DNA of 64,000 bases from positions 124,001 through 188,000 of the forward strand of contig NZ_RXOE01000003.1 of NCBI RefSeq assembly GCF_003965815.1. Direction: 5' to 3'. Origin of the DNA: Variovorax gossypii. Lineage in GTDB: Bacteria > Pseudomonadota > Gammaproteobacteria > Burkholderiales > Burkholderiaceae_C. Shown here one piece after another: positions 1 through 64,000 of this stretch (position 1 is the stretch's first letter; every line of letters begins with the position of its first letter). The translations under genes were made by a program, and so were the position numbers. The notes under the pieces were generated by a model. The model was not told the DNA's origin. It did no database searches and was given only the letters and a program-made list of their open reading frames with translations.

Positions 1-449
1 TCTACTTCATCACGCAGGCGGCCGTGTGGCCGGCGGTGTGCAAGGTCATCGGCGAGGAAGGCTGGATCGACGACGAGGCCTACGCCACGCCGGCCGCACG
101 CCTGCTGCACCTGAAGCCGATCTTCGCGCGTATCGAGCAGTGGACCATGACCAAGACCAAGTTCGAGGCCATGGACATCCTCAACGAGTACGACATTCCC
201 TGCGGGCCGATCCTGTCGATGAAGGAGATCGCCGCGGACGAATCGCTGCGCGAGACCGGCACCATCGTCGAGGTCGACCACCCGGTGCGCGGCAAGTACC
301 TGACGGTGGGCAACCCCATCAAGATGTCCGACAGCCCGACGGTGGTGACGCGTTCGCCGCTGCTCGGCGAACACACCGAGGAAGTGCTGAGGCAGCTCGG
401 CTACGGCGCGGACGACCTGGCGACCCTGCGGGCCGAACGCGTGATCTGA
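1..449 (+). CDS. frc: Formyl-CoA:oxalate CoA-transferase, C-terminal part
   Basis: Class III CoA-transferase that moves CoA from formyl-CoA to oxalate, feeding oxalyl-CoA decarboxylase. The reading frame is open from base 3, so the gene starts upstream of the window; about 148 C-terminal residues are present. Visible family features are the segment around [17 protein letters not shown], the [17 protein letters not shown] stretch (the C-terminal-domain region before the substrate-facing loop), [16 protein letters not shown] and the terminal [18 protein letters not shown]. The N-terminal catalytic Asp is outside the window. The oxalate/formate antiporter and formate dehydrogenase downstream support the oxalate assignment over other class III transferases. 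Confidence 0.85.
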
Positions 450-683
450 GGCGCGGCGCAGGCCCGCCTTCCCGTCATCTTCGAGTCTTGAGACAGCGCC
501 GCCTGCGGGCGACGCAGAGGGTTCCTGCGCCTGCGAATTGCGCGCCTCCGGTCCATAACTCCTGGTGAATGGTTTTTATAAATTCATTTAATTTTTATTT
601 ATCGTCCATCGATCCTACATTTTGAACTCGCCGGAATTTCTCGATCAATTCAACCTCTTCGGCATTCATTCAAGGAGAAGATC
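450..683. promoter_or_regulatory. AT-rich intergenic stretch before a small hypothetical gene
   Basis: After frc the composition drops sharply: positions 567-620 are dominated by A and T (a TTTTTATAAATTC-like stretch and TTTTTATTTAT), very unlike the flanking GC-rich genes. A purine-rich ribosome-binding site (AAGGAGAAG) sits at about 671-679, just before the ATG at 684. This probably carries the promoter of the 105-residue protein gene. I cannot assign a sigma factor with confidence. Confidence 0.45.
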
Positions 684-1001
684 ATGGAAAACCATTCGCC
701 CGTCCAATACTGGCGCGATGAAATCGAACGCAATGCCTACAACGCCGCATTCTTCGAATTGGGATTGCGCTGGCATTGGGACGGAGAGACCTACGACCGC
801 CTGATGGGCCTCGGCCAGGATGCGAACGAGCGAATCGGCCATTACCTGAAGACCCACCAGCCGCATCTCCTGAAGGCCTACGACGCCGAATTCCTGGCGG
901 TCGCCATCGAGCAGAAGAAGGAAATTCACAGAAAGCGGGAAATGGCCTCTTCGAGCTATTTCAATTGGGCCGAAAGCCACGGCGTCGAGCTCGGCGCCTG
1001 A
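684..1001 (+). CDS. Hypothetical protein, 105 aa
   Basis: I do not recognise a family. The protein is soluble-looking, rich in Glu, His, Trp and Tyr, with no signal peptide or membrane segment; it begins [17 protein letters not shown] and ends in a mixed helical region. The start is well supported by AAGGAGAAG five bases upstream. The gene is less GC-rich than frc and sucC on either side and has its own AT-rich leader, so it may be separately transcribed or more recently acquired. It lies between frc and the sucCD-like pair in the same direction, with 35 bases to sucC. A role in oxalate metabolism is only guilt by association. Confidence 0.6.
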
Positions 1002-1036
1002 ATTCCTCCAATTCAAATGAACGACCCGTTCCGGCC

Positions 1037-2215
<1,179 letters not shown>

Positions 2216-2249
2216 AGCGCTCATCCCCAAAGTCGATGGAGCTTGCGAC

Positions 2250-3149
2250 ATGTCCATCCTGATCAACAAGCACACCCGCGTCATCACGCAGGGCATCACC
2301 GGCAAGACGGGCCAGTTCCACACGCAGGCCTGCTTGGAGTACGGCAACGGCAGGCACTGCTTCGTCGCGGGCGTGAACCCGCTGAAGGGCGGCCAGTCGA
2401 TGGCAGGCATTCCGATCTTCGGCACCGTGAAGGAAGCCAAGGCAGAGACCGGAGCGACCGTCTCCGTGATCTACGTGCCGCCGCCTTTCGCCGCAGCCGC
2501 GATCGACGAGGCGGTGGATGCGGAGCTCGACCTCGTCATCTGCATCACCGAAGGCATTCCGGTGCGTGACATGATCCGCACGCGGCATCGCATGCAGGGC
2601 AGCAAGACCCAGCTGCTGGGCCCCAACTGCCCGGGGCTCATCACGCCCGGCGAGATCAAGATCGGCATCATGCCCGGCCACATCCACCAGCGAGGGCGCA
2701 TCGGCGTGGTCTCGCGCTCGGGCACGCTGACCTACGAGGCCGCGAGCCAGCTCGCGAGCTTCGGCATCGGGCAGTCGACGGTGGTCGGTATCGGCGGCGA
2801 TCCGGTCGGCGGACTGCGGCACATCGACGTGCTGAAGATGTTCAACGACGACCCGCGCACCGACGCGGTGATCATGGTCGGCGAGATCGGCGGCGACGCC
2901 GAGGAGCAATGCGCGCGCTGGATCCGCGACCACATGACCAAGCCCGTGGTCGGCTTCATCGCGGGCGCCAGCGCGCCGCCCGGCAAGCGCATGGGCCATG
3001 CGGGCGCCATCGTCTCCGGAGGCCGCGGCACCGCGCAGGAAAAGCTCGCGGTCATGAAGGAATGCGGCATCCACGTCACGCGCAATCCGGCGGACATGGG
3101 GAAGCTGCTGGCCTCGCTCGTGATTCCCGACTACCTCCCGTTCGACTGA
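2250..3149 (+). CDS. sucD: Succinyl-CoA synthetase-like alpha subunit
   Basis: 299 residues, matching SucD/MtkB. It carries the CoA-binding N-terminal domain ([24 protein letters not shown], then VNPLKGGQ) and the phosphohistidine segment [20 protein letters not shown], where the His accepts the phosphate passed between subunits. [21 protein letters not shown] is the typical linker between domains. With the upstream beta subunit it would form the heteromeric ADP/ATP-dependent acyl-CoA ligase. It is in tandem with that gene, and an FAH-family gene follows after 51 bases. A pair inside an oxalate cluster could supply or recycle acyl-CoA for Frc-type CoA transfer; that is inference. Confidence 0.87.
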
Positions 3150-3200
3150 CCGACCGGCGACGGGCCCGAATTCTCATCAATCCAGAAAGCAGATAACAAC

Positions 3201-3983
3201 ATGGAACAGCAGCACCAGCAGAGGAAATGGGTCCGCTTCGAGCACGCGGGCGGCATCGGCTTCGGCACGCTCGAGGGCGACGCCGTGCACGAACGCCGGG
3301 GCGACATGTTCGGCAGCTCCGAGCCCACCGGCCGCGTGTTCGCGCTGGAGGGGCTGCAGCTGCTCACGCCGACCGAGCCCACCAAGGTGATCGCGCTGTG
3401 GAACAACTTCCACGCGCTCGGCGCCAAGCTCAGCCTGCCGGTGCCGGCCGAGCCGCTGTATCTGCTGAAGACGCCCAACTCGTACCTTTCGCCCGGCGCG
3501 CCCATCCGCAAGCCGCTGTGCGACGGCAAGGTCGTGTTCGAGGGCGAGCTCGGCATCGTCATCGGCAAGACCGCCACCGCCGTGTCGGAAGCCGATGCGC
3601 TCGACCATGTGTTCGGCTACACCTGCGCCAACGACGTGACGGTGGCCGACATCCTCAACCGCGACGCCTCCTTCGCGCAGTGGGTGCGCGCCAAGGGCTT
3701 CGACACCTTCTGCCCCATGGGCCCGGTGGTCGCCACCGGCCTCGATCCCGCCACGCTCACCGTGACCACGCTGCTCAACGGCGAGGTGCGCCAGGACTAT
3801 CCGATCAGCGACATGCGCTTTTCGGTGCAGCAGCTCGTGAGCCTCATCTCGCAGGACATGACGCTGCACCGCGGCGACGTGATCCTCTGCGGCACCTCGG
3901 TCGGCGTCGGCTCCATGAAGCCCGGCAGCCTCGTGGAGATCGAGATCGGCGGCATCGGAAAGCTCAGCAACCGCTTCGGCTGA
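3201..3983 (+). CDS. Fumarylacetoacetate hydrolase (FAH) family protein
   Basis: 260 residues with a single FAH fold, as in 5-oxopent-3-ene-1,2,5-tricarboxylate decarboxylase, fumarylpyruvate hydrolase or oxaloacetate tautomerase/acylpyruvase members. The core is recognisable: VIALWNNFHALGAKL, then LKTPNSYLSPGAPI, the metal-binding acidic segment FEGELGIVIGK, and GYTCANDVTVADIL, followed by KGFDTFCPMGPVVATG and the glycine-rich LCGTSVGVGSMKPGSLVEIEI near the end. Members hydrolyse or decarboxylate beta-diketo acids with Mg or Mn in the cytosol. The exact substrate cannot be read from sequence. Short gaps to sucD and to the following reductase suggest one operon. Confidence 0.8.
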   Translation: MEQQHQQRKWVRFEHAGGIGFGTLEGDAVHERRGDMFGSSEPTGRVFALEGLQLLTPTEPTKVIALWNNFHALGAKLSLPVPAEPLYLLKTPNSYLSPGAPIRKPLCDGKVVFEGELGIVIGKTATAVSEADALDHVFGYTCANDVTVADILNRDASFAQWVRAKGFDTFCPMGPVVATGLDPATLTVTTLLNGEVRQDYPISDMRFSVQQLVSLISQDMTLHRGDVILCGTSVGVGSMKPGSLVEIEIGGIGKLSNRFG

Positions 3984-4029
3984 ACGCAGCAGAAGGGTCG
4001 CGCAAGGATTTCAACTCTTGGGGATCGAC

Positions 4030-5043
4030 ATGAAGATTGCAATCATCGGCGCAGGCGCCATCGGCGGACTGGTCGGCGCAAAACTCGCGCTGGCCGGCGA
4101 GGACGTCACGTTCATCGTGCGCGGCGCCAACCTCGACGCCATATCGCGCAACGGCATCAAGCTGGTCTCGGCCGAAGGCGAGGAGCAGGTGGCGCGCAAC
4201 GTGAAGGCCACCGACCGCTACGACGAGGCCGGCCCGCAGGACATCGTCGTGCTCGCGATGAAGGCCCACCAGGTCGAGGCCGTGGCCAACGACGTGCCGA
4301 AGCTCTTCGGGCCCGACACGGTGGTCGTGACCATGCAGAACGGCATCCCGTACTGGTACTTCCACAAGCACGGCGGCGCGCTCGAGGGCACGCCGGTGCG
4401 CAGCGTCGATCCTTCGGGCACCGTCGCGGCGAAGATCCCGGCGCAGCGCGTGATCGGCTGCGTGGTCTATCCGGCGTCGGAGCTCATCGCGCCCGGCGTG
4501 GTCAAGCACATCGAGGGCGACCGCTTCCCGGTCGGCGAGCTCGACGGCTCGGCCAGCGAGCGCGTGAACCGCGTCTCGGCCTGCTTCACCGGCGCGGGCT
4601 TCAAGGCGCCGGTGCTCGACAACATCCGCGCCGAGATCTGGCTCAAGCTGTGGGGCAACCTGACCTTCAACCCGATCAGCAGCCTCTCGCACTCGACCCT
4701 CGTCGACATCTGCCAGTACCCGCCTTCGCGCGAGCTGGCCGCCGCGATGATGCGCGAGGCCCAGGCCGTCGCGCACAAGCTCGGCATCGAGTTTCGCGTG
4801 ACGCTCGAGAAGCGCATCGCGGGCGCGGAGAAAGTCGGCAAGCACAAGACCTCGATGCTGCAGGACGTGGAAGCGGGCCGCGCGCCCGAGATCGACGCGC
4901 TGGTCGGCGCGGTGGTCGAGCTGGCCCGGCTCACCGAGACGCCCACGCCGCACATCGACACCGTCTACAGCCTCGTCAAGCTGCTCGCGCGCACCATGGA
5001 AGACCAGCGCGGCCGCGTGAAGCTGCACGAGATCGCGGCATGA
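4030..5043 (+). CDS. 2-dehydropantoate 2-reductase family protein
   Basis: 337 residues. The N-terminal Rossmann motif IAIIGAGAIGGLVGAKLALAG binds NADP; the C-terminal ApbA domain has the catalytic-Lys segment AEIWLKLWGNLTFNPISSL and the conserved STL. KetoA-type enzymes reduce ketopantoate to pantoate for CoA synthesis, but many paralogues act on other 2-oxo acids. I start at the ATG at 4030, which gives MKIAIIGAG directly; an upstream in-frame ATG would add only four residues. It is 46 bases after the FAH gene. A pantothenate role would fit a CoA-consuming pathway, but a paralogue acting on a catabolic 2-oxo acid is equally possible. Confidence 0.8.
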   Translation: MKIAIIGAGAIGGLVGAKLALAGEDVTFIVRGANLDAISRNGIKLVSAEGEEQVARNVKATDRYDEAGPQDIVVLAMKAHQVEAVANDVPKLFGPDTVVVTMQNGIPYWYFHKHGGALEGTPVRSVDPSGTVAAKIPAQRVIGCVVYPASELIAPGVVKHIEGDRFPVGELDGSASERVNRVSACFTGAGFKAPVLDNIRAEIWLKLWGNLTFNPISSLSHSTLVDICQYPPSRELAAAMMREAQAVAHKLGIEFRVTLEKRIAGAEKVGKHKTSMLQDVEAGRAPEIDALVGAVVELARLTETPTPHIDTVYSLVKLLARTMEDQRGRVKLHEIAA

Positions 5044-5053
5044 GCGCGATGCC

Positions 5054-5173
5054 TTGCTCCCTCTCCCCTCGGGGAGAGGGCGGGGGTGAGGGGGGTGGCC
5101 TTCGCGCGCACCCCGCCTCGATCACCGCCGTCGGCCCTCACCCCAACCCTCTCCCCAAGGGGAGAGGGAGCAA
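5054..5173. repeat. Long imperfect inverted repeat (REP-like element)
   Basis: The arms TTGCTCCCTCTCCCC (5054-5068) and GGGGAGAGGGAGCAA (5159-5173) are exact reverse complements. Inside each arm is a further small hairpin (CTCTCCCC/GGGGAGAG), and GGGTGAGGGG is mirrored by CCCTCACCCC. The whole block fills the gap between the reductase gene and pyruvate kinase. Such CTCTCCCC-GGGGAGAG palindromes are widespread extragenic repeats in proteobacteria. It could also act as a transcript-end hairpin. Confidence 0.75.
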
Positions 5174-5197
5174 TACCCTGGATCCCGAGGTCCGTCG

Positions 5198-6616
5198 ATG
5201 AGACGCACGCGCAGCGCCAGGATCGTCGCCACCCTCGGCCCGTCCACCACCGAGGAGCCGGCCATTCGCGAGCTGTTCGAGCGCGGCGTGGACGTGTTCA
5301 GGCTCAACTTCAGCCACGGCACGCAGCACGACCACGCGCGGCGCCTCGAGACCATCCGCCGCCTGGAGCGGGAGTCGGGCCGGCCCATCGGCATCCTGCT
5401 CGACCTGCAGGGGCCGAAGCTGCGCCTGGGCACCTTCGAGGGCGGCCGCGCGCAGCTCGATGCGGGCGCGCGCTTCAGGCTCGACATGGACAAGGCAGCA
5501 GGCAATGCACGCCGCGCGCCGCTGCCGCATCCGGAAATCTTCGCCGCGCTGCAGGACGGCACCGAGCTGCTGCTCGACGACGGCAAGCTGCGGCTGCGCG
5601 TGGACAGCCACGGCCCCGACTTCGCCGAGACCACGGTGCTGGTCGGCGGCCCGATCTCGGACCGCAAGGGCGTCAACGTGCCCAGCGTGCTGCTGCCGAT
5701 CTCGCCGCTCACGCCGAAGGACCGCGACGACCTGGCCTTCGGCCTGTCGATGGGCGTGGACTGGGTCGCGCTCTCCTTCGTGCAGCGGCCCGAGGACATC
5801 GAGGAGGCGCGCGCCATCATCGGCTCGCGCGCCTGGATCATGGCCAAGCTGGAGAAGCCGGCGGCCATCGAGCACCTGGACGCGATCGTCGCGCTGTGCG
5901 ACGGCATCATGGTGGCGCGCGGCGACCTCGGCGTGGAGCTGCCGCCGGAGCAGGTGCCCGAGCTGCAGAGGCTGATCGTGCGCGCCTGCCGCAAGCGCGG
6001 AAAGCCGGTGGTGGTGGCGACGCAGATGCTCGAATCGATGATCGCCTCGCCGGTGCCCACGCGCGCAGAGGTGTCCGACGTGGCGACAGCCGTGTACGAC
6101 GGCGTCGATGCGGTGATGCTCTCGGCCGAGTCGGCCTCCGGCAAGTATCCGTTCGAGGCGGTCGCGATGATGGACCGCATCATCGCGCGCGTGGAGGCCG
6201 ACCCGTCATACCGCGCGGGCATCGACGCCACGCACGATGCGGCGCGGTCGACCACGGCCGACGCCGTGTGCGCCTCGCTGCGCCAGGTGGCTTCGCTGCT
6301 CGCGCCGGCGGCGACCGTCACCTACACCTCCTCAGGTTTCACGAGCCTGCGCGCCGCGCGCGAGCGCCCTGCAGTGCCCATCCTGAGCCTCACGCCCGAC
6401 ATCGCCGCGGCGCGCCGCATGGCGATGGTCTGGGGCGTGCACGCGGTGCTGGTGGACGACGTGCACGACGTGGGCGAGATGATCGACTGCGCCTGCCGCA
6501 CGGCGCGCGCCGAAGGCTTCGCGAAAGAAGGCGACGACGTGGTGGTGGTGGCGGGCCTGCCCTTCGGGCAGTCGGGCACCACCAACCTGCTGCACGTTGC
6601 CCGAATACCGCGCTGA
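5198..6616 (+). CDS. pyk: Pyruvate kinase
   Basis: 472 residues, normal length. It converts phosphoenolpyruvate and ADP to pyruvate and ATP in the cytosol. Landmarks: RIVATLGPST at the N-terminus, RLNFSHGT, LLDLQGPKLRLGTF, the active-site signature IMAKLEKPAAIEHLDAIV with the catalytic Lys, and MVARGDLGVELPPEQVP, followed by VATQMLESMI and AEVSDVATAVYDGVDAVMLSAESASGKYP. The C-terminal alpha/beta domain ends near LLHVARIPR. The start at 5198 gives the expected N-terminus; it follows the inverted repeat directly. Its place next to oxalate/formate genes may reflect assimilation of C2/C3 acids, but the gene itself is a standard one. Confidence 0.93.
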   Translation: MRRTRSARIVATLGPSTTEEPAIRELFERGVDVFRLNFSHGTQHDHARRLETIRRLERESGRPIGILLDLQGPKLRLGTFEGGRAQLDAGARFRLDMDKAAGNARRAPLPHPEIFAALQDGTELLLDDGKLRLRVDSHGPDFAETTVLVGGPISDRKGVNVPSVLLPISPLTPKDRDDLAFGLSMGVDWVALSFVQRPEDIEEARAIIGSRAWIMAKLEKPAAIEHLDAIVALCDGIMVARGDLGVELPPEQVPELQRLIVRACRKRGKPVVVATQMLESMIASPVPTRAEVSDVATAVYDGVDAVMLSAESASGKYPFEAVAMMDRIIARVEADPSYRAGIDATHDAARSTTADAVCASLRQVASLLAPAATVTYTSSGFTSLRAARERPAVPILSLTPDIAAARRMAMVWGVHAVLVDDVHDVGEMIDCACRTARAEGFAKEGDDVVVVAGLPFGQSGTTNLLHVARIPR

Positions 6617-6637
6617 GCGCTGCAGCAGGCGGCCCCC

Positions 6638-7561
6638 ATGAAGCACGCGACCCTGCGCCAGCTGAAGGTCTTCGAGGCGGTGGCACGGCTGTTGAGCTTC
6701 TCGCGCGCGGCCGAGGAGCTGCACCTCACGCAGCCCGCCGTTTCCACGCAGGTGCGCAAGCTCGAGGAGCACGCGGGCAATGCGCTCTTCGAGCAGTTCG
6801 GCAAGAAGGTGTATCTCACGGCCGCGGGCAGCGAGCTGCTGCAGATCAGCCGCGCGATCATCCAGCAGTTCGAGGCTGCAGAGAACGCGATGATGCAGTT
6901 CAAGGGCGTCTCGGGCGGCAAGCTCAACGTGGGCGTGATCAGCGCGGGCGACTACTTCTTTCCGCGCCTGCTGGTCGAGTTCGCGAGCCGCCACCAGGGC
7001 GTGACGTTGAACTTCACCGTGCACAACCGAGCGGGGCTTTTGACCCACATCGCTGAGAACCTCACGGACCTGGCGATCATGGTGCGCCCGCCCACCGACC
7101 TCGACACCGTCAACCAGCCTTTCGCGCCGCACCCTTACGTGATCGTCGCGGCGCCGGGCCATCCGCTGGTGGGCGAGAAACGGATCGCGGTGCAACGCCT
7201 GATGCGCGAGCCCTTCGTGGTGCGCGAGAAGGCGTCCGACACCTGGCATTCGATGGAAGACGGCTTCGGCGGCGACCTGAGCGGCATCAACATCGCGATG
7301 GAGATCCGCAGCACCGAGACCATCAAGCAGGCCGTGATCGCGGGCATGGGCGTGAGCTTCGTGTCGGCGCATACCGTGAGCCAGGAGTTGCGCGCGGGCA
7401 GCCTTCGCGTGCTCGACGTCGAGGGCTTTCCTCTGATGCTCAACTGGTACGTGGTGCATCGGCGCAGCAAGCGGCTGCCGCCGGTGGCGCAGGCCTTCAA
7501 GGACTTCCTGCTGAGCGACGGGCCCTCGCTGATCTCGCAGATCGTGCCCTTCGAGGGCTAG
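6638..7561 (+). CDS. LysR-family transcriptional regulator (CbbR/OxlR-like)
   Basis: 307 residues: an N-terminal winged helix-turn-helix (residues about 1-62, LRQLKVFEAVARLLSFSRAAEELHLTQPAVSTQVRKLEEHAG) and a periplasmic-binding-like effector domain. The N-terminal half strongly resembles the CbbR/CysB-like subgroup, which senses metabolites in carbon fixation or C1 metabolism. It is 21 bases downstream of pyk in the same direction and is followed by a bidirectional hairpin. It is a plausible regulator of the surrounding oxalate/formate genes, because oxalate clusters often carry a LysR regulator; the effector is unknown. Confidence 0.85.
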   Translation: MKHATLRQLKVFEAVARLLSFSRAAEELHLTQPAVSTQVRKLEEHAGNALFEQFGKKVYLTAAGSELLQISRAIIQQFEAAENAMMQFKGVSGGKLNVGVISAGDYFFPRLLVEFASRHQGVTLNFTVHNRAGLLTHIAENLTDLAIMVRPPTDLDTVNQPFAPHPYVIVAAPGHPLVGEKRIAVQRLMREPFVVREKASDTWHSMEDGFGGDLSGINIAMEIRSTETIKQAVIAGMGVSFVSAHTVSQELRAGSLRVLDVEGFPLMLNWYVVHRRSKRLPPVAQAFKDFLLSDGPSLISQIVPFEG

Positions 7562-7600
7562 AAAGAAAAAGAGCGCGGCGACTGAATCGCGCGCGCTCTT
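7561..7600 (-). terminator. Rho-independent terminator between convergent genes
   Basis: Arms AAGAGCGCG-GCGA and TCGC-GCGCGCTCTT (7569-7600) form a stem with a CTGAA loop and one bulged base. On the minus strand it is followed by a T-rich run (TTTTTCTTTC), so it is best read as the terminator of the small gene 7628-7792; it also closes the LysR gene on the plus strand. Confidence 0.7.
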
Positions 7601-7627
7601 CGGGAGAAGTGAATCCGGCGTTGCGGC

Positions 7628-7792
7628 TCAACGCTGCACGGGCGCCGAACGGCGCTGCATCAGTGCGGTGCGCGCGGCCTTGTAGAAGATCACGATGGGC
7701 ATCACGGCGAACAGCTCGCGCATGATGTTGCCGGCGGTCGACGAGGAAGCGGGGGCGCGCAGTGCGTTGGAATCGATGGTGGTGTGGCTCAT
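7628..7792 (-). CDS. Small hypothetical membrane-associated protein, 54 aa
   Basis: Reading the minus strand from the ATG at 7792 gives 54 residues: MSHTTIDSNALRAPASSS, then a hydrophobic stretch NIMRELFAVMPIVIFYKAA, ending RTALMQRRSAPVQR. The start is supported by GGAG seven bases upstream, and the gene is followed by a good terminator. The single hydrophobic segment (about residues 25-40) with a basic C-terminal tail suggests a small membrane-associated protein. It lies opposite to the LysR gene and divergent from oxlT, with a TTGAC-N4-GTCAA dyad in its upstream region. No function can be assigned. Confidence 0.6.
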   Translation of the reverse strand: MSHTTIDSNALRAPASSSTAGNIMRELFAVMPIVIFYKAARTALMQRRSAPVQR

Positions 7793-7898
7793 TGAGTGCT
7801 CCAAAAAAAGAATCTGAAACTGAATCGGAAAGACCGAAGGGATTACCCTGAATTTTAGGGTTTACCCTAGACGAGAGCAAACGCGATTTTTGCGTTTC

Positions 7899-7912
7899 TT
7901 GACCTAGGTCAA
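7899..7912. promoter_or_regulatory. Palindromic operator candidate TTGAC-CTAG-GTCAA
   Basis: A perfect 14-bp palindrome, TTGACCTAGGTCAA. The TTGAN4 half-site and 4-base spacer resemble FNR/CRP-superfamily sites (TTGAT-N4-ATCAA) with the inner A:T pair changed to C:G. It is one of three such dyads in the oxalate/formate region. Confidence 0.55.
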
Positions 7913-8239
7913 TTTTTCCTTGTCGGACCAGGCGCCGGATACGCCTCGGGTTCCGCTGCCAGGGCCTCTGTCGGAGCCCCTGCCAGAGCCGTTCGAAAGA
8001 GCATCGGATGCACGCGCAACGCGCATCGCGAAGCCATCGAAAACATCGCGCGAACCGTCGCTTGCATCGCGCAAGCATCACGCGGAAATCATCGAAGTTC
8101 CGTCGTCGATTTCTCTTCATTCATGCAACGCGAACGCATCGTTGGATGCGTCTCGCAGAGCACTCTCTTCACGCATCGAATGCAGTGCGATTTCATAGGG
8201 ATACCTCGGGGGTTCCGAGAGAGCGCGATTCGTGTGAAC

Positions 8240-8253
8240 TTGACTGAGGTCAA
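8240..8253. promoter_or_regulatory. Palindromic operator candidate TTGAC-TGAG-GTCAA
   Basis: TTGACTGAGGTCAA, 175 bp before the oxlT start codon. Same 5-4-5 architecture as 7899-7912 and 10489-10502; the flanking bases C...G extend the symmetry by one pair. Confidence 0.55.
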
Positions 8254-8427
8254 GAGTTTTTGAGTCGCTCGGTCCGACAGTCATCCACGCGCAGACAACT
8301 GGTGATTCCCATGCCGTGTATCGATGTCAACGAGGCCTCGTCGCCCGTCGATGCGCACTGATCGCTCGACTGATTGCCCTGCTTTTGCAGCCTGTCGGAT
8401 TTCAACGAAAACACCAAGGACAACTCC

Positions 8428-9750
8428 ATGACTCGGCCCACCTCCACGATCGCAGGATCCAACCCCGCGATGTACCCCCCGTCCGAAACCTATGGCGCCA
8501 GCGCGACCCGATCCGAGGCGTACCGATGGGGTCAATTGCTCATAGGCATCGTCTGCATGGCGATGATCGCCAACCTGCAGTACGGCTGGACGCTTTTCGT
8601 CAATCCGATCGCAGACAAGCATGGCTGGAGTCGCGCGGCGATCCAGGTCGCGTTCACCATCTTCGTCCTCACCGAGACCTGGCTCGTGCCCATCGAGGGC
8701 TACCTCGTCGACCGCTTCGGGCCACGCCCCGTGGTGCTGGTGGGCGGCGTGCTGTGCGGCGTCGGCTGGGTGCTCAACTCGGTGGCCGACTCGCTGGCGC
8801 TGCTGTACATCGCGGCGGCCGTCGGGGGCATCGGCGCGGGCGCCGTCTACGGCACCTGCGTGGGCAATGCGCTCAAGTGGTTCCCCGACCGGCGCGGCCT
8901 CGCGGCGGGCATGACCGCGGCGGGCTTCGGCGCGGGCTCGGCGCTCACGATCATCCCGATCTCCGCGATGATCAAGTCCAGCGGCTACGAAGCAGCGTTT
9001 CTCTATTTTGGGATCGGGCAGGGACTGATCGTGTTCCTGCTCGCATGGATGCTGACCCGCGCTCCCGATCATGCAAAGGCTTCGGGAAGCCGCAACGTGC
9101 AGCAGTCGCGCCGCGACTACGCGCCGTCCGAGGTACTGCGCTCGCCGGTGTTCTGGGTGATGTACGCGATGTTCGTGATGGTGGCGGCCGGCGGCCTGAT
9201 GGCCACCGCGCAGCTCGCGCCCATCGCCAAGGACTTCAAGATCATCGACGTGCCGGTGAACATCATGGGCCTGGTGCTGCCCGCGCTGACCTTCGCGCTG
9301 GCCATCGACCGCGTGCTCAACGGCCTCACGCGGCCCTTCTTCGGCTGGGTGTCCGACAAGATCGGCCGCGAGCAGACCATGTTCATCGCCTTCGCGATCG
9401 AGTCGGTCGGCATCCTGATGCTCTACCACTACGGCCAGAACCCGATCCTCTTCGTGATCCTCACCGGCATCGTGTTCTTCGCCTGGGGCGAGATCTACAG
9501 CCTGTTCCCCTCGACCTGCGCCGACACCTTCGGCTCCAAGTTCGCGGCATCGAACGCCGGCATGCTCTACACCGCCAAGGGCACGGCCTCCCTGCTGGTG
9601 CCGCTGTCGAGCGTGCTGGCCGCCTCCACCGGCAGCTGGCAGGCCGTCTTCATCGCGGCCAGCGCGGTCAATGCGCTCGCCGCGCTCATGGCCTGGTTCG
9701 TGCTGCGGCCGATGCGCCGCAAGCACATCGAGGCGAGCCGTACCGAATAG
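8428..9750 (+). CDS. oxlT: Oxalate/formate antiporter-like MFS transporter
   Basis: 440 residues with about twelve hydrophobic segments. The N-terminal part matches OxlT-type carriers: MANLQYGWTLFVNPI-like helix 1, RAAIQVAFTIFVLTETW, then the MFS loop VDRFGPRPVVLVGGVLCGVGW, GAVYGTCVGNALKWFPDRRGLAAGMTAAGFG, and in the second half RPFFGWVSDKIGREQTM. The family exchanges oxalate for formate across the inner membrane. The ATG at 8428 has AAGGA eight bases upstream. A longer frame to 8374 lacks such a site. Neighbouring frc and fds genes support oxalate import or formate export. A strong terminator follows. Confidence 0.85.
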   Translation: MTRPTSTIAGSNPAMYPPSETYGASATRSEAYRWGQLLIGIVCMAMIANLQYGWTLFVNPIADKHGWSRAAIQVAFTIFVLTETWLVPIEGYLVDRFGPRPVVLVGGVLCGVGWVLNSVADSLALLYIAAAVGGIGAGAVYGTCVGNALKWFPDRRGLAAGMTAAGFGAGSALTIIPISAMIKSSGYEAAFLYFGIGQGLIVFLLAWMLTRAPDHAKASGSRNVQQSRRDYAPSEVLRSPVFWVMYAMFVMVAAGGLMATAQLAPIAKDFKIIDVPVNIMGLVLPALTFALAIDRVLNGLTRPFFGWVSDKIGREQTMFIAFAIESVGILMLYHYGQNPILFVILTGIVFFAWGEIYSLFPSTCADTFGSKFAASNAGMLYTAKGTASLLVPLSSVLAASTGSWQAVFIAASAVNALAALMAWFVLRPMRRKHIEASRTE

Positions 9751-9803
9751 AACAACTTCAGGCCGCCATCGCCGGTACCATCCGGACATTCCTTCCCCCA
9801 CAC

Positions 9804-9833
9804 AGCCCCGCCATGAAGATGGCGGGGCTTTTT
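9804..9833 (+). terminator. Rho-independent terminator after oxlT
   Basis: AGCCCCGCCAT (9804-9814), loop GAAG, ATGGCGGGGCT (9819-9829), then a T run. The 11-bp stem is perfect. The next gene starts only 24 bases later, so its promoter or read-through must overlap this hairpin. Confidence 0.88.
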
Positions 9834-9856
9834 GCCGATGAACAGGAGCCCCCGCA

Positions 9857-10345
9857 GTGACGATCTACCGACTTGACGCGCATGAACCGGACATCGACGC
9901 CAGCGCCCGCGTGGCCGAGAGCGCCAGCGTGATCGGCCAGGTCGTGCTCGCGCCCGGCAGCCGCATCGGCGCGCACTCGGTGCTGCGCGGCGACAACGAG
10001 CCCATCAAGGTCGGCCGCGGCAGCCACGTGCAGGCGGGCGTGATGCTGCACGCGGACCCGGGCTATCCGCTGACCATCGGTGCCGACGTGACGGTGGAGC
10101 CCCACGTGATGCTGCACGGCTGCACCGTGGGCGACGGCGCGGTGATCGGCGAGCACACCATCGCGCTCAACGGCTCGGTGGTGGGCCGAGGGTGCGTCGT
10201 CGAGTCGGGCTCGCTGCTCACCGAGGGCAAGGTCTTTCCCGACCGCTCGCGCATCGCGGGCCGCCCCGCGAAGGTCGTCGGCGAGGTCGATGACGCGCAG
10301 GCCGAAGCGCAGCTGCAGAGGGCGCGCGAAGCCTCCACCCGATAG
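9857..10345 (+). CDS. Gamma-carbonic anhydrase-like left-handed beta-helix protein
   Basis: 162 residues of hexapeptide repeats (IGQVVLAPGSRIGAHSVLRGDN, ITIGADVTVEP and so on), followed by a short C-terminal helix, as in the YrdA/PaaY/CaiE group. GTG start with AGGAG nine bases upstream. The family core MLHADPGYPLTIG and VMLHGCTVGDG is clear, so the trimeric fold is not in doubt. One deviation: where YrdA-type proteins have VTVGHKVMLH, this one has VTVEPHVMLH, so the usual middle zinc His is replaced by Pro with a His one place later. A CO2/bicarbonate role next to formate dehydrogenase would be sensible, but catalytic competence is uncertain. Confidence 0.78.
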   Translation: MTIYRLDAHEPDIDASARVAESASVIGQVVLAPGSRIGAHSVLRGDNEPIKVGRGSHVQAGVMLHADPGYPLTIGADVTVEPHVMLHGCTVGDGAVIGEHTIALNGSVVGRGCVVESGSLLTEGKVFPDRSRIAGRPAKVVGEVDDAQAEAQLQRAREASTR

Positions 10346-10363
10346 GGTCTTTCCGGTCCTTCC

Positions 10364-10463
10364 GAAACCCTGCGCGGCCGCAGGGTTGTGCGTATTGAAA
10401 CCCTGCGCGGCCGCAGGGTTGGGCGCATTGAAACCCCGCGTGGCCGCAGGGTTTGTGCGCATT
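10364..10463. repeat. Three tandem 33-34-bp units, each containing a palindrome
   Basis: Units at 10364-10396, 10397-10429 and 10430-10463. Each begins GAAACCC and holds the palindrome AACCCTGCGCGGCCGCAGGGTT (or a diverged third copy with CCGCGTGGCCGC) followed by GTGCGYATT-like spacer. They lie between the carbonic-anhydrase-like gene and fdsG, directly upstream of a TTGAC-N4-GTCAA dyad. Three copies only, no leader and no cas genes, so not a CRISPR. They may be tandem operator sites or a small extragenic repeat. Confidence 0.8.
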
Positions 10464-10488
10464 GGCACCGTGCTTGTTTCGGCGGAAA

Positions 10489-10502
10489 TTGACTTGTGTC
10501 AA
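10489..10502. promoter_or_regulatory. Palindromic operator candidate TTGAC-TTGT-GTCAA upstream of fds
   Basis: TTGACTTGTGTCAA, 150 bp before the fdsG start codon. It is the third dyad of this form in the oxalate/formate region. No convincing -10 could be fixed downstream. Confidence 0.55.
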
Positions 10503-10651
10503 GGCCCCCGACGCCCGATTCATCGACATTGATCCCCAAGCGGATGACCACGGGATTCGCGTCGAATCCAACGACGTCGAACCCGTGACAGAACCACGAT
10601 GAAAACAGCTCCGCTTGCAAGCTGACGGCAACGGAGCAGATCGGACGGACC

Positions 10652-11164
10652 ATGAAACCAGAACAGGTTCAGCAGGCGCGGCAAGGGCAGCACGACACGG
10701 ACGAACTCGCGGCCGTGCAGCGCATCCTTCAGCTGCATGCGGACGAGCCCGGCGCGCTGCTGCCGATACTGCACGACGTGCAGGACGCACTCGGCTACAT
10801 CCCCGCCGACGCGGTGCCGGTGATCGCGGAGGCGCAGAACCTCTCGCGCGCCGAGGTGCACGGCGTCGTCACCTACTACCACCACTTCCGCAGCCAGCCC
10901 GCGGGCCGGCACGTGATCCAGATCTGCCGCGCCGAGGCCTGCCAGTCGATGGGCGCGGATGCATTGCTCGCGCACGCCGAGCTGCGACTGGGTTGCAGCG
11001 CGCACGGCACGACGAAGGACGGCGCGTTCACGCTGGAGCCGGCCTTCTGCCTCGGCCTGTGCGCCTCGTCGCCCGCGATGACGCTGGACGAGCAGCCGTA
11101 TGCGCGCATGACGGCCAAGGGGTTCGACGCATTGGTCGCGCAGACCGAAGGAGGCCGTGCATGA
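10652..11164 (+). CDS. fdsG: NAD-dependent formate dehydrogenase gamma subunit (NuoE-like)
   Basis: 170 residues, the thioredoxin-like [2Fe-2S] subunit of the soluble molybdenum formate dehydrogenase. Cluster ligands are visible as CRAEAC (in QICRAEACQSMGADAL) and CLGLC near the C-terminus (EPAFCLGLCASSPAM). ALLPILHDVQDALGYIP is the typical NuoE N-terminal motif. It passes electrons between FdsA and the flavin subunit FdsB. It is the first gene of the fds operon and its stop overlaps the fdsB start by 4 bases (ATGA), so translation of the two is probably coupled. Confidence 0.92.
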   Translation: MKPEQVQQARQGQHDTDELAAVQRILQLHADEPGALLPILHDVQDALGYIPADAVPVIAEAQNLSRAEVHGVVTYYHHFRSQPAGRHVIQICRAEACQSMGADALLAHAELRLGCSAHGTTKDGAFTLEPAFCLGLCASSPAMTLDEQPYARMTAKGFDALVAQTEGGRA

Positions 11165-12720
11165 GCACGATCACCGTCTACGTTCCGCGCGATTCGGCCG
11201 CGCTCGCTGCCGGCGCCGACCGCGTGGCCCGATGCATCGCCAAGGAGGCCGCGGCGCGCGGCCTGATGCTCGAGCTGGTGCGCAACGGTTCGCGCGGCAT
11301 GTTCTGGCTCGAGCCGCTGGTCGAGGTGAACACGCCCGCAGGCCGCATGGCCTACGGACCGGTGACGCCCGACGATGTGGCCGGCCTGTTCGACGCCGGC
11401 TTCCTCACCGGCGGCAGGCACCCGCTCGCGCTCGGCCCGACCGAGGAGATTCCGTACCTGAAGAAGCAGGAGCGCCTGACCTTCTCGCGCATGGGCATCA
11501 CCGACCCGGTGTCGCTCACCGACTACCAGGCCTACGAGGGCTTCGCCGGCCTGCGCCGTGCGCTGGCGCTTGCGCCCGAGGAGATCGTGCAGCAGGTGCT
11601 CGACTCGGGCCTGCGCGGACGCGGCGGCGCGGCCTTCCCGGCGGGCATCAAGTGGAAGACGGTGCTGGGGACGGCGGCGGCGCAGAAGTACATCGTCTGC
11701 AACGCCGACGAAGGCGACTCGGGCACCTTCTCCGACCGCATGACCATGGAGGGCGACCCCTTCATGCTGATCGAGGGCATGACCATCGCGGGCCTCGCCA
11801 CCGGCGCGACGCAGGGCTACATCTACGTGCGTTCGGAGTACCCGCATGCGATCGCGACGCTGAACGAGGCCATCCGCGTCGCGGAGGCTGCGGGCTTCCT
11901 CGGCGACAACATCCTGCGTTCGGGCAAGCGCTTCTCGCTCGCGGTGCGCAAGGGCGCGGGCTCGTACGTGTGCGGCGAGGAAACTGCGCTGCTCGAGAGC
12001 CTGGAGGGCAAGCGCGGCATCGTGCGCGCCAAGCCGCCGCTGCCGGCCATCGAAGGCCTGTTCGGTCAGCCCACGCTCATCAACAACGTCATCACGCTGG
12101 CCAGCGTGCCGCTGATCCTGGCGCGCGGCGCGGCCTTCTACCGCGACTACGGCGTGGGCCGCTCGCGCGGCACGCTGCCGATGCAGCTGGCCGGCAACAT
12201 CAAGTACGGCGGCCTGGTCGAGAAGGCCTTCGGCGTCACGCTGCGCGAGCTGCTCTACGACTACGGCGGCGGCTCGGCCTCGGGCCGGCCGATCAAGGCG
12301 GTGCAGGTCGGCGGGCCGCTGGGCGCCTACCTGCCCGAATCGAAGTGGGACCTGCCGCTCGATTACGAGGCCTACGCGGCCGTCGGCGGCACCGTGGGCC
12401 ACGGCGGCATCGTGGTGCACGACGACACGGCCGATCTGTCGAAGCTCGCGCGCTACGCCATGGAGTTCTGTGCGCTGGAGTCGTGCGGCAAGTGCACGCC
12501 GTGCCGCATCGGCTCGACGCGCGGCGTCGAGGTGATCGACAAGATCCGCGGCAACCAGAACCGACCGCAGCAGGTGATGCTGCTGCGCGACCTGTGCGAC
12601 ACGATGGTCCACGGCTCGCTGTGCGCCATGGGCGGCATGACGCCGTTCCCGGTGCTCTCGGCGCTGGACCATTTCCCGCAGGACTTCGGAATCGAAGCGC
12701 CTGACCGCAAGGCTGCGTGA
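11161..12720 (+). CDS. fdsB: NAD-dependent formate dehydrogenase beta subunit (NuoF-like, FMN/NADH)
   Basis: 519 residues. The N-terminal 130 residues are a thioredoxin-like extension; then the NuoF core with the NADH/FMN glycine-rich motif LRGRGGAAFPAGIKWKTV, CNADEGDSGTFSDRM, AYVCGEETALLESLEG-type segment (here SYVCGEETALLESLEGKRG), and the C-terminal 4Fe-4S ligands ESCGKCTPCRIG plus a later Cys in LRDLC. It reduces NAD with electrons from FdsA. Its ATG overlaps the fdsG stop. fdsA follows after 189 bases that contain a repeat element. Confidence 0.93.
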   Translation: MSTITVYVPRDSAALAAGADRVARCIAKEAAARGLMLELVRNGSRGMFWLEPLVEVNTPAGRMAYGPVTPDDVAGLFDAGFLTGGRHPLALGPTEEIPYLKKQERLTFSRMGITDPVSLTDYQAYEGFAGLRRALALAPEEIVQQVLDSGLRGRGGAAFPAGIKWKTVLGTAAAQKYIVCNADEGDSGTFSDRMTMEGDPFMLIEGMTIAGLATGATQGYIYVRSEYPHAIATLNEAIRVAEAAGFLGDNILRSGKRFSLAVRKGAGSYVCGEETALLESLEGKRGIVRAKPPLPAIEGLFGQPTLINNVITLASVPLILARGAAFYRDYGVGRSRGTLPMQLAGNIKYGGLVEKAFGVTLRELLYDYGGGSASGRPIKAVQVGGPLGAYLPESKWDLPLDYEAYAAVGGTVGHGGIVVHDDTADLSKLARYAMEFCALESCGKCTPCRIGSTRGVEVIDKIRGNQNRPQQVMLLRDLCDTMVHGSLCAMGGMTPFPVLSALDHFPQDFGIEAPDRKAA

Positions 12721-12733
12721 TATGCCCATCCCC

Positions 12734-12806
12734 GTTGCTTGCTCACTTCGTGTAGCCGCCTCCCCCCTCAAGGGGGCAACACCGGTGGCCCGGCAAAGCC
12801 GGTTCC
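12734..12806 (-). repeat. Intergenic repeat element, copy 1 (between fdsB and fdsA)
   Basis: Read on the minus strand, it begins GGAACCGGCTTTGCCGGGCC, continues with GGTGTTGCCCCCTTGAGGGGG and ends near ACACGAAGTG. The same order of blocks occurs on the plus strand at 45617-45682. Two small hairpins (CCGGC/GCCGG and CCCCCT/AGGGGG) are evident. It splits the otherwise tight fds operon. Confidence 0.75.
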
Positions 12807-12909
12807 ACGGTGTTCCGCGACCCAGGTGCGGACGCCGCAGGTGTGAAGGAGTCGGTTTGCGCTTCGCACAGCCGTGGTGAATTGCCAGATCAGAGAGAAA
12901 GCTAAAGAC

Positions 12910-15783
12910 ATGTTGGACCATCTCAAGGACATCGACTACGGCACTCCCAAGCGCGAATCCGAGCGCGAGGTGACGCTGGAGATCGACGGCAATGAAGTCA
13001 CGGTGCCCGCGGGCACTTCGCTGATGCGCGCGGCGGTGGATGCGGGCATCCAGGTGCCCAAGCTCTGCGCCACCGACAGCCTGGAGCCCTTCGGTTCGTG
13101 CCGGCTGTGCCTGGTCGAGATCGAGGGACGCCGGGGCTTCCCGGCCTCGTGCACCACGCCGGCCGAAGCGGGCATGAAGGTGCGCACCCAGACGCCGAAG
13201 CTGCAGGATCTGCGCAAGGGCGTGATGGAGCTCTACATCTCCGACCACCCGCTCGACTGCCTCACCTGCTCGGCCAACGGCAACTGCGAGCTGCAGGACA
13301 TGGCGGGCGTGACCGGCCTGCGCAACGTGCGCTACGGCTTCGACGGCGCCAACCACCTGAAGAGCGAGAAGGACGAGTCGAACCCGTACTTCAGCTACGA
13401 CCCGTCGAAGTGCATCGTGTGCAACCGCTGCGTGCGCGCCTGCGAGGAAACGCAGGGCACTTTCGCGCTGACGATCAGCGGCCGCGGCTTCGAGTCGCGC
13501 GTGTCGCCGGGCCAGGACGAGGCCTTCATGGATTCGGAGTGCGTGAGCTGCGGTGCCTGCGTCGAGGCCTGCCCCACCGCCACGCTGCAGGAGAAGTCGG
13601 TGATCTGGCTCGGCCAGCCCGAGCACAGCGTGATCACCACCTGCGCCTACTGCGGCGTGGGCTGCGCCTTCAAGGCAGAGATGAAGGGCAACGAGGTCGT
13701 GCGCATGGTGCCGTGGAAGGACGGCAAGGCCAACGAAGGCCACTCCTGCGTGAAGGGCCGCTTCGCCTGGGGCTACGCCACGCACCAGGACCGCATGCTC
13801 AAGCCGATGATCCGCAAGAACATCACCGACCCGTGGCAGGAGGTGAGTTGGGACACGGCCATCAACTACGCGGCCAGCGAGTTCAAGCGCCTGCAGGCCA
13901 AGTACGGCCAGGACTCCATCGGCGGCATCACCTCGTCGCGCTGCACCAACGAGGAAACCTACCTCGTGCAGAAGCTGGTGCGCGCCGCCTTCGGCAACAA
14001 CAACGTCGACACCTGCGCACGCGTGTGCCATTCGCCCACGGGCTACGGCCTGAAGCAGACGCTGGGCGAATCGGCGGGCACGCAGACCTTCGCCTCGGTG
14101 GACAAGGCTGACGTGATCATGGTGATCGGCGCCAACCCGACCGATGGCCACCCGGTGTTCGCATCGCGCATGAAGAAGCGGCTGCGCCAGGGCGCGAAGC
14201 TGATCGTGGTCGATCCGCGCCGCATCGACATCGTGAAGTCGCCGCACATCAAGGCCGCGCATCACCTGCAGCTGCGGCCCGGCACCAACGTGGCCGTGGT
14301 CACGGCGCTGGCGCACGTCATCGTCACCGAAGGGCTGATGGCCGACGACTTCGTCGCCGAACGCTGCGACTCGGCCTCGTTCAAGGAATGGAAGTCGTAC
14401 GTGGAGCGCCCCGAGCAGTCGCCCGAGGCCACCGAGGCGGTGACGGGCGTGCCGGCGGCCGAGATGCGCGCCGCCGCGCGCCTCTTCGCCACGGCGGGCA
14501 ACGGCGCCATCTACTACGGCCTGGGCGTGACCGAGCACAGCCAGGGCTCGACCACGGTGATGGGCATCGCCAACCTCGCCATGGTCACCGGCAACGTCGG
14601 CCGCGAGGGCGTGGGCGTGAACCCGCTGCGGGGCCAGAACAACGTGCAGGGCTCCTGCGACATGGGTTCGTTCCCGCACGAGCTGCCGGGCTACCGGCAC
14701 GTGTCGGACAGCACCACGCGCGCCACGTTCGAGTCGGCCTGGGGCGTGCAGATCAACCCCGAGCCGGGCCTGCGCATTCCCAACATGTTCGATGCAGCCA
14801 TCGGCGGCAGCTTCAAGGGCCTGTACTGCGAGGGCGAGGACATCGTGCAGTCCGACCCGAACACGCAGCACGTGGCGGCCGCGATGATGGGCATGGAGTG
14901 CGTGGTGGTGCAGGACATCTTCCTCAACGAGACCGCCAAGTACGCGCACGTGTTCCTGCCGGGCTCTTCGTTCCTGGAAAAGGACGGCACCTTCACCAAC
15001 GCCGAGCGCCGCATCTCCCGCGTGCGCAAGGTGATGCCGCCCAAGGCCGGCCTTGCCGACTGGGAAGTGACGGTGAAGCTCGCGCAGGCCCTCGGCTATC
15101 CGATGGACTACAAGAGCCCGGAAGAGATCATGGACGAGATCGCCGCGCTCACGCCCACCTTCCACGGCGTGAGCTACAAGCGCCTCGACGAGCTCGGCAG
15201 CATCCAGTGGCCCTGCAACGAGAACGCGCCCGACGGCACGCCCACCATGCACATCGACCGCTTCGTGCGCGGCAAGGGCAAGTTCATCGTCACGCAGTAC
15301 GTGGCGACGGACGAGAAGGTCACGCGCAAGTTCCCGCTGCTGCTGACGACCGGGCGCATCCTCTCGCAGTACAACGTGGGCGCGCAGACGCGGCGCACCG
15401 AGAACAACCAGTGGCACAGCGAGGACCGGCTGGAGATCCATCCGCACGACGCGGAGGAGCGCGGCGTGAAGGAAGGCGACTGGGTCGGCATCCAGAGCCG
15501 CGCGGGCGAGACGGTGCTGCGCGCCACGGTGTCCGAGCGCGTGCAGCCGGGCGTGGTCTACACAACCTTCCACTTCCCCGAGTCGGGCGCGAACGTGATC
15601 ACCACCGACAACTCCGACTGGGCCACCAACTGCCCCGAGTACAAGGTCACGGCGGTGCAGGTGATGCCGGTGATGCAGCCTTCTTCCTGGCAGCAGGAGT
15701 ACAGCCGCTTCAACCGCACGCAGCATGAGCTGCTCGCTGCCGCATCGGCGCCGCAGGGCGGCGAGACGGTTCCGGCCAAGTGA
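12910..15783 (+). CDS. fdsA: NAD-dependent formate dehydrogenase alpha subunit (molybdopterin, catalytic)
   Basis: 957 residues if started at the ATG at 12910, which gives the expected MLDHLKDIDYGTPKRESE N-terminus; an in-frame start at 12874 would add 12 residues. Domains in order: a [2Fe-2S] ferredoxin-like domain (GSCRLCLVEIEG), the His-Cys3 cluster (HPLDCLTCSANGNC), two 4Fe-4S sites (CIVCNRCVRAC and CVSCGACVEAC), then the molybdopterin oxidoreductase domain with CAYCGVGCAFK, the catalytic Cys in CARVCHSPTGYGL followed by the conserved His region, and the dinucleotide-binding C-terminal domain. It oxidises formate to CO2. All key Cys are present. Confidence 0.94.
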   Translation: MLDHLKDIDYGTPKRESEREVTLEIDGNEVTVPAGTSLMRAAVDAGIQVPKLCATDSLEPFGSCRLCLVEIEGRRGFPASCTTPAEAGMKVRTQTPKLQDLRKGVMELYISDHPLDCLTCSANGNCELQDMAGVTGLRNVRYGFDGANHLKSEKDESNPYFSYDPSKCIVCNRCVRACEETQGTFALTISGRGFESRVSPGQDEAFMDSECVSCGACVEACPTATLQEKSVIWLGQPEHSVITTCAYCGVGCAFKAEMKGNEVVRMVPWKDGKANEGHSCVKGRFAWGYATHQDRMLKPMIRKNITDPWQEVSWDTAINYAASEFKRLQAKYGQDSIGGITSSRCTNEETYLVQKLVRAAFGNNNVDTCARVCHSPTGYGLKQTLGESAGTQTFASVDKADVIMVIGANPTDGHPVFASRMKKRLRQGAKLIVVDPRRIDIVKSPHIKAAHHLQLRPGTNVAVVTALAHVIVTEGLMADDFVAERCDSASFKEWKSYVERPEQSPEATEAVTGVPAAEMRAAARLFATAGNGAIYYGLGVTEHSQGSTTVMGIANLAMVTGNVGREGVGVNPLRGQNNVQGSCDMGSFPHELPGYRHVSDSTTRATFESAWGVQINPEPGLRIPNMFDAAIGGSFKGLYCEGEDIVQSDPNTQHVAAAMMGMECVVVQDIFLNETAKYAHVFLPGSSFLEKDGTFTNAERRISRVRKVMPPKAGLADWEVTVKLAQALGYPMDYKSPEEIMDEIAALTPTFHGVSYKRLDELGSIQWPCNENAPDGTPTMHIDRFVRGKGKFIVTQYVATDEKVTRKFPLLLTTGRILSQYNVGAQTRRTENNQWHSEDRLEIHPHDAEERGVKEGDWVGIQSRAGETVLRATVSERVQPGVVYTTFHFPESGANVITTDNSDWATNCPEYKVTAVQVMPVMQPSSWQQEYSRFNRTQHELLAAASAPQGGETVPAK

Positions 15784-15796
15784 GGGCGCGACCCGT

Positions 15797-16657
15797 ATGA
15801 ACATGCTGGCCACCGATGCCGACACCGTCCGGTTCTGCGAAGGCGCGCAGCTGCTGCCCGTGCACGGCGTGCGCGGCGGCAGGCCCTTCGACGTGCAGGA
15901 CTGGGTGGCCGAGGAGGTGCCCGTGGCGCTCGAATACAACGGCATCTCGCACGCGGTGATGCTCGCGACGCCGCTCGACCTGGAAGACTTCGCGCTCGGC
16001 TTCTCGCTGAGCGAGGGCATCCTCGATGCGGCGCACGAGCTCTATTCGGTGGAGGCCGAGCAGTCGGCGCTGGGCTTCACGGTGCACATGCAGGTGTCGG
16101 GCGCGGCCTTCACGCGCCTGAAGCAGCGCCGCCGCTCGATGGCCGGGCGCACCGGCTGCGGCCTGTGCGGCACCGAGAGCCTGACGCAGGTCTCGCGAGA
16201 GTTGCCGGTTCTGCAGGACGATGCCACGGTGCGCTTCGGGCGCGAGGCCATCGGCCGCGCGATGTCGCAGCTGCCGTCGCAGCAGACCTTGCAGGAAGCC
16301 ACCGGCGCCGTGCACGCGGCCGCATGGTGTTCGGACGACGGCGAGGTGATGTGGCTGCGCGAGGACGTGGGCCGCCACAACGCGCTCGACAAGCTGGTCG
16401 GTGCGCTCGCGGCCAACGACGTCGATGCCTCCGTCGGCTTCATCGCGGTCACCAGCCGTGCGAGCTTCGAGATGGTGCAGAAGGCCGCGATGGCCGGTGC
16501 GCCGCTGCTCGCGGCGGTGTCGGCGCCAACCTCCTTCGCGGTGGCCACGGCGCAGCGCGCTGGCCTCACGCTGGTGGGCTTCGCGCGCGAGCAGGACCTG
16601 GGCGTCTACAGCCACCCGCAGAGGCTGCGCACGGCGCAGCAGCACAGCGTGCGCTGA
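15797..16657 (+). CDS. fdhD: Formate dehydrogenase accessory sulfurtransferase FdhD/FdsC
   Basis: 286 residues. FdhD-family proteins deliver sulfur to, and stabilise, the molybdenum cofactor of formate dehydrogenases. The diagnostic CxxC is in RTGCGLCGTESL; FALGFSLSEGIL and EDVGRHNALDKLVG are the conserved flanking motifs. The ATG at 15797 is 14 bases after the fdsA stop. In the fds operons of Cupriavidus-type bacteria the same position is called fdsC. The neighbourhood makes FdsA the clear client. Confidence 0.92.
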   Translation: MNMLATDADTVRFCEGAQLLPVHGVRGGRPFDVQDWVAEEVPVALEYNGISHAVMLATPLDLEDFALGFSLSEGILDAAHELYSVEAEQSALGFTVHMQVSGAAFTRLKQRRRSMAGRTGCGLCGTESLTQVSRELPVLQDDATVRFGREAIGRAMSQLPSQQTLQEATGAVHAAAWCSDDGEVMWLREDVGRHNALDKLVGALAANDVDASVGFIAVTSRASFEMVQKAAMAGAPLLAAVSAPTSFAVATAQRAGLTLVGFAREQDLGVYSHPQRLRTAQQHSVR

Positions 16658-16700
16658 AGATTCATCACTTCATCAAGCAACACATTTTTCAGAAAGTCCC

Positions 16701-16955
16701 ATGGAGCACGATCACTCGGCACAGCTGGTCAAGATGGCCAACCAGATCGGCACCTTCTTCCAGGCGCAGTCGCCGAGCGACTCGGGCGCCGCAACGCAGG
16801 CGATCGCCGCGCACCTGAAGTCGTTCTGGGCGCCGAGCATGCGCATCCAGCTGATACGCGACTTCGACGCGGGAAAGACGCCGCTGCTGATGCCGATCGT
16901 CGCCTCGGCGATCCGCAGCCATCGCGCGACGCTGCTGCCCGCTGCGGCGGCCTGA
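16701..16955 (+). CDS. fdsD: Formate dehydrogenase delta subunit
   Basis: 84 residues, the usual size of FdsD. Family features: LVKMANQIGTFFQAQ, AIAAHLKSFWAPSMR and a hydrophobic Ala-rich C-terminus. The small subunit associates with the FdsABG complex, and is thought to help assembly; its exact role is not settled. Last gene of the fds operon, 43 bases after fdhD, with a shared hairpin between it and the convergent gene. Confidence 0.88.
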   Translation: MEHDHSAQLVKMANQIGTFFQAQSPSDSGAATQAIAAHLKSFWAPSMRIQLIRDFDAGKTPLLMPIVASAIRSHRATLLPAAAA

Positions 16956-16977
16956 GCCGGCGCCGCGGGCTCAGGCC
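16949..16977. terminator. Hairpin between convergent fdsD and 16971-17306
   Basis: GGCCTGAGCC (16949-16958) and GGCTCAGGCC (16968-16977) make a perfect 10-bp stem with a 9-base loop that overlaps both stop codons. There is no T run on either side, so it may be an imperfect bidirectional terminator or an RNA 3'-end stabiliser. Confidence 0.45.
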
Positions 16978-17306
16978 TGCAAGGGCCTGGGCGCGACGGA
17001 AGACTGGGGCTGAGGCTGTTCGGGCGCCGTGCCTTCCTGCGCCTGCAGCAGCGACTCGTAGTAGAGGCACAGCGGCATCGCGACGAACACCATGCCAGCC
17101 ACGTAGATCACGAGGCTTGTGACCGGGAAGTGCTCGCCACCCCAATAGGGAATGGAAGCCACCGCCGCGATGCCCGCGATCAGCGCGATCGTGCCGCGCA
17201 GCGCGCCGCGCATGAACGCGATGCGCGAGAGCCCGGGTGGGGCGGACGTCCGAGAACCTTCTGGAAAGCTCGAAAGGTTCTCGCCCTTGTCTCCATCTTT
17301 TTTCAT
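16971..17306 (-). CDS. Hypothetical two-helix membrane protein, 111 aa
   Basis: Starting at the ATG at 17306 (MKKDGDKGENLSSFPEG), which has GAGGAG eight bases upstream. A longer frame to 17435 has no comparable ribosome-binding site. A hydrophilic N-terminus is followed by two membrane segments (GTIALIAGIAAVASIPYW and SLVIYVAGMVFVAMPLCLYY) joined by a short loop and a Gln/Pro-rich tail. No family recognised. Convergent with fdsD. Confidence 0.65.
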   Translation of the reverse strand: MKKDGDKGENLSSFPEGSRTSAPPGLSRIAFMRGALRGTIALIAGIAAVASIPYWGGEHFPVTSLVIYVAGMVFVAMPLCLYYESLLQAQEGTAPEQPQPQSSVAPRPLQA

Positions 17307-17662
17307 AGTCGTCGCTCCTCGGTGAAGGCGAGGGACGGTTCTTATCACGCGCGCGAGACGCGGGTCAAGGCCGAAGTCCGCGAGCGTTTGTTTGTCCAAG
17401 TGCTTCCACGCAGAGCAACAGCGACAGGCAAACATGATCGCTCGCGTATAACCTGACTGCGGTGCCGCTGTGCTGCGCGATATCGAGCAACGACCGCTGC
17501 TGACGAATCCTCGAGCATCGTCGTGCCGACTTCCATCTGGTGCAGTTCAGTTGATCAACTGTTCACATCGCTTCCGCCGAGAGCGTCAATGAGGACGCTT
17601 GCTCAAGATTTATTTACGTCGTATATTTACTGTGTAAATAATAAAAGCAGACTGGATACGAC
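17307..17662. promoter_or_regulatory. Divergent intergenic region before the TetR gene
   Basis: About 350 bp without a gene. The last 60 bases are AT-rich (TTTATTTACGTCGTATATTTAC...) and probably hold the tetR promoter and operator. The rest shows nothing I can support. Confidence 0.4.
17625..17639. promoter_or_regulatory. Putative TetR operator ATTTAC-TGT-GTAAAT
   Basis: ATTTACTGTGTAAAT has perfect 6-bp arms with a 3-base spacer, 24 bp upstream of the tetR start codon. A partial copy (TATTTAC at 17611-17617) precedes it. Position and symmetry fit autoregulation by the adjacent TetR protein. Confidence 0.55.
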
Positions 17663-18283
17663 ATGCCCAAAGTGTTGTCAGATGCGGAGGTCCAAGACTT
17701 CCGCCGTCGCCTGCTCGACGTCGCAGAGCGCGCCTTTGCCGACCAAGGCGTGGAAGGCGTCTCGGTGCGGCAACTTGCGCAACAGCTGGGCTGCAGCGCG
17801 ATGACGCCGTACCGCTACTTTCGCGACAAGAACGAAATTCTTGCCGCCGTCACCGCGGCTGCGCTCGATCGCTTCTCGCAAGCCCTGGAGGATGCGTTCG
17901 GGCTGCAGGGCAGCGTCTGGGAGCGTTCGGCTGCGGTACGCAAGGCCTACCTTCGCTTCGCATTCGAGAACCCACGGGCGTACAAGCTCATGTTCGATCT
18001 GCCGCATCCCGCGATTTCGGACTTCCCGGACCTGGAGAGGGCTGCGCAGCGTGCCGAGCAGATCATGACGGCTCCGATGGAGCGACTGGTCACGGACGGT
18101 TCCCTCGTGGGGGATCCGCGCCTGCTGGGGCGGATCTTCTGGAGCGCAATCCACGGAGCCGTGTCCCTTCAACTGGCCGGAAAGCTCGGTCGTTCCGCGG
18201 ACTTCGACGAGGTGCTCGAGAACATGCTTCGTTTCATCGTCGCCGGCGCGAGCAGCACCAGCAGCAGTACCCGCAGCAGATAG
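17663..18283 (+). CDS. TetR/AcrR-family transcriptional regulator
   Basis: 206 residues. The N-terminal helix-turn-helix domain (about 13-60) reads RRRLLDVAERAFADQGVEGVSVRQLAQQLGCSAMTPYRYFRDKNEILAAV, classic TetR. The C-terminal domain (ENPRAYKLMFDLPHPAISDFPDLERAAQ...) belongs to the common WHG/TetR_C_13-type ligand domain. The Ser/Thr-rich tail is disordered. The gene has a palindromic operator candidate upstream. The DUF6151-like gene follows in the same direction after 51 bases and may be its target; no effector can be proposed. Confidence 0.88.
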   Translation: MPKVLSDAEVQDFRRRLLDVAERAFADQGVEGVSVRQLAQQLGCSAMTPYRYFRDKNEILAAVTAAALDRFSQALEDAFGLQGSVWERSAAVRKAYLRFAFENPRAYKLMFDLPHPAISDFPDLERAAQRAEQIMTAPMERLVTDGSLVGDPRLLGRIFWSAIHGAVSLQLAGKLGRSADFDEVLENMLRFIVAGASSTSSSTRSR

Positions 18284-18334
18284 GAGTCGGCAAGTGACCG
18301 ACCTGCGCCCCTCAACTCTTCTTCTCCTTCGTCC

Positions 18335-18934
18335 ATGAGCACACCTCACCCCATCCGCTGCCGCTGCGGCCAAGTGCGCGGCGCGCTGGCCTTCCCCGAC
18401 CAGGCCCTCAGGCTCGTGTGCTATTGCCGCGACTGCCAGACCGCCGCGCATGCGCTCGGCGCGCCGGAGCGCACGGTGGATGCGAACGGCGGAACGGCGA
18501 TCGTCGCCTCGCTGCAGAGCAACCTCGCCTTCACGCAGGGCAGCGACCAGCTGGCGTGTCTCTCGCTCACCGACAAGGGCCTCTATCGCTGGTACGCGAG
18601 CTGCTGCGGGACCCCGATCGCCAACACCGTCCGGCGGCCCCAGATGTCGTACGTGGGGATCGTGCACAGCTGCCTCGGAGAGTCGGCGCAGCAGGTGGCC
18701 CAAGCATGGCCGGGACATTTCGACGTCAATCCCACCCATGCGAAGGGGCCTGTCGCCAAACCGGGGTTCAAAGCGCTTGTCGGCACCTTGAAGATTGCAC
18801 GCTTCGTGCTGGGCGCCCGCTTCACGGGGCGTTGGCGCCAGAGTCCCTTCTTCAGGAACGGCTCGGCGCAGCCCGCCACGGACGTACGGGTGCTGGCGCA
18901 CGCCGAGCTCGAGAGGGCCCGACAGTCGGTCTGA
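18335..18934 (+). CDS. DUF6151-like zinc-site protein (GFA-like)
   Basis: 199 residues. Cys pairs CRCG near residue 11, CYCRDC near residue 29 and CCG near residue 89 form a zinc-ribbon-like site as in glutathione-dependent formaldehyde-activating (GFA) proteins and the DUF6151 family. Text in the middle, LYRWYASCCGTPIANTV, is typical of DUF6151. No known reaction. It follows the TetR gene and is convergent with tamB. A link to formaldehyde is only a fold-level resemblance. Confidence 0.7.
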   Translation: MSTPHPIRCRCGQVRGALAFPDQALRLVCYCRDCQTAAHALGAPERTVDANGGTAIVASLQSNLAFTQGSDQLACLSLTDKGLYRWYASCCGTPIANTVRRPQMSYVGIVHSCLGESAQQVAQAWPGHFDVNPTHAKGPVAKPGFKALVGTLKIARFVLGARFTGRWRQSPFFRNGSAQPATDVRVLAHAELERARQSV

Positions 18935-18997
18935 CCCGGGCGAAAGGGCGTGCCTTGCTGATCGCGCGCCGAAGTCGGGGCAATACGCTCCCGGTCC

Positions 18998-21900
18998 TCA
19001 GTCGTACTTGACCGTGTAGATCAGGTCGAGGCCGCTGGTCTGCCCGGCCTGGCCGCGCAGGGTGAGGCGCGTCGTCAGGTCGTAGAAGATGAAGAGGGTG
19101 CCGAAGGTGCCGCCGATGCTGCGTTCGTAGGTGATGTAGAAGTCCTTCGACAGGCGCTTGCCCAGCGTCACGGCGGATTCGCGCAGGTCGCCGCCGTTGC
19201 CCGGTCCCTTGAAGCCGAGTTCGTCCAGCCCGAAGCGGCTGGCCAGGCTGCCGCCGGTGGTGGCGCCGCCGATCTTGCCGAGCAGCGACAGCGCGGCCTG
19301 CTGCAGCAGCGCCGACTCGCCGCCGCTGGTGGCCGAGGCGCGACCGAGGATGACCCACGAGAGCGTTTCGGCATCGGACAGCGCCGGCTCCGAATACAGC
19401 TTCACGCGCGGCGACTGGGCGGTGCCGGTGATCTGCACGCCCGCGCGCTGCGAGAGGTTCGGGCGGATCGCGAGGATGTCGAGCGCCGGGTTGTCGAAGG
19501 GGCCGTTGAAGCGCGCGATGCCGGTCTCGACGTCGAGCTGCTGGCCGTAGGCGCGGTACTGGCCCTTCACGGTCTTCACCTCGCCGGTGATGCGCGGCGG
19601 CGCGTTCAGGCTGGTGCTGCGGATCTCCAGGTTGCCTTCGAGCCGCGTGGTGATGCCACGGCCCTGCACCGCGAAGTCGTCGCCGAGGTCGAACTCGACG
19701 GCCACGTCCGGCGGCTTGGCCGTCTGCGGCTTCGCGGCCTGCGCGTCGGCGCGGGCGGATTCGCGCTGCGCCGCCTCGGCGGTCTCGCGGTCCTTGGCTG
19801 CGGAGCGCACGACCACGTCGCTGCCCAGGCTGGGCGCGGTCTCGTCGGGCAGGATGATGACGGCTCGGTCGGTCTTGAGCTTGCCGCGCACGGTGAACTG
19901 GCCGTTGTCGAGCTTTGCCTGCAGGTCGCCCGAGAGCGTGACCTGCCGGTCGGTGCGCACCAGCACGCGCAGCGCGCGCAGCTGGCCCTGCAGCGCCATG
20001 CGGATGCCTGTCGCGCTGCCGGTGGCCGGGCCCCAGCTGAGGTCGCCGGTGGCGGAGAGCGTGCCGCCGTCGGTGCGGGCTTCGCTGGCGGTGGTGCTGC
20101 GGTTGCCGCTCTGGCCGCCGATGCGCGCGGAACTGCCGGCGCCGCCCTTGAGCGTGAATTCGGTGATCTCCACGCGCTCGCCGGTGAGCGTGGCGCGCAG
20201 CCGGCCGTCGCGCAGGTCCAGCCCTTCCACCGGCGCGCGCAGCGCGAGCTTGTCGGCGCCCAGCGTGCCGTTCCAGCGCGGCACGGCGCGGTTGCCCGAG
20301 AGCGTGGCGCTGGCGTCGAGCGTGCCGGCGATGCGCCAGCCCGGAGGCGCGAGCATCGACCACACGCCGAGGTTCGGCAGCGTGGCCTTGATGGTGCCGC
20401 CCAGCGGCGCGTCGGGCGCCCACTGCCAGCCGCCCGCGCGCTGCTGCACGCGGGTGTTGATGTCGGCGTCGATCTTGCCGGCGCGCTCGCTGTCCCATGC
20501 GAGCACAGCGCGCACGGCGTCGCCGTCGGCATCGAGGCGCAGCTCGGCCTGGCGCAGGCCGGCAGGCGTGCTGGGCGCGTCGCCGCTGGCCGAGGCGGAA
20601 TTCATCGTGCGCTCGCTGGCGGTGCCCGTGCCGGTGCTGGTGATGCGCGTGACGAGCGCGGCCTCGCCGGCCTGCACGCGGATGTCGCCGCTCTGGCGCG
20701 CGAGGCGGGCCTTGGCGTGCAGCGTGTCGCCGGCGTCGATGTCCCAGTCGCCGTTGAACATCAGGTCGCCGCTGATGCCGTATTCGCCGAGCGTGGTGTT
20801 GGCGCCGAACGCGCCCGCCCAGGCCATCGGCAGCCCCTGCATCTGGCCCTTGGACTGCAGGCGGAACACGCGGTTGGGCGCGGCGCCGCTCTGGCTGAAG
20901 CGCAGCGGCTGCCAGTCGATGCGCACCGTGCCGGGCACGGGGCCGCGCAGCGTGGCCGAGGCGGCGGAGGCCTCGACGTCGAGGCGCGGCGCGGTGCCGG
21001 CGCTGTTGTTGCCGGTGCGGATCGTCGCCGTGACCTCGCGGCCCAGCTCCAGCACCCATGGCGCGCCGGGGCGGGCGCTGTCCTGCGCCTGCAGCTTCAG
21101 GCTGGCCAGCGCTGCGCGCCACTGGCCGGCGCCGGCGATGCCGCCGCTGGCGCGGGTGTCGATGTCGATCTTCTGCGTGCCGGTGGCGGCTTCGCCCTTC
21201 AGCGCGAGCGTGGCCTGCGCGAGGCTGCCGGCAAGGTCGGCCTGCAGGTTGCGCACCTGGGCGGAGGTGGTGGCGCCGCCGGGTTGCTCAGAGGGCAGGG
21301 CGAGGTCCAGGCGGGGCACGCCGAGCGCTGCCTTGATGCTGGGTTCGGTGCTGCCGCGCGGCACGGGCGCGTTGGGGTTTTCGAGCCGGCGCTGGATGGT
21401 GCGCCATCCGCCCTGCCAGCTGGCGTCGAGCTTTGCGGAGCCCTTGGCGCTCGCGTCCGCGAACACCTTCGACAGCCCCGGCAGGCCCTGCACCCAGCGC
21501 TGCACGGTGTCCGCATCGTCGATGGCGGCCCTGATCTCGCCGCTGCCCGAATCCGGCGCGATGCGGCCTTCGACCTGCGCGCTGCCGCCGGGCAACGCGA
21601 GGGCCAGCTTGCCGCTCGCCGCCTGCTCGGCCACGCGCACCTGCAGGCGGCCATCGACGCTGGCGCGCTGCGCCTCGATGCGCAGCGTGCGCAGGTCGAG
21701 CACCTGGTCCTTCCACTGGCCCTGCGCCAGCGCGCGGTCGAGCGCGAAGCCGGGCAGGGCCTTGCTGCCCGCGCCGCCCTCGGCGCGCAGATTGGCGTCG
21801 AAGACGATGGTGCTTTCCTTCTGCTCGGCCTTGAGCTGGCCGCTGACCGGCGCGCCCGAGAGCTCGCTGTAGAGCGCGCCCGGCCGCACGCCGCGCACCG

Positions 21901-23074
21901 TGGCCTGGGCTTGCCAGGGGGAGGGCGCGGGGCTCCACTTGCCGGCCGCGTCGATGCGCCCGCCGCCCGCGCGCACGGTGGCTTCGGAAATCGCCCAGCT
22001 CGTGCCGTCGAAGCCGACCTTGGCCAGCACCTGTTCGAGCGGCAGCTTCTCCTGGTCCCAGGGGCCGGGCACGGCGTTGCGGATGTCGGCCGAGGCCTTC
22101 CATGCGGAGGGACCGGTGTCGGCGTCGGGCTGGAGTTCGACGATGCCGGTGAGCCTTGTCTCGGGCGCGCCGGGCCACAGGCTCGATGCGTCGACGTTGC
22201 GCAGGTCGGCCTTCGCGTCGATCACCGGCTGCGGCAGCCAGGGCGCGATCTGTGCCTGCAGGCTGGCTTCCATCGGTGCGTCGGCGTTCTCCTCGGCGGG
22301 CTTCAGCTCGGCGGCCACCTGCAGGCGGGCGGCGGTGCCGGCGAGCGTGCCCTTGACGGTGGCCGCGGCCAGCACGTCGATGTCGTGGTCCTCGGCCAGC
22401 GGTGCCTTCACGCGGCCGTCGAGCGCGACGTCGATCGCCATCGGCGCGGGGCCCTGCAGCTTCACGCGGGTGCTGTAGTGGCCGTCGGCGATGTCCACGC
22501 CCTTCACCTCGAGCAGATGCTCGGCCGCCTTGTAGCTGTAGTTGCCCGAGAGATTGAGCGCCTGCAGCACGGGCGGGCCGGCCCAGCGCAGCTCGTCGAC
22601 GCGGAAGGGCAGCTCGACCTCGACCGGCAGCGCGAGCTGTTCGAGCGGCTCGGTGGGCTTTTCGCTCGGCGGGCCGCGCTTCTCGATCAGCACCTGCTTC
22701 GCGTGCACCTCGCCGAGCTGCACCTTGCGCTGAAGCAGCGGCGCGAGCTGCCAGCCGATGGTGGCGTCGTTCACCTCCACGGCGATGCTCTCGCTCTGGT
22801 ACTTGAGCCAGCCGATGCGCCCGCCGGTGCGAAGCGAGCCGCTCACGTCGCGGCTTTCCAGCGTCTGGCCGGCTGGAAGGCGCTGCGCCGCCTGAGCGAG
22901 CGCGAAGGCGAGCGATGTGTCGGAGCCCAGCCACCACCATGCGCCGGCGACCAGCAGTGCCACCGCGAGCAGCAGGCCTGTGATGGTCCAGGCGAGGGCG
23001 CGCATCGCGCGCCGCGCGCGAGAGCGGCGGGGAGGCGAGGGCGGCGTGGACTTGTTGTCGTCGTCGGTCTGCAT
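18998..23074 (-). CDS. tamB: Translocation and assembly module protein TamB
   Basis: 1358 residues, within the range for TamB. An N-terminal membrane anchor (ALAWTITGLLLAVALLVAGAWWWL, about residues 27-50) is followed by a very long beta-rich AsmA/DUF490-type repeat region. The conserved C-terminus ends GTLFIFYDLTTRLTLRGQAGQTSGLDLIYTVKYD. With TamA it bridges the periplasm; the family is implicated in outer-membrane protein insertion and in phospholipid transport to the outer membrane. It starts 15 bases after tamA, so the two are one operon. Confidence 0.92.
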   Translation of the reverse strand: MQTDDDNKSTPPSPPRRSRARRAMRALAWTITGLLLAVALLVAGAWWWLGSDTSLAFALAQAAQRLPAGQTLESRDVSGSLRTGGRIGWLKYQSESIAVEVNDATIGWQLAPLLQRKVQLGEVHAKQVLIEKRGPPSEKPTEPLEQLALPVEVELPFRVDELRWAGPPVLQALNLSGNYSYKAAEHLLEVKGVDIADGHYSTRVKLQGPAPMAIDVALDGRVKAPLAEDHDIDVLAAATVKGTLAGTAARLQVAAELKPAEENADAPMEASLQAQIAPWLPQPVIDAKADLRNVDASSLWPGAPETRLTGIVELQPDADTGPSAWKASADIRNAVPGPWDQEKLPLEQVLAKVGFDGTSWAISEATVRAGGGRIDAAGKWSPAPSPWQAQATVRGVRPGALYSELSGAPVSGQLKAEQKESTIVFDANLRAEGGAGSKALPGFALDRALAQGQWKDQVLDLRTLRIEAQRASVDGRLQVRVAEQAASGKLALALPGGSAQVEGRIAPDSGSGEIRAAIDDADTVQRWVQGLPGLSKVFADASAKGSAKLDASWQGGWRTIQRRLENPNAPVPRGSTEPSIKAALGVPRLDLALPSEQPGGATTSAQVRNLQADLAGSLAQATLALKGEAATGTQKIDIDTRASGGIAGAGQWRAALASLKLQAQDSARPGAPWVLELGREVTATIRTGNNSAGTAPRLDVEASAASATLRGPVPGTVRIDWQPLRFSQSGAAPNRVFRLQSKGQMQGLPMAWAGAFGANTTLGEYGISGDLMFNGDWDIDAGDTLHAKARLARQSGDIRVQAGEAALVTRITSTGTGTASERTMNSASASGDAPSTPAGLRQAELRLDADGDAVRAVLAWDSERAGKIDADINTRVQQRAGGWQWAPDAPLGGTIKATLPNLGVWSMLAPPGWRIAGTLDASATLSGNRAVPRWNGTLGADKLALRAPVEGLDLRDGRLRATLTGERVEITEFTLKGGAGSSARIGGQSGNRSTTASEARTDGGTLSATGDLSWGPATGSATGIRMALQGQLRALRVLVRTDRQVTLSGDLQAKLDNGQFTVRGKLKTDRAVIILPDETAPSLGSDVVVRSAAKDRETAEAAQRESARADAQAAKPQTAKPPDVAVEFDLGDDFAVQGRGITTRLEGNLEIRSTSLNAPPRITGEVKTVKGQYRAYGQQLDVETGIARFNGPFDNPALDILAIRPNLSQRAGVQITGTAQSPRVKLYSEPALSDAETLSWVILGRASATSGGESALLQQAALSLLGKIGGATTGGSLASRFGLDELGFKGPGNGGDLRESAVTLGKRLSKDFYITYERSIGGTFGTLFIFYDLTTRLTLRGQAGQTSGLDLIYTVKYD

Positions 23075-23089
23075 CTGGCGTTGCCTGCG

Positions 23090-25036
23090 TCAGAAGGTGA
23101 AGCCGAGGCGGAAGTGCAGGCGGAACTTCTTCGAGTCCACGCCGTAGGCCAGGTCGGCCTGCACCGGCCCGACCGGGCTGCGCCAGCGCGCGCCCACGCC
23201 CACGCCGACCTTGGGCTTGAGTTCGCCGGGCTTGTCGGCCACGGCGCCGGCGTCGACGAACACCACGCTCTCCCATTCGGTGAGCTTGTTGTTGTAGACG
23301 AAGGGGCGCTGCCACTCCACGCTGGCCACGCCGAGGTAGCGGCCGGCCACGGTCGTGCCGTCGGCGCGCACGGTGCCGATCTGCTTGTAGCTGTAGCCGC
23401 GCACGGTGGTGTCGCCGCCGGTCAGGAACATCAGCGTGGAGGGGATCTGCGCGCTGTCCTTGGCCGACACGGCGCCGGCCTCCACGCGCAGCTGCAGGCG
23501 GCTGCGGCGCGCGCGCAGTTCCTTGTCCTCGGCCGAGCCCAGCGGCAGCACGCCGAGCCAGCGCGCGTAGGTGCGTGTGAACGGCACCTGCTCGCCGGTG
23601 AGCGTGTAGCCCGCGGCCACCTCGAGCGCGAGGCCGAAGCCGCGCGAGGGCGTGGCGTTGTCGTCGAAGTAGCGCCCGGTCCAGCCCCAGTTGGCCGTCA
23701 CGGCCGAGGCCGAGGGCGGTGCGTTGGTGCCGCGGTTCTGCGCGTAGTCGTACTGCAGGAAGTAGCTGCGGTCGATGTGGTCGCCCGACTTGCTGCGCCC
23801 GCCGCGCAGCCGGCCGCTGTCGACCACGTAGCTGCCCGACTGCTCGCTCTTGAGCTCGGCGCCGGAGAACCAGCGCCAGCCGCGGTCGTCGGGAATGGCC
23901 TTCAACTCGGTCGACAGCGACTTGATGTCGTTGTCCACCGACAGCCGCGAGACGGCGCGCCAGCCCAGCAGCGGGACCTGGTTATGGATGTGGTCGATCG
24001 AAAGCCGCGGGCCGTTGTCGGTGGTGAAGCCCACGCCCAGCACCACTTTCTGCAGCGGCGCCTCGCGCAGCTGCGCGATGACGGGCGCGGCCAGCGGGTC
24101 GGCGCTCTCGGTGTCGAGCGTGAGGAAAACGGAGTCGTAGTAGCCGCTGCTGGCCAGGCGCTGCTGCGCGTCGAGCAGCTTCTGCTGGTCGTAGTCCTGG
24201 CCGCTGGGCAGGCGCGCGATGCGGCGCGCGCCGTCGGGGTCGTAGCGCTGGATGCCGCGCAGCACCAGCGGCCCGAACTTGTAGGCCGGGCCCGACTGGT
24301 AGGTGACGCTCAGGCGGGCTTCGCTGCGGTCGGCATCCACCTCGGCGCGGCTGATCCGGATGCTGCCTGTGGGGAAGCGCCTGGCGGTGAGGCTGCGCAG
24401 CGCCGTGGTCTTGGCCTCGTCCCAGGCCTGCTGGCTGAAGGGCTGGCCGGCGCGCAGGGCCCATGCGGTTCGGATGGTGTCGCGCTGCGACTCGGCGGCG
24501 GCATCGTCGGCGATGGGGCCGGCATAGCTGATCTGCACGTTGCTCACCTTGGTGAGCTCGCCGGGCGAGACGTTGATGACGATCTCGCGCGGGGCCTTCT
24601 CGCCCTGCGGCGTCTCGTTGAGCTCCAGTGTCAGCGTGGGGGTGAAGTAGCCGAGCGTGGCGAGCAGCTCGCGGGCGTTGGTCTCGGCCGCCACCATGAG
24701 GCGGGAGATCTCGGTCGCGCCGAGGTCGTCGAGCTCGCGGTAGCGCTGGATCTCGAGGTGCAGCTTGAGGTAGTCGCGCACGGTCTCGGGACCGCGCACG
24801 TCGACGGTGAAGGCGTCGCGCTTGTTGCCGGCCTTCTTGCCGTCGCCTTCTTCATCCTTGTCGGACGCAGTGGTGCCGGCACCGGCCGTGCCGCTGCGAA
24901 CGAGGCCGGTCACGGGTTTGTTTTCTTCGGCGGATTCCTTTTTCGGCAGCAGACTGCAGCCTTGCAAGAGCAGGACGCCGAACAAAAGGAAAGCCGGCCA
25001 CCATGCCGGCGAAGAAACAGGAACCGCCCTGACCAT
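23090..25036 (-). CDS. tamA: TamA, Omp85-family outer-membrane protein
   Basis: 648 residues: POTRA domains in the N-terminal half (from about residue 75) and a 16-strand Omp85 barrel ending in the C-terminal Phe signature (DSKKFRLHFRLGFTF). The barrel lid motif appears as a late strand FLTGGDTTVRGYSY. The N-terminus carries a lipobox, LLLQGCSLL, with the modified Cys at residue 27; E. coli TamA has a plain signal peptide instead. It forms the TAM complex with the following gene product. The VWA gene lies 63 bases upstream and is read in the same direction. Confidence 0.9.
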   Translation of the reverse strand: MVRAVPVSSPAWWPAFLLFGVLLLQGCSLLPKKESAEENKPVTGLVRSGTAGAGTTASDKDEEGDGKKAGNKRDAFTVDVRGPETVRDYLKLHLEIQRYRELDDLGATEISRLMVAAETNARELLATLGYFTPTLTLELNETPQGEKAPREIVINVSPGELTKVSNVQISYAGPIADDAAAESQRDTIRTAWALRAGQPFSQQAWDEAKTTALRSLTARRFPTGSIRISRAEVDADRSEARLSVTYQSGPAYKFGPLVLRGIQRYDPDGARRIARLPSGQDYDQQKLLDAQQRLASSGYYDSVFLTLDTESADPLAAPVIAQLREAPLQKVVLGVGFTTDNGPRLSIDHIHNQVPLLGWRAVSRLSVDNDIKSLSTELKAIPDDRGWRWFSGAELKSEQSGSYVVDSGRLRGGRSKSGDHIDRSYFLQYDYAQNRGTNAPPSASAVTANWGWTGRYFDDNATPSRGFGLALEVAAGYTLTGEQVPFTRTYARWLGVLPLGSAEDKELRARRSRLQLRVEAGAVSAKDSAQIPSTLMFLTGGDTTVRGYSYKQIGTVRADGTTVAGRYLGVASVEWQRPFVYNNKLTEWESVVFVDAGAVADKPGELKPKVGVGVGARWRSPVGPVQADLAYGVDSKKFRLHFRLGFTF

Positions 25037-25099
25037 GGGCGGATTCTGACAGCAAGCCCGGCCGGTTCCTGAAGGCCCGGCCGGATCGCCGGCATCGTC

Positions 25100-26287
25100 C
25101 TACTTGGACAGCATGCGCATCGCTTCCTCGAGGCCCCGCAGCGTGAGGGGGTACATGCGGTTCGACATCAGCTGCTGCATCACCGCGATGCTCTGGCGGT
25201 ACTGCCACACGCCCTGCGGCTCGGGGTTGATCCACGCGAACTTCGGGAAGGTGTGCGTAAGGCGCTGGATCCACTCGGCGCCGGCTTCCTCGTTGTTGTA
25301 TTCGACGCTGCCGCCGGGCTGCAGGATCTCGTAGGGGCTCATGGTCGCGTCGCCGACGAAGATGAGCTTGTAGTCCTTGTTGTACTTGCGCAGGATGTCC
25401 CAGGTGGCGAACTTCTCGGAGAAGCGGCGCTTGTTGTTCTTCCACATGAAGTCGTACACGCAGTTGTGGAAGTAGAAGAACTCCAGGTGCTTGAACTCGG
25501 TCTTCACGGCCGAGAACAGCTCCTCCACGCGCTGGATGTGCTCGTCCATCGTGCCGCCCACGTCCATCAGCAGCAGCACCTTGACGTTGTTGTGGCGCTC
25601 GGGCCGCATCTTGATGTCGAGGAAGCCGGCGTTGGCGGCGGTCGAGTGGATGGTGTCGTCGAGGTCCAGCTCTTCGTCGTGGCCTTCGCGCGCGAACTTG
25701 CGCAGCCGGCGCAGCGCGACCTTGATGTTGCGCGTGCCCAGCTCCTGCGTGTCGTCGTAGTCCTTGTAGGCGCGCTGGTCCCACACCTTCACGGCGCTCT
25801 TGTTCTTGCCCGCGCCGCCGATGCGCACGCCCTGCGGGTTGTAGCCGCCGTTGCCGAAGGGCGAGGTGCCGCCGGTGCCGATCCACTTGCTGCCGCCCTC
25901 GTGGCGTTCCTTCTGCTCCTCGAAGCGCTTCTTGAGCGTTTCCATGAGCTCGTCCCAGCCCATCTTCTCGATCTTGGCTTTCTCTTCGGCCGTGAACTCG
26001 CGCTCCAGCGTCTTGCGCAGCCAGTCGAGCGGCACTTCCTTGGTGAAGTCGGTCAGCATCTCCACGCCCTTGAAGTAGGCGGCGAAGGCGCGGTCGAACT
26101 TGTCGTAGTGCTTCTCGTCCTTCACCAGTGCGGTGCGCGAGAGGTAGTAGAAGTCGTCCAGGCTGTGGGCCCCGTCGGAGTTGGGGCCCACCACGTCGGC
26201 CTGCAGGGCCTCCAGCAGCGTGAGGTATTCCTTGACCGACACCGGCAGCTTGGCCGAGCGCAGGGTGTAGAAGAAGTCGATGAGCAT
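25100..26287 (-). CDS. VWA domain protein, CoxE-like
   Basis: 395 residues; start at the ATG at 26287, with AAGGAG nine bases before it. The N-terminal half is the CoxE/YehP-type helical region (MLIDFFYTLRSAKLPVSVKEYLTLLEAL); the C-terminal half is a von Willebrand A domain. The metal site reads VLLLMDVGGTMDEH, where the usual DxSxS is DVGGT, so the MIDAS motif is altered. It is linked with a MoxR ATPase 910 bases upstream; MoxR/VWA pairs act as chaperones in metal-cofactor insertion or complex assembly. The client is unknown. Confidence 0.85.
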   Translation of the reverse strand: MLIDFFYTLRSAKLPVSVKEYLTLLEALQADVVGPNSDGAHSLDDFYYLSRTALVKDEKHYDKFDRAFAAYFKGVEMLTDFTKEVPLDWLRKTLEREFTAEEKAKIEKMGWDELMETLKKRFEEQKERHEGGSKWIGTGGTSPFGNGGYNPQGVRIGGAGKNKSAVKVWDQRAYKDYDDTQELGTRNIKVALRRLRKFAREGHDEELDLDDTIHSTAANAGFLDIKMRPERHNNVKVLLLMDVGGTMDEHIQRVEELFSAVKTEFKHLEFFYFHNCVYDFMWKNNKRRFSEKFATWDILRKYNKDYKLIFVGDATMSPYEILQPGGSVEYNNEEAGAEWIQRLTHTFPKFAWINPEPQGVWQYRQSIAVMQQLMSNRMYPLTLRGLEEAMRMLSK

Positions 26288-26331
26288 GGTGGCGCTCCTT
26301 CGTTGTGTGTTGTCGTCGCTCGCCGGCGCTT

Positions 26332-26919
26332 TTAGCCGCGCGGCTTGTCGAGCAGGTACAGCAGCTGCGCCTTCACCTCGGGCCATTCGCCCGCGCGCAG
26401 GCTGTACATGACGGTGTCGCGGATGGTGCCGTCGCGGCGCATCACGTTGCCGCGGATCACGCCGTCCTTCTTCGCGCCCAGCCGCTCGATGGCGCGCTGC
26501 GAGGCGAAGTTGAAGTTGTCGGTGCGCCAGCCCACGACGTTGCAGCCCAATGTGTCGAAGGCATGCGCGAGCAGCAGCAGCTTGCAGGTGGTGTTGACAT
26601 GCGTGCGCTGGCAGCGCGCGGCGTACCACGTGTAGCCGATCTCCACGCGCTTCACGGCGGGCAGGATGTCGTGGAAGCTGGTACTGCCGAGCACGGTGCC
26701 GGTGGCCTCGTCGGTCACGGCGAAGGCGAAGCGGTCCGCGGTCTTGAGTGCGGTCTCGATGTAGGCGCGCGTGTTCTCCGGCTCGGGCACGGAGGTGACG
26801 CGCAGCTTCCACAGTTCGCCGTCGGCGGCCGCGGCGCGCAGGCCTTCTTCATGGGCCGGCGCGAGCGGCACCAGTGCGATGCCGCGGGCCTTCAGCGTGA
26901 CGGGTTCGACGAATGCCAT
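26332..26919 (-). CDS. GNAT-family N-acetyltransferase (RimJ/RimL-like)
   Basis: 195 residues with the GNAT fold: the N-terminal strand LKARGIALVPLAPAHEEGL, acetyl-CoA region around IGYTWYAARCQRTHVNTTCKLLLLAHAFDTLGCN, and RAIERLGAKKDGVIRGN near the end. RimJ/RimL-type members acetylate N-terminal amines of proteins or small amino compounds. It lies between the VWA and small membrane protein genes and may share their transcript. Substrate unknown. Confidence 0.83.
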   Translation of the reverse strand: MAFVEPVTLKARGIALVPLAPAHEEGLRAAAADGELWKLRVTSVPEPENTRAYIETALKTADRFAFAVTDEATGTVLGSTSFHDILPAVKRVEIGYTWYAARCQRTHVNTTCKLLLLAHAFDTLGCNVVGWRTDNFNFASQRAIERLGAKKDGVIRGNVMRRDGTIRDTVMYSLRAGEWPEVKAQLLYLLDKPRG

Positions 26920-26948
26920 TCTTTCCTCCAGGCTCTTCGCGGGCTTCC

Positions 26949-27194
26949 TCAGCCGCGCGGATCGCCGTACTTGCCCACGTACCAGAAGCGTGCGGCCTGC
27001 GCGCCGGCGCCGCCGCCCAGGCCGATGAGCGCGATGCCGATGAGCTCGCGCTTGTTGTATTCGCCGCTGCCGAAGGCGTCGAGGCCCAGCAGCAGCCCGA
27101 GCCCGCGGCCCAGCAGCGCGCCCACCATGAACATCACGGCCTGGGCAATGCCCAGCTTCATGAGTTGCCTGGTGGAGTGTTTCTGGTTGCTCAT
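26949..27194 (-). CDS. Small membrane protein, 81 aa
   Basis: Two hydrophobic segments (LGIAQAVMFMVGALLGRGLGLLLGL and ELIGIALIGLGGGAGAQAARFW) separated by a short polar loop with Gly/Lys. The gene is sandwiched 3 bases after moxR and before the GNAT gene, so it is co-transcribed. I do not recognise a named family. It could be an accessory of the MoxR/VWA system. Confidence 0.7.
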   Translation of the reverse strand: MSNQKHSTRQLMKLGIAQAVMFMVGALLGRGLGLLLGLDAFGSGEYNKRELIGIALIGLGGGAGAQAARFWYVGKYGDPRG

Positions 27195-27197
27195 GGA

Positions 27198-28052
<855 letters not shown>

Positions 28053-28166
28053 GAGTGCGATGGATGGAACGGATGGAACGAGGACGGGGGTGGAGAAAAG
28101 AACACACCCGATGTGCGTCGTGCAGCCTCAGGGTTGGCCTGCACAGGGTTCCAGGGGACCCCTGCA

Positions 28167-28172
28167 TATAAT
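28167..28172 (+). promoter_or_regulatory. -10 element TATAAT before the cytochrome c gene
   Basis: A consensus TATAAT 50 bp before the ATG at 28222. A good -35 at 16-18 bp is not visible. A CAGGGG-A-CCCCTG palindrome at 28153-28165 sits directly upstream and could bind a regulator. Confidence 0.5.
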
Positions 28173-28221
28173 CGAATGTTGATCCGAAAAACTGTACTCT
28201 CCACGAGATTGTGCGCGCAAA

Positions 28222-28914
28222 ATGAACAAGTTGTTGACCACGATGTTTGCCCTTGCTGTCGCTTCCGTGACGGTCTCGGCTGAAGCCCAACAAGTCACTG
28301 GCAAGGCCCAGGACGGAGCAAAGAAGGTACAGATGTGCGTGGGCTGCCACGGCATCATCGGCTACCAGGCCAGCTTCCCGGAGATTCACAAGGTGCCGAT
28401 GATCGCTGGCCAGAGCGCCACCTACATCACGGCGGCGCTCACCGCGTACAAGGGCGGTGACCGCAAGCATCCCACCATGCGCGCCATCGCGGACACGCTC
28501 ACCGACCAGGACATCGCCGACATCTCCGCCTACTACAGCCAGCTCGGCCTGAAGGACGGTAGCGCGCCGCCGGCCACGCTGGCCAAGGCCACGCCCGCCA
28601 ACGTAGAAGCGCTCATCACCCGCAACGCCGACAACAGCTGCACCAAGTGCCACGGCGCCAACTTCAACACGCCGAACGACGGCACCGTGCCCAAGCTGGC
28701 CGGCCAGCATGCGGACTACCTGTTCGTCGCGCTCAAGTCGTACCGCGTGAAGAACAACTCGCACCTGGGCCGCTCGAACGCGGTGATGGGCCAGCAGGTC
28801 GAGGAGAAGAAGTTCACCAACGCCGAGCTCAAGACGCTGGCCAGCTACATCAGCTCGCTGCCGGGTGAACTGAAGACGGTGCCCGAGTCGCGCATCCACC
28901 ACGGCGCCGAATAA
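28222..28914 (+). CDS. Dihaem cytochrome c (c4-type)
   Basis: 230 residues with a cleavable signal peptide (MNKLLTTMFALAVASVTVSAEA) and two haem c attachment motifs, CVGCH (residues 39-43) and CTKCH (140-144), one per domain. Distal Met ligands are probably in VPMIAGQ/RSNAVMGQQ-type segments. It is a periplasmic electron carrier of the cytochrome c4/c553 group, passing electrons to a terminal oxidase. Followed by a strong bidirectional terminator. Confidence 0.88.
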   Translation: MNKLLTTMFALAVASVTVSAEAQQVTGKAQDGAKKVQMCVGCHGIIGYQASFPEIHKVPMIAGQSATYITAALTAYKGGDRKHPTMRAIADTLTDQDIADISAYYSQLGLKDGSAPPATLAKATPANVEALITRNADNSCTKCHGANFNTPNDGTVPKLAGQHADYLFVALKSYRVKNNSHLGRSNAVMGQQVEEKKFTNAELKTLASYISSLPGELKTVPESRIHHGAE

Positions 28915-28947
28915 GCGTTCAGTGCAGGCGCTTCGTTGCGCACAAAC

Positions 28948-28975
28948 AAAAAAGCCCGCTGCTGCGGGCTTTTTT
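28948..28975. terminator. Bidirectional rho-independent terminator
   Basis: AAAAAAGCCCGC, loop TGCT, GCGGGCTTTTTT: T-run on both strands. It separates the cytochrome gene from the convergent pcaG gene. Confidence 0.92.
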
Positions 28976-29006
28976 GTGTCGGGGATTTCCCTGAGAGATC
29001 GGTGGA

Positions 29007-29615
29007 TCAGACGTCGAAGAACGCCGTCTCGTCCGCGCCCTGCATGCGGATGTCGAAGCGATAGGTGACGGCGCCGCCTTGCTCCACGCGCTGGGCGATC
29101 AGCGTGTGGCGGCGGTCGGCCGGCACGCTCTGAAGCACCGCGTCCTTCGCGTTGGCCTCGGCCTCGTCGCTGAAGTACACGCGCGTGAAGGCATGCAGCA
29201 GCAGGCCGCGCATCAGCACGATGACGTTGATGTGCGGTGCCTCGCCGGGCGATTCGGCGCCGGGCTTGACGGTGTGGAACACGAAGCGGTTGCCTTCGTG
29301 CGTGCCGGTGCCCACGCGGCCGAAGGCGCGAAAGCCCATGGCGCGCGCTTCCTCGGGCGTCTGCGGATAGCGGCCTTCGCCGTCGGGCTGGCTGATCTCG
29401 ACCAGCGCGTCGTTGATCGGGTTGCCGTCGCCGTCGATCACGCGGCCTTCGAGGCGGATGCGCTGGCCCTTGGCATCGTCGAGCGCGAGCACGGCGTCGA
29501 AGGGCTGGTCGAAGTCGTAGCCGTACTGCGTGGCGGTGAGGCCGTAGGCGAAGTAGGGGCCCACGGTCTGCGAGGGGGTCTGGCCGAAGTCGGCTTCCTG
29601 TGCGGTCATCAGCAT
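29007..29615 (-). CDS. pcaG: Protocatechuate 3,4-dioxygenase alpha subunit
   Basis: 202 residues from the ATG at 29615, with CAGGAGACAC upstream. Family landmarks: QTPSQTVGPYFAYGL, RLEGRVIDGDGNPINDALVEISQPDGEGRYPQ-type core, and the C-terminal APHINVIVLMRGLL...TRVYFSDEAEAN. The alpha subunit lacks the iron ligands but builds the active-site pocket with PcaH. The enzyme opens protocatechuate to 3-carboxy-cis,cis-muconate in the beta-ketoadipate pathway. 17 bases after pcaH. Confidence 0.93.
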   Translation of the reverse strand: MLMTAQEADFGQTPSQTVGPYFAYGLTATQYGYDFDQPFDAVLALDDAKGQRIRLEGRVIDGDGNPINDALVEISQPDGEGRYPQTPEEARAMGFRAFGRVGTGTHEGNRFVFHTVKPGAESPGEAPHINVIVLMRGLLLHAFTRVYFSDEAEANAKDAVLQSVPADRRHTLIAQRVEQGGAVTYRFDIRMQGADETAFFDV

Positions 29616-29632
29616 GGTGCGTGTCTCCTGGC

Positions 29633-30358
29633 TCAGCGGTTCTCGAAGGGGGTCTCGTCGGCGCCGCGCAGCACGATGTCGAACTGGTAGCCCAGCGCGT
29701 AGCCTTCCTCGGTGATGTCGAGGCTGAAGTCGGCGATCAGGCGGTTGCGGTAGCGCTCGGGCGTGCCGGTGATCATCGGGTCGTACTGCATCAGCGGGTC
29801 GCCGGGGAAGTACATCTGCGTGACCAGGCGGCTCGCGAAGCTCTGGCCGAACAGCGACAGGTGGATGTGTTGCGGGCGCCAGGCGTTCGGGTGGTTGCCC
29901 CACGGGTACGCGCCGGGCTTGATGGTGAGGAAGCGGTAGCGGCCTTCGCTGTCGGTGAGGCAGCGGCCCGCGCCGAGGAAGTTGGGGTCCAGCGGCGCGT
30001 CGTGCTGGTCGACCTTGTGCACGTAGCGGCCGGCGGCGTTGGCCTGCCACAGCTCGACCAGCGTGTTGGCCACCGGGCGGCGGCGCTCGTCGAGCACGCG
30101 GCCGGTGAGGATCATGCGCTCGCCCAGCGGCTCGCCGTTGCGGCGAGCGTTGCGCGTGAGGTCGTTGTCGAACTCGCCGATGCTGTCGTGGCCGTACACC
30201 GGCTGCTGCAGCTCGCCGAGGGAGGCCTTCAGCGGAATGAGCGGCTTCTGCGGGCCGCGCTTCACGGTGGACTTGTAGCCGGGGTAGACGTAGCTGGGGT
30301 GGGCATCCCAGTCGCGCGGCGTGAGGATGGGCGAGGCGCCCTTGGTCTTGGTCAACAT
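29633..30358 (-). CDS. pcaH: Protocatechuate 3,4-dioxygenase beta subunit
   Basis: 241 residues from the ATG at 30358 (CAGGAGAC upstream); an upstream in-frame start at 30400 overlaps the control region. Intradiol dioxygenase motif LVELWQANAAGRYVHK, and the Fe(III)-ligand region YRFLTIKPGAYPWGNHPNAWRPQHIHLSLFG with the Tyr and HIH residues. It holds the non-haem iron. Divergent from pcaQ. The rest of the pca pathway is not in the window. Confidence 0.94.
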   Translation of the reverse strand: MLTKTKGASPILTPRDWDAHPSYVYPGYKSTVKRGPQKPLIPLKASLGELQQPVYGHDSIGEFDNDLTRNARRNGEPLGERMILTGRVLDERRRPVANTLVELWQANAAGRYVHKVDQHDAPLDPNFLGAGRCLTDSEGRYRFLTIKPGAYPWGNHPNAWRPQHIHLSLFGQSFASRLVTQMYFPGDPLMQYDPMITGTPERYRNRLIADFSLDITEEGYALGYQFDIVLRGADETPFENR

Positions 30359-30426
30359 GAACGTTGTCTCCTGTCGTGGGACGAATCCGGAAGCCGCCAC
30401 TTTAGAAGCGGCATCCGATGATGTAA

Positions 30427-30450
30427 ATTGAAGATTGCTACGTTTTCAAT
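30427..30450. promoter_or_regulatory. Putative PcaQ-type operator, inverted repeat ATTGAA-N12-TTCAAT
   Basis: Perfect 6-bp arms (30427-30432 and 30445-30450) between the divergent pcaH and pcaQ genes. Next to it, ATAACC-N4-GGAATT (30449-30464) partly matches the known PcaQ site ATAACC-N4-GGTTAA. LysR regulators normally bind and control such divergent promoters, here probably in response to beta-carboxymuconate or a related intermediate. Confidence 0.5.
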
Positions 30451-30476
30451 AACCATAGGGAATTGAAAGCCCACCC

Positions 30477-31475
30477 TTGAAAGACCCGCTCACCGATCTT
30501 CGCCAGGACTTCGTGCGCAACGTGCAGCTGCGGCACCTGCGCTGCCTCGTCACGGTGGCGCAGGAGCGCCATCTCGCGCGCGCCGCCGAGCGGCTGGCGC
30601 TGAGCCAGCCGGCGGTGTCGAAGACGCTCTCGGAGCTGGAGGCGATCGCCGGCACGCGGCTGGTCGAGCGCAGCAAGGCCGGCCGGCGCGGCGTGCAGGG
30701 ACTCACGGCCGCCGGCGAGCAGCTGCTCGCGCACGCGCTGCGCGTGCTCGAGGCGCTCGACGCCAGCGCGCAGGCCGTGGCACCGGAGACGGGCGCGCGC
30801 ATCGAGCGCCTGCGCATCGGCGCGCTGCCCAGCGTGGCCCCGGCCCTGCTGCCGCTGGCGCTGGCGCGGCTGCGCGACAGCCGGCCCTCGGTGCAGATCG
30901 TGGTGAAGAGCGCGGCCAACGCCGCGCTGCTCGACGAGCTGCGCGCCGGCGAGCTCGACCTGGTGGTCGGCCGCATGAGCGATCCGCGCCTGATGGGCGG
31001 CCTGAGCTTCGAGCTGCTGCACACCGAGGCGCTGGTGTTCGCCGTGCGCGCCGGCCATCCGCTGGCGCACAAGGCGGTGTCTGTGCAGGCGGTGCTGGCC
31101 TATCCGTTGGTGGTGTACGGCGAGGGCACGATCCCGCGCCACAACACCGAGAGCTTTTTATCGGCGCGCGGTCTCGTGCTGCCGGCCAATGCGCTGCAGA
31201 CGCTCGACGTGGCGGTGGCGCGCGCGTTGGTGGCGGTGTCCGACGCGGTGTGGATCACGCCGCTGGGCGCCGCGCGAAGCGAGCTGGCCGACGGGCGCCT
31301 CGTGCGGCTGCGCATAGAGACCGGCGGCACCGAGGAACCGGTCGGCCTGCTGCAGCGCAGCGACGCCGAGCCCTCGGCCCTGCGCGCCGCCATGGCCGCG
31401 CTGCTGCGCGAGGCGGCGAAGGAACAGGGCGCCGTTCCGGCAAGGGCCAGGAAAAAGCCGAAGGCCGGCGGCTAG
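30477..31475 (+). CDS. pcaQ: LysR-family regulator PcaQ
   Basis: 332 residues from a TTG start. The N-terminal helix-turn-helix reads [47 protein letters not shown], then [25 protein letters not shown], characteristic of the PcaQ/GbpR subgroup; the effector domain includes [32 protein letters not shown]. It is divergent from pcaHG. In rhizobia PcaQ activates the pca operon. The C-terminal tail is Lys/Arg-rich. A downstream start would shorten the N-terminus by only a few residues. Confidence 0.9.
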
Positions 31476-31478
31476 TCC

Positions 31479-31913
31479 TCAGTCTTTCGTGGCTCGGCGC
31501 TGCACGCAGGCCACGTAGCCTTCGCCGTCCGGCGGACGGCCCGCGCGCTGGCTCTCCCACATCATCTGGCCCAGGCACTCCATCGCCTCGTGATGCGCAT
31601 GGAGCAGCGAACCGCGCCGCGCCGCCAGCAGCTCGACCGCCTGGCGGATGCCGCGCGGCTGGTCGATGGAGCACTGCTCGCTGATCGACAGGTGCATCGA
31701 CAGATGAAGGAACGGGTTCTCGCGCCCGTTCGATCCGTCGTAGACCCGCGCCACCGCCGCGTCGGCGTCGGCCAGGTCCTCGTGGTACTCGGGGTGCTGG
31801 TCGATCCAGCCGGCGGCGATGGTCTCGAGCGCTTCCATCGGCAGGCCCTGCCGGTGCTTGGCGTAGACGTCGCAGAAGAAGCGGCGCACGTCTTCCTGGG
31901 AGGGGTTGAACAT
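31479..31913 (-). CDS. DUF1841 family protein
   Basis: 144 residues. The family signature is clear: MFNPSQEDVRRFFCDVYAKHRQG at the start, LETIAAGWIDQHPEYH, NPFLHLSMHLSISEQCSIDQPRGIR and HEAMECLGQMMWESQRAG near the end. It is widespread in betaproteobacteria with no known biochemical role; the conserved His and Glu suggest metal binding, which is inference. Convergent with pcaQ (3-base gap) and divergent from the repeat-protein gene. Confidence 0.88.
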   Translation of the reverse strand: MFNPSQEDVRRFFCDVYAKHRQGLPMEALETIAAGWIDQHPEYHEDLADADAAVARVYDGSNGRENPFLHLSMHLSISEQCSIDQPRGIRQAVELLAARRGSLLHAHHEAMECLGQMMWESQRAGRPPDGEGYVACVQRRATKD

Positions 31914-32028
31914 ATCTATATAGAGGTGAAGGAAAGAAGAGTGGGTGCGGTGCTCGCGGGCGCCCTTGCAGGCGCATCCGCAGGTGTGTCCACGAGCCCT
32001 CGGATGTGTCGGACGTTCCGGGTACGCG

Positions 32029-32048
32029 GCGTTACTTCGTTACGTAAC
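32029..32048. promoter_or_regulatory. Upstream activator-site candidate, copy 1
   Basis: GCGTTAC-TTC-GTTACGTAAC. The second half contains the 12-bp palindrome CGTTACGTAACG (32038-32049). It is about 150 bp upstream of the sigma-54 -12 element, a usual distance for enhancer sites. A close copy lies upstream of the flp gene at 60166-60184. Confidence 0.6.
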
Positions 32049-32176
32049 GATTCGCCAAATGACCTGCTTACGAGCTGTTTCCACACCCCGCCGGCAGCCC
32101 GCCAAAAAGAAAATTTTCCATACGAATCAACAAGTTGCGATGCTCCGGGCCGCTTTGGCATGGGGCGCGGAAAAAG

Positions 32177-32191
32177 CGGCACGCTAGTTGC
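32177..32191 (+). promoter_or_regulatory. Sigma-54 promoter of the repeat-protein gene
   Basis: CGGCACGCTAGTTGC matches the -24/-12 consensus TGGCACG-N4-TTGC at all defined positions except the first T. GG and GC have the required 10-base spacing. Transcription should start near 32203, giving a leader of about 24 bases before the ATG at 32227. This implies dependence on an enhancer-binding protein; one is encoded at 45748-47184. Confidence 0.85.
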
Positions 32192-32226
32192 CCCTGAGTA
32201 GGCATCTTTTGTCACAGAAGGCTGCC

Positions 32227-35200
32227 ATGACCGCTCAACAAGCATCGACCAATACGACCGAGGGACTTGCCGCCGCTGGCGCTGCTCCTGTGGTCATCGC
32301 CCAGGCTACCGTCACACCGCTCGGCACTCCCGGCGTGGTGAGTTCGGCGGCACCCGCCGCAACCGCGGCCCCCGCCGGCATCGGCACATTATCGAATGCC
32401 ACGCCAGGCGTTGCGGTGATGCGCGACGGTGTCCGCATTCCCGTCGATGGCAATCAGACACTGATGGCCGGCGACCGCGTGATCGTTCCGCAGGACGGCC
32501 ACGCCAATGTTCTCTTCCCCGGATCGGCCACCAACAAGGCCCCGCTCGCAGGTGTGTTCACCGGCGGCACCGACGCCACCATCGGCTCGACCAAGCTGCC
32601 CGGCGGCCTCGAACAAGTGAATGTGGATGTCGCCTCGGGCGACCTGCAGGTGACCCCGCCCGACAGCGATGCGGATGCCGCTGCCCTGGCCGTCACCAAG
32701 AAGCTCGCTGCCGGCAGCGGCATCGGGCTGGGTGAATTCGCACTGGGCGCCCTGGGCGCCGCAGCCTTGGGTGCCGCGCTCAGCGGCGGTGGCGGCGGCA
32801 GCGACAGCGCGTTCCCGCTGCTCGTCGGTTCGGGCAACCCGACCAACCCTGGCGATTCCGACGCGGATGCCGACTCTGATGCGGATGCCGACGCCGACGC
32901 GGATGCGGACGGTGATGCAGACGCCGATGCTGACGCCGATGCCGATGCCGATGCGGATGCGGATGCGGATGCAGACGCCGATGCCGATGCCGATGCCGAT
33001 GCCGACGCCGACGCCGACGCCGATGCCGATGCCGATGCTGACGCTGACGCTGACGCCGATGCCGACGCCGATGCCGACGCTGACGCTGACGCCGATGCCG
33101 ATGCCGACGCTGACGCCGATGCCGATGCCGATGCCGATGCCGATGCCGATGCCGATGCCGATGCCGATGCCGATGCAGACGCAGACGCAGACGGCGACGC
33201 CCTCCTCAACCCCGGCGACAGCCTCGTCAACCACGCCGTGGACAGCCTCGGCGGCGCGCTCGGCCTCGGCGATTCGCTCACGCCGGTCACCAACGCGGTC
33301 GACGGCCTGACCGACACGCTCGACGACGTGCTGGCTCCGCTGCTCGGCAGCGAGTTCACGCCGAACGACCCCAACCAGTTCGACCCGATCGACAACACCG
33401 TCGGCAGCGTGACCGACCTGCTGGGCGACAGCCTGAGCCCCACGCTCGACAACCTGCTGGGTGCCGGTGCCACCACCGCCATCCTCGGCACGGTGCTGGG
33501 CCAGGTGGACTACCTGACCGACGCGCTGGACAACGGCCTGACCAACCTGGTCGGTGACCACGGCATCATCAGCGGCCTGACCGACGCACTCGGCCTGAGC
33601 GGCCTCACCGACCAGCTGGTGGGCAACGACGGCCTGCTGGGCGGCGTGCTCGACAACGTGCTCGGCGAAGGCAGCCTGGTGTCCGGCCTGCTGGCCGAAG
33701 ACGGCCTCGTGGGCGGCCTGCTCGGTGACGACGGCATCGTCGGCGGCCTGCTCGGCGAAGACAGCGCGGTGGGTGGCCTGCTGGGCAACGTGCTCGGCGA
33801 CGACGGCCTCGTCGGCGGCCTGCTGGGCGACGGCGCGGTGGGCAGCCTGACCGGCGGCCTGCTGGGTGACGACGGCCTGCTGGGCGGCCTGCTCGGCGAC
33901 GGCAGCGCGGTGGGTGGCCTGCTCGGCGACGACGGCCTGGTCGGCGGCCTGCTGGGCGGCGAAGGCACCCTTTCCAACCTGCTCGGCAGCGGCGGCCTCA
34001 CCGGCGAGCTGCTGGGCCACGGCGGCCTGGTCGACAGCCTGCTCGGCCAGGACGGCGCCATCTCCGGCATCATCGCCGACAGCCCGCTGGGCGGCCTGCT
34101 CGGCGGCGAAGGCGGCCTGCTTGGCGGCGCGGTGGGTGGCCTGCTCGGCGACGACGGCCTGGTCGGCGGCCTGCTGGGTGACGACGGCCTCGTGGGCGGT
34201 CTGCTCGGCAACGACGGCTTGCTCGGCGGTGTCCTGGGCGGCGACGGCCTGCTGGGCGGTGTGCTCGGCGATGACGGCCTGCTCGGCGGCGTGCTGGGCG
34301 GCGACGGTCTCGTCGGAGGCCTGCTCGGTGGCGACGGCCTGCTGGGTGGCGTGGTGGGCGATGACGGTCTGGTCGGCGGCCTGCTGGGCGGCGACGGCCT
34401 CGTGGGTGGCCTGCTCGGCGACGACGGTCTTGTCGGCGGCCTGCTGGGTGACGACGGCCTGCTGGGCGGCGTGCTCGGCGACGACGGCGTCGCCGGCGGC
34501 CTGCTCGGGCCGGACGGCCTGGTCGGCGGCCTGCTGGGCGAAGAAGGCCCGGTCGGTGGCCTGCTGGGTGAGGACGGCATCGTCGGCGGCCTGCTCGGCG
34601 GTCTGCTGGACGGCGTCGGCGGTGGCGGCACCCCCGGCACCGGCGCCGCGCTGCTCGACCCGGCCGACGGCGTGCTCGGCAACCTGGTCGACGGCCTGAA
34701 TCAAGGCGTGCTCGGCGGGCTCGGCCTGACCAATGTGCTCGGACCGGTGGTCGGCGTCGCCGACGGCCTGACCGACACGGTCGGCGGCCTGCTGGGCCCG
34801 GTGCTCGGCACCAGCTTCTCGGAAAACGACCCCAACGTGCTCGACCCGGTCGACGGCCTCGTCGGCCAGGTGGCAAGCGGTGCCGCGGGCCTGCTGAGCC
34901 CGCTGACCGACCAGCTGCTCGGCACGAACACGACGGCGGCGCTGCTGAACGGCGTCACGGCGCAAGTCGACTACCTGACCGACGGCGTGGCCAACGTCCT
35001 GTCCGGCGACGGCCTCCTTGGCGGTGTCCTGGGTGACGACGGCCTGCTGGGCGGCGTGCTCGGCGGTGACGGCGGTCTGCTCGGCGGCGTGCTGGGTGAC
35101 GACGGCCTGCTGGGCGGCGTGCTCGGCGGTGACGGTGGTCTCCTCGGCGGTGTTCTGGGTGACGACGGCTTGCTGGGTGGCGTGCTCGGCGGTGACGGTG

Positions 35201-36588
35201 GTCTGCTCGGCGGCGTGCTGGGTGACGACGGCCTGCTGGGCGGAGTGCTCGGTGGCGACGGCGGCCTCCTCGGTGGCGTGCTGGGTGAAGACGGCCTGGT
35301 CGGCGGCCTCCTCGGCAGCGTGACCGGTGGCGACGCTGGCGGCCTGCTCGACGGCATCCTCGGCAGCGACGGTCTGGTCGGTGGCCTGCTCGGCAGCGTG
35401 ACCGGTGGCGACGCTGGCGGCCTGCTGGATGGCGTGCTCGGCAGCGGCGGCCTGCTCGGCAGCGTGACCGGTGGCGACGCTGGTGGTCTGCTCGACGGCG
35501 TGCTCGGCAGCGACGGCCTGGTCGGTGGTCTGCTCGGCGGCGTGACCGGCGGCGACGCTGGCGGCCTGCTCGACGGCGTGCTCGGCAGCGACGGCCTGGT
35601 CGGTGGTCTGCTCGGCGGCGTGACCGGCGGCGACGCTGGCGGCCTGCTCGACGGCGTGCTCGGCAGCGACGGCCTGGTCGGCGGCCTGCTCGGCAGCGTG
35701 ACCGGTGGCGACGCTGGTGGTCTGCTCGACGGCGTGCTCGGCAGCGACGGCCTGGTCGGTGGTCTGCTCGGCAGCGTGACCGGCGGCGACGCTGGCGGCC
35801 TGCTCGACGGCGTGCTCGGCAGCGACGGCCTGGTCGGTGGCCTGCTCGGCACCGTGACCGGTGGCGACGCCGGCGGCCTGCTCGACGGCGTACTCGGCAG
35901 CGACGGCCTGGTCGGCGGTCTGCTCGGCAGCGTGACCGGCGGCGACGCTGGCGGCCTGCTGGACGGCGTACTCGGCAGCGACGGCCTTGTCGGTGGCTTG
36001 CTCGGCACCGTGACCGGTGGCGACGCCGGCGGCCTGCTCGACGGCGTACTCGGCAGCGACGGCCTGGTCGGCGGTCTGCTCGGCACCGTGACCGGCGGCG
36101 ACGCTGGTGGCCTGCTGGACGGTGTCCTCGGCAGCGACGGTCTCGTCGGCGGTCTGCTCGGCAGCGTGACCGGTGGCGACGCTGGCGGCCTGCTCGACGG
36201 CGTACTCGGCAGTGACGGCCTCGTCGGCAGCCTCCTGGGTCAAGACGGCCTGGTGGGCAGCCTGCTCGGCGGCCTGACCGGCAGCGACGGCGCGGTGGCC
36301 AACATCCTGCAGCCGGTGACCGACGTCGCCGGCAGCGTGACCGACACCGCGGCTCCGGTCGTGTCGAGCGCCACCAGCGCAGTGCACGACGCGACCGCTC
36401 CGGTGACCGACATCCTGGCAGGCGCCACGACGACGGTCGCTCCGGTGGCGGATGCCGTCAACAGCACAGTGAGCGGCGTCGAACATGCCGTGACCCCGCT
36501 GGTGACCGAGGTTGTGACCCCGATCACCAGCCTGGTCGAGCACGCCGTGTCGCCCGTGACGAACGTCCTGCACGGCCTGCTGGGCTGA
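32227..36588 (+). CDS. Large low-complexity repeat protein, probable type I-secreted surface protein
   Basis: 1453 residues from the ATG at 32227. Parts: (1) residues 1-205, a non-repetitive head with [31 protein letters not shown], resembling the N-terminal retention-module/BapA-prefix domains of type I-secreted adhesins, and an Ala/Gly hydrophobic stretch near 185-195; (2) residues 210-325, an almost pure Asp-Ala tract; (3) a roughly 120-residue module (326-446) and its diverged copy (809-928), sharing NDPN-DP-D and QVDYLTD; (4) Gly/Leu/Val/Asp repeats between and after them, including twelve copies of a 26-residue unit (1030-1338); (5) a Val/Thr/Ala-rich C-terminus. No signal peptide and no RTX nonapeptides. 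Very acidic. A type I secretion system lies downstream. Function inferred: adhesin or matrix protein. Confidence 0.75.
32854..33201 (+). repeat. Asp-Ala dipeptide tract (GAY-GCN hexanucleotide repeat)
   Basis: About 58 hexanucleotide units encode residues 210-325, almost all Asp-Ala, with a few Asp-Ser or Asp-Gly at the ends. Third-codon bases vary (GAT/GAC, GCC/GCG/GCA/GCT), so the repeat is old or selected at protein level. Slippage would change length in steps of two residues without a frameshift. Confidence 0.95.
33630..34640 (+). repeat. Gly-Leu-Asp decapeptide-type repeats, first block
   Basis: Encodes about 34 variants of a ten-residue unit of the form [10 protein letters not shown] (30 bp), with GDD, GED, GND and GGD variants. 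Copies differ at silent and coding positions. The periodic small-hydrophobic-acidic pattern may form a solenoid or a glycine-rich extended structure; no fold can be assigned by eye. Confidence 0.85.
35005..36240 (+). repeat. 63-bp and 78-bp tandem repeats, second block
   Basis: Four copies of a 21-residue unit ([10 protein letters not shown] + [11 protein letters not shown]) at about 35035-35290, then twelve copies of a 26-residue (78-bp) unit built from [17 protein letters not shown] and SDGLVGGLL at 35314-36240. The residue after LLG alternates Ser, Gly or Thr. The third 78-bp copy is shortened by four residues. The near-identity of units points to recent amplification or recombination. Confidence 0.92.
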
Positions 36589-36644
36589 TCGTCCGGAAAC
36601 AGACAACAGAAGGAAGAGGGGCGAGGGAGCTTGCTGCAGCACCA

Positions 36645-36670
36645 GGGACAGGCCGCCACCGGCCTGTCCC
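36645..36670 (+). terminator. Strong hairpin between repeat-protein and Pal-like genes
   Basis: GGGACAGGCCG (36645-36655), loop CCAC, CGGCCTGTCCC (36660-36670): a perfect 11-bp stem placed three bases before the purine-rich ribosome-binding site of the next gene. No T run, so it is more likely a partial terminator, or an RNA-stabilising or processing hairpin setting the ratio of the two products. Confidence 0.55.
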
Positions 36671-36684
36671 GCGAAAGGACCAAC

Positions 36685-37188
36685 ATGAAAAAGAACTTCC
36701 AGACACTGGCCATCGTCGCGCTCGGCGCAGCACTCGTGGGCTGCGCGGCCCCCAAGAGCGGTCGTGACGATGCGACCTACTACTACTCGAACAAGGCCGC
36801 CACCGCGGTGCCGAAGGTGGAGCCGGCACCGCCGCCGCCGGTGCAGAACGGACCGGTCGGCGTGCCGAAGATCGTCTACTTTGACTTCGACAAATACAAC
36901 ATCAGGCCCGGCGACCGGAACATCGTGGAGGCTCACGCGAGCTTCCTGCGCAACCGGCCGCAGAGCCGGGTCGTGATCGAGGGCCACACCGACCAGCGCG
37001 GCGGCCGCGAATACAACCTGGCGCTGGGCCAGCGCCGTGCCGACTCGGTGGCGCGCGCGCTCACGCAGCTCGGCGTGCCCGCCGAACGCATCGAGGCCAT
37101 CAGCTGGGGCCTGGAAAAGCCCGCATCGAACGAAACCACGGAGGAGGGCTATCAGCTCAATCGCAGAGCCGAATTCAGCTATCGCTGA
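36685..37188 (+). CDS. Pal-like OmpA-family lipoprotein
   Basis: 167 residues from the ATG at 36685 (GAAAGGA upstream). Lipoprotein signal MKKNFQTLAIVALGAALVGCAAP with the lipidated Cys at residue 19. After a Pro-rich linker, the OmpA C-terminal peptidoglycan-binding domain begins at IVYFDFDKYNIRPGDRNIVEAHA, with VVIEGHTDQRGGREYNLALGQRRADSV containing the conserved D and R that contact meso-diaminopimelate. Its setting beside a secreted repeat protein and type I secretion system, away from tol genes, suggests a dedicated anchor rather than the main Pal. Confidence 0.88.
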   Translation: MKKNFQTLAIVALGAALVGCAAPKSGRDDATYYYSNKAATAVPKVEPAPPPPVQNGPVGVPKIVYFDFDKYNIRPGDRNIVEAHASFLRNRPQSRVVIEGHTDQRGGREYNLALGQRRADSVARALTQLGVPAERIEAISWGLEKPASNETTEEGYQLNRRAEFSYR

Positions 37189-37300
37189 GGCCGGATCACC
37201 GCGATGACTTCGGTCGTGGCAGTTCCCGGTCCGCGCACACGTCACCAGAGCGAAAGCAGATGACGGGCGTGGCCGGTTTCCCGCATCCGAACGGGGCCGA

Positions 37301-40300
37301 ATGATGTCCTTCACAGACCAGCTCCACGCCTGCCACGAACGCCTTGTGTCGGTGTGCGCGGCGCTGCCGGCCCCGTATCCGGCCTTCACGCTGTTCTTCT
37401 CCGTGAGCGACGGCTCGCAACGTGCGCACGTGGTGCACGCGCGGGCCGCCGATTTCGAGACCGCCTGGCGCGAGGGCGCCGGACACATGGAGAGCTGGGT
37501 GCGCGAGCGCGGCATCGTGTCGCCGTGGCTGCGCATCGACTGGGTCGAGGGCGCGAGCCCGATGGACTGGGCCCAGTTCAAGACCCAGCTCACCGCCGTC
37601 AAGCGCAACTACTTCCGCCTCGGGCTGGCCTTCGACAAGGACTTCTCGATGGCCTTCACCGAGCAGGAGCTCAACGCCAACGCGATGCTGTGCGGCGACT
37701 CGACCATTCCGCACTCGGTGGTGAACGCGCGCAACTTCGAGGTCTACAGCCAGGCGCGCTTCGAGCGCTCGCCGCCGCTGGACATGTCGGCGGACCAGCC
37801 GGTCTACCTGCTCGCGACCGTGGGTGTGTTCTGCCAGCCCGACGGCGTGGTGCACAAGCTGGTGGGCACGGGGCTCGACGCGGGTCGTCGGCAGCTGCCG
37901 GCGCTCAATCCGCAGTCGGTGCTCGACCTCGTGCGCAGCGGCTCGTCGTACCTGGCGCGCCAGGTGCAGGGCGACGGCCTCTTCGTGTACGGCTACTTCC
38001 CGTGCTTCGACCGCCGCATCCCGACCTACGACGCGATGCGCCACGCGAGCGCGGTCTACGCCATGCTCGAGTCGTGGGAGCTCACGCGCGACGAGACGCT
38101 GCGCGCGGCCATCGACCGGGCGCTGGACCATCTCACCGGATCGCTGATCCGCGACTACACGCTGCTCGACGGCCGCGCCGTGGCCTTCCTGGTCGACACC
38201 GGCGGCGAGATCAAGCTCGGCGGCAACGCGGCCTGCGTGCTCGCGCTGGTGAAGTACTGCGAGCTGATGGAAACGCGCCGCTGGCTGCCGCTGCTGGAGC
38301 GGCTCGCGCTGGGCATCGTCTCGCTGCAGGACCCGGCCACCGGACGCTTCAACCACGTGCTGCACGCGGCCGACCTCACGGTCAAGCAGGCCTCGCGCAT
38401 CATCTACTACGACGGCGAGGCGGCCTACGGACTCATGCGCCTGTACAGCCTCACGCGCGAGCCGCAATGGCTTGCCGTGGTGGAGAAGGCCTTCGACCAT
38501 TTCATCGCCAGCCAGCACTGGCAGGCGCACGACCACTGGCTCAGCTGCTGCGTGCACGAGCTCACGCACTGGAGCCCGCAGGAGAAGTACTTCCGCTTCG
38601 GCCTGCAGAACGTGGCGGGGTATCTCGATTTCGTGCTCGACCGGAAGACCACCTTCCCGACGCTGCTCGAACTCATGCTGGCCGCGCAGCAGATGCTCCA
38701 GCGGCTCGAAGGCATGCCCGCGATGCGGCACCTTCTGGACGAGCTCGACACCGAGAAGTTCTACCGCGCGCTCGACTACCGCGCGCACTACCTGCTCAAC
38801 GGTTTCTTCTGGCCAGAGATGGCGATGTACTTCCGCCGTCCGTCGACGGTGGTGGGCTCGTTCTTCATCCGCCACCACTCGTTCCGCGTGCGCATCGACG
38901 ACGTCGAGCAGTACCTCTCGGGCTTCGCCGCCTACCACCGCTACCTGGTGGAGCGGCGCGCCTCGCCGGGCGCCGCGGGCACGGGCTCCGGCGGAGGCCG
39001 CGACGACGGCGCCGTGTGGACCGCGAGCGAGATGGCGCGCGTCACCGGCGGCGAATGGGTCGTGAAGCCCGAGGACGGATGGCGCGCCGCCGGCGTTGCG
39101 CAGCGCTCCTTCATGCGCAAGGGGCGCGTGGTGTTCGACCACCAGACGCGACCCTCGAAGACGCCGCTGGCGGCGGTCACGCTCAAGGGCGTGCTGCAGC
39201 CGGCCGCGGCCGTGCTGTGCTCCGACCCCAAGCCGCATCTCGACAAGCGCGTGCCCGTGCTCAAGGTGTCGAACGTGCTGCAGGCCGTGCTGGAGCTGGG
39301 CGACCATGCGCGCGCCGAATTCGCGGGCCGCGTGTGCGGCGTGCTCGGCAGCGGCGCGGGCAGCGGCACCGTGGCCGCCATGCTGGCCGGCGCGCTGACC
39401 GTGTGGGGCGAGGTCGGCCAGCCCGAGGGCAACATCAGCCTGCCGTCGGGCATCGCCTGGAACATGACCTGCATGCCGCGCCATGCGGCCTACTGGGTGC
39501 TGGAGATGGGCACCTCGCACATGCCGGCTTCCGCGCAACTGGTGCGCCCGTCGCTCATGGTGGTGACGGGGCTCTCGACCGCGTCGCAGAAGCACCGCGG
39601 CCCCTCGGAAGCGGCCGCGCGTCTCGACAGCCGGATCTTCCAGGCCATGGTGCCGGGCGACAGCGTGGTGCTCAACCGCGACATGGCCGAGTTCGCGACC
39701 TTCGCCGAGGCGGCGATGGCACAGCAGCTTCAGATCGTGACCTGCGGCGAGCACAGGGACGCCGACGTGCGCCTGCTCGGCTTCGACCACGGCGAGGTGC
39801 AGGCGCTGGTGGCGGGCGAGCCCTTCCAGCTGTGGCTGAATGCGCCGGGACGCCACATGGGCGCGAGCGCCATCGCGGCGCTCGCTGCACTGCAGGCGAT
39901 GCGCCTGCCGCTGGCGGCCGCGGTCGAGCCCTTCGCGCACTTCGAGCCGCCGGGCGGACGCGGCGCGCTGCACACCATTCACATCGGCGGCGGCAGCTTC
40001 AAGCTGATCGACGAGACCTACGACGCCAACCCGAGCTCGATGCGCGCGGCGCTGGAGCTGCTCTCGCAGGCGCCCTGCGAGCCGGCGCGGCGAGTGGCGA
40101 TCCTCGGCGACATGCAGGAGCTCGGCCCCGCCGCGCAACGCCACCACCTCGACCTCGAGGCCGAGCTGCTTGCATCGCAGCCCGACCGCGTGCTGCTGTG
40201 CGGACCGCTGATGCGCGCGCTGCATGCGCGCATCCGCACCAAGGTCCGCTCGCACTGGTTCGTCGACGTGTCCGACCTGTCGACCGCGCTGGGCGGGCTG

Positions 40301-40387
40301 CTGCAGCCCGGCGACTGGGTGTTGGCGAAGAGTTCCGCGGGCATCGGCCTGTCGAGGCTGGCCCGCGTTTTGAAAGCACTGCCATGA
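37301..40387 (+). CDS. Fusion of alpha-helical toroid-like domain with degenerate MurF-like ligase
   Basis: 1028 residues. Residues about 170-560 look like an (alpha/alpha) toroid of glycosidase or epimerase type: YGYFPCFDRRIPTYDAMRHASAVYAMLESW, IIYYDGEAAYGLMRLYSL, HDHWLSCCVHELTH. From about 568 the protein follows MurF: an N-terminal domain (ASEMARVTGGEW), a central domain with EMGTSH (735-740; MurF EMGANH), VVLNRD, and a C-terminal domain with YDANPSSMRAAL (from 907) and GDMQEL (936-941). The ATP loop reads GSGAGSGTV (683-691) where Mur ligases have a GKT; the lysine is missing. The usual carbamylated Lys segment is also altered. It may bind but not hydrolyse ATP, or use another chemistry. 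Its stop overlaps a small gene. Confidence 0.75.
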   Translation: MMSFTDQLHACHERLVSVCAALPAPYPAFTLFFSVSDGSQRAHVVHARAADFETAWREGAGHMESWVRERGIVSPWLRIDWVEGASPMDWAQFKTQLTAVKRNYFRLGLAFDKDFSMAFTEQELNANAMLCGDSTIPHSVVNARNFEVYSQARFERSPPLDMSADQPVYLLATVGVFCQPDGVVHKLVGTGLDAGRRQLPALNPQSVLDLVRSGSSYLARQVQGDGLFVYGYFPCFDRRIPTYDAMRHASAVYAMLESWELTRDETLRAAIDRALDHLTGSLIRDYTLLDGRAVAFLVDTGGEIKLGGNAACVLALVKYCELMETRRWLPLLERLALGIVSLQDPATGRFNHVLHAADLTVKQASRIIYYDGEAAYGLMRLYSLTREPQWLAVVEKAFDHFIASQHWQAHDHWLSCCVHELTHWSPQEKYFRFGLQNVAGYLDFVLDRKTTFPTLLELMLAAQQMLQRLEGMPAMRHLLDELDTEKFYRALDYRAHYLLNGFFWPEMAMYFRRPSTVVGSFFIRHHSFRVRIDDVEQYLSGFAAYHRYLVERRASPGAAGTGSGGGRDDGAVWTASEMARVTGGEWVVKPEDGWRAAGVAQRSFMRKGRVVFDHQTRPSKTPLAAVTLKGVLQPAAAVLCSDPKPHLDKRVPVLKVSNVLQAVLELGDHARAEFAGRVCGVLGSGAGSGTVAAMLAGALTVWGEVGQPEGNISLPSGIAWNMTCMPRHAAYWVLEMGTSHMPASAQLVRPSLMVVTGLSTASQKHRGPSEAAARLDSRIFQAMVPGDSVVLNRDMAEFATFAEAAMAQQLQIVTCGEHRDADVRLLGFDHGEVQALVAGEPFQLWLNAPGRHMGASAIAALAALQAMRLPLAAAVEPFAHFEPPGGRGALHTIHIGGGSFKLIDETYDANPSSMRAALELLSQAPCEPARRVAILGDMQELGPAAQRHHLDLEAELLASQPDRVLLCGPLMRALHARIRTKVRSHWFVDVSDLSTALGGLLQPGDWVLAKSSAGIGLSRLARVLKALP

Positions 40388-40677
40388 GATGGAACGCACT
40401 CCTGCATTCGCCCTTCTTCGATCATGAGCCGCGGCTGCGGCGCGAGCCCTCGCGGCGCTGGTGGCTGGGCTGGCTGCAACTGCTGTGCGCATGGGTGCTG
40501 TGCATGCTGCTGTGCGCCAACATCGCGCTGGTGTTCGCACAGGGTTTGCCCGGACAGACAGGGGAGGCCAGGGCAGGGAGGCCGGCCGGTTGCGCGGTTA
40601 TGGGAAGCGCCGCGCAACCGGAGCCGGTTCATGGGATCAGGGCCGATGTGACGAGAGGGCAGAAGCTGTCTTGCTGA
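40384..40677 (+). CDS. Small membrane protein, translationally coupled, 97 aa
   Basis: The ATG at 40384 overlaps the stop of the toroid/MurF gene (ATGA), the hallmark of coupled translation. Residues 1-24 are polar and basic with WW pairs (HEPRLRREPSRRWWLGWLQ), followed by one membrane helix, LLCAWVLCMLLCANIALVFA. Codon use is typical for the window up to about residue 53, then becomes poorer, so the far C-terminus may be less constrained. No family recognised. It probably anchors or assists the upstream enzyme at the inner membrane, by position only. Confidence 0.6.
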   Translation: MRWNALLHSPFFDHEPRLRREPSRRWWLGWLQLLCAWVLCMLLCANIALVFAQGLPGQTGEARAGRPAGCAVMGSAAQPEPVHGIRADVTRGQKLSC

Positions 40678-40715
40678 TGTGTGTTTGAAGCGCACCGCGC
40701 ATCAATTTTTGCCTT

Positions 40716-40756
40716 GTAACAGCCGGGTAACAGTTGATAATGACGCAGGCGTCATT
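40716..40756. promoter_or_regulatory. Operator-like repeats before the type I secretion operon
   Basis: Two direct GTAACAG repeats (40716-40722 and 40727-40733), and an exact inverted repeat AATGACGC-AG-GCGTCATT (40739-40756), end 24 bp before the ABC-transporter start codon. The palindrome lies where a repressor would block the promoter or ribosome access. No sigma-54 element is visible here, so the secretion genes may be controlled separately from the repeat-protein gene. Confidence 0.6.
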
Positions 40757-40779
40757 GCACGACGAACCGGCTCTTCTCC

Positions 40780-42603
40780 ATGATCAAGTTCCTCCTGCCA
40801 AGCCAACTGGTTGCCGAGACTCCGGACGAGCCCGGTGCCAGTCCCTACGCGGGCGCGCTGAACGCCGCGTTCCGCGCCGCCTACCCGCTCGTGAAGAGCG
40901 CCGCATGGCGCTCGCTGCCCATCAGCCTGTTCGGGCTGCTGCCCTCGATCTTCCTGCTGCAGGTGTATGACCGCGTGCTCTCGCGCAGCGGCACGTCGAC
41001 GCTCGCCGCGCTGGTCAGCGGCATCCTGTTCTTCCTGTGCATCGAGTTCTGGCTGCGCACGCGCCGCTCGCGTCTGCTGCGCAATGCGGGCGCCATCGTC
41101 GACCACGGCATCTCGGGCGCGTTGCTCGATTCGATGCTGGGCCGGCCGCTGCGCGCGCTCGAGGCGCGGCCCGCGTCGGTGTGGCACCTGTACTTCCGCG
41201 ACGTGGCTTCGGTGCGCGGCACCATCACCGGCGGGCTGGCTCAATCCATCTTCGACCTGCCCATGGCCGTCTTCGCGCTGGTGGTCATCGGCATCGTCGC
41301 GCTGCCGGTGCTGCCGGTGGTGTTGCTGTTCCTCGCGATCATGTCCTTCCTCGCCTGGTGGTGGGCCGACGAGGTGCGCTCCGGCCGCGTCGAGGAAGTG
41401 CAGCGCGGGCGTGGCCTGGAGCGCGTGACCGCCGAGATCTGCAACGCGCGCGAGACGCTCAAGGCCCAGGCCAACGACGGTCCCACCGTCGAGATGTGGC
41501 GCCAGACCTACAACGCCTGGCTCGCCGAGAGCTTCAGCAAGAACGGCCAGATCGAGAGCGCGCGCGACGGCACCACAGTGCTGCTGACCGTGTTCTCCGT
41601 CGTCGTCGTGACCGTGGGCGCGGTCTCGGTGATGGAGCAGTGGATGACGGTGGGCGGCCTCGTCGCCTCGAACATGCTGGCGCTCAAGGCGCTTCAGCCG
41701 GTGGCGGGGCTGGTGTCGAACTGGCGCTCGCTGGCCACCGCGAAGGAAGCAGCCAAGCGCCTGGAGACCGTGCTGCGCGAGCCGGTGGAGAAGCCGCCCA
41801 CGGGCATGACGCTGCCCCAGCCGCTGGGCCGCATCACGCTGAAGGACGTGAGCTTCAGCTTCACCGAGAACTCGCAGCAGCCGGTGCTGGAAAACGTCGA
41901 CCTCGACATCGGCCCGGGCGGCCTGCACGTGATCGTGGGGCGCAACGGCGCGGGCAAGTCCACGCTGGTGAAGCTGCTGTCGGGCCTGTACACGCCCACG
42001 CGCGGCATCGTCAGCATCGGTGAATACGACCTCTCGCAGTTCGGCCGCGAAGAACTCTCGCGCTGGATCAGCTACCTCTCGCAGGAGGTCTACTGGTTCG
42101 GCGGTTCGCTCATCGACGTGATGCGCCGCAACGCGCCGGGCCAGAGCGACGAGCAGATCGTCGCGGCCTGCAAGCTCTCGGGCGCGCACGACTTCATCTC
42201 GCGGCTGCCCGACGGCTATCGCACCATGGTGGGCGAAGGCGGCACCGGCGTGTCGGTGGGCGAGCGGCGCAAGCTGGCGCTGGCCATGAGCTTCCTGCGC
42301 AAGCCCTCTGTGCTGGTGCTCGACGAGCCCAGCAACGACCTCGATTTCCAGAGCGAGCGCAACCTGCTCGCTACGCTGCTCGCGGTGGCCAAGGTACGCA
42401 CCGTGGTGGTGGTCACGCACTCGCTGCGCATCGTCTCGGCGGCCAACGTGGTCTACCACGTCACCGGCCAGGGCAATGTGGAGCAGGGCGCGGCCGCTGT
42501 GATGGTGCCGAAGCTTTTCGGCGTGAAGAAGCCGCTGGTGGCGCTGGGCGATTCGGAAGACGGCGCGGCGGGAGCTACGCCGGCCTCCCGTTCGATGGCA
42601 TGA
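40780..42603 (+). CDS. Type I secretion ABC transporter (permease-ATPase)
   Basis: 607 residues. An N-terminal membrane domain (about 40-330) with helices around SLPISLFGLLPSIFLLQVYDRVL, the family-typical PrtD/LapB-like start, and an ATPase domain: Walker A GRNGAGKST (387-395), Walker B VLVLDEPSND (D515, E516), H-loop VVVVTHSLR. The signature loop is VSVGERR (491-497) rather than LSGGQ. It lacks an obvious N-terminal C39 peptidase or C39-like domain. With the next two genes it would export a substrate directly to the outside; the repeat protein upstream is the obvious candidate. Confidence 0.9.
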   Translation: MIKFLLPSQLVAETPDEPGASPYAGALNAAFRAAYPLVKSAAWRSLPISLFGLLPSIFLLQVYDRVLSRSGTSTLAALVSGILFFLCIEFWLRTRRSRLLRNAGAIVDHGISGALLDSMLGRPLRALEARPASVWHLYFRDVASVRGTITGGLAQSIFDLPMAVFALVVIGIVALPVLPVVLLFLAIMSFLAWWWADEVRSGRVEEVQRGRGLERVTAEICNARETLKAQANDGPTVEMWRQTYNAWLAESFSKNGQIESARDGTTVLLTVFSVVVVTVGAVSVMEQWMTVGGLVASNMLALKALQPVAGLVSNWRSLATAKEAAKRLETVLREPVEKPPTGMTLPQPLGRITLKDVSFSFTENSQQPVLENVDLDIGPGGLHVIVGRNGAGKSTLVKLLSGLYTPTRGIVSIGEYDLSQFGREELSRWISYLSQEVYWFGGSLIDVMRRNAPGQSDEQIVAACKLSGAHDFISRLPDGYRTMVGEGGTGVSVGERRKLALAMSFLRKPSVLVLDEPSNDLDFQSERNLLATLLAVAKVRTVVVVTHSLRIVSAANVVYHVTGQGNVEQGAAAVMVPKLFGVKKPLVALGDSEDGAAGATPASRSMA

Positions 42604-42643
42604 CGCGCAGCAGCGATGAACGACGAGTGACCGGGGACGCGAT

Positions 42644-43960
42644 TTGAAAATAGACCTGCCGCAGATTCTTCAGGACGAGAACGACAAGCGCGCGGCACAG
42701 ACCTCGCCGCAGGGACGGCGGCGCCAGTGGATCATCGGCGGTGCGATCGGCCTGCTCGCACTGGTCGGCCTGGGCTTCCCGATGGAGACCGTGGTGGTCG
42801 CGCCGGGGCGCGTGATCCCGTCGGACCGCGTCAAGTCCATCCAGCATCTGGAGGGCGGCATCGTCAGCAACGTGCTGGTGAAGGAAGGCGAGAAGGTCAA
42901 GCAGGGCCAGTCGCTGGTCGAGATCGACCTCGGCGGCAGCGGCCTCAACCTCGAGGAGCTCACCGCCCGCTACGCCGCCACGCAGGCCACGCGCGTGCGG
43001 CTCATGGCCGAGAGCCGCGGCCAGCCGCTCACGCGCGCATCCTTCGCGACAGACATCGACGAGGGCGTGCTCGAAGGCGAGACCGGTGCCTACCAGGCGC
43101 GCGCGCTCGAGCAGCGCGGCGTGATGGCCGGTGCCGTGTCGGGCCTGGAGCAGGCGCGCAGCAAGAAGCTGGAGCAGGAGGCCAAGGCCAAGGGCCTGAG
43201 TGACCGGCTCGCGCTGATGCAGAAGGAGCTGGAGATCTCCGAGCAGCTGCTCAGCGAGAAGCTGGTCGGACAGGTCGAGGTGCTGGAGAAGCGGCGCCAG
43301 GCCGAGAGCGTGCGCAGCGAGCTCGCGGTGGCGCGCCAGGGCGTCGTCTCGGCCAATGCCTCCATCACCGAGGCGCAGGCCAAGATGGCCGAGGCCGAGG
43401 GACGTTTCCGCCGTCGCGCATCGGACGAGCTCGCCACCGTCGAGCGCCAGTTCGCGAGCCTGGCCGAGGACCTGGCGCGCGCGCGCACCCAGCGCTCGCG
43501 CACCGTGGTGAAGGCGCCGTCGGACGGCATCGTGAAGGGCCTGCGCAACTCCAGCCCGGGCTGGGTGGTGAAGCCCGGCGAATCGATTCTCGAAGTGGTG
43601 CCCGACGAGGACGAGATCATGGTCGAGGCGCGGCTCAATCCCAACGACCGCGGCTTCGTCGAAGTGGGCCAGCAGGCGCGCGTGAAGATCACCGCCTACG
43701 ACTACCTGCGCTACGGCGCGGTCGAGGGCAAGGTCAAGCTGGTGGCGGCCGACGCCGACCGCGACCCGGCCATCTCCAACGGCGCGCCTTACTACCGGCT
43801 GCTCATCAGCATGTCGCAGTCGCACGTGGGCCGCGACGAGAACCGCATCACCGCCGGCATGGAGTCCGAAGTGGACTTGCGTGTGGGCACCGACCCGTTC
43901 ATCTGGTACATCCTGCGACCCGTGCTCAAGCTTCGCCGCGAAGCCTTCCGCGAACCATGA
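42644..43960 (+). CDS. HlyD-family periplasmic adaptor of type I secretion
   Basis: 438 residues from a TTG start, the only usable start because a stop lies 24 bases upstream in frame. One N-terminal membrane anchor (WIIGGAIGLLALVGLGFPM, about 24-42), a lipoyl half-motif (APGRVIPSDRVKSIQHLEGGIVSNVLVKEGEKVKQGQSL), a long coiled coil (about 130-280) and a C-terminal beta-barrel (RTVVKAPSDGIVKGL, GMESEVDLRVGTDPF). It connects the ABC transporter to TolC. Its stop overlaps the next start by 4 bases. Confidence 0.92.
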   Translation: MKIDLPQILQDENDKRAAQTSPQGRRRQWIIGGAIGLLALVGLGFPMETVVVAPGRVIPSDRVKSIQHLEGGIVSNVLVKEGEKVKQGQSLVEIDLGGSGLNLEELTARYAATQATRVRLMAESRGQPLTRASFATDIDEGVLEGETGAYQARALEQRGVMAGAVSGLEQARSKKLEQEAKAKGLSDRLALMQKELEISEQLLSEKLVGQVEVLEKRRQAESVRSELAVARQGVVSANASITEAQAKMAEAEGRFRRRASDELATVERQFASLAEDLARARTQRSRTVVKAPSDGIVKGLRNSSPGWVVKPGESILEVVPDEDEIMVEARLNPNDRGFVEVGQQARVKITAYDYLRYGAVEGKVKLVAADADRDPAISNGAPYYRLLISMSQSHVGRDENRITAGMESEVDLRVGTDPFIWYILRPVLKLRREAFREP

Positions 43961-45567
43961 AGTACCGCAAACCGGTCGATCTGCGCCGCGTGGGCACCGG
44001 CGCCGTCTGCGCGGCCCTGTACGGAAGCCTGTATGCGGGCCTCGCGGGCCTCGCGCTGCCGCCCGCCGCCTTCGCGCAGGAGCAGCAGCCGTTCCAGGAA
44101 GAGACGGTCATCACCTCGCCGGCCGTTCCGCTGGTTCTCGCGCGCAGGCTCTCGCAGCCGTCGCTCGGCGCGGCCAGCTATGCGCAGCAGGTGAAGCAGG
44201 CCCTGATCGCGCTGTCGCAGGAATACCCCGAGGTGCAGACCGCGCAGGCCGCGGCCAACACCAGCAGCTACGGCGTGGATGCCGCGAAGCAGGCACGCTA
44301 CCCGAAGTTCAAGGTCGGCACCTCGTCCGGCAACTACAACAGCGGCGCGGCCAATGCCAAGACGCAGAGCTACACGGTGCTCACCGCCGAGGCGCGCGTG
44401 AGCCTGCTCGACGGCGGCGCCATGAGTGCAGCGCAGCGCGCCGCGGAGGCCGGCAACCAGGCGGACGACGAAGCCGTCATCACCACATCGCAGAAGGTGG
44501 TGCTGGACGCGCTCACCGCCTACCTGCAGGTGCAGCGCTTCGACCTGAAGAAGCAGATCGCGCACAAGGCCACCGAGGTGGTGGCCGAGCTCTCGAAGGC
44601 CGAGGCCCGCCGCGTGGCGCTGGGCGTGAGCGGCGACAACGACCTCAACATGGCCGCCTCGCGCCGCGCGCTGGTGGCCGCGCGCGAATCCGACTTCGAG
44701 GCCCAGCGCGACGAGGCGATCGCCAAGTTCCGCAACTACTTCAAGTTCTCGCCCAATGCCGAGTCGCTGCCCGTGCTCGCGGCGCCCGCGCAATGGCGCA
44801 TCGCCACGCAGGAAGAAGCGCTGCGCCGAGCCGAGGCGCGCAGCACCGAGATCGCCGAGGCGCAGGGCCGCATCGAGCGGGCGAGGGCGCTGGCCGACCA
44901 GCAGGACGCGAGCCTCTACCCCACGCTCGACGCCGTGCTCGTGAAGAGCAGGGACCCGCGCGGCGTGTCGCCGCAGGACCCGACGCGCGCGGCCTTCGAA
45001 CTCAACTGGAACTTCGGCAACGGCTTCGACCGGCAACTGCGCCTGAAGTCGGCGCTGGCCGAAGTCGCCAACCAGGAGGCCAAGCTCGAAGGCGTGAAGA
45101 ACAACCTGTTCGAGCTTACGGCCGCCTCGTGGTCGCGCACCGTCTCCGGCCGCGAGCGCGAGAAGCAGCTGATGGAAGCCGTCAGCACCTCGGGCCAGGC
45201 CTTCCGCGGCCGCCGCCGCCTGATGGAATTCGGCCGCGAGACCCTGCCCAAGGTGCTCGACGCCCAGCTCGACTACTACACGCTGCTGTTCGACTACGTC
45301 GACGGCGTCTTCGACCTGCGCATCTCGGAACTGCGCCTGGCGCGCACCACCGGCGAACTGCGCATCGACCCGCTGAGCCCCAACGGCTGGATCGACGGCC
45401 TCTTCGGCGCCCCCAGGCGCCAGGTGCTCACGGAAGACGGCCTGCTAGGCACCCTCTGCATCTCGAGCAACACCGCCTGCGCAACCGAGCCGGTGGCCGA
45501 ACGCACGGTCGGAATGGCAGGGCCTCCGCCCGCCCTGCGCAAAACCCAGCGACTCTCCATCCCCTGA
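43957..45567 (+). CDS. TolC-family outer-membrane channel of type I secretion
   Basis: 536 residues with a signal peptide (ALYGSLYAGLAGLALPPAAFAQ) and the outer-membrane efflux protein fold: helical repeats around EYPEVQTAQAAANTSSYGVDAAKQARYPKFKVGTS and LSEYRVALGVSGDNDLN-type segments (here ARRVALGVSGDNDLNMAA), and ELNWNFGNGFDRQLR as a strand-rich portion of the second half. The C-terminus has an extra tail with Cys residues. Overlaps the HlyD-family gene (ATGA), so it is the last gene of a translationally coupled type I secretion operon. Confidence 0.9.
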   Translation: MKYRKPVDLRRVGTGAVCAALYGSLYAGLAGLALPPAAFAQEQQPFQEETVITSPAVPLVLARRLSQPSLGAASYAQQVKQALIALSQEYPEVQTAQAAANTSSYGVDAAKQARYPKFKVGTSSGNYNSGAANAKTQSYTVLTAEARVSLLDGGAMSAAQRAAEAGNQADDEAVITTSQKVVLDALTAYLQVQRFDLKKQIAHKATEVVAELSKAEARRVALGVSGDNDLNMAASRRALVAARESDFEAQRDEAIAKFRNYFKFSPNAESLPVLAAPAQWRIATQEEALRRAEARSTEIAEAQGRIERARALADQQDASLYPTLDAVLVKSRDPRGVSPQDPTRAAFELNWNFGNGFDRQLRLKSALAEVANQEAKLEGVKNNLFELTAASWSRTVSGREREKQLMEAVSTSGQAFRGRRRLMEFGRETLPKVLDAQLDYYTLLFDYVDGVFDLRISELRLARTTGELRIDPLSPNGWIDGLFGAPRRQVLTEDGLLGTLCISSNTACATEPVAERTVGMAGPPPALRKTQRLSIP

Positions 45568-45616
45568 CCAAACCGGGAACGGGCAAGCGCAGCGAAGCCC
45601 AATTCCAGAACACGGA

Positions 45617-45682
45617 GGAACCGGCTCTGCCGGGCCTCAGGTGTTGCCCCCGGTAGGGGGTTGGCGAAGCGGACACGAAGTG
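45617..45682 (+). repeat. Intergenic repeat element, copy 2
   Basis: GGAACCGGCTCTGCCGGGCC, then GGTGTTGCCCCC-GGTAGGGGG, then ACACGAAGTG: the same block order as the minus strand of 12734-12806. It lies between the convergent TolC and enhancer-binding-protein genes and may serve as a hairpin transcript end. Confidence 0.75.
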
Positions 45683-45689
45683 CCGCGAA

Positions 45690-45747
45690 GCCTGGGGGCG
45701 AGCCAAGTCTTGCCTGGGGGCGAGCCAAGTCTTGCCTGGGGGCGAGC

Positions 45748-45748
<1 letters not shown>
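45690..45748. repeat. 22-bp tandem direct repeat, 2.7 copies
   Basis: GCCTGGGGGCGAGCCAAGTCTT at 45690-45711 and 45712-45733, with a truncated third copy (GCCTGGGGGCGAGCC) at 45734-45748 running into the end of the enhancer-binding-protein gene. It directly follows the intergenic repeat element and appears to be an extension of its end by duplication. Confidence 0.85.
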
Positions 45749-47184
<1,436 letters not shown>

Positions 47185-47200
47185 CGGAAAGAAAGGGGCG

Positions 47201-49255
47201 TCAGTACACCAGCATGGGCAGGCCCTTGCAGTCGAGCGACTTCAGGTTCACGTCGACCTGGCCGAGGTTGATGCCGAGCACGTTGGTCAGGAGCGGGGTG
47301 AGGATGGATTCGCCAATTGCGTTGAGGACGGGCTTAAGCAATCCAGCTAGAACGGACAATGCGTTTGAGACTTTGCCGCCTGCATTGGCATCGGTTGTCT
47401 TGCTCAGGGTGTCCTTGATCATTTTTTTGCACCCAGTGACGTCGCCGCCACCGAGAAGAATCACACCCGAACAGGGATTGGCAATGCTTGTAAGCAGGTC
47501 GCCCAGTCCGTTCAGCAAGCCTGTAAGCAGACCGCTGGTTTGTGAGGTTTGGCCGATGACGGCGCGAGCCTGGTCGAGTCGCTGAGCGCGGCAAGAGGAC
47601 GTATCCGCAGAACAGATGCTAGCCGTTTGATCCCAGATCTGATTGGTAAGCTTGTCCAGGTCTTGGCTGCTAGGAGTGCCTGTTGGCGTAGGTCCTTCGA
47701 AGAGCAGGTTGGTCAACTGGCCGAGGAGGTCCGATACCAGCGTGCCCAGTTGCAGATTGTTGACCGGCGTGGTGCCGGTCTCGCCTTCAGCGAGGGTCAG
47801 CTGAGCATCCGGTGTGGCTTCCAGTGCGGCCAGGGCCAGATGGTTGTTCACCTTGAGCAGGCCCAACACGTTGATGAGTTCCATGTCCTTCAGTGTGGCC
47901 GGATAGCTGCAGGCATTTGTCTTGGAGAACACGTCCGTCGACGCGATGTCTCCCACGCACACGTTCGCGATCTTCCTGTTCACGGAAAACTGCACGCGAT
48001 CCTTGCCGCTCACGGGGTCCTGTAGTGCAGGCGTGCACATGTCGGTGATCGTGCCGGTGCCCGTGACCGCATCGAGCACGATCGGCAGGTCGAGCTTGAC
48101 CAGCGGCGCCAGCAGCGAGCCGAGCAGCCCGGCGTCGGTTGTCACATGGATGAAGGTGCGAACCTGTGCGTTGTAGGCCTTGGCTCCGATGCCGCCGATG
48201 CCAATGGACGGAGGCTGGATCACGCCCGCCTTCACCGACACCTTCGCCAGCGACAGAAGATTGATGTTGAGCGAGTTGATGTCGACCGCGTGCTGAGAAG
48301 TCGCCACGCCGATCGAGGTGTAGAGCAGGTCCAACGCACTCACTCCAACGTTCAGCGCACTGCTACCCGTGCCGCCCGGCGAAATGATCTGCGCGAACAA
48401 TCCACGCGGCCCATCGGCGAGCGAGCCCAGCTGCACCATCAGGTTGGTGAGCCCGAGCTTGGCCTGGATGGCCTGCAGCAGCGCGATGTTGCTGGACAGC
48501 AGGCTGTTCTGCCCGGCCAGCGTAACGATGGCATTGAGCAGGTCGCCCAGTGCAACCGAGCGACCTGCAAGCAGCGTGTTGAGCTCGCCCACACCGATGT
48601 CGGCAGCTACCGGAATGCCTAGCGCAGCCAGCAGCCCGCCGGGCGTGATCTTGGCCTGCGCCAAGCCGTCATAGGCCACGAGCGAGGTGCCCGACAGGTC
48701 GAGCCCGATGCCCTTGAGCAGTCGCCCCAGCGTCGAGTCTCCGCTCACGACGACGAGCTTGCTGCCCACGGAGAACTCGGCGAGCGGCGCGCTCAGGGCT
48801 GCCACCGCGCTCACGCTGATGAGCCGGTTGCCCGTGAAGAACGACAGCAGCGTGGGCGAAGCCTTCTGGAAGGCCACGCGCACCGCGTTGGCCGTGCCGG
48901 TGACGGCCGGCGACTGGAAGCTGGTGTCCTTGTCCCAGTAGCCGCACTGGACTTCGCCCGGCAGCAACGTGAGGCCTGTCGGCATGTTGCCCGGCACGCC
49001 GCCGGACGCGCCGTTGGCATTGAGCTGCGCCGCCGTGGTCGCCGCCGTGCAGCCGGCACGGATCTGCTGTGCACCCGCCAGTGCGGCGAGGTCGGCCGCT
49101 TTCTGGAACTCGCGCTTCATGAAGTACATGAAGCCGATCTCGGTGCCCACCAGCGTGATGACGATCAGGCTCAGCGCGATCGCGGTGTTGATGATGACCG
49201 AGCCGCGCGATCGCGAGCGGCTCGAGGAAGAAGGTCTCCGGAGTACGGTGTTCAT
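47201..49255 (-). CDS. tadG: TadG-like pilus-locus protein
   Basis: 684 residues. N-terminal hydrophobic segment [53 protein letters not shown], the TadE/TadG membrane anchor with the [10 protein letters not shown] motif, then a large extracytoplasmic region rich in Leu, Gly, Thr and Ser with scattered Cys. It ends [12 protein letters not shown]. TadG-type proteins are minor components of the Tad secretion machine. It belongs to the minus-strand operon after two TadE-like genes and before the enhancer-binding protein. Confidence 0.82.
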
Positions 49256-49268
49256 GTCGTTGACACCC

Positions 49269-49769
49269 TCAGGAAGACTTCAGCGCGGCGGTGGTCCGGC
49301 TGCGTAGTTGATCGGGCATCCACTGGCTGGTGTCCAGCAGCGGCATCGTCGGCAGGAGTCGGTTGGCGCTGTACGGATAGGTCACGGTCACGACATAGCG
49401 GATGTAGGCGCCCGGGCCGCTCGGGTCGCTGCGCGCCACGTCCACCGTGACGTTGGAGACGATCCAGCTGCGCCGTGTCGTCACGCTGGTGTTGGCCGAC
49501 ACGGGCACGACGAGCGAATTGGCCAGCGAGTCGTACACCGCGTCCTTGACCCGCGGGTCGGCCGCGGTCGGCGCCGGAGTGAGCAGGCCTACGGCCCGTG
49601 CGCCTTCCTCCGAGGCGCGCGTGACCGACTGCTGCGTGTAGAGCACCGCACCGAAGGTCGCGAGCGCGTAGAGCACGCTGAACAGAACGACAAAGACCAG
49701 CGCGAACTCGATGGCAGCCACGCCGCGCTCGCTGCCCTGCAGCGACCGGGTGCGCCCGCAGCGGTTCAT
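49269..49769 (-). CDS. tadE: TadE-like pseudopilin (first)
   Basis: 166 residues from the ATG at 49769. N-terminus SERGVAAIEFALVFVVLFSVLYALATFGAVL is the TadE prepilin-type helix (the Gly-Glu cut region, then AAIEFALV), followed by a periplasmic part with QQSVTRASEEGARAVGL. It is a minor pilin of the Flp system cleaved by TadV. The start overlaps the stop of the preceding TadE-like gene by 4 bases. Confidence 0.87.
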   Translation of the reverse strand: MNRCGRTRSLQGSERGVAAIEFALVFVVLFSVLYALATFGAVLYTQQSVTRASEEGARAVGLLTPAPTAADPRVKDAVYDSLANSLVVPVSANTSVTTRRSWIVSNVTVDVARSDPSGPGAYIRYVVTVTYPYSANRLLPTMPLLDTSQWMPDQLRSRTTAALKSS

Positions 49770-50245
49770 GGTGCCCTCCCGTCGAGCAGCATGCTGGCCT
49801 TGCCGACGATGGTGGTGGGCATGGCGAAGCTCGGGAACGGCGGCAGCAGCATCTGCAGGTTGGTGGCAGTGACGGTCACGACCATCTGGCAGCGTGTGTC
49901 CCACGTGGCGCCGCAGGTGGGAGCCGTGCAGTTGTTGCTGACCACGCCGCACACGGTGGCGCTGACGGTGCGCGTGACCACCGCGGGCATCCAGTTGCTG
50001 CTGGCCGTTGCCGTCGTCTGGGCCTGGGTGGCGCGTGCCGCGAAGGTCGACTGGTAGCGCAGCGCGGCGCGCGCGCCGTCTTCCGCCGCGTTCTGCAGCC
50101 CGAGCCGGAACGCGAACAGCATGCCGTAGCTGATGATCCCGTAGAGAAGCGCGAAGAAGATCAGGAACACCATGGCGAACTCGACCGCGTACGCGCCGCG
50201 CTGGGAGTGCGCGCGCGTGCGGGTGAGAAGACGTGGTGTTGCCAT
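49766..50245 (-). CDS. tadF: TadE-like pseudopilin (second)
   Basis: 159 residues. HSQRGAYAVEFAMVFLIFFALLYGIISYGMLFAFRLGLQNAAEDGARAALRYQ: a TadE/TadF helix and the AAEDGARAAL segment. A short extracytoplasmic domain with four Cys follows. It likely forms a pair with the adjacent pseudopilin. Calling it TadE or TadF is not decidable by eye; the two are similar in architecture. Confidence 0.83.
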   Translation of the reverse strand: MATPRLLTRTRAHSQRGAYAVEFAMVFLIFFALLYGIISYGMLFAFRLGLQNAAEDGARAALRYQSTFAARATQAQTTATASSNWMPAVVTRTVSATVCGVVSNNCTAPTCGATWDTRCQMVVTVTATNLQMLLPPFPSFAMPTTIVGKASMLLDGRAP

Positions 50246-50281
50246 TGCGATGCCTGGCTCTCTGTTCGTGCCTGGGGCTGC

Positions 50282-50746
50282 CTACTTCGGCGCACCGCCG
50301 CCGGAACTGGAACCGCCGCCCGATGTCGACTTGACGCTGGACGTCATGCGCTCCGGGATCGGGTATTCGAAGCTCTTCAGGTAGCGCTCGTAGCTGCGGC
50401 TGGCGATGTCGCCCGCGATGGTCCGTGGCGTGGCGGACGAGATTTCTCCACCGCGCTGCCAAGCGAGCAGCCCCTGCGTGGCGTCTCCCACCTGCAGCCG
50501 CTCATAGACGTACTCGCCGGCCTCGGCCATCTCATCCTGGCCTTGCTGCGGCGCTGCTGTTGCGGCAGCGGCAGGTGTCGGCGCGCTTGCTGCAGGCGCT
50601 GCGGGCTCCTGTGCCTTGGCCGCGCTGGACGGCTGTTGAAGTTGTTGTTGCTGTTGCGCGAGTGCCATGGGCGCGGCCACCATCAGCGTGGCGGCGAAGC
50701 CGGATGCGCAGAGCGCGGCAAGACGGGCAGCGGGCGTTTTTTTCAT
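50282..50746 (-). CDS. DUF3613 family protein of the tad locus
   Basis: 154 residues from the ATG at 50746. A signal peptide (MKKTPAARLAALCASGFAATLMVAAPMALA) is followed by a Gln/Ala/Pro-rich linker and a short conserved domain, VYERLQVGDATQGLLAWQRGGEISSATPRTIAGDIASRSYERYLKSFEYPIPERM, which is the DUF3613 core. The family is commonly found in Tad operons of betaproteobacteria, with no assigned role. Its start overlaps the tadD stop by 4 bases. The tail is Ser/Gly-rich. Confidence 0.8.
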   Translation of the reverse strand: MKKTPAARLAALCASGFAATLMVAAPMALAQQQQQLQQPSSAAKAQEPAAPAASAPTPAAAATAAPQQGQDEMAEAGEYVYERLQVGDATQGLLAWQRGGEISSATPRTIAGDIASRSYERYLKSFEYPIPERMTSSVKSTSGGGSSSGGGAPK

Positions 50747-51717
50747 GGGGTGCCTCGTGAAGTCGAGTTCGGCGAAAGGGAGACTGCGGCGGCATTCGCG
50801 GTGGCGTCCGCCGCAGCGGGATTGAGTTGGCTGGCGGTACGGATGCCGCCGTTGCCCGACCAGCGCGAGGCCTTGAGCATCAGTGGCGGCGGGGCCGCGT
50901 CTTCGCGTGCCAGTGCCGCAGTACTCGGCAGCGGGCGCACGGCCACGGGGGCAGGCGATGCGCCGGTGGCCGCCGGTGCGACACCGCCTGCGCGAAGCTG
51001 CTGCGCTGCGTCGCGCACCGCTGCGCGGGCGGCGGGGGACATGCGATTGGCTTCCATCAGTCTGTTGGCCTGCTCGCCCTGGTCCGTGACTTCGAGATAC
51101 AGCGCCAGGTTGGACTGGGCCTGTGCGCTGTCGGGGCGCAGTTGCAGGGCCTGCATCAGCGGCAGCCGCGCGTCGGCGATCTGCCCGGCGCGCAGGCTGG
51201 CATAGCCCAGGTCGCTGAGCAGGGCGGCGTCGGTGGGTGTCAGGCGCTGGGCCTGCCTCAGCAGTTGTGCGGCCTCGGCGTAGCTGCCGCGAGCGCCTGC
51301 GAGGAGGCCGAGACCCCGGTAACCGGCGCTTTCGAGCGGCGTGCCGATCAGCCGCTTGTAGGCCTGCTCGCTCGCCTCGGCCTGGCCGGCCTGGCGAAGG
51401 GCGTCGGCACGCATGCGCGTGGACTCGGGCGACACGCCCCAGCGCTGTTCGAGCGCGTCGATGTGTGCCAGCGAGGCGAACCACAGGCCTTCCTTCTGCA
51501 TCTGCTCGACGAGCTTGAGATAGGTGGCCTTGGTGTCGACCGCGGCGCCGGCCTTGGTGTCGGCGGCAGCTTCAGCGGAGGCGCGCTGCTGGGCATCGGC
51601 AGTTGCTGCGTACTGGTCCTTGAGCGTGCCGCAGCCGGTGATGGCGATCGCGGCAGCGACGCACGCCAGCAGGCGGCTGGCGGCGAGTGTGCGAGCGGGA
51701 AGGTTTTCGGTTTTCAC
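50743..51717 (-). CDS. tadD: TadD-like tetratricopeptide lipoprotein
   Basis: 324 residues from a GTG start that overlaps the tadC stop (GTGA). Lipoprotein signal ending ACVAAAIAITGCGT. TPR helices from about residue 65 to 240: YLKLVEQMQKEGLWFASLAHIDALEQRWG, ALRQAGQAEASEQAYKRLIG, LGYASLRAGQIADARLPLMQALQL. A proline/alanine-rich C-terminal tail follows. TadD is a pilotin-like factor for the RcpA secretin or outer-membrane assembly. Confidence 0.85.
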   Translation of the reverse strand: MKTENLPARTLAASRLLACVAAAIAITGCGTLKDQYAATADAQQRASAEAAADTKAGAAVDTKATYLKLVEQMQKEGLWFASLAHIDALEQRWGVSPESTRMRADALRQAGQAEASEQAYKRLIGTPLESAGYRGLGLLAGARGSYAEAAQLLRQAQRLTPTDAALLSDLGYASLRAGQIADARLPLMQALQLRPDSAQAQSNLALYLEVTDQGEQANRLMEANRMSPAARAAVRDAAQQLRAGGVAPAATGASPAPVAVRPLPSTAALAREDAAPPPLMLKASRWSGNGGIRTASQLNPAAADATANAAAVSLSPNSTSRGTP

Positions 51718-52676
51718 TTGATGATGCCTCCCAGTGAACGGAATATCGCGATGAAGCCCGGGCCCGCGGTGACGATGACCAGTGCCGGCAGCAGCGTGCT
51801 CACCATGACCCCGGTCATCTTCACGGTGATCTTCCCGATGCGCTCCTTCAGTTCGGAGCGACGGCTTTCGCGCAGCCGGTCGCTGAACACGCGCAACGGC
51901 TCCTGCACCGCGCCGCCGTGCCTGTCGACCTGCACCAGCAGCGAGACGAGGCCGCGCATGTTCTCGTTCTTGTGCAGCGTGGCCAGGCGGTGCAGCGAGT
52001 GCTCGCGGGTACGGCCCTGGCTGTATTGCGCATTGGCGATGCTCAGCTCGTAGCCCAGCACGCGCAGCACGTGCGAGAAGTCGGTCGCCATGATCTGCAG
52101 GCTCTGGTCAAGGCTCAGACCCACGCCCTGCAGCAGCCGCAGCAGGTCGACGAACAGCGGCAGCTCCCGCGCTGCGCGTTCGCGCCGGCCTGCGGCGATC
52201 CGGCCCAGCACCCACTTGGGCGCCATGAATCCGATGGCCGCAGCTGCCGCAAGCACGATGGTGGCGGTGCTGCGCGTGTGTCCGCTGCTCCAGAACAGGT
52301 ACGCCAGCAACGGCAGCAGGAAGGCGAGAGAGATCCGCGCGATGAGGAAGACCAGTTGGGCCCGCTTCGACGGCAACCCGCACTGGTCGATGAGGTTGCG
52401 ATCCTCGTCCGCCACCAGGGCCCGGCCGATGCGCGAATCCAGCCAGTGGAACGGCAGGTCCAGTTCGGGCTTGAAGGGCGCATCGGGGTCCGCCGGAGTT
52501 TCGACGGTGGACTTGAGGTCCGGCACGACGGCTGCCTGCCGGATGGCCCGGCCGATGGCCTGCCCGCTGCGCGTGCGTCGCAGTTCGGCCGCGACGAGCG
52601 CTCCGGCGCCGACCAGCAGGCCCAGCGCCAGCAGCACGAGGCTGACGATGGCGAGCAGGTTGGGCGTCAACGTCAT
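51714..52676 (-). CDS. tadC: TadC inner-membrane platform protein
   Basis: 320 residues from the ATG at 52676. A type II secretion F-domain: LPLFVDLLRLLQGVGLSLDQSLQIMATDF in the middle and the C-terminal membrane hairpin MVSTLLPALVIVTAGPGFIAIFRSLGGIIK. Four hydrophobic segments in all. It forms the membrane platform of the Flp pilus with TadB, to which TadA ATPase docks. Overlaps tadB start/stop by 4 bases. Confidence 0.9.
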   Translation of the reverse strand: MTLTPNLLAIVSLVLLALGLLVGAGALVAAELRRTRSGQAIGRAIRQAAVVPDLKSTVETPADPDAPFKPELDLPFHWLDSRIGRALVADEDRNLIDQCGLPSKRAQLVFLIARISLAFLLPLLAYLFWSSGHTRSTATIVLAAAAAIGFMAPKWVLGRIAAGRRERAARELPLFVDLLRLLQGVGLSLDQSLQIMATDFSHVLRVLGYELSIANAQYSQGRTREHSLHRLATLHKNENMRGLVSLLVQVDRHGGAVQEPLRVFSDRLRESRRSELKERIGKITVKMTGVMVSTLLPALVIVTAGPGFIAIFRSLGGIIK

Positions 52677-53692
52677 GCCAGCCTCGCCAACCGGTAGAGC
52701 AGCGCCGCGCCCGTCAGTTGCAGGCCCACCGCGGAAAAGATCAGGATGCGGCCGGTGTCGTCGTTCCACATCCCCAGGAAATAGCTGGGGTTGGTGAGGA
52801 TCAGGAAGGCACCCACGCCCACCGGCAGCAGGCCCAGGATCCAGGCCGACAGACGCGTTTCCGACGATAGCGCGACGAGCTCCTGCTCCGCCTGCTCCCG
52901 GTCGCGCATGAAGTTGCCCACGCGTTCCAGCAGCAGGTCGGCGCGTCCGCCGTAGCGCACGCCCAGGCCCAGGATGGAGGCGAGCAGGTACATCTCCTCG
53001 ATGCGAACGTTCTCCGCGGTCTGGTGCAGCGCGCGGTCGAGGTCCACGCCTGCGCGAACCAGTGCCGCGGAGCGTTCCAGGTGACCGCGCAGCGGTGCCT
53101 GGGTGGTGGCGATCGCGAGCTGGAAGGCGGCCTGCGTGGAGTTGCCGATGGTGATCAGACGCACCATCGCGTCGATGTAGCCAGGCAGCTGGCGGATCAG
53201 CTTGCGGCGGAACTTCTGCAGCTGCAACCACAGTGCGAAGCTCGTCATCAGCACCAGGAGGAACAACACGCCCAGCGCGGCGAGTCCTCCGACGAGAACG
53301 CCGACCAGCAGGCAGATACCGGCAATGACACCCAGCGTGAAGGCGATGGTGCGTGGCTCGACCACGCCCATCATCCAGCCGGGAATTGCCCGTTCGAGCA
53401 GGCTGGCGCGTACAGGAGCGGCGGTCGCCGCCTCGGTGGCGAGCCATGGGTCGGTGGTGAGGCCGGAGGCGAGGCCGTCGCTGGCGAGGTCCCGCAGCGG
53501 CATCGGTATCGGCGTCGCATTGGCTGCCGAGGCCGCGGCAGTGGCCTGGATCTGCTGATCGAGATGCCGCTCCGTCGCCAGCCGCACCTGCCGGTTCTTC
53601 GCCCATTGCCACAGCAGCAGCCCCGCGGCCGCCATCAGCAGCGCGATGCAGAGTGCGACGAGCAGGGCTTCACGCACGGTGGTCCCCTCCAT
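52673..53692 (-). CDS. tadB: TadB inner-membrane platform protein
   Basis: 339 residues: an N-terminal helix (ALLVALCIALLMAAAGLLLWQW), a cytoplasmic linker, two helices in the middle (TLGVIAGICLLVGVLVGGLAALGVLFLLVLMTSFALWL) and an F-domain, QLPGYIDAMVRLITIGNSTQAAFQLAI, with C-terminal helices GLLPVGVGAFLILTNPSYFLGMW. Partner of TadC. The start overlaps the end of tadA. Confidence 0.9.
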   Translation of the reverse strand: MEGTTVREALLVALCIALLMAAAGLLLWQWAKNRQVRLATERHLDQQIQATAAASAANATPIPMPLRDLASDGLASGLTTDPWLATEAATAAPVRASLLERAIPGWMMGVVEPRTIAFTLGVIAGICLLVGVLVGGLAALGVLFLLVLMTSFALWLQLQKFRRKLIRQLPGYIDAMVRLITIGNSTQAAFQLAIATTQAPLRGHLERSAALVRAGVDLDRALHQTAENVRIEEMYLLASILGLGVRYGGRADLLLERVGNFMRDREQAEQELVALSSETRLSAWILGLLPVGVGAFLILTNPSYFLGMWNDDTGRILIFSAVGLQLTGAALLYRLARLA

Positions 53693-54992
53693 GCTGCGAT
53701 GCGCGTTGCAGCGACTGGCGGAAGCGCGTGATCTTGGGCGAGTGCGGCGCGATGCCCAGCGAAACCCAGCGGTCGCGCTCCTCGCCGTCGGGCGAGACGA
53801 TGGGCTCGTAGCGGTAGAGCTCCTGCATCGCCACCACGTTGTCGTTGACGCCGGTGACCTCGCTCAGCGAGATGATGCGGCGCTGTCCGTTCGACAACCG
53901 TCCGATCTGCACGATGAAGTCGATGGCGTTGGCGATCTGGCGGCGCAGGCTCACTTCGCTGCCCTGGTAGCCGGCGAAGCCCGCGAGCATTTCAAGGCGG
54001 TAGAGGCACTCGCGCGGCGAGCTCGCGTGGATGGTGCCCATCGAGCCCTCGTGGCCGGTGTTCATGGCCTGCATCATCTCGATGACTTCGGCGCCGCGCA
54101 CCTCGCCCACGATGATGCGGTCGGGCCGCATGCGCAGGCTGTTGCGCAGCAGGTCGCGGATCGACACCACGCCCTGGCCGTCGAAGCCGCCGGGGCGGCT
54201 TTCGAGCCGCACCACGTGGCTGGTGCCCAGCGAGAGTTCGGCCGTGTCCTCGATGGTGATGACGCGTTCGCGCGCCGGGATGAAGCTGGCCAGCGCGTTC
54301 AGCAGCGAGGTCTTGCCCGAGCTGGTGCCGCCGCTTACGAGGACGTTGCAGCGCGCGCGCACCGCGATCTCGAGCAGCTGCGCCATGCCCGCGTCGAAGG
54401 TGCCGAGCTTCACCAGGTCGGCCGGCGTGAGCGGCTCCTTGCGGAACTTGCGGATCGACACCGACAGGCCGTCGATGGCCAGCGGCTCGATGATCACGTT
54501 GATGCGCCCGCCGTCGGGCAGGCGTGCGTCGACCATCGGGTTCGATTCGTCGAGCCGGCGACCCAGCGGCGCGAGGATGCGCCGCACGATGCGCATCACG
54601 TGCTCGGAATCGGCGAAGCGCACCGTCTCGCGCTCCAGCACGCCGTGGCGCGACACGTACACGTTCTGGTAGCCGTTGATCAGGATGTCTTCGACGGCCG
54701 GGTCGTTGAGCAGGTCTTCCAGCGGGCCGAAGCCGGCGAGTTCCTTCGTGAGCGCATCGGAGATGAGCTGCATCTCCCGGTCGTTGATCGGCACGCGGCG
54801 CAGGCGCACGAAGCTGTCGACCTCCAGTTCGACGAACTGCTGGATCGATGCGCGCGACCAGCGGCCGAACTCCGCGCCCAGTTCCTCGATGCGGCTGAGC
54901 AGGTGATCGTGCGTCCAGCTCTTGATGTCCTGGAACTGCTGGGAGTTGATGAACGCCTGGTCGTCGTCGGCGAATTCGATATCGGTGGACAT
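53670..54992 (-). CDS. tadA: TadA/CpaF secretion ATPase
   Basis: 440 residues from the ATG at 54992. Walker A GGTSSGKTS (221-229), Asp box ITIEDTAEL, Walker B RIIVGEVRG (292-300), His box TGHEGSMGTIHASS. The N-terminal domain (PLEDLLNDPAVEDILINGYQNVYV) is typical of CpaF. It powers assembly and retraction of Flp pili. Immediately before it on the same strand is tadZ (4-base gap). Confidence 0.95.
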   Translation of the reverse strand: MSTDIEFADDDQAFINSQQFQDIKSWTHDHLLSRIEELGAEFGRWSRASIQQFVELEVDSFVRLRRVPINDREMQLISDALTKELAGFGPLEDLLNDPAVEDILINGYQNVYVSRHGVLERETVRFADSEHVMRIVRRILAPLGRRLDESNPMVDARLPDGGRINVIIEPLAIDGLSVSIRKFRKEPLTPADLVKLGTFDAGMAQLLEIAVRARCNVLVSGGTSSGKTSLLNALASFIPARERVITIEDTAELSLGTSHVVRLESRPGGFDGQGVVSIRDLLRNSLRMRPDRIIVGEVRGAEVIEMMQAMNTGHEGSMGTIHASSPRECLYRLEMLAGFAGYQGSEVSLRRQIANAIDFIVQIGRLSNGQRRIISLSEVTGVNDNVVAMQELYRYEPIVSPDGEERDRWVSLGIAPHSPKITRFRQSLQRASQHGGDHRA

Positions 54993-54996
54993 GGGC

Positions 54997-56280
54997 TCAA
55001 CCTTCGTGTGAACTCTTCCAGAGGCCGGTGACCTGCGACATGAGCGCAACCCAGCGTGGATCCTTGGCCGGGGGTTGGCCCGTGGCAGACATGTATTCCT
55101 GGTGCAGGCTGCGGGCGAGTCCCGTCACGGCCTGCGAATAGGGGTCGCTGCGCGCGGTGCGCACCAGCATCTCGCCGCGGCTGGCGGCGGCGAGCAGTTG
55201 CGCGCTGCGCGCCGGCAGCACGTGCCGCAGCGGCAGCTCGAGCCGCTCGGCGATGTCCTTGGCCGACAGGCCCACGTGGCTGTCGAACTTGTTCACCACC
55301 AGCGAGAGCCGTTCGGTCTCGACGCCGCGTGCGCGCAGCTCCTTGAGCATGTTGGCCGTGGAGACGATGCCGCCGATGCTCTGGTCGCACACCACCCACG
55401 CCTGCTGGGCCTCGCGCACGGTCTGGGCCATGAAGTCGATGGTCGAGAAGCCGCCGAGGTCCGCGATCTGGAAGTCGAAGAAGTCGGCCAGGCGCTTGAT
55501 GAGCGAGACCGAGTCGGCATGCGAGATTTCGCGCACCTGCGCAAGGCTCGCGGGCAGCGGCAGGATGGCCACGCCGCTGGTGTGATGCGCGAGCGCGGTG
55601 TGCAGCAGCGTCTGGTCGAGCCGGCGCAGGTTGCGCACGCCGTCGACGAAGCTGAAGCCGCTTTGCGTGTCGAGGTAGAGCAGGCCGTCGCGCGCTGGCA
55701 GGCCCAGGTCGAGCAACGCAACGCCGTGGCGCGAGCTGCGGCCCGGCGGGCGTTGGGGCGCCTGCGTGAGCTGGTCGTTCAGCGACAGCGAGAGGCTGGT
55801 GGCCAGCGTGGTCACGCCGAGGCCGGCGCGCGCGCCCAGCAGCGCCAGCGTGCTGCCGCGCGTGCCGCCCTGCAGCGTGCTGCGACGCTCGAGCAATGTG
55901 CGCAGCGTGACCACCGCGTCGGTGGGCGGCGCGGCCATGTCGATGAAGTCGTCGACGCCAGCGCGCAGGGCCGAGAGCATGGCGGCCGGCTCTGCCGACA
56001 CGCCGGTGGCCAGCACCGGCAGCGTGGGCCAGTCGCGCTTGAGGCGCTGATGGAGCTGGCTCGCGGTGGCGCCCTGGTCGGGCGAGAAGTCGATGAAGAC
56101 AGCCACCGGCCCCAGAAGGGCGATGCGTTCGTCGATCGACTTCGTGTCCGGCGGCAGGACTACCACGGAGCCGAGGGTGCCGAGCGCGTCGGTCAGCCAC
56201 GTGATGTGGCCACCGTTGCTCGACGCGAAGAGATAGGTCTCGCTGCCTGTTTCGGGAATGCTGTCGCGTGGTGCGTTCAT
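54997..56280 (-). CDS. tadZ: TadZ/CpaE-like pilus localisation protein
   Basis: 427 residues. An N-terminal receiver-like domain (about 15-130; VAVFIDFSPDQGATASQL) and a C-terminal ParA/MinD-like ATPase domain. The nucleotide loop reads LGARAGLGVTTLATSLS (148-164): the usual lysines of the deviant Walker A are absent, as in many TadZ proteins, so it probably binds rather than hydrolyses ATP. TadZ marks the pole or site for the pilus machine. Start at the ATG at 56280. Confidence 0.87.
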   Translation of the reverse strand: MNAPRDSIPETGSETYLFASSNGGHITWLTDALGTLGSVVVLPPDTKSIDERIALLGPVAVFIDFSPDQGATASQLHQRLKRDWPTLPVLATGVSAEPAAMLSALRAGVDDFIDMAAPPTDAVVTLRTLLERRSTLQGGTRGSTLALLGARAGLGVTTLATSLSLSLNDQLTQAPQRPPGRSSRHGVALLDLGLPARDGLLYLDTQSGFSFVDGVRNLRRLDQTLLHTALAHHTSGVAILPLPASLAQVREISHADSVSLIKRLADFFDFQIADLGGFSTIDFMAQTVREAQQAWVVCDQSIGGIVSTANMLKELRARGVETERLSLVVNKFDSHVGLSAKDIAERLELPLRHVLPARSAQLLAAASRGEMLVRTARSDPYSQAVTGLARSLHQEYMSATGQPPAKDPRWVALMSQVTGLWKSSHEG

Positions 56281-56324
56281 GGTGCCAGCCTGCGATGCAT
56301 GGTCCGGGTCATTGGTTGCTGTCG

Positions 56325-57743
56325 TCAGCGGGAGAAGCCGGGAACCGGCGTGTCGATCGCGCCGCCCAGGAAATAGGAGCGCCACACCGCGCCGTCGCGC
56401 TGTTCGGCGGTGCCGGGAAGGTAGGGCGTGAGATCGGTGCCGCGCGCAATGGGCTTGACCAGGTGCGGCGTGACCAGGATCACCAGTTCCTTCTCCTTCA
56501 TCTGGTAGTTGTTCTTGCTGAAGAAGGTGCCCAGGATCGGCAGGTCGCCCAGCAGCGGCACCTTGTCCGCGTTCGAGGTGGTGGTGCGGCTCACGAGGCC
56601 GCCGATGATGAAGCTCTCGCCGTCGCCCAGCTCGACGGTGGTGTCGGCGCGCCGCGTGGAGATCGAGGGCACCGCGACGCCGTTGAGGCTCAGCGCGTTG
56701 GTGTAGTCGAGGTCGCTTGCTTCGGGCGCCACCTTGAGCACGATGCGTTCGTTCGACAGCACGGTGGGCGTGAGCGTGAGGCCGATGCCGAAGGGCTTGT
56801 ATTCGATGCTCGTGGTGCCCAGGCCCTGCGGCACGGGAATCGGAAGCTCGCCGCCGGCCAGGAAGCTCGCACTCTGGCCCGACAGTGCCACCAGCGTGGG
56901 CTCGGCGAGCACCCGGGCCATCCCGTTGCCTTCGAGGAAGCCCACGTTCAGGCCGATGCCAGCCTTGCCGAAGTTGAAGAGAAGATCGAAAGCCTGCGAT
57001 ACCGGGTTGCTGTATTCGCCGCTGATGCTTCCATCGCTGGAGAAGGTGGTCTTGCCTAGCGACGAAGGCGTGAAGACGCCGAAGCTGAATCCGCTCGAGT
57101 TGGCTCGCGTGCTGAAGATGTTGAGCCCCGCCTGCTTGAGCACGCTGCGGTTGAACTCGACCACCTTCACCTCGACCTGCACGGTGCTGCTGCGCACGTT
57201 CACGGTCGAGCGGTCGATGAGGTCGGTCTTCTCGGCTCCGGGCGGCAGGCTGGCCAGTGCCGCGGTCCGCTGCGCCTGGTGCGCTGCCATGTTGTCCATG
57301 GTGCCGGTGACGTTGGCGGTGGCGCGCCGCACTTCGATCGCGTAGGTGGTCGCGGCGGTGTTGCCCTTTTCCCAGACCATCAGCGTGGTGTGTCCGACGG
57401 CCTTGCCCGTCACGATCAGCCGCGCGGCCGGCGAATTCGGTGTCTGCCGGGTGATGGTGACGGCAGCGATGGCCTCGTCGCCGATGGCCATGCGGTCGAT
57501 GCCCTTGCCGACCAGCAGTTCCCGCTGCGTGCCGACGGGGAGAGCCATCGGGCGCTGCGGCTGGAACTGCGGCCGTGTTCCCGTTCCCTGCGCGTCGGCG
57601 GCGGTCGCGGCCAGCGGCCAGACGGCCTGCGACATCGCGAGTGCGGCGATCAGCGACGAGCGCAGCAGTCTCGGCGCGGCATCCTTCACGTCTCTTGAAC
57701 TGCGAGCGGCACGGGTCGACGACTCGCGGGGCATGTGATGCAT
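56325..57743 (-). CDS. rcpA: RcpA/CpaC secretin
   Basis: 472 residues from the ATG at 57743 (AGGA seven bases upstream). Signal-like N-terminus (LLRSSLIAALAMSQAVWPLAATAA), BON-like pilus secretin domain with GQRELLVGKGIDRMAIGDEAIAAV-type text, and the secretin barrel: VGFLEGNGMARVLAEPTLVALSGQSASFLAGGELPIPVPQ and VELGDGESFIIGGLVSRTTTSNADKVPLLGDLPILGTFF. It is the outer-membrane gate of the Flp pilus. Confidence 0.93.
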   Translation of the reverse strand: MHHMPRESSTRAARSSRDVKDAAPRLLRSSLIAALAMSQAVWPLAATAADAQGTGTRPQFQPQRPMALPVGTQRELLVGKGIDRMAIGDEAIAAVTITRQTPNSPAARLIVTGKAVGHTTLMVWEKGNTAATTYAIEVRRATANVTGTMDNMAAHQAQRTAALASLPPGAEKTDLIDRSTVNVRSSTVQVEVKVVEFNRSVLKQAGLNIFSTRANSSGFSFGVFTPSSLGKTTFSSDGSISGEYSNPVSQAFDLLFNFGKAGIGLNVGFLEGNGMARVLAEPTLVALSGQSASFLAGGELPIPVPQGLGTTSIEYKPFGIGLTLTPTVLSNERIVLKVAPEASDLDYTNALSLNGVAVPSISTRRADTTVELGDGESFIIGGLVSRTTTSNADKVPLLGDLPILGTFFSKNNYQMKEKELVILVTPHLVKPIARGTDLTPYLPGTAEQRDGAVWRSYFLGGAIDTPVPGFSR

Positions 57744-57792
57744 TTGATTTTCCTGGGTGACCTGTGTCTGGTGGCGGCTGGCCGGCATGGGC

Positions 57793-58788
57793 TCAGTAGT
57801 TCACGGTTTCGCTGCGGTTGCCGCGGATGACCTCGACCTGGAGCCCGCCGCTGCGCGCGGGCTTTGCGGCGCGGGGAGTGCCGGAAACTGCGCGGACCTC
57901 CGTGGCCATCGGGCGGACGGAGGGGCCCTTGCCGCCGGTGACGAGATCGGCGGTGGTCAGTCCGGCCTGGGCGAGATCCAGTCCTTCCAGCGGGCCGCGG
58001 CGCGCCTCGCCGGCCTTGGCCTGGGCGGGTTGCAGGGCCGTGGGCAGTTCGGCGAAGAGCTTGGGATCGGGCTCCGACTTGTCCGCCGGGTTGCGCAGCG
58101 CGAGCATCAGGCGGCCGCTGGCGTCGCCGATGGTCAGGCGGTTCACTTCGTCGATGGGCACGGCCAGCACTGCGGTGCGGGCCTGGTCGTTGCGCTGGGC
58201 TTGCTGGGCCGCCTTGTCCGGGGCCTTCGACGGAAGGCCGTCGACCGAGGCGTTGCCGAAGGCCAGTACCCGCTTGCGCGAGAGCAGCAGGCGCGCCTGG
58301 CTGCGGTCCACGTCCTTGCCGTCCGACTTGAGGGTGATGAACACGTCGACGAAATCGCCGGGCTGGATCTTGTTGCCCACGCCCATCACTTCGTCCGCCT
58401 TGATCGCGACGGCGCGCTCGCCTTCGTCGATGCGCGTGGCAAGGCCCGACACCAGCTGGTTTTCCATCACGGGAGTGCCTTCGGCAAGGTCCAGCACCGG
58501 CACGCGGCCCACGGCGACGTTCACGTCCTGGAAGGCACCGACCGGGTTGATCGTGAGGCGCTCCACGCGTAGCGCATCGGCAGGAATCGCCTCGCCCGCG
58601 GGCAGGGATTTGGCCGCCACCACCACCGGATAGACCAGCACCTCGCGCACCTTGGTTGGCGCGGTGGCCGGGTTCGCGGCCGCCGCGGCCGGAGCGGGGG
58701 CCTGCCGGCTCAGCATCCATGCATAGCCTCCCAGCGCGATGGCCAGGAGCACGAGGACTGCGGCGATGATTTTCGTGATGTTGATCAT
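57793..58788 (-). CDS. cpaB: CpaB/RcpC pilus assembly protein
   Basis: 331 residues from the ATG at 58788. N-terminal membrane anchor (INITKIIAAVLVLLAIALGGYAWML), then a SAF domain: VVVAAKSLPAGEAIPADALRVERL and GTPVMENQLVSG; KIQPGDFVDVFITLK in the middle. A low-complexity C-terminal half ends GGLQVEVIRGNRSETVNY. It links the inner-membrane machine to the secretin. Downstream of tadV, upstream of rcpA. Confidence 0.92.
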   Translation of the reverse strand: MINITKIIAAVLVLLAIALGGYAWMLSRQAPAPAAAAANPATAPTKVREVLVYPVVVAAKSLPAGEAIPADALRVERLTINPVGAFQDVNVAVGRVPVLDLAEGTPVMENQLVSGLATRIDEGERAVAIKADEVMGVGNKIQPGDFVDVFITLKSDGKDVDRSQARLLLSRKRVLAFGNASVDGLPSKAPDKAAQQAQRNDQARTAVLAVPIDEVNRLTIGDASGRLMLALRNPADKSEPDPKLFAELPTALQPAQAKAGEARRGPLEGLDLAQAGLTTADLVTGGKGPSVRPMATEVRAVSGTPRAAKPARSGGLQVEVIRGNRSETVNY

Positions 58789-58869
58789 GGGCGGCGGATG
58801 AAAGAGTGGGGGCAAGCGATCGTGTGGATTGAGAGATGGATGACCCGCAGTGACAGAGGCAGTGAACTG

Positions 58870-59394
58870 CTAGCCCTGTCGCCCCCAGACCATCCAGACC
58901 GCAGTGGCCATGGCGAGATAAGCCGCGTAGGGAACGATGCGCCTGCGCTTCGGCGCGGCGCCGCCATCGGTTTCGACAGCGGAGAAAGAGGGGGTGCCTG
59001 AAGAGGCGCGGCCTTGCAGCATCAGTGCAAGCCGGGGGAGAACGGGCCAGCGTTGCAGCACGAGCCAGAGCGCGCTGTGAAGCCCGGCCAGCAGGCTGGC
59101 GCCGACCCAGATCGGCAACAGCGCGGGCAGGCCGACCCAGAGCCCGAGCGCACCTGCGAATTTCACGTCGGCTGCTCCCATCAGGCCGATCGCGTAGATG
59201 ACCAGCAGGCAGCCGAAGCCGACGGCTGCGCCCGTGAGTGCCGTGGTCCAGTCGAGGCCGAAGGGCTGCATCCCGAGGGCAAGTGCCGCCAGCGCGACTG
59301 CGGCGCCGGCAAGCACGAGCCAGTTGGGGACGCGGCGTTGACGGAAGTCATACACGGCAACGAACAGCAACCACAGCAAACACGCCGATCGCAT
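58870..59394 (-). CDS. tadV: TadV/CpaA prepilin peptidase
   Basis: 174 residues (ATG at 59394; a GTG at 59397 would add one residue). A short A24-type aspartic peptidase of about six helices. Catalytic Asp residues are D in VAVYDFRQRRVPN and D in GLMGAADVKF, the latter in a GxxD context where GxGD is usual. It cleaves the Flp and TadE-type pilins in this locus. 15 bases after the first flp gene. Confidence 0.87.
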   Translation of the reverse strand: MRSACLLWLLFVAVYDFRQRRVPNWLVLAGAAVALAALALGMQPFGLDWTTALTGAAVGFGCLLVIYAIGLMGAADVKFAGALGLWVGLPALLPIWVGASLLAGLHSALWLVLQRWPVLPRLALMLQGRASSGTPSFSAVETDGGAAPKRRRIVPYAAYLAMATAVWMVWGRQG

Positions 59395-59409
59395 CACTGG
59401 TTCGGATGC

Positions 59410-59595
59410 TCAGGTCGTCGGAACGGTCAGCTTGCCGGCGATGTAGGTGAAGATACCGGAGAGCTTCTTGCCGAGACCGGTGTCGCCCGAGAGCACGCCC
59501 ACGATGGCGATGGAGATCAGCCCCGCGATGATTCCGTACTCGATGGCGGTGGCGCCTTCTTCGTCGCGAAGGAAACGGGTGATGGAGTTAAGCAT
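59410..59595 (-). CDS. flp: Flp/Fap major pilin (copy proximal to tadV)
   Basis: 61 residues: MLNSITRFLRDEEG then the mature pilin ATAIEYGIIAGLISIAIVGV, with the Glu-Tyr pair of Flp pilins and the processing site after Gly14. It ends TYIAGKLTVPTT. The main subunit of the Flp pilus. An A-rich ribosome-binding region (GAAAGG) lies nine bases upstream. Confidence 0.93.
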   Translation of the reverse strand: MLNSITRFLRDEEGATAIEYGIIAGLISIAIVGVLSGDTGLGKKLSGIFTYIAGKLTVPTT

Positions 59596-59680
59596 GATGC
59601 GGCCTTTCAGGGATGAAAACTAAAGACTTGAAAACGGGATTTCGAAAATCAACGGAAAACCGTGGGAACGGAGTCGTCGG

Positions 59681-59869
59681 CTAGGGGGTGCTGATGGACG
59701 CCAACTTGGTCGTGATCGTGGAAAAAACGGTCGAAAGCTTGCCGCCCAAACCAGTATCTCCAGAAAGAACCCCGACGATTGCGATCGAAATAAGGCCCGC
59801 AATAATTCCATATTCAATTGCGGTCGCGCCTTCCTCATCGTGCAAAAAACGCTTTATTGAGCTATGCAT
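59681..59869 (-). CDS. flp: Flp/Fap pilin (copy distal, promoter-proximal)
   Basis: 62 residues, MHSSIKRFLHDEEG then ATAIEYGIIAGLIS: the mature N-terminal helix is identical to the other copy up to about residue 42, while the C-terminus differs (STVFSTITTKLASISTP). Codons are noticeably more AT-rich than in the neighbouring copy, so the two have diverged silently while protein was held. Ribosome-binding site AAAGGGG ahead of the ATG at 59869. First gene after the sigma-54-type promoter. Confidence 0.92.
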   Translation of the reverse strand: MHSSIKRFLHDEEGATAIEYGIIAGLISIAIVGVLSGDTGLGGKLSTVFSTITTKLASISTP

Positions 59870-60004
59870 GATTTCCCCTTTCAGGAAGTGTTAACAAAGG
59901 CTTGCGAGGTGGATGTTATACAGCGTAACTCCGTGTATCAACAAGGCAAACCCGCAAGACTTTCGTCAGGGTGTGCTAGCCAAAAGGGGTAAAGCAGGAT
60001 AGCG

Positions 60005-60019
60005 GCCAGCCTCTTGCCA
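60005..60019 (-). promoter_or_regulatory. Sigma-54-type promoter of the flp-tad operon
   Basis: Minus strand TGGCAAGAGGCTGGC: GG and GC at the obligatory 10-base spacing, with TGGCA and T-GC matches to TGGCACG-N4-TTGC (mismatches at one -24 and one -12 position). An overlapping alternative, TGGCCGCTATCCTGC, occurs at 59994-60008. The start site would be about 125 bases before the flp ATG. Confidence 0.65.
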
Positions 60020-60292
60020 GCCGGAACCGGGGAAACCCTGGACAGCTGGTTGACAGTTTGGAAACGAATTTTTCCCTCTGTGGGCCACATGGCGCCTCCC
60101 ATGAAGGGGGGATGTGACGTTACGCCGCGGGGAACGCGCGGGGCGGGGCTGTTACGGGAACAAACGCGTTACGTGTTACGTAGCACAGCCCCCGGAGGGG
60201 CAGATGTAACACTCAAGAAAGGCCAAACTCGTGAGCAAAAAGTCACGAGTTGGAGGGGGTGACCCCGTTGGTGGGAGGGCTTCGACCGGGCC
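60020..60292. promoter_or_regulatory. Upstream region of the flp-tad operon
   Basis: No gene. It carries several GTTACG half-sites (60119, 60151, 60168, 60175) and a reversed GTAAC at 60206. They cluster within 100 bp. The best ordered pair is listed separately at 60166-60184. Confidence 0.55.
60166..60184. promoter_or_regulatory. Upstream activator-site candidate, copy 2
   Basis: GCGTTAC-GT-GTTACGTAGC, containing TACGT-GTT-ACGTA. It matches the element at 32029-32048 in 16 of 17 non-spacer bases, with a spacer one base shorter. It is about 170 bp upstream of the flp -12 element. Confidence 0.6.
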
Positions 60293-61852
60293 TCAGCCCA
60301 GGATTTCTTCGTGGAAGAGCTTCCACTCGGTACCCTGGCGTAACCAGTACTGGCGCCGGGAACGTCCGCTCTTCTCGCCTTCGAACACTTCGCCGAAGGT
60401 AACGACCATGGTGTCGTCGCCGTCCCGCCAGTGCAGGTACGACATGTCCTTGAACTGCACGCGCTTGCCTTGCGCGAATTTCACTTCGTCGTCGACAACC
60501 GAAATTCCCTCGGTTGTTTTTTTGCTGCTGATGCGCTGGAAATCGGGCAAATAGAATTTCTTCAATTGCGCTTCATTTCCGCTGGCGCGTGCATCTTTCC
60601 AACTGGTGATAGCACTTGTAATTGACTGTGCTTCTTTTTCTGCCTGCGGTTGCGAAATCCATTGCAGGCTGTGCGCGGTCACCACCGGGGTGGCGCCGAT
60701 TTGCACTTTTCGCAAAAGCTGCTTCAGGTCGGGGTTTGCCATGACCACGCAGCCGTCGCTGGCCAGCGGTGCCCGGGCGAACTGCTGCGGCGGGGTGCCG
60801 TGCAGCCAGATGCCGCCGCCGGTCTTGCCGCGCCGCACGTCGTACGGGTTGGGGTAATTGATGGGCAGGGCGCCGGCGCCGTAGAAGTCTTTCAGCGACT
60901 TCGGGTCGAGACTGCTGGTGATGTAGTACACGCCCAGCGGCGTGCGCGCATCGCCTTCGGTGACCTTGTCGGTGCCCGACTTGCCCACGGAGATGTAGTA
61001 GTCGGCCGTGAGCTTCAGGCCCTTGTCCGAGTTCTCGAACAGGTACAGCCGCGAGCGCGAGGCGTCGACGGCGATCGCGTAGCGGCTGCGGGTGGACAGT
61101 GCAAGGAACTGCGACGGCACGGTGTTGGCCGGCGGGCGTTCGCGCAGCGCCTGCAGGCGGCGCTTCGATTCCTCGTGCAGCTCGGCCATGGCCGGGTTGC
61201 CGCGCATCTTCGCGATGCTGGCGGTGTCGGGCAGGGAGTTCGACGGCGGCACCTGCGCCGCGAGCAGGTCGCCGTAGACGAGCTGCGCGAGCTGGAAGTT
61301 CGGATAGTCGCGCACCAGGTCGCGCGCCTTGGCCAGAGCAGGACGGGTCTGGCCGCGGCCGAACAGCTCATAAACCGCGATCAGGCGGGCTTCCGCGTTG
61401 CTGGCTTCCTGGATGGCGCCTGCCGATGCGGGCTTGCGCGTGGTTCTTGCCGCCGCTGCAGCGGTCGCCGAAGTCGCTGCTGTCGCGGCGACTGCAGTCC
61501 GGGCTTCGGCCACGCCCTTCTTGCCTCGGGCACCGCGGGATTCCCTGGCTTCCCTGACGGAAGAAGCGCGGCCGGTCGCGCCGGTTCGTGCCGTGGCGCG
61601 TGCGTTGCCTGCGGAGGCTTTCGCCTTGGCCTTTTCCTTGTGGGCGCTGCCGCCCGCCTTGGTGGTGCCCGGCTTGCCGGGGCCGTTCGATGCGAGCGCG
61701 GCGCCGGGCGCCGCGAGCATCAGCGCCGACGCGGTCATCAGTGCCGCAATCAGCTGTTGCCCGCCACGCAGACGGAACGGAGGAGTCTGGAGCCGGCCCT
61801 GCCGGACGATGTCTGCCACTAGCCGCCGACGCTTTCCTTGCGAATGTGCCAT
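60293..61852 (-). CDS. L,D-transpeptidase (YkuD) with C-terminal NTF2-like domain
   Basis: 519 residues. An N-terminal signal/anchor around LIAALMTASALMLAAPGAALA, a Lys/Ala/Arg-rich linker (60-140), and the YkuD domain (about 258-395) with IWLHGTPPQQFARAPLASDGCVVM: the catalytic H351 and C368 in an S-D-G-C context. Residues about 415-519 form an NTF2-like domain (ITSWKDARASGNEAQLKKFY...RRQYWLRQGTEWKLFHEEI). It cross-links or modifies peptidoglycan or attaches proteins to it in the periplasm. It overlaps the end of the upstream TPR gene by 34 bases. Confidence 0.88.
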   Translation of the reverse strand: MAHSQGKRRRLVADIVRQGRLQTPPFRLRGGQQLIAALMTASALMLAAPGAALASNGPGKPGTTKAGGSAHKEKAKAKASAGNARATARTGATGRASSVREARESRGARGKKGVAEARTAVAATAATSATAAAAARTTRKPASAGAIQEASNAEARLIAVYELFGRGQTRPALAKARDLVRDYPNFQLAQLVYGDLLAAQVPPSNSLPDTASIAKMRGNPAMAELHEESKRRLQALRERPPANTVPSQFLALSTRSRYAIAVDASRSRLYLFENSDKGLKLTADYYISVGKSGTDKVTEGDARTPLGVYYITSSLDPKSLKDFYGAGALPINYPNPYDVRRGKTGGGIWLHGTPPQQFARAPLASDGCVVMANPDLKQLLRKVQIGATPVVTAHSLQWISQPQAEKEAQSITSAITSWKDARASGNEAQLKKFYLPDFQRISSKKTTEGISVVDDEVKFAQGKRVQFKDMSYLHWRDGDDTMVVTFGEVFEGEKSGRSRRQYWLRQGTEWKLFHEEILG

Positions 61853-62922
61853 TGATTGCCGGAGCGCTGCATCTCCAGCGTCTTGCGGCTCGAAACGTTG
61901 AGGTTGTCCGCGCGGTAGATCTGGCGGAACCGGGCCGTCGCGTTCTGTCCGTCAACCTTGATCGCGAGGTTCTCGATGTTCACGCTGATGCTCGACTTGC
62001 CGACGATGCGCGCGCGGCGGTCTTCTTCCCAGCTCTTGCGGCTCTGGCCGCCGGCCGGCGCGAAGTCGGAGCCGTAGGCCGCGAGATAGCGATCCATGTC
62101 CTGGCTGGCCCAGGCGGAGGCCCAGGCGCGCACGGCCGATTCGACCTCGGCGTTGGCGGCCGTGCTGGCCGCCGGAGCCGGTGCTGGCGCGGGAGCCGGG
62201 GTAGAGGCTGCTTCCGGCGCCTTGGGCGCGGCGGCCACCGGGGCCGGTGCGGCCGCGACCTTGGCGGGCGGCGGCGGTGCGGCAGGTGCGGGAGCCGGTG
62301 CCGGGGTCGCCTTCGCGGCCGGAGCGGGCGCGGGAGCAGCGGCGGCGATCAGCGCCGTCGGCTTGCCGCCCGGCGGGGTCGGCGTGAAGAGCGTGCGGAT
62401 CACGGCCAGCTTGGGCTGCACCGCCGTGTTGTTCTGGTCGAGCTGCAGCGCCTTGCTATAGGCCTGGCTCGCGAGACGCGCGTACACGTCGCCGAGGTTC
62501 TCCTGGGCGGTGGCGTAGCTGGGGTTGGTGCGGATCGCGCTTTCGAGCGCGGCGCGGGCCTTGTCGAACTGGTTCTGGCTCGCGTAGATCACCGCGAGGT
62601 TGTTGTAGGGCTCGGGCAGCTCGGGCGCATCGAGCGTGAGCTGCGTGAAGGCGGCGATGGCTTCATTGCGCTTGCCGGTGTCGAGCTGGATCACGCCCTT
62701 GAGGAAGCGCATCTGCGGATCGCGCGGCTTGTCCTTGAGGAAGGCCTCGGCCTTCGTCATCGCCTCGTCGAGCTTGCCGGCCTGCATGAGCTTGTCGACT
62801 TCCTCGTGCTCGATGGCCGCCAGCGCGGGAAGCGCGACGCCACAGGTGGCCGCGGCCAGGAGCAGGGCGCGCACGGTGGGGAAGAAGCTGAAACGGGCGC
62901 GTGGCCTGGGGCTCTTGGGCAT
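61819..62922 (-). CDS. TPR protein with C-terminal NTF2-like domain
   Basis: 367 residues from the ATG at 62922. Signal peptide ending ATCGVALPALAA. TPR helices (about 37-185): VDKLMQAGKLDEAMTKAEAFLKDKPRDPQ, AFTQLTLDAPELPEPYNNLAVIYASQNQFDKARAALESAIRTNPSYATAQENLGDVYARLA. A Pro/Ala linker (about 200-255) precedes an NTF2-like domain (VESAVRAWASAWASQDMDRYLAAYGSDF...MQRSGNQWHIRKES). The same C-terminal domain occurs in the following L,D-transpeptidase, so the pair likely works together in the envelope. Confidence 0.85.
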   Translation of the reverse strand: MPKSPRPRARFSFFPTVRALLLAAATCGVALPALAAIEHEEVDKLMQAGKLDEAMTKAEAFLKDKPRDPQMRFLKGVIQLDTGKRNEAIAAFTQLTLDAPELPEPYNNLAVIYASQNQFDKARAALESAIRTNPSYATAQENLGDVYARLASQAYSKALQLDQNNTAVQPKLAVIRTLFTPTPPGGKPTALIAAAAPAPAPAAKATPAPAPAPAAPPPPAKVAAAPAPVAAAPKAPEAASTPAPAPAPAPAASTAANAEVESAVRAWASAWASQDMDRYLAAYGSDFAPAGGQSRKSWEEDRRARIVGKSSISVNIENLAIKVDGQNATARFRQIYRADNLNVSSRKTLEMQRSGNQWHIRKESVGG

Positions 62923-63080
62923 TGCGGACAAGACCTCGTAGGGGTGGGTGATGCGGCAGGGATTGTAAGTGGGGCGGGTAACCCCCCGATACAGGGATGA
63001 CGGGCCTTTCGCGCCCTTTAGGCTTGCCCGCAACGCCGCCCGAAGCCCCGCGCCGGGCGGCCCCGCAGTACAGTGCCGCC

Positions 63081-64000
63081 GTGGACCGCCTCCAAAGTAT
63101 TGAAACTTTCGTTCGCGTAGCGCAGACCCAGAGCTTCGCCGAGGCCGCGCGGCAGCTGCGCGTGGCCAATTCGGTCGTCACCACGCGGGTCAAGCAGCTC
63201 GAGGAGTTCCTCGGCGCGCCGCTCTTTCACCGCAGCACGCGCGTGGTGCGGCTCAGCGACATGGGCCAGGCCTTCCTGCGCGACTGCACCGAACTGGTGG
63301 CGCGCGCAGACAGCATCGTCGACCAGATGCGCGAGGCGCGCGGCACGCCCTCGGGCACGCTGCGCGTGCACGCGCTGACCGGCATGGTGCTGGGCCGCTT
63401 CGCCTCGCTGCTGCGCGAGTTCCAGTCGACCTACCCGGACATCCATCTCGAGCTGATCGTGAGCGACGCGGTGGCCGATCCGGTGAAGGCCGGCGTCGAT
63501 TGCGCGCTGCAGATCTTTCCCGCGGCCTCGCAGGAGCTGGTGTCGAGGCCGCTCTTTCCGGTGCGGCGCGTGCTCTGCGCCACGCCGGCCTACCTGAAGG
63601 CGCACGGCGAACCGGTCACGCCGCGCGAGCTGCACCGGCACAAGCTGGGCCTCTACTCGGGCTACCCCACGCGCGACCGATGGACCTTTCACCATCAGGG
63701 CGAGCAGATCACCATCTACCTGGCGGCCGCCCTGCTGACCAACAGCGTGCACCTGCTGCGCGAATACGCGCTGGAGCACGCGGGCATCGTCTGCCTGCCC
63801 ACGCTGGTGGCGGGCGACGCCATCGCGCGCGGCGACCTGCGCGTGGTGCTGTCCGACCACCAGCTGTCGTCGTTCTCGCTGAGTGCCGTGTACGCGGGCA
63901 CCTCGCGCAATGCGCTGAAGCTGCGCCTTTTCATCGAGCACATCGCCACCCGCTTCACGCGCGTGCCGCCGTGGGATGCGACGCTGATCGAGCGGGGCCT
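63081..64000 (+). CDS. LysR-family transcriptional regulator, 3' end missing
   Basis: GTG start at 63081 and an open frame to the last base, about 306 residues with no stop inside the window. Helix-turn-helix: VDRLQSIETFVRVAQTQSFAEAARQLRVANSVVTTRVKQLEEFLG, then LFHRSTRVVRLSDMGQAFL. The effector domain is nearly complete (TLRVHALTGMVLGRFASLL, VDCALQIFPAASQELVSRPLFPV). It is of the large DhcR/CrgA-like group with a terminal wide-substrate range. It is divergent from the TPR gene, 158 bases away. Confidence 0.87.
   Translation, partial: MDRLQSIETFVRVAQTQSFAEAARQLRVANSVVTTRVKQLEEFLGAPLFHRSTRVVRLSDMGQAFLRDCTELVARADSIVDQMREARGTPSGTLRVHALTGMVLGRFASLLREFQSTYPDIHLELIVSDAVADPVKAGVDCALQIFPAASQELVSRPLFPVRRVLCATPAYLKAHGEPVTPRELHRHKLGLYSGYPTRDRWTFHHQGEQITIYLAAALLTNSVHLLREYALEHAGIVCLPTLVAGDAIARGDLRVVLSDHQLSSFSLSAVYAGTSRNALKLRLFIEHIATRFTRVPPWDATLIERG

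Follow-up and report, generated by a model that had tools for sequence, protein, structure and literature searches.

The window analyzed here, a stretch of 64,000 nucleotides from Variovorax gossypii (contig NZ_RXOE01000003.1, positions 124,001 to 188,000), contains a gene for a fusion protein in which a toroid is followed by a MurF-like region. The gene is located between an adhesin with an Asp-Ala tract, encoded two genes upstream, and the genes for type I secretion (Table 1); ABC, HlyD, and TolC genes adjoining a large repetitive adhesin identify the locus as a type I secretion adhesin operon. This context, which the earlier note on this sequence did not link to the protein, is the main clue to the function of the fusion protein. 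A Pfam search of the adhesin-like ORF gave no match, and no LapG- or LapD-like ORF was found in the window. A role in anti-phage defense was rejected, since there was no PADLOC match at an E value of 0.01.

Table 1. Features of the adhesin/secretion operon and of the fusion gene (coordinates are those of the window)
Feature	Position	Strand	Basis or remark
Adhesin-like ORF, large and repetitive; probably the secreted substrate	32227..36588	+	opens with TTG at 32188; first ATG at 32227
(Asp-Ala)n dipeptide tract of the adhesin	32854..33201	+	sequence
OmpA-family protein	36685..37188	+	TTG opening at 36631, first ATG at 36685; PF00691, E 9.1e-25 (searched as 36679-37185)
Toroid–pseudo-MurF (putative) fusion gene	37301..40387	+	ATG start, ORF of 1028 aa
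N-terminal domain, residues 1-200	37301..37900	+	weak fold match to 1vaj/1zq7/1wsc
(alpha/alpha)6 toroid, residues 201-555	37901..38965	+	cellobiose 2-epimerase / N-acylglucosamine 2-epimerase fold; conserved in alignment
MurF-like region, residues 573-1028	39017..40384	+	Pfam, phmmer, fold match
P-loop, presumably dead, GVLGSGAGSGTVAAML, residues 680-695	39338..39385	+	phmmer alignment to MurF
Ser688 codon, at the P-loop lysine position	39362-39364	+	alignment
Asp776, carbamyl-lysine position	39626..39628	+	phmmer alignment to 4cvk
MurF C-terminal domain (MurF-C), residues 846-1028	39836..40384	+	most constrained segment measured
YDANPSSM motif, residues 907-914	40019..40042	+	sequence alignment
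ABC transporter, type I secretion type	40780..42603	+	domain search
HlyD-type membrane fusion protein	42644..43960	+	domain search
TolC-like outer membrane protein (OEP)	43957..45567	+	domain search

The motifs listed in an earlier note on this sequence (EMGTSH, YDANPSSM, GDMQEL, GSGAGSGTV, and ARLDSRIF) are all found in the ORF, and its reading of the C-terminal half as MurF-like agrees with our data. This half adopts the three-domain fold of MurF (UDP-MurNAc-tripeptide--D-Ala-D-Ala ligase), as seen in the Acinetobacter baumannii enzyme (4qf5; Z 36.8, 434 residues, rmsd 3.9), with Z scores of 35 to 37 when P. aeruginosa MurF (4cvm) is included, shares the EMG, ANPxSM, and GDMxELG motifs, and passes the Pfam cut-offs for Mur_ligase_M (1.9e-9) and Mur_ligase_C (4.6e-14). 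It differs from MurF in that it lacks the P-loop lysine, is fused to a toroid, is encoded in an adhesin operon, and matches the NCBIfam MurF models below their cut-offs (TIGR01143, 179.5 versus 288.6 bits; NF010693, 222.5 versus 544); furthermore, the genome encodes a separate MurF-like protein with an intact loop. The alpha-toroid predicted in the earlier note was confirmed by a fold match to cellobiose 2-epimerase 5zig (Z 26.6, 320 residues, rmsd 2.6). Whereas the toroid shares the fold of cellobiose 2-epimerase and N-acylglucosamine 2-epimerase (Z about 26, residues 200-556), it has no significant sequence match to them: neither enzyme was among the 3 matches from an hmmsearch of PDB sequences with E values up to 10, and the EpiA model matched the fusion protein with an E value of 0.051 only. 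The N-terminal domain had no Pfam match and showed a weak fold match (Foldseek E 6.5e-3) to 1vaj (Z 8.3) and 1zq7 (Z 5.9), which, like 1wsc, we take to be AMMECR1-type proteins. The AMMECR1 label was not confirmed by profile comparison, since hhalign against 12 AMMECR1 sequences gave a probability of 0.6%, inside the range of 20 column-shuffled controls.

The loss of the P-loop lysine, reported in the earlier note for this single protein, extends to the entire clade. A search with phmmer aligns GSGAGSGTV with the P-loop of the MurF from P. aeruginosa (4cvk). The GK[ST] signature is found in none of the 35 orthologous fused proteins, namely, 28 from Variovorax (including the window copy) and 7 from Pseudacidovorax and Xenophilus, versus all 7 fused homologues counted from other genera; outside these two sets are a Variovorax copy with a lysine-less loop and a frame broken near its 3' end (L061/L016), Hydrogenophaga L081, and the intact-loop loci L023, L118, L151, and L153. 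The earlier note had held that homologues with a normal loop would point to a one-off change; such homologues exist, but the absence of the lysine from all 35 orthologues rules out a one-off change or artefact. In a MurF-domain tree of 41 selected rows, computed with a quick method, all lysine-less rows are on one side of a single branch (SH-aLRT 100), which fits one origin of the loss in the clade as a sufficient and the simplest case. Position 908, within YDANPSSM, is Asp in all 35 lysine-less orthologues and Asn in the 7 GK-bearing fused homologues. The second change put forward in the earlier note is present but carries little weight: Asp776 aligns to a lysine of 4cvk that we take to be the carbamylated one, and the only other plain MurF-like match of the genome (C7:329775), with an intact GSNGKTT loop, also lacks this residue and has Asn instead. 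The loss of the carbamyl-lysine was therefore rejected as proof of inactivity.

Selection acts very differently on the segments of the fusion gene. The median dN/dS values in the 28 Variovorax sequences were 0.032 for MurF-C, 0.170 for MurF-M, 0.219 for MurF-N, 0.261 for the P-loop, and 0.183 for the toroid; for 27 of these, the values for the operon neighbors were 0.146 (ABC), 0.141 (HlyD), 0.319 (TolC), and 0.286 (OmpA). These medians exclude L061/L016, Hydrogenophaga L081, and the 7 Pseudacidovorax and Xenophilus sequences, and are based on pairs with a dS of 0.1 to 2.5 for the segments of the fusion gene (347 to 377 of 378 pairs left) or 0.1 to 2 for operon neighbors and paralogues. MurF-C thus has the lowest value among the operon segments measured, which did not include the adhesin, and this value is four to six times below those of the toroid, ABC, and HlyD. 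An overlapping gene was rejected as the source of this constraint, since the mean dS of MurF-C (0.506) is not below that of the toroid (0.393). The P-loop carries insertions in 4 of the 28 sequences (4, 4, 10 plus 11, and 24 residues), whereas the only indels in the remainder of the MurF part are two single residues. None of the 28 genes contains a stop codon, a count that leaves aside the broken copy. Since the P-loop tolerates insertions while MurF-C is the most constrained segment measured in the operon, the MurF part looks like a retained pseudo-ligase rather than a decaying one. The view of the earlier note that the function is changed and not decaying is thus supported by (i) the clade-fixed lysine loss, (ii) strong purifying selection on MurF-C, and (iii) the concentration of insertions at the presumably dead P-loop.

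Toroid loci from other bacteria were gathered by similarity to the query, and the associations described below with adhesins and secretion genes are accordingly not those of a random sample. Homologues of ABC, HlyD, TolC, LapG, or LapD are present in 77 of the 79 fetched loci. An Asp-x tract was found nearby in 61 of 89 loci; the stretches examined at the other 28 were incomplete in some cases and complete in others. For the lysine-less loci, the proportion was 24 of 35, and the remaining 11 have a contig end at most 3.9 kb upstream. These tract counts include L005, L006, L036-L114, and L146-L154 and exclude the short L001-L004, L007-L035, and L115-L145; L155-L157 were scored separately with a threshold of at least 8 pairs. 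The modules fused to or encoded beside the toroid are (i) Mur ligase, (ii) PGA_cap plus Mur ligase, (iii) ATP-grasp, (iv) glycosyltransferase, for which the closest solved structure to that of L111 is SdgB (7ec1/7vfk, E 1.4e-38), and (v) a weakly matching AspH-like module. The toroid–MurF fusion, considered unusual in the earlier note, is not unique: fusions with an intact loop occur in Microbulbifer, Sphingopyxis, Aquamicrobium, Oceanimonas, Croceibacterium, Agrobacterium, Sulfitobacter, and one congener (G028). Enzymes that look functional are thus found in relatives at the position taken here by the lysine-less protein. On a Staphylococcus simulans plasmid, consecutive genes encode an adhesin with 507 DA and 95 DS pairs, a toroid, and a Mur ligase with an intact GKSS; this adhesin ends in an LPDTG motif, which rules out type I secretion as an essential partner. 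The correspondence between tract letter and module is imperfect: 2 of 7 tract-bearing glycosyltransferase loci (L090 and L114) have an Ala-rich tract, and Ser-rich tracts occur without this module at L099, L108, and L053. This comparison was post hoc and covers tract-bearing loci only, with loci for which no partner was found (e.g., L092, L093, L095, L097, and L102) in neither group. Within the clade, three toroids have no MurF part (L076, L109, and L146), Hydrogenophaga L081 has a separate middle-domain piece only, and the frame of one Variovorax MAG copy is broken near its end, so that the MurF module is dispensable in some lineages. A toroid tree was computed from 62 selected rows with a quick method. 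A search of the open-licence PMC literature found no description of the toroid family.

Of 17 genomes that contain the lysine-less gene, 16 have an additional toroid copy, whereas 4 of the 20 congeners that lack this gene have any toroid (Fisher 7e-6, a value that ignores the kinship of the genomes and so overstates their independence); three of the additional copies contain an internal TGA. The genome of the window encodes a toroid–PGA_cap–MurF paralogue with an intact loop. Loci of such paralogues in Variovorax contain no Asp-x tract (L005, L100, L105, and L106), and no exporter genes lie close to three of them (L005, L100, and L106). The MurF domains of the paralogues, with intact loops, evolve faster (dN/dS 0.46 to 0.55 in 15 copies from several mixed subfamilies), and a tightly coupled paralogue partner therefore fits poorly.

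Based on the computed folds, the clade-wide lysine loss, the selection pattern, the operon context, the module swapping, and the tract association, we propose, with about even confidence, that members of the toroid family act on adhesins by modifying their Asp-x repeats and that the MurF-like ligase of this clade has turned into a noncatalytic partner. The fusion protein would be an accessory of the Asp-Ala-repeat adhesin. The toroid and the N-terminal domain would form a conserved core that, across bacteria, comes with a tailoring enzyme, either fused to it or encoded next to it; this enzyme probably acts on the Asp-x dipeptide repeats while the adhesin is still in the cytoplasm, prior to export. 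In the clade of Variovorax, Pseudacidovorax, Xenophilus, and Hydrogenophaga, the ancestral tailoring enzyme may have been a MurF-like ATP-dependent carboxylate-amine ligase, whose nucleotide site would have been lost, most simply once; its P-loop would then have drifted while the C-terminal domain stayed strongly constrained in Variovorax. Today, MurF-C most likely functions independently of ATP chemistry and may offer a surface that binds the adhesin or a partner protein or serves as an adaptor for either; the intact paralogue of the same genome is a candidate for such a partner. Such a role would resemble that of plant MurE (PAP11), a Mur ligase that has joined a complex unrelated to the cell wall, the plastid RNA polymerase, which it contacts partly via its C-terminal domain; the plant protein differs in Mur family, partner, and kingdom, and the authors of its description still regard a catalytic function as possible there (PMC12681378).

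Parts of this arrangement resemble known systems. As in the window, the BapA adhesin of Paracoccus denitrificans, with 891 Asp-Ala repeats and required for biofilm formation, is encoded next to a type I exporter (bapBCD); the portion of PMC5588039 available mentions neither toroid nor ligase, and that of PMC13235738 contains nothing on BapA modification. In staphylococci, the genes for SdgA and SdgB likewise adjoin a dipeptide-repeat adhesin, there Ser-Asp (PMC8561734, PMC7029136), SdgB glycosylates DSD motifs (PMC8561734), and the glycosyltransferase module of the relatives of the window protein is an SdgB homologue. In contrast, the module of the window is a putative Mur-type pseudo-ligase, and the accessible text on SdgA and SdgB mentions no toroid partner. 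Most fetched enterobacterial toroid genes adjoin lapG and lapD homologues, as in LapA/LapG/LapD systems, whereas Peptidase_C93 was not found in the genome of the window, which is 86% complete.

The fusion protein could instead make or modify a surface glycan or a poly-gamma-glutamate-like polymer and share the operon with the adhesin through biofilm formation. The PGA_cap paralogues, the sugar-epimerase fold of the toroid, and the existence of a glycosyltransferase module are in line with this explanation, but we consider it rather unlikely, since an Asp-x repeat adhesin is often encoded nearby, in different phyla and with different export routes, the closest counterpart of the glycosyltransferase module is an enzyme that glycosylates proteins at DSD repeats, and the ATP-grasp and (weak) AspH-like modules suit a peptide substrate. 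It appears quite improbable that the toroid does all the work and merely carries along a MurF part that is decaying and being lost: the drift and insertions of the P-loop, the toroids without a MurF part, the reduced Hydrogenophaga locus, and the broken MAG copy would be expected from decay, but the low dN/dS of MurF-C and the intact frames of the 28 Variovorax genes compared argue against it.

A ligase that still uses ATP at a noncanonical site, with a basic residue such as Lys764 or Arg774 in place of the P-loop lysine, is very doubtful. Lys764 is shared by 90% or more of the 28 Variovorax sequences, Arg774 is found in all 35 orthologues, and Glu735 of EMG in most; however, the stretch with Lys764 is absent from both aligned Pseudacidovorax rows, the only lysines conserved in 90% or more of the 35 orthologues (K1010 and K1025) both lie in the C-terminal domain and none in the middle domain, and nucleotide binding seems unlikely in P-loops with insertions of 4 to 24 residues. 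The chance of an assembly or frameshift artefact is negligible, given that 27 further Variovorax records and 7 from other genera likewise have an open frame and a loop without the lysine.

Mur ligases are drug targets, and their assumed function is the synthesis of the cell wall or of poly-amino acids. If the proposed conversion of the MurF-like ligase into a noncatalytic partner is correct, the Mur fold would have a new use, as a bacterial pseudoenzyme that strong selection maintains in an adhesin operon. The wider pattern, to which we give slightly less than even credence, is that toroids are an unrecognized, phylum-crossing machinery that modifies Asp-Ala and Asp-Ser repeats of adhesins with swappable modules (Mur-type and ATP-grasp ligases amidating or extending Asp carboxylates, AspH-like hydroxylases, and SdgB-like glycosyltransferases), the Mur ligase of the window clade being a pseudoenzyme adaptor that possibly steers the intact paralogue. 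If this pattern holds, long and so far unexplained Asp-Ala tracts, such as that of BapA, would be the substrates of a dedicated enzyme family.

In the window, the gene order is adhesin-like ORF, OmpA, fusion gene, ABC, HlyD, and TolC. The predicted structure of the fusion protein (mean pLDDT, 87.7; pTM, 0.60) comprises the following parts. (i) Residues 1 to 200 form a separate confident domain (pLDDT 92), and the AMMECR1 proteins 1vaj (Z 8.3), 1zq7 (Z 5.9), and 1wsc (Z 4.5) are among its best fold matches; because comparing profiles against 12 AMMECR1 sequences gave a negative result, this label is only a lead. (ii) Residues 200 to 556 form an (alpha/alpha)6 toroid with the cellobiose 2-epimerase fold (Z 26.6, predicted structure); kinship to the epimerase was undetectable at the sequence level in an hmmsearch against PDB sequences. 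(iii) Residues about 573 to 1028 are a MurF-type Mur ligase (Pfam Mur_ligase_M and Mur_ligase_C), matched by P. aeruginosa MurF at E 9e-25 and by A. baumannii MurF in structure (Z 36.8); the cut-offs of the curated MurF models were not reached by this part. The earlier note's assignment of a MurF-like C-terminal half behind an alpha-toroid is thus confirmed, and the two are indeed joined, but the fusion is not unique to the window, since it is seen with intact loops in other genera.

Features of the window
Feature	Position	Strand	Remark
Protocatechuate 3,4-dioxygenase beta subunit	29633-30397	-	
(Asp-Ala)n tract in adhesin-like ORF	32854-33201		
Adhesin-like ORF beyond the Asp-Ala tract	33510-36500		one repeat type dominates
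Toroid-pseudo-MurF fusion ORF	37301-40387	+	1028 aa
Sigma-54 activator and Tad/TadE pilus-type genes	45751-50462	-	downstream of exporter; second surface-attachment cluster

The P-loop of the fusion is GVLGSGAGSGTV, with Ser688 at the lysine position. The GK(S/T) motif was found in none of the 35 orthologous fused proteins (28 from Variovorax, window included, and 7 from Pseudacidovorax/Xenophilus) and in 7/7 fused homologues of Microbulbifer, Aquamicrobium, Sphingopyxis, Croceibacterium, and Oceanimonas. The loop is likewise intact in a fused homologue of one congener (genome G028, locus L023), and the toroid of this homologue is placed outside the lysine-less clade in a tree of 62 toroids. 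A single branch (SH-aLRT 100) separates all 10 lysine-less rows from the rest in a tree of 41 MurF domains, where the Hydrogenophaga row is very long. No middle-domain lysine is conserved at 90% or more across the 35 orthologues. Asp908 (YDANP) is common to the lysine-less clade; the 7 GK-bearing homologues have Asn there. The missing lysine reported in the earlier note is therefore genuine, and while homologues with a normal loop exist, a one-off change is ruled out, the loss being fixed in the clade. The carbamyl-lysine position is also changed as claimed (Asp776), but as a sign of altered function this carries little weight, because the other plain MurF-like gene of the same genome (C7:329775; L004/L006), with an intact GSNGKTT loop, has Asn there. 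Three congeners (L028, L034, and L035) likewise have Asn in their MurF-like genes.

In the 28 Variovorax sequences, the MurF C-domain has a median dN/dS of 0.032; the corresponding values are 0.170 (middle domain), 0.219 (MurF N-domain), 0.261 (P-loop segment), and 0.183 (toroid). The operon neighbours compared gave 0.146 (ABC), 0.141 (HlyD), 0.319 (TolC), and 0.286 (OmpA) in 27 of the same 28 operons. Since mean dS is no lower in the C-domain than in the toroid (0.506 versus 0.393), it is the protein that is under constraint. Relative to the window, four of the 28 sequences have P-loop insertions at position 686 (4, 4, 10+11, and 24 residues); further insertions within the MurF part are single residues at 613 and 737 only. 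These data indicate a nucleotide site released from constraint and a tightly held C-domain, and the C-domain value and the clade-wide lysine loss support a changed rather than decaying function. Counting against retention, the MurF module is absent in two Xenophilus loci and one of a congener (L076, L109, and L146), and one Variovorax MAG copy (L016/L061) is broken near the end. In Hydrogenophaga (L081:11500-12500), it is reduced further: the toroid has its own stop, and an overlapping ORF encodes the lysine-less middle domain without a C-domain. Taken together, the sequences point to a real, clade-fixed pseudo-MurF that is selectively maintained in an Asp-Ala-repeat adhesin operon; ligase chemistry has probably been lost in the window clade.

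An ABC, HlyD, TolC, LapG, or LapD homologue was present within the fetched stretch in 77/79 loci retrieved with the query protein (a few with an ABC match alone; exceptions, L100 and L106), and a tract of at least 10 Asp-Ala, Asp-Ser, Asp-Thr, or Asp-Gly pairs in 61/89 toroid loci, counts that are not random-sample frequencies, as loci were picked by similarity to the query. Tracts occur in 24/35 lysine-less loci; in the other 11, the contig ends at most 3.9 kb upstream of the gene. In most Enterobacteriaceae loci, the genes next to a solitary or glycosyltransferase-bearing toroid include a tract adhesin and homologues of lapG and lapD. A plasmid of Staphylococcus simulans encodes an SdrD-B-like adhesin with a terminal LPDTG motif, whose tracts comprise 507 Asp-Ala pairs and 95 Asp-Ser pairs; directly after it come a stand-alone toroid and then a Mur ligase whose GKSS loop is intact. 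Agrobacterium pusense has the order TolC, BapA-type adhesin (321 Asp-Ala pairs), ABC, HlyD, and toroid/MurF with GKTT, and in Sulfitobacter the adhesin-like ORF that adjoins a toroid/MurF with GKTT contains 158 Asp-Ala pairs. What these three have in common is an Asp-x repeat adhesin as partner rather than a secretion route. The toroid matches 54 plasmid records (53 over at least 80% of its length) and 16/398 sampled genomes of the window's phylum (two partially). According to PMC5588039, biofilm formation by Paracoccus denitrificans requires BapA, which contains 891 Asp-Ala repeats and has a type I exporter alongside. The S. simulans toroid (L155:8827-12513) is annotated as poly(glycerol-phosphate) alpha-glucosyltransferase yet has no Pfam match, and a distant toroid (L154:5784-8957, genus g203) adjoins an ORF with an Asp-Gly tract (88/89 pairs Gly).

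Toroids are fused to intact MurF-like, PGA_cap plus MurF-like, group-1 glycosyltransferase, AspH-like (weak), or YheC/D ATP-grasp (L120, L121, and L125) modules; in one case (L123:1-1488), the stretch after the toroid has a weak Fic match just below cut-off. Where the toroid is solitary, the locus can contain a separate partner gene of Mur (L103, L104, and L110), PGA_cap/Mur (e.g., L098 and L101), ATP-grasp (L108), or AspH-like type (L147 and L148). In the last two, from congeners, the toroid is an additional stand-alone copy, and the AspH-like gene immediately precedes it. The tree of 62 toroids requires at least 18 changes of module type. SdgB (7vfk) is the nearest solved structure to the glycosyltransferase module of locus L111 (E 1.4e-38) and, according to an excerpt of PMC8561734, glycosylates Ser in DSD motifs. 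Ser-rich tracts occur in 5/7 loci with a fused glycosyltransferase versus 0/18 with intact Mur, PGA_cap-Mur, or AspH-like partners (Fisher 4e-4; post hoc, loci with a tract only, related genomes). Exceptions are L090 and L114 (Ala-rich with glycosyltransferase) and L099, L108, and L053 (Ser-rich without it). Amide-bond formation by Mur and ATP-grasp ligases proceeds through activation of a carboxylate, and AspH-type enzymes hydroxylate Asp/Asn; these chemistries and that of SdgB are all compatible with an Asp-x repeat as substrate.

In the simplest reading, the toroid core would act in the cytoplasm, bringing the enzyme to the Asp-x repeat. The window clade, with ligase chemistry gone, would retain the MurF C-domain as a putative binding part, and a candidate for its partner is an intact toroid paralogue. 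A further toroid copy, three with an internal TGA, is present in 16/17 genomes with the lysine-less gene, and any toroid in 4/20 congeners without it (Fisher 7e-6, kinship of genomes ignored). The GK(S/T) loop is intact in all 12 PGA_cap-type copies taken from 11 genomes, 10 of them among the 17 with the lysine-less gene. The paralogue of the window's own genome (L005:8970-13907, C7; 1579 aa; toroid, PGA_cap, and MurF-like with an intact GTVGKSST loop) lies downstream of an OmpA-domain protein, and the fetched stretch lacks a tract. An excerpt of PMC12681378 places plant MurE (PAP11) in the plastid RNA polymerase, contacting it partly via its C-terminal domain, which by analogy suggests that a Mur ligase can take a role as part of a complex. 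We give an adhesin accessory whose ligase turned non-catalytic partner about an even chance of being the correct explanation, a confidence slightly lowered because the intact paralogue evolves faster (dN/dS 0.31 for the toroid and 0.46 to 0.55 for the MurF parts among 15 intact PGA_cap-type copies of mixed subfamilies). The pseudo-MurF in an adhesin operon is a new variant of the uses of the Mur ligase fold. No description of a wider adhesin-modification family was found in the open-licence papers searched, and it is to such a family that the pseudo-MurF operon appears to point.
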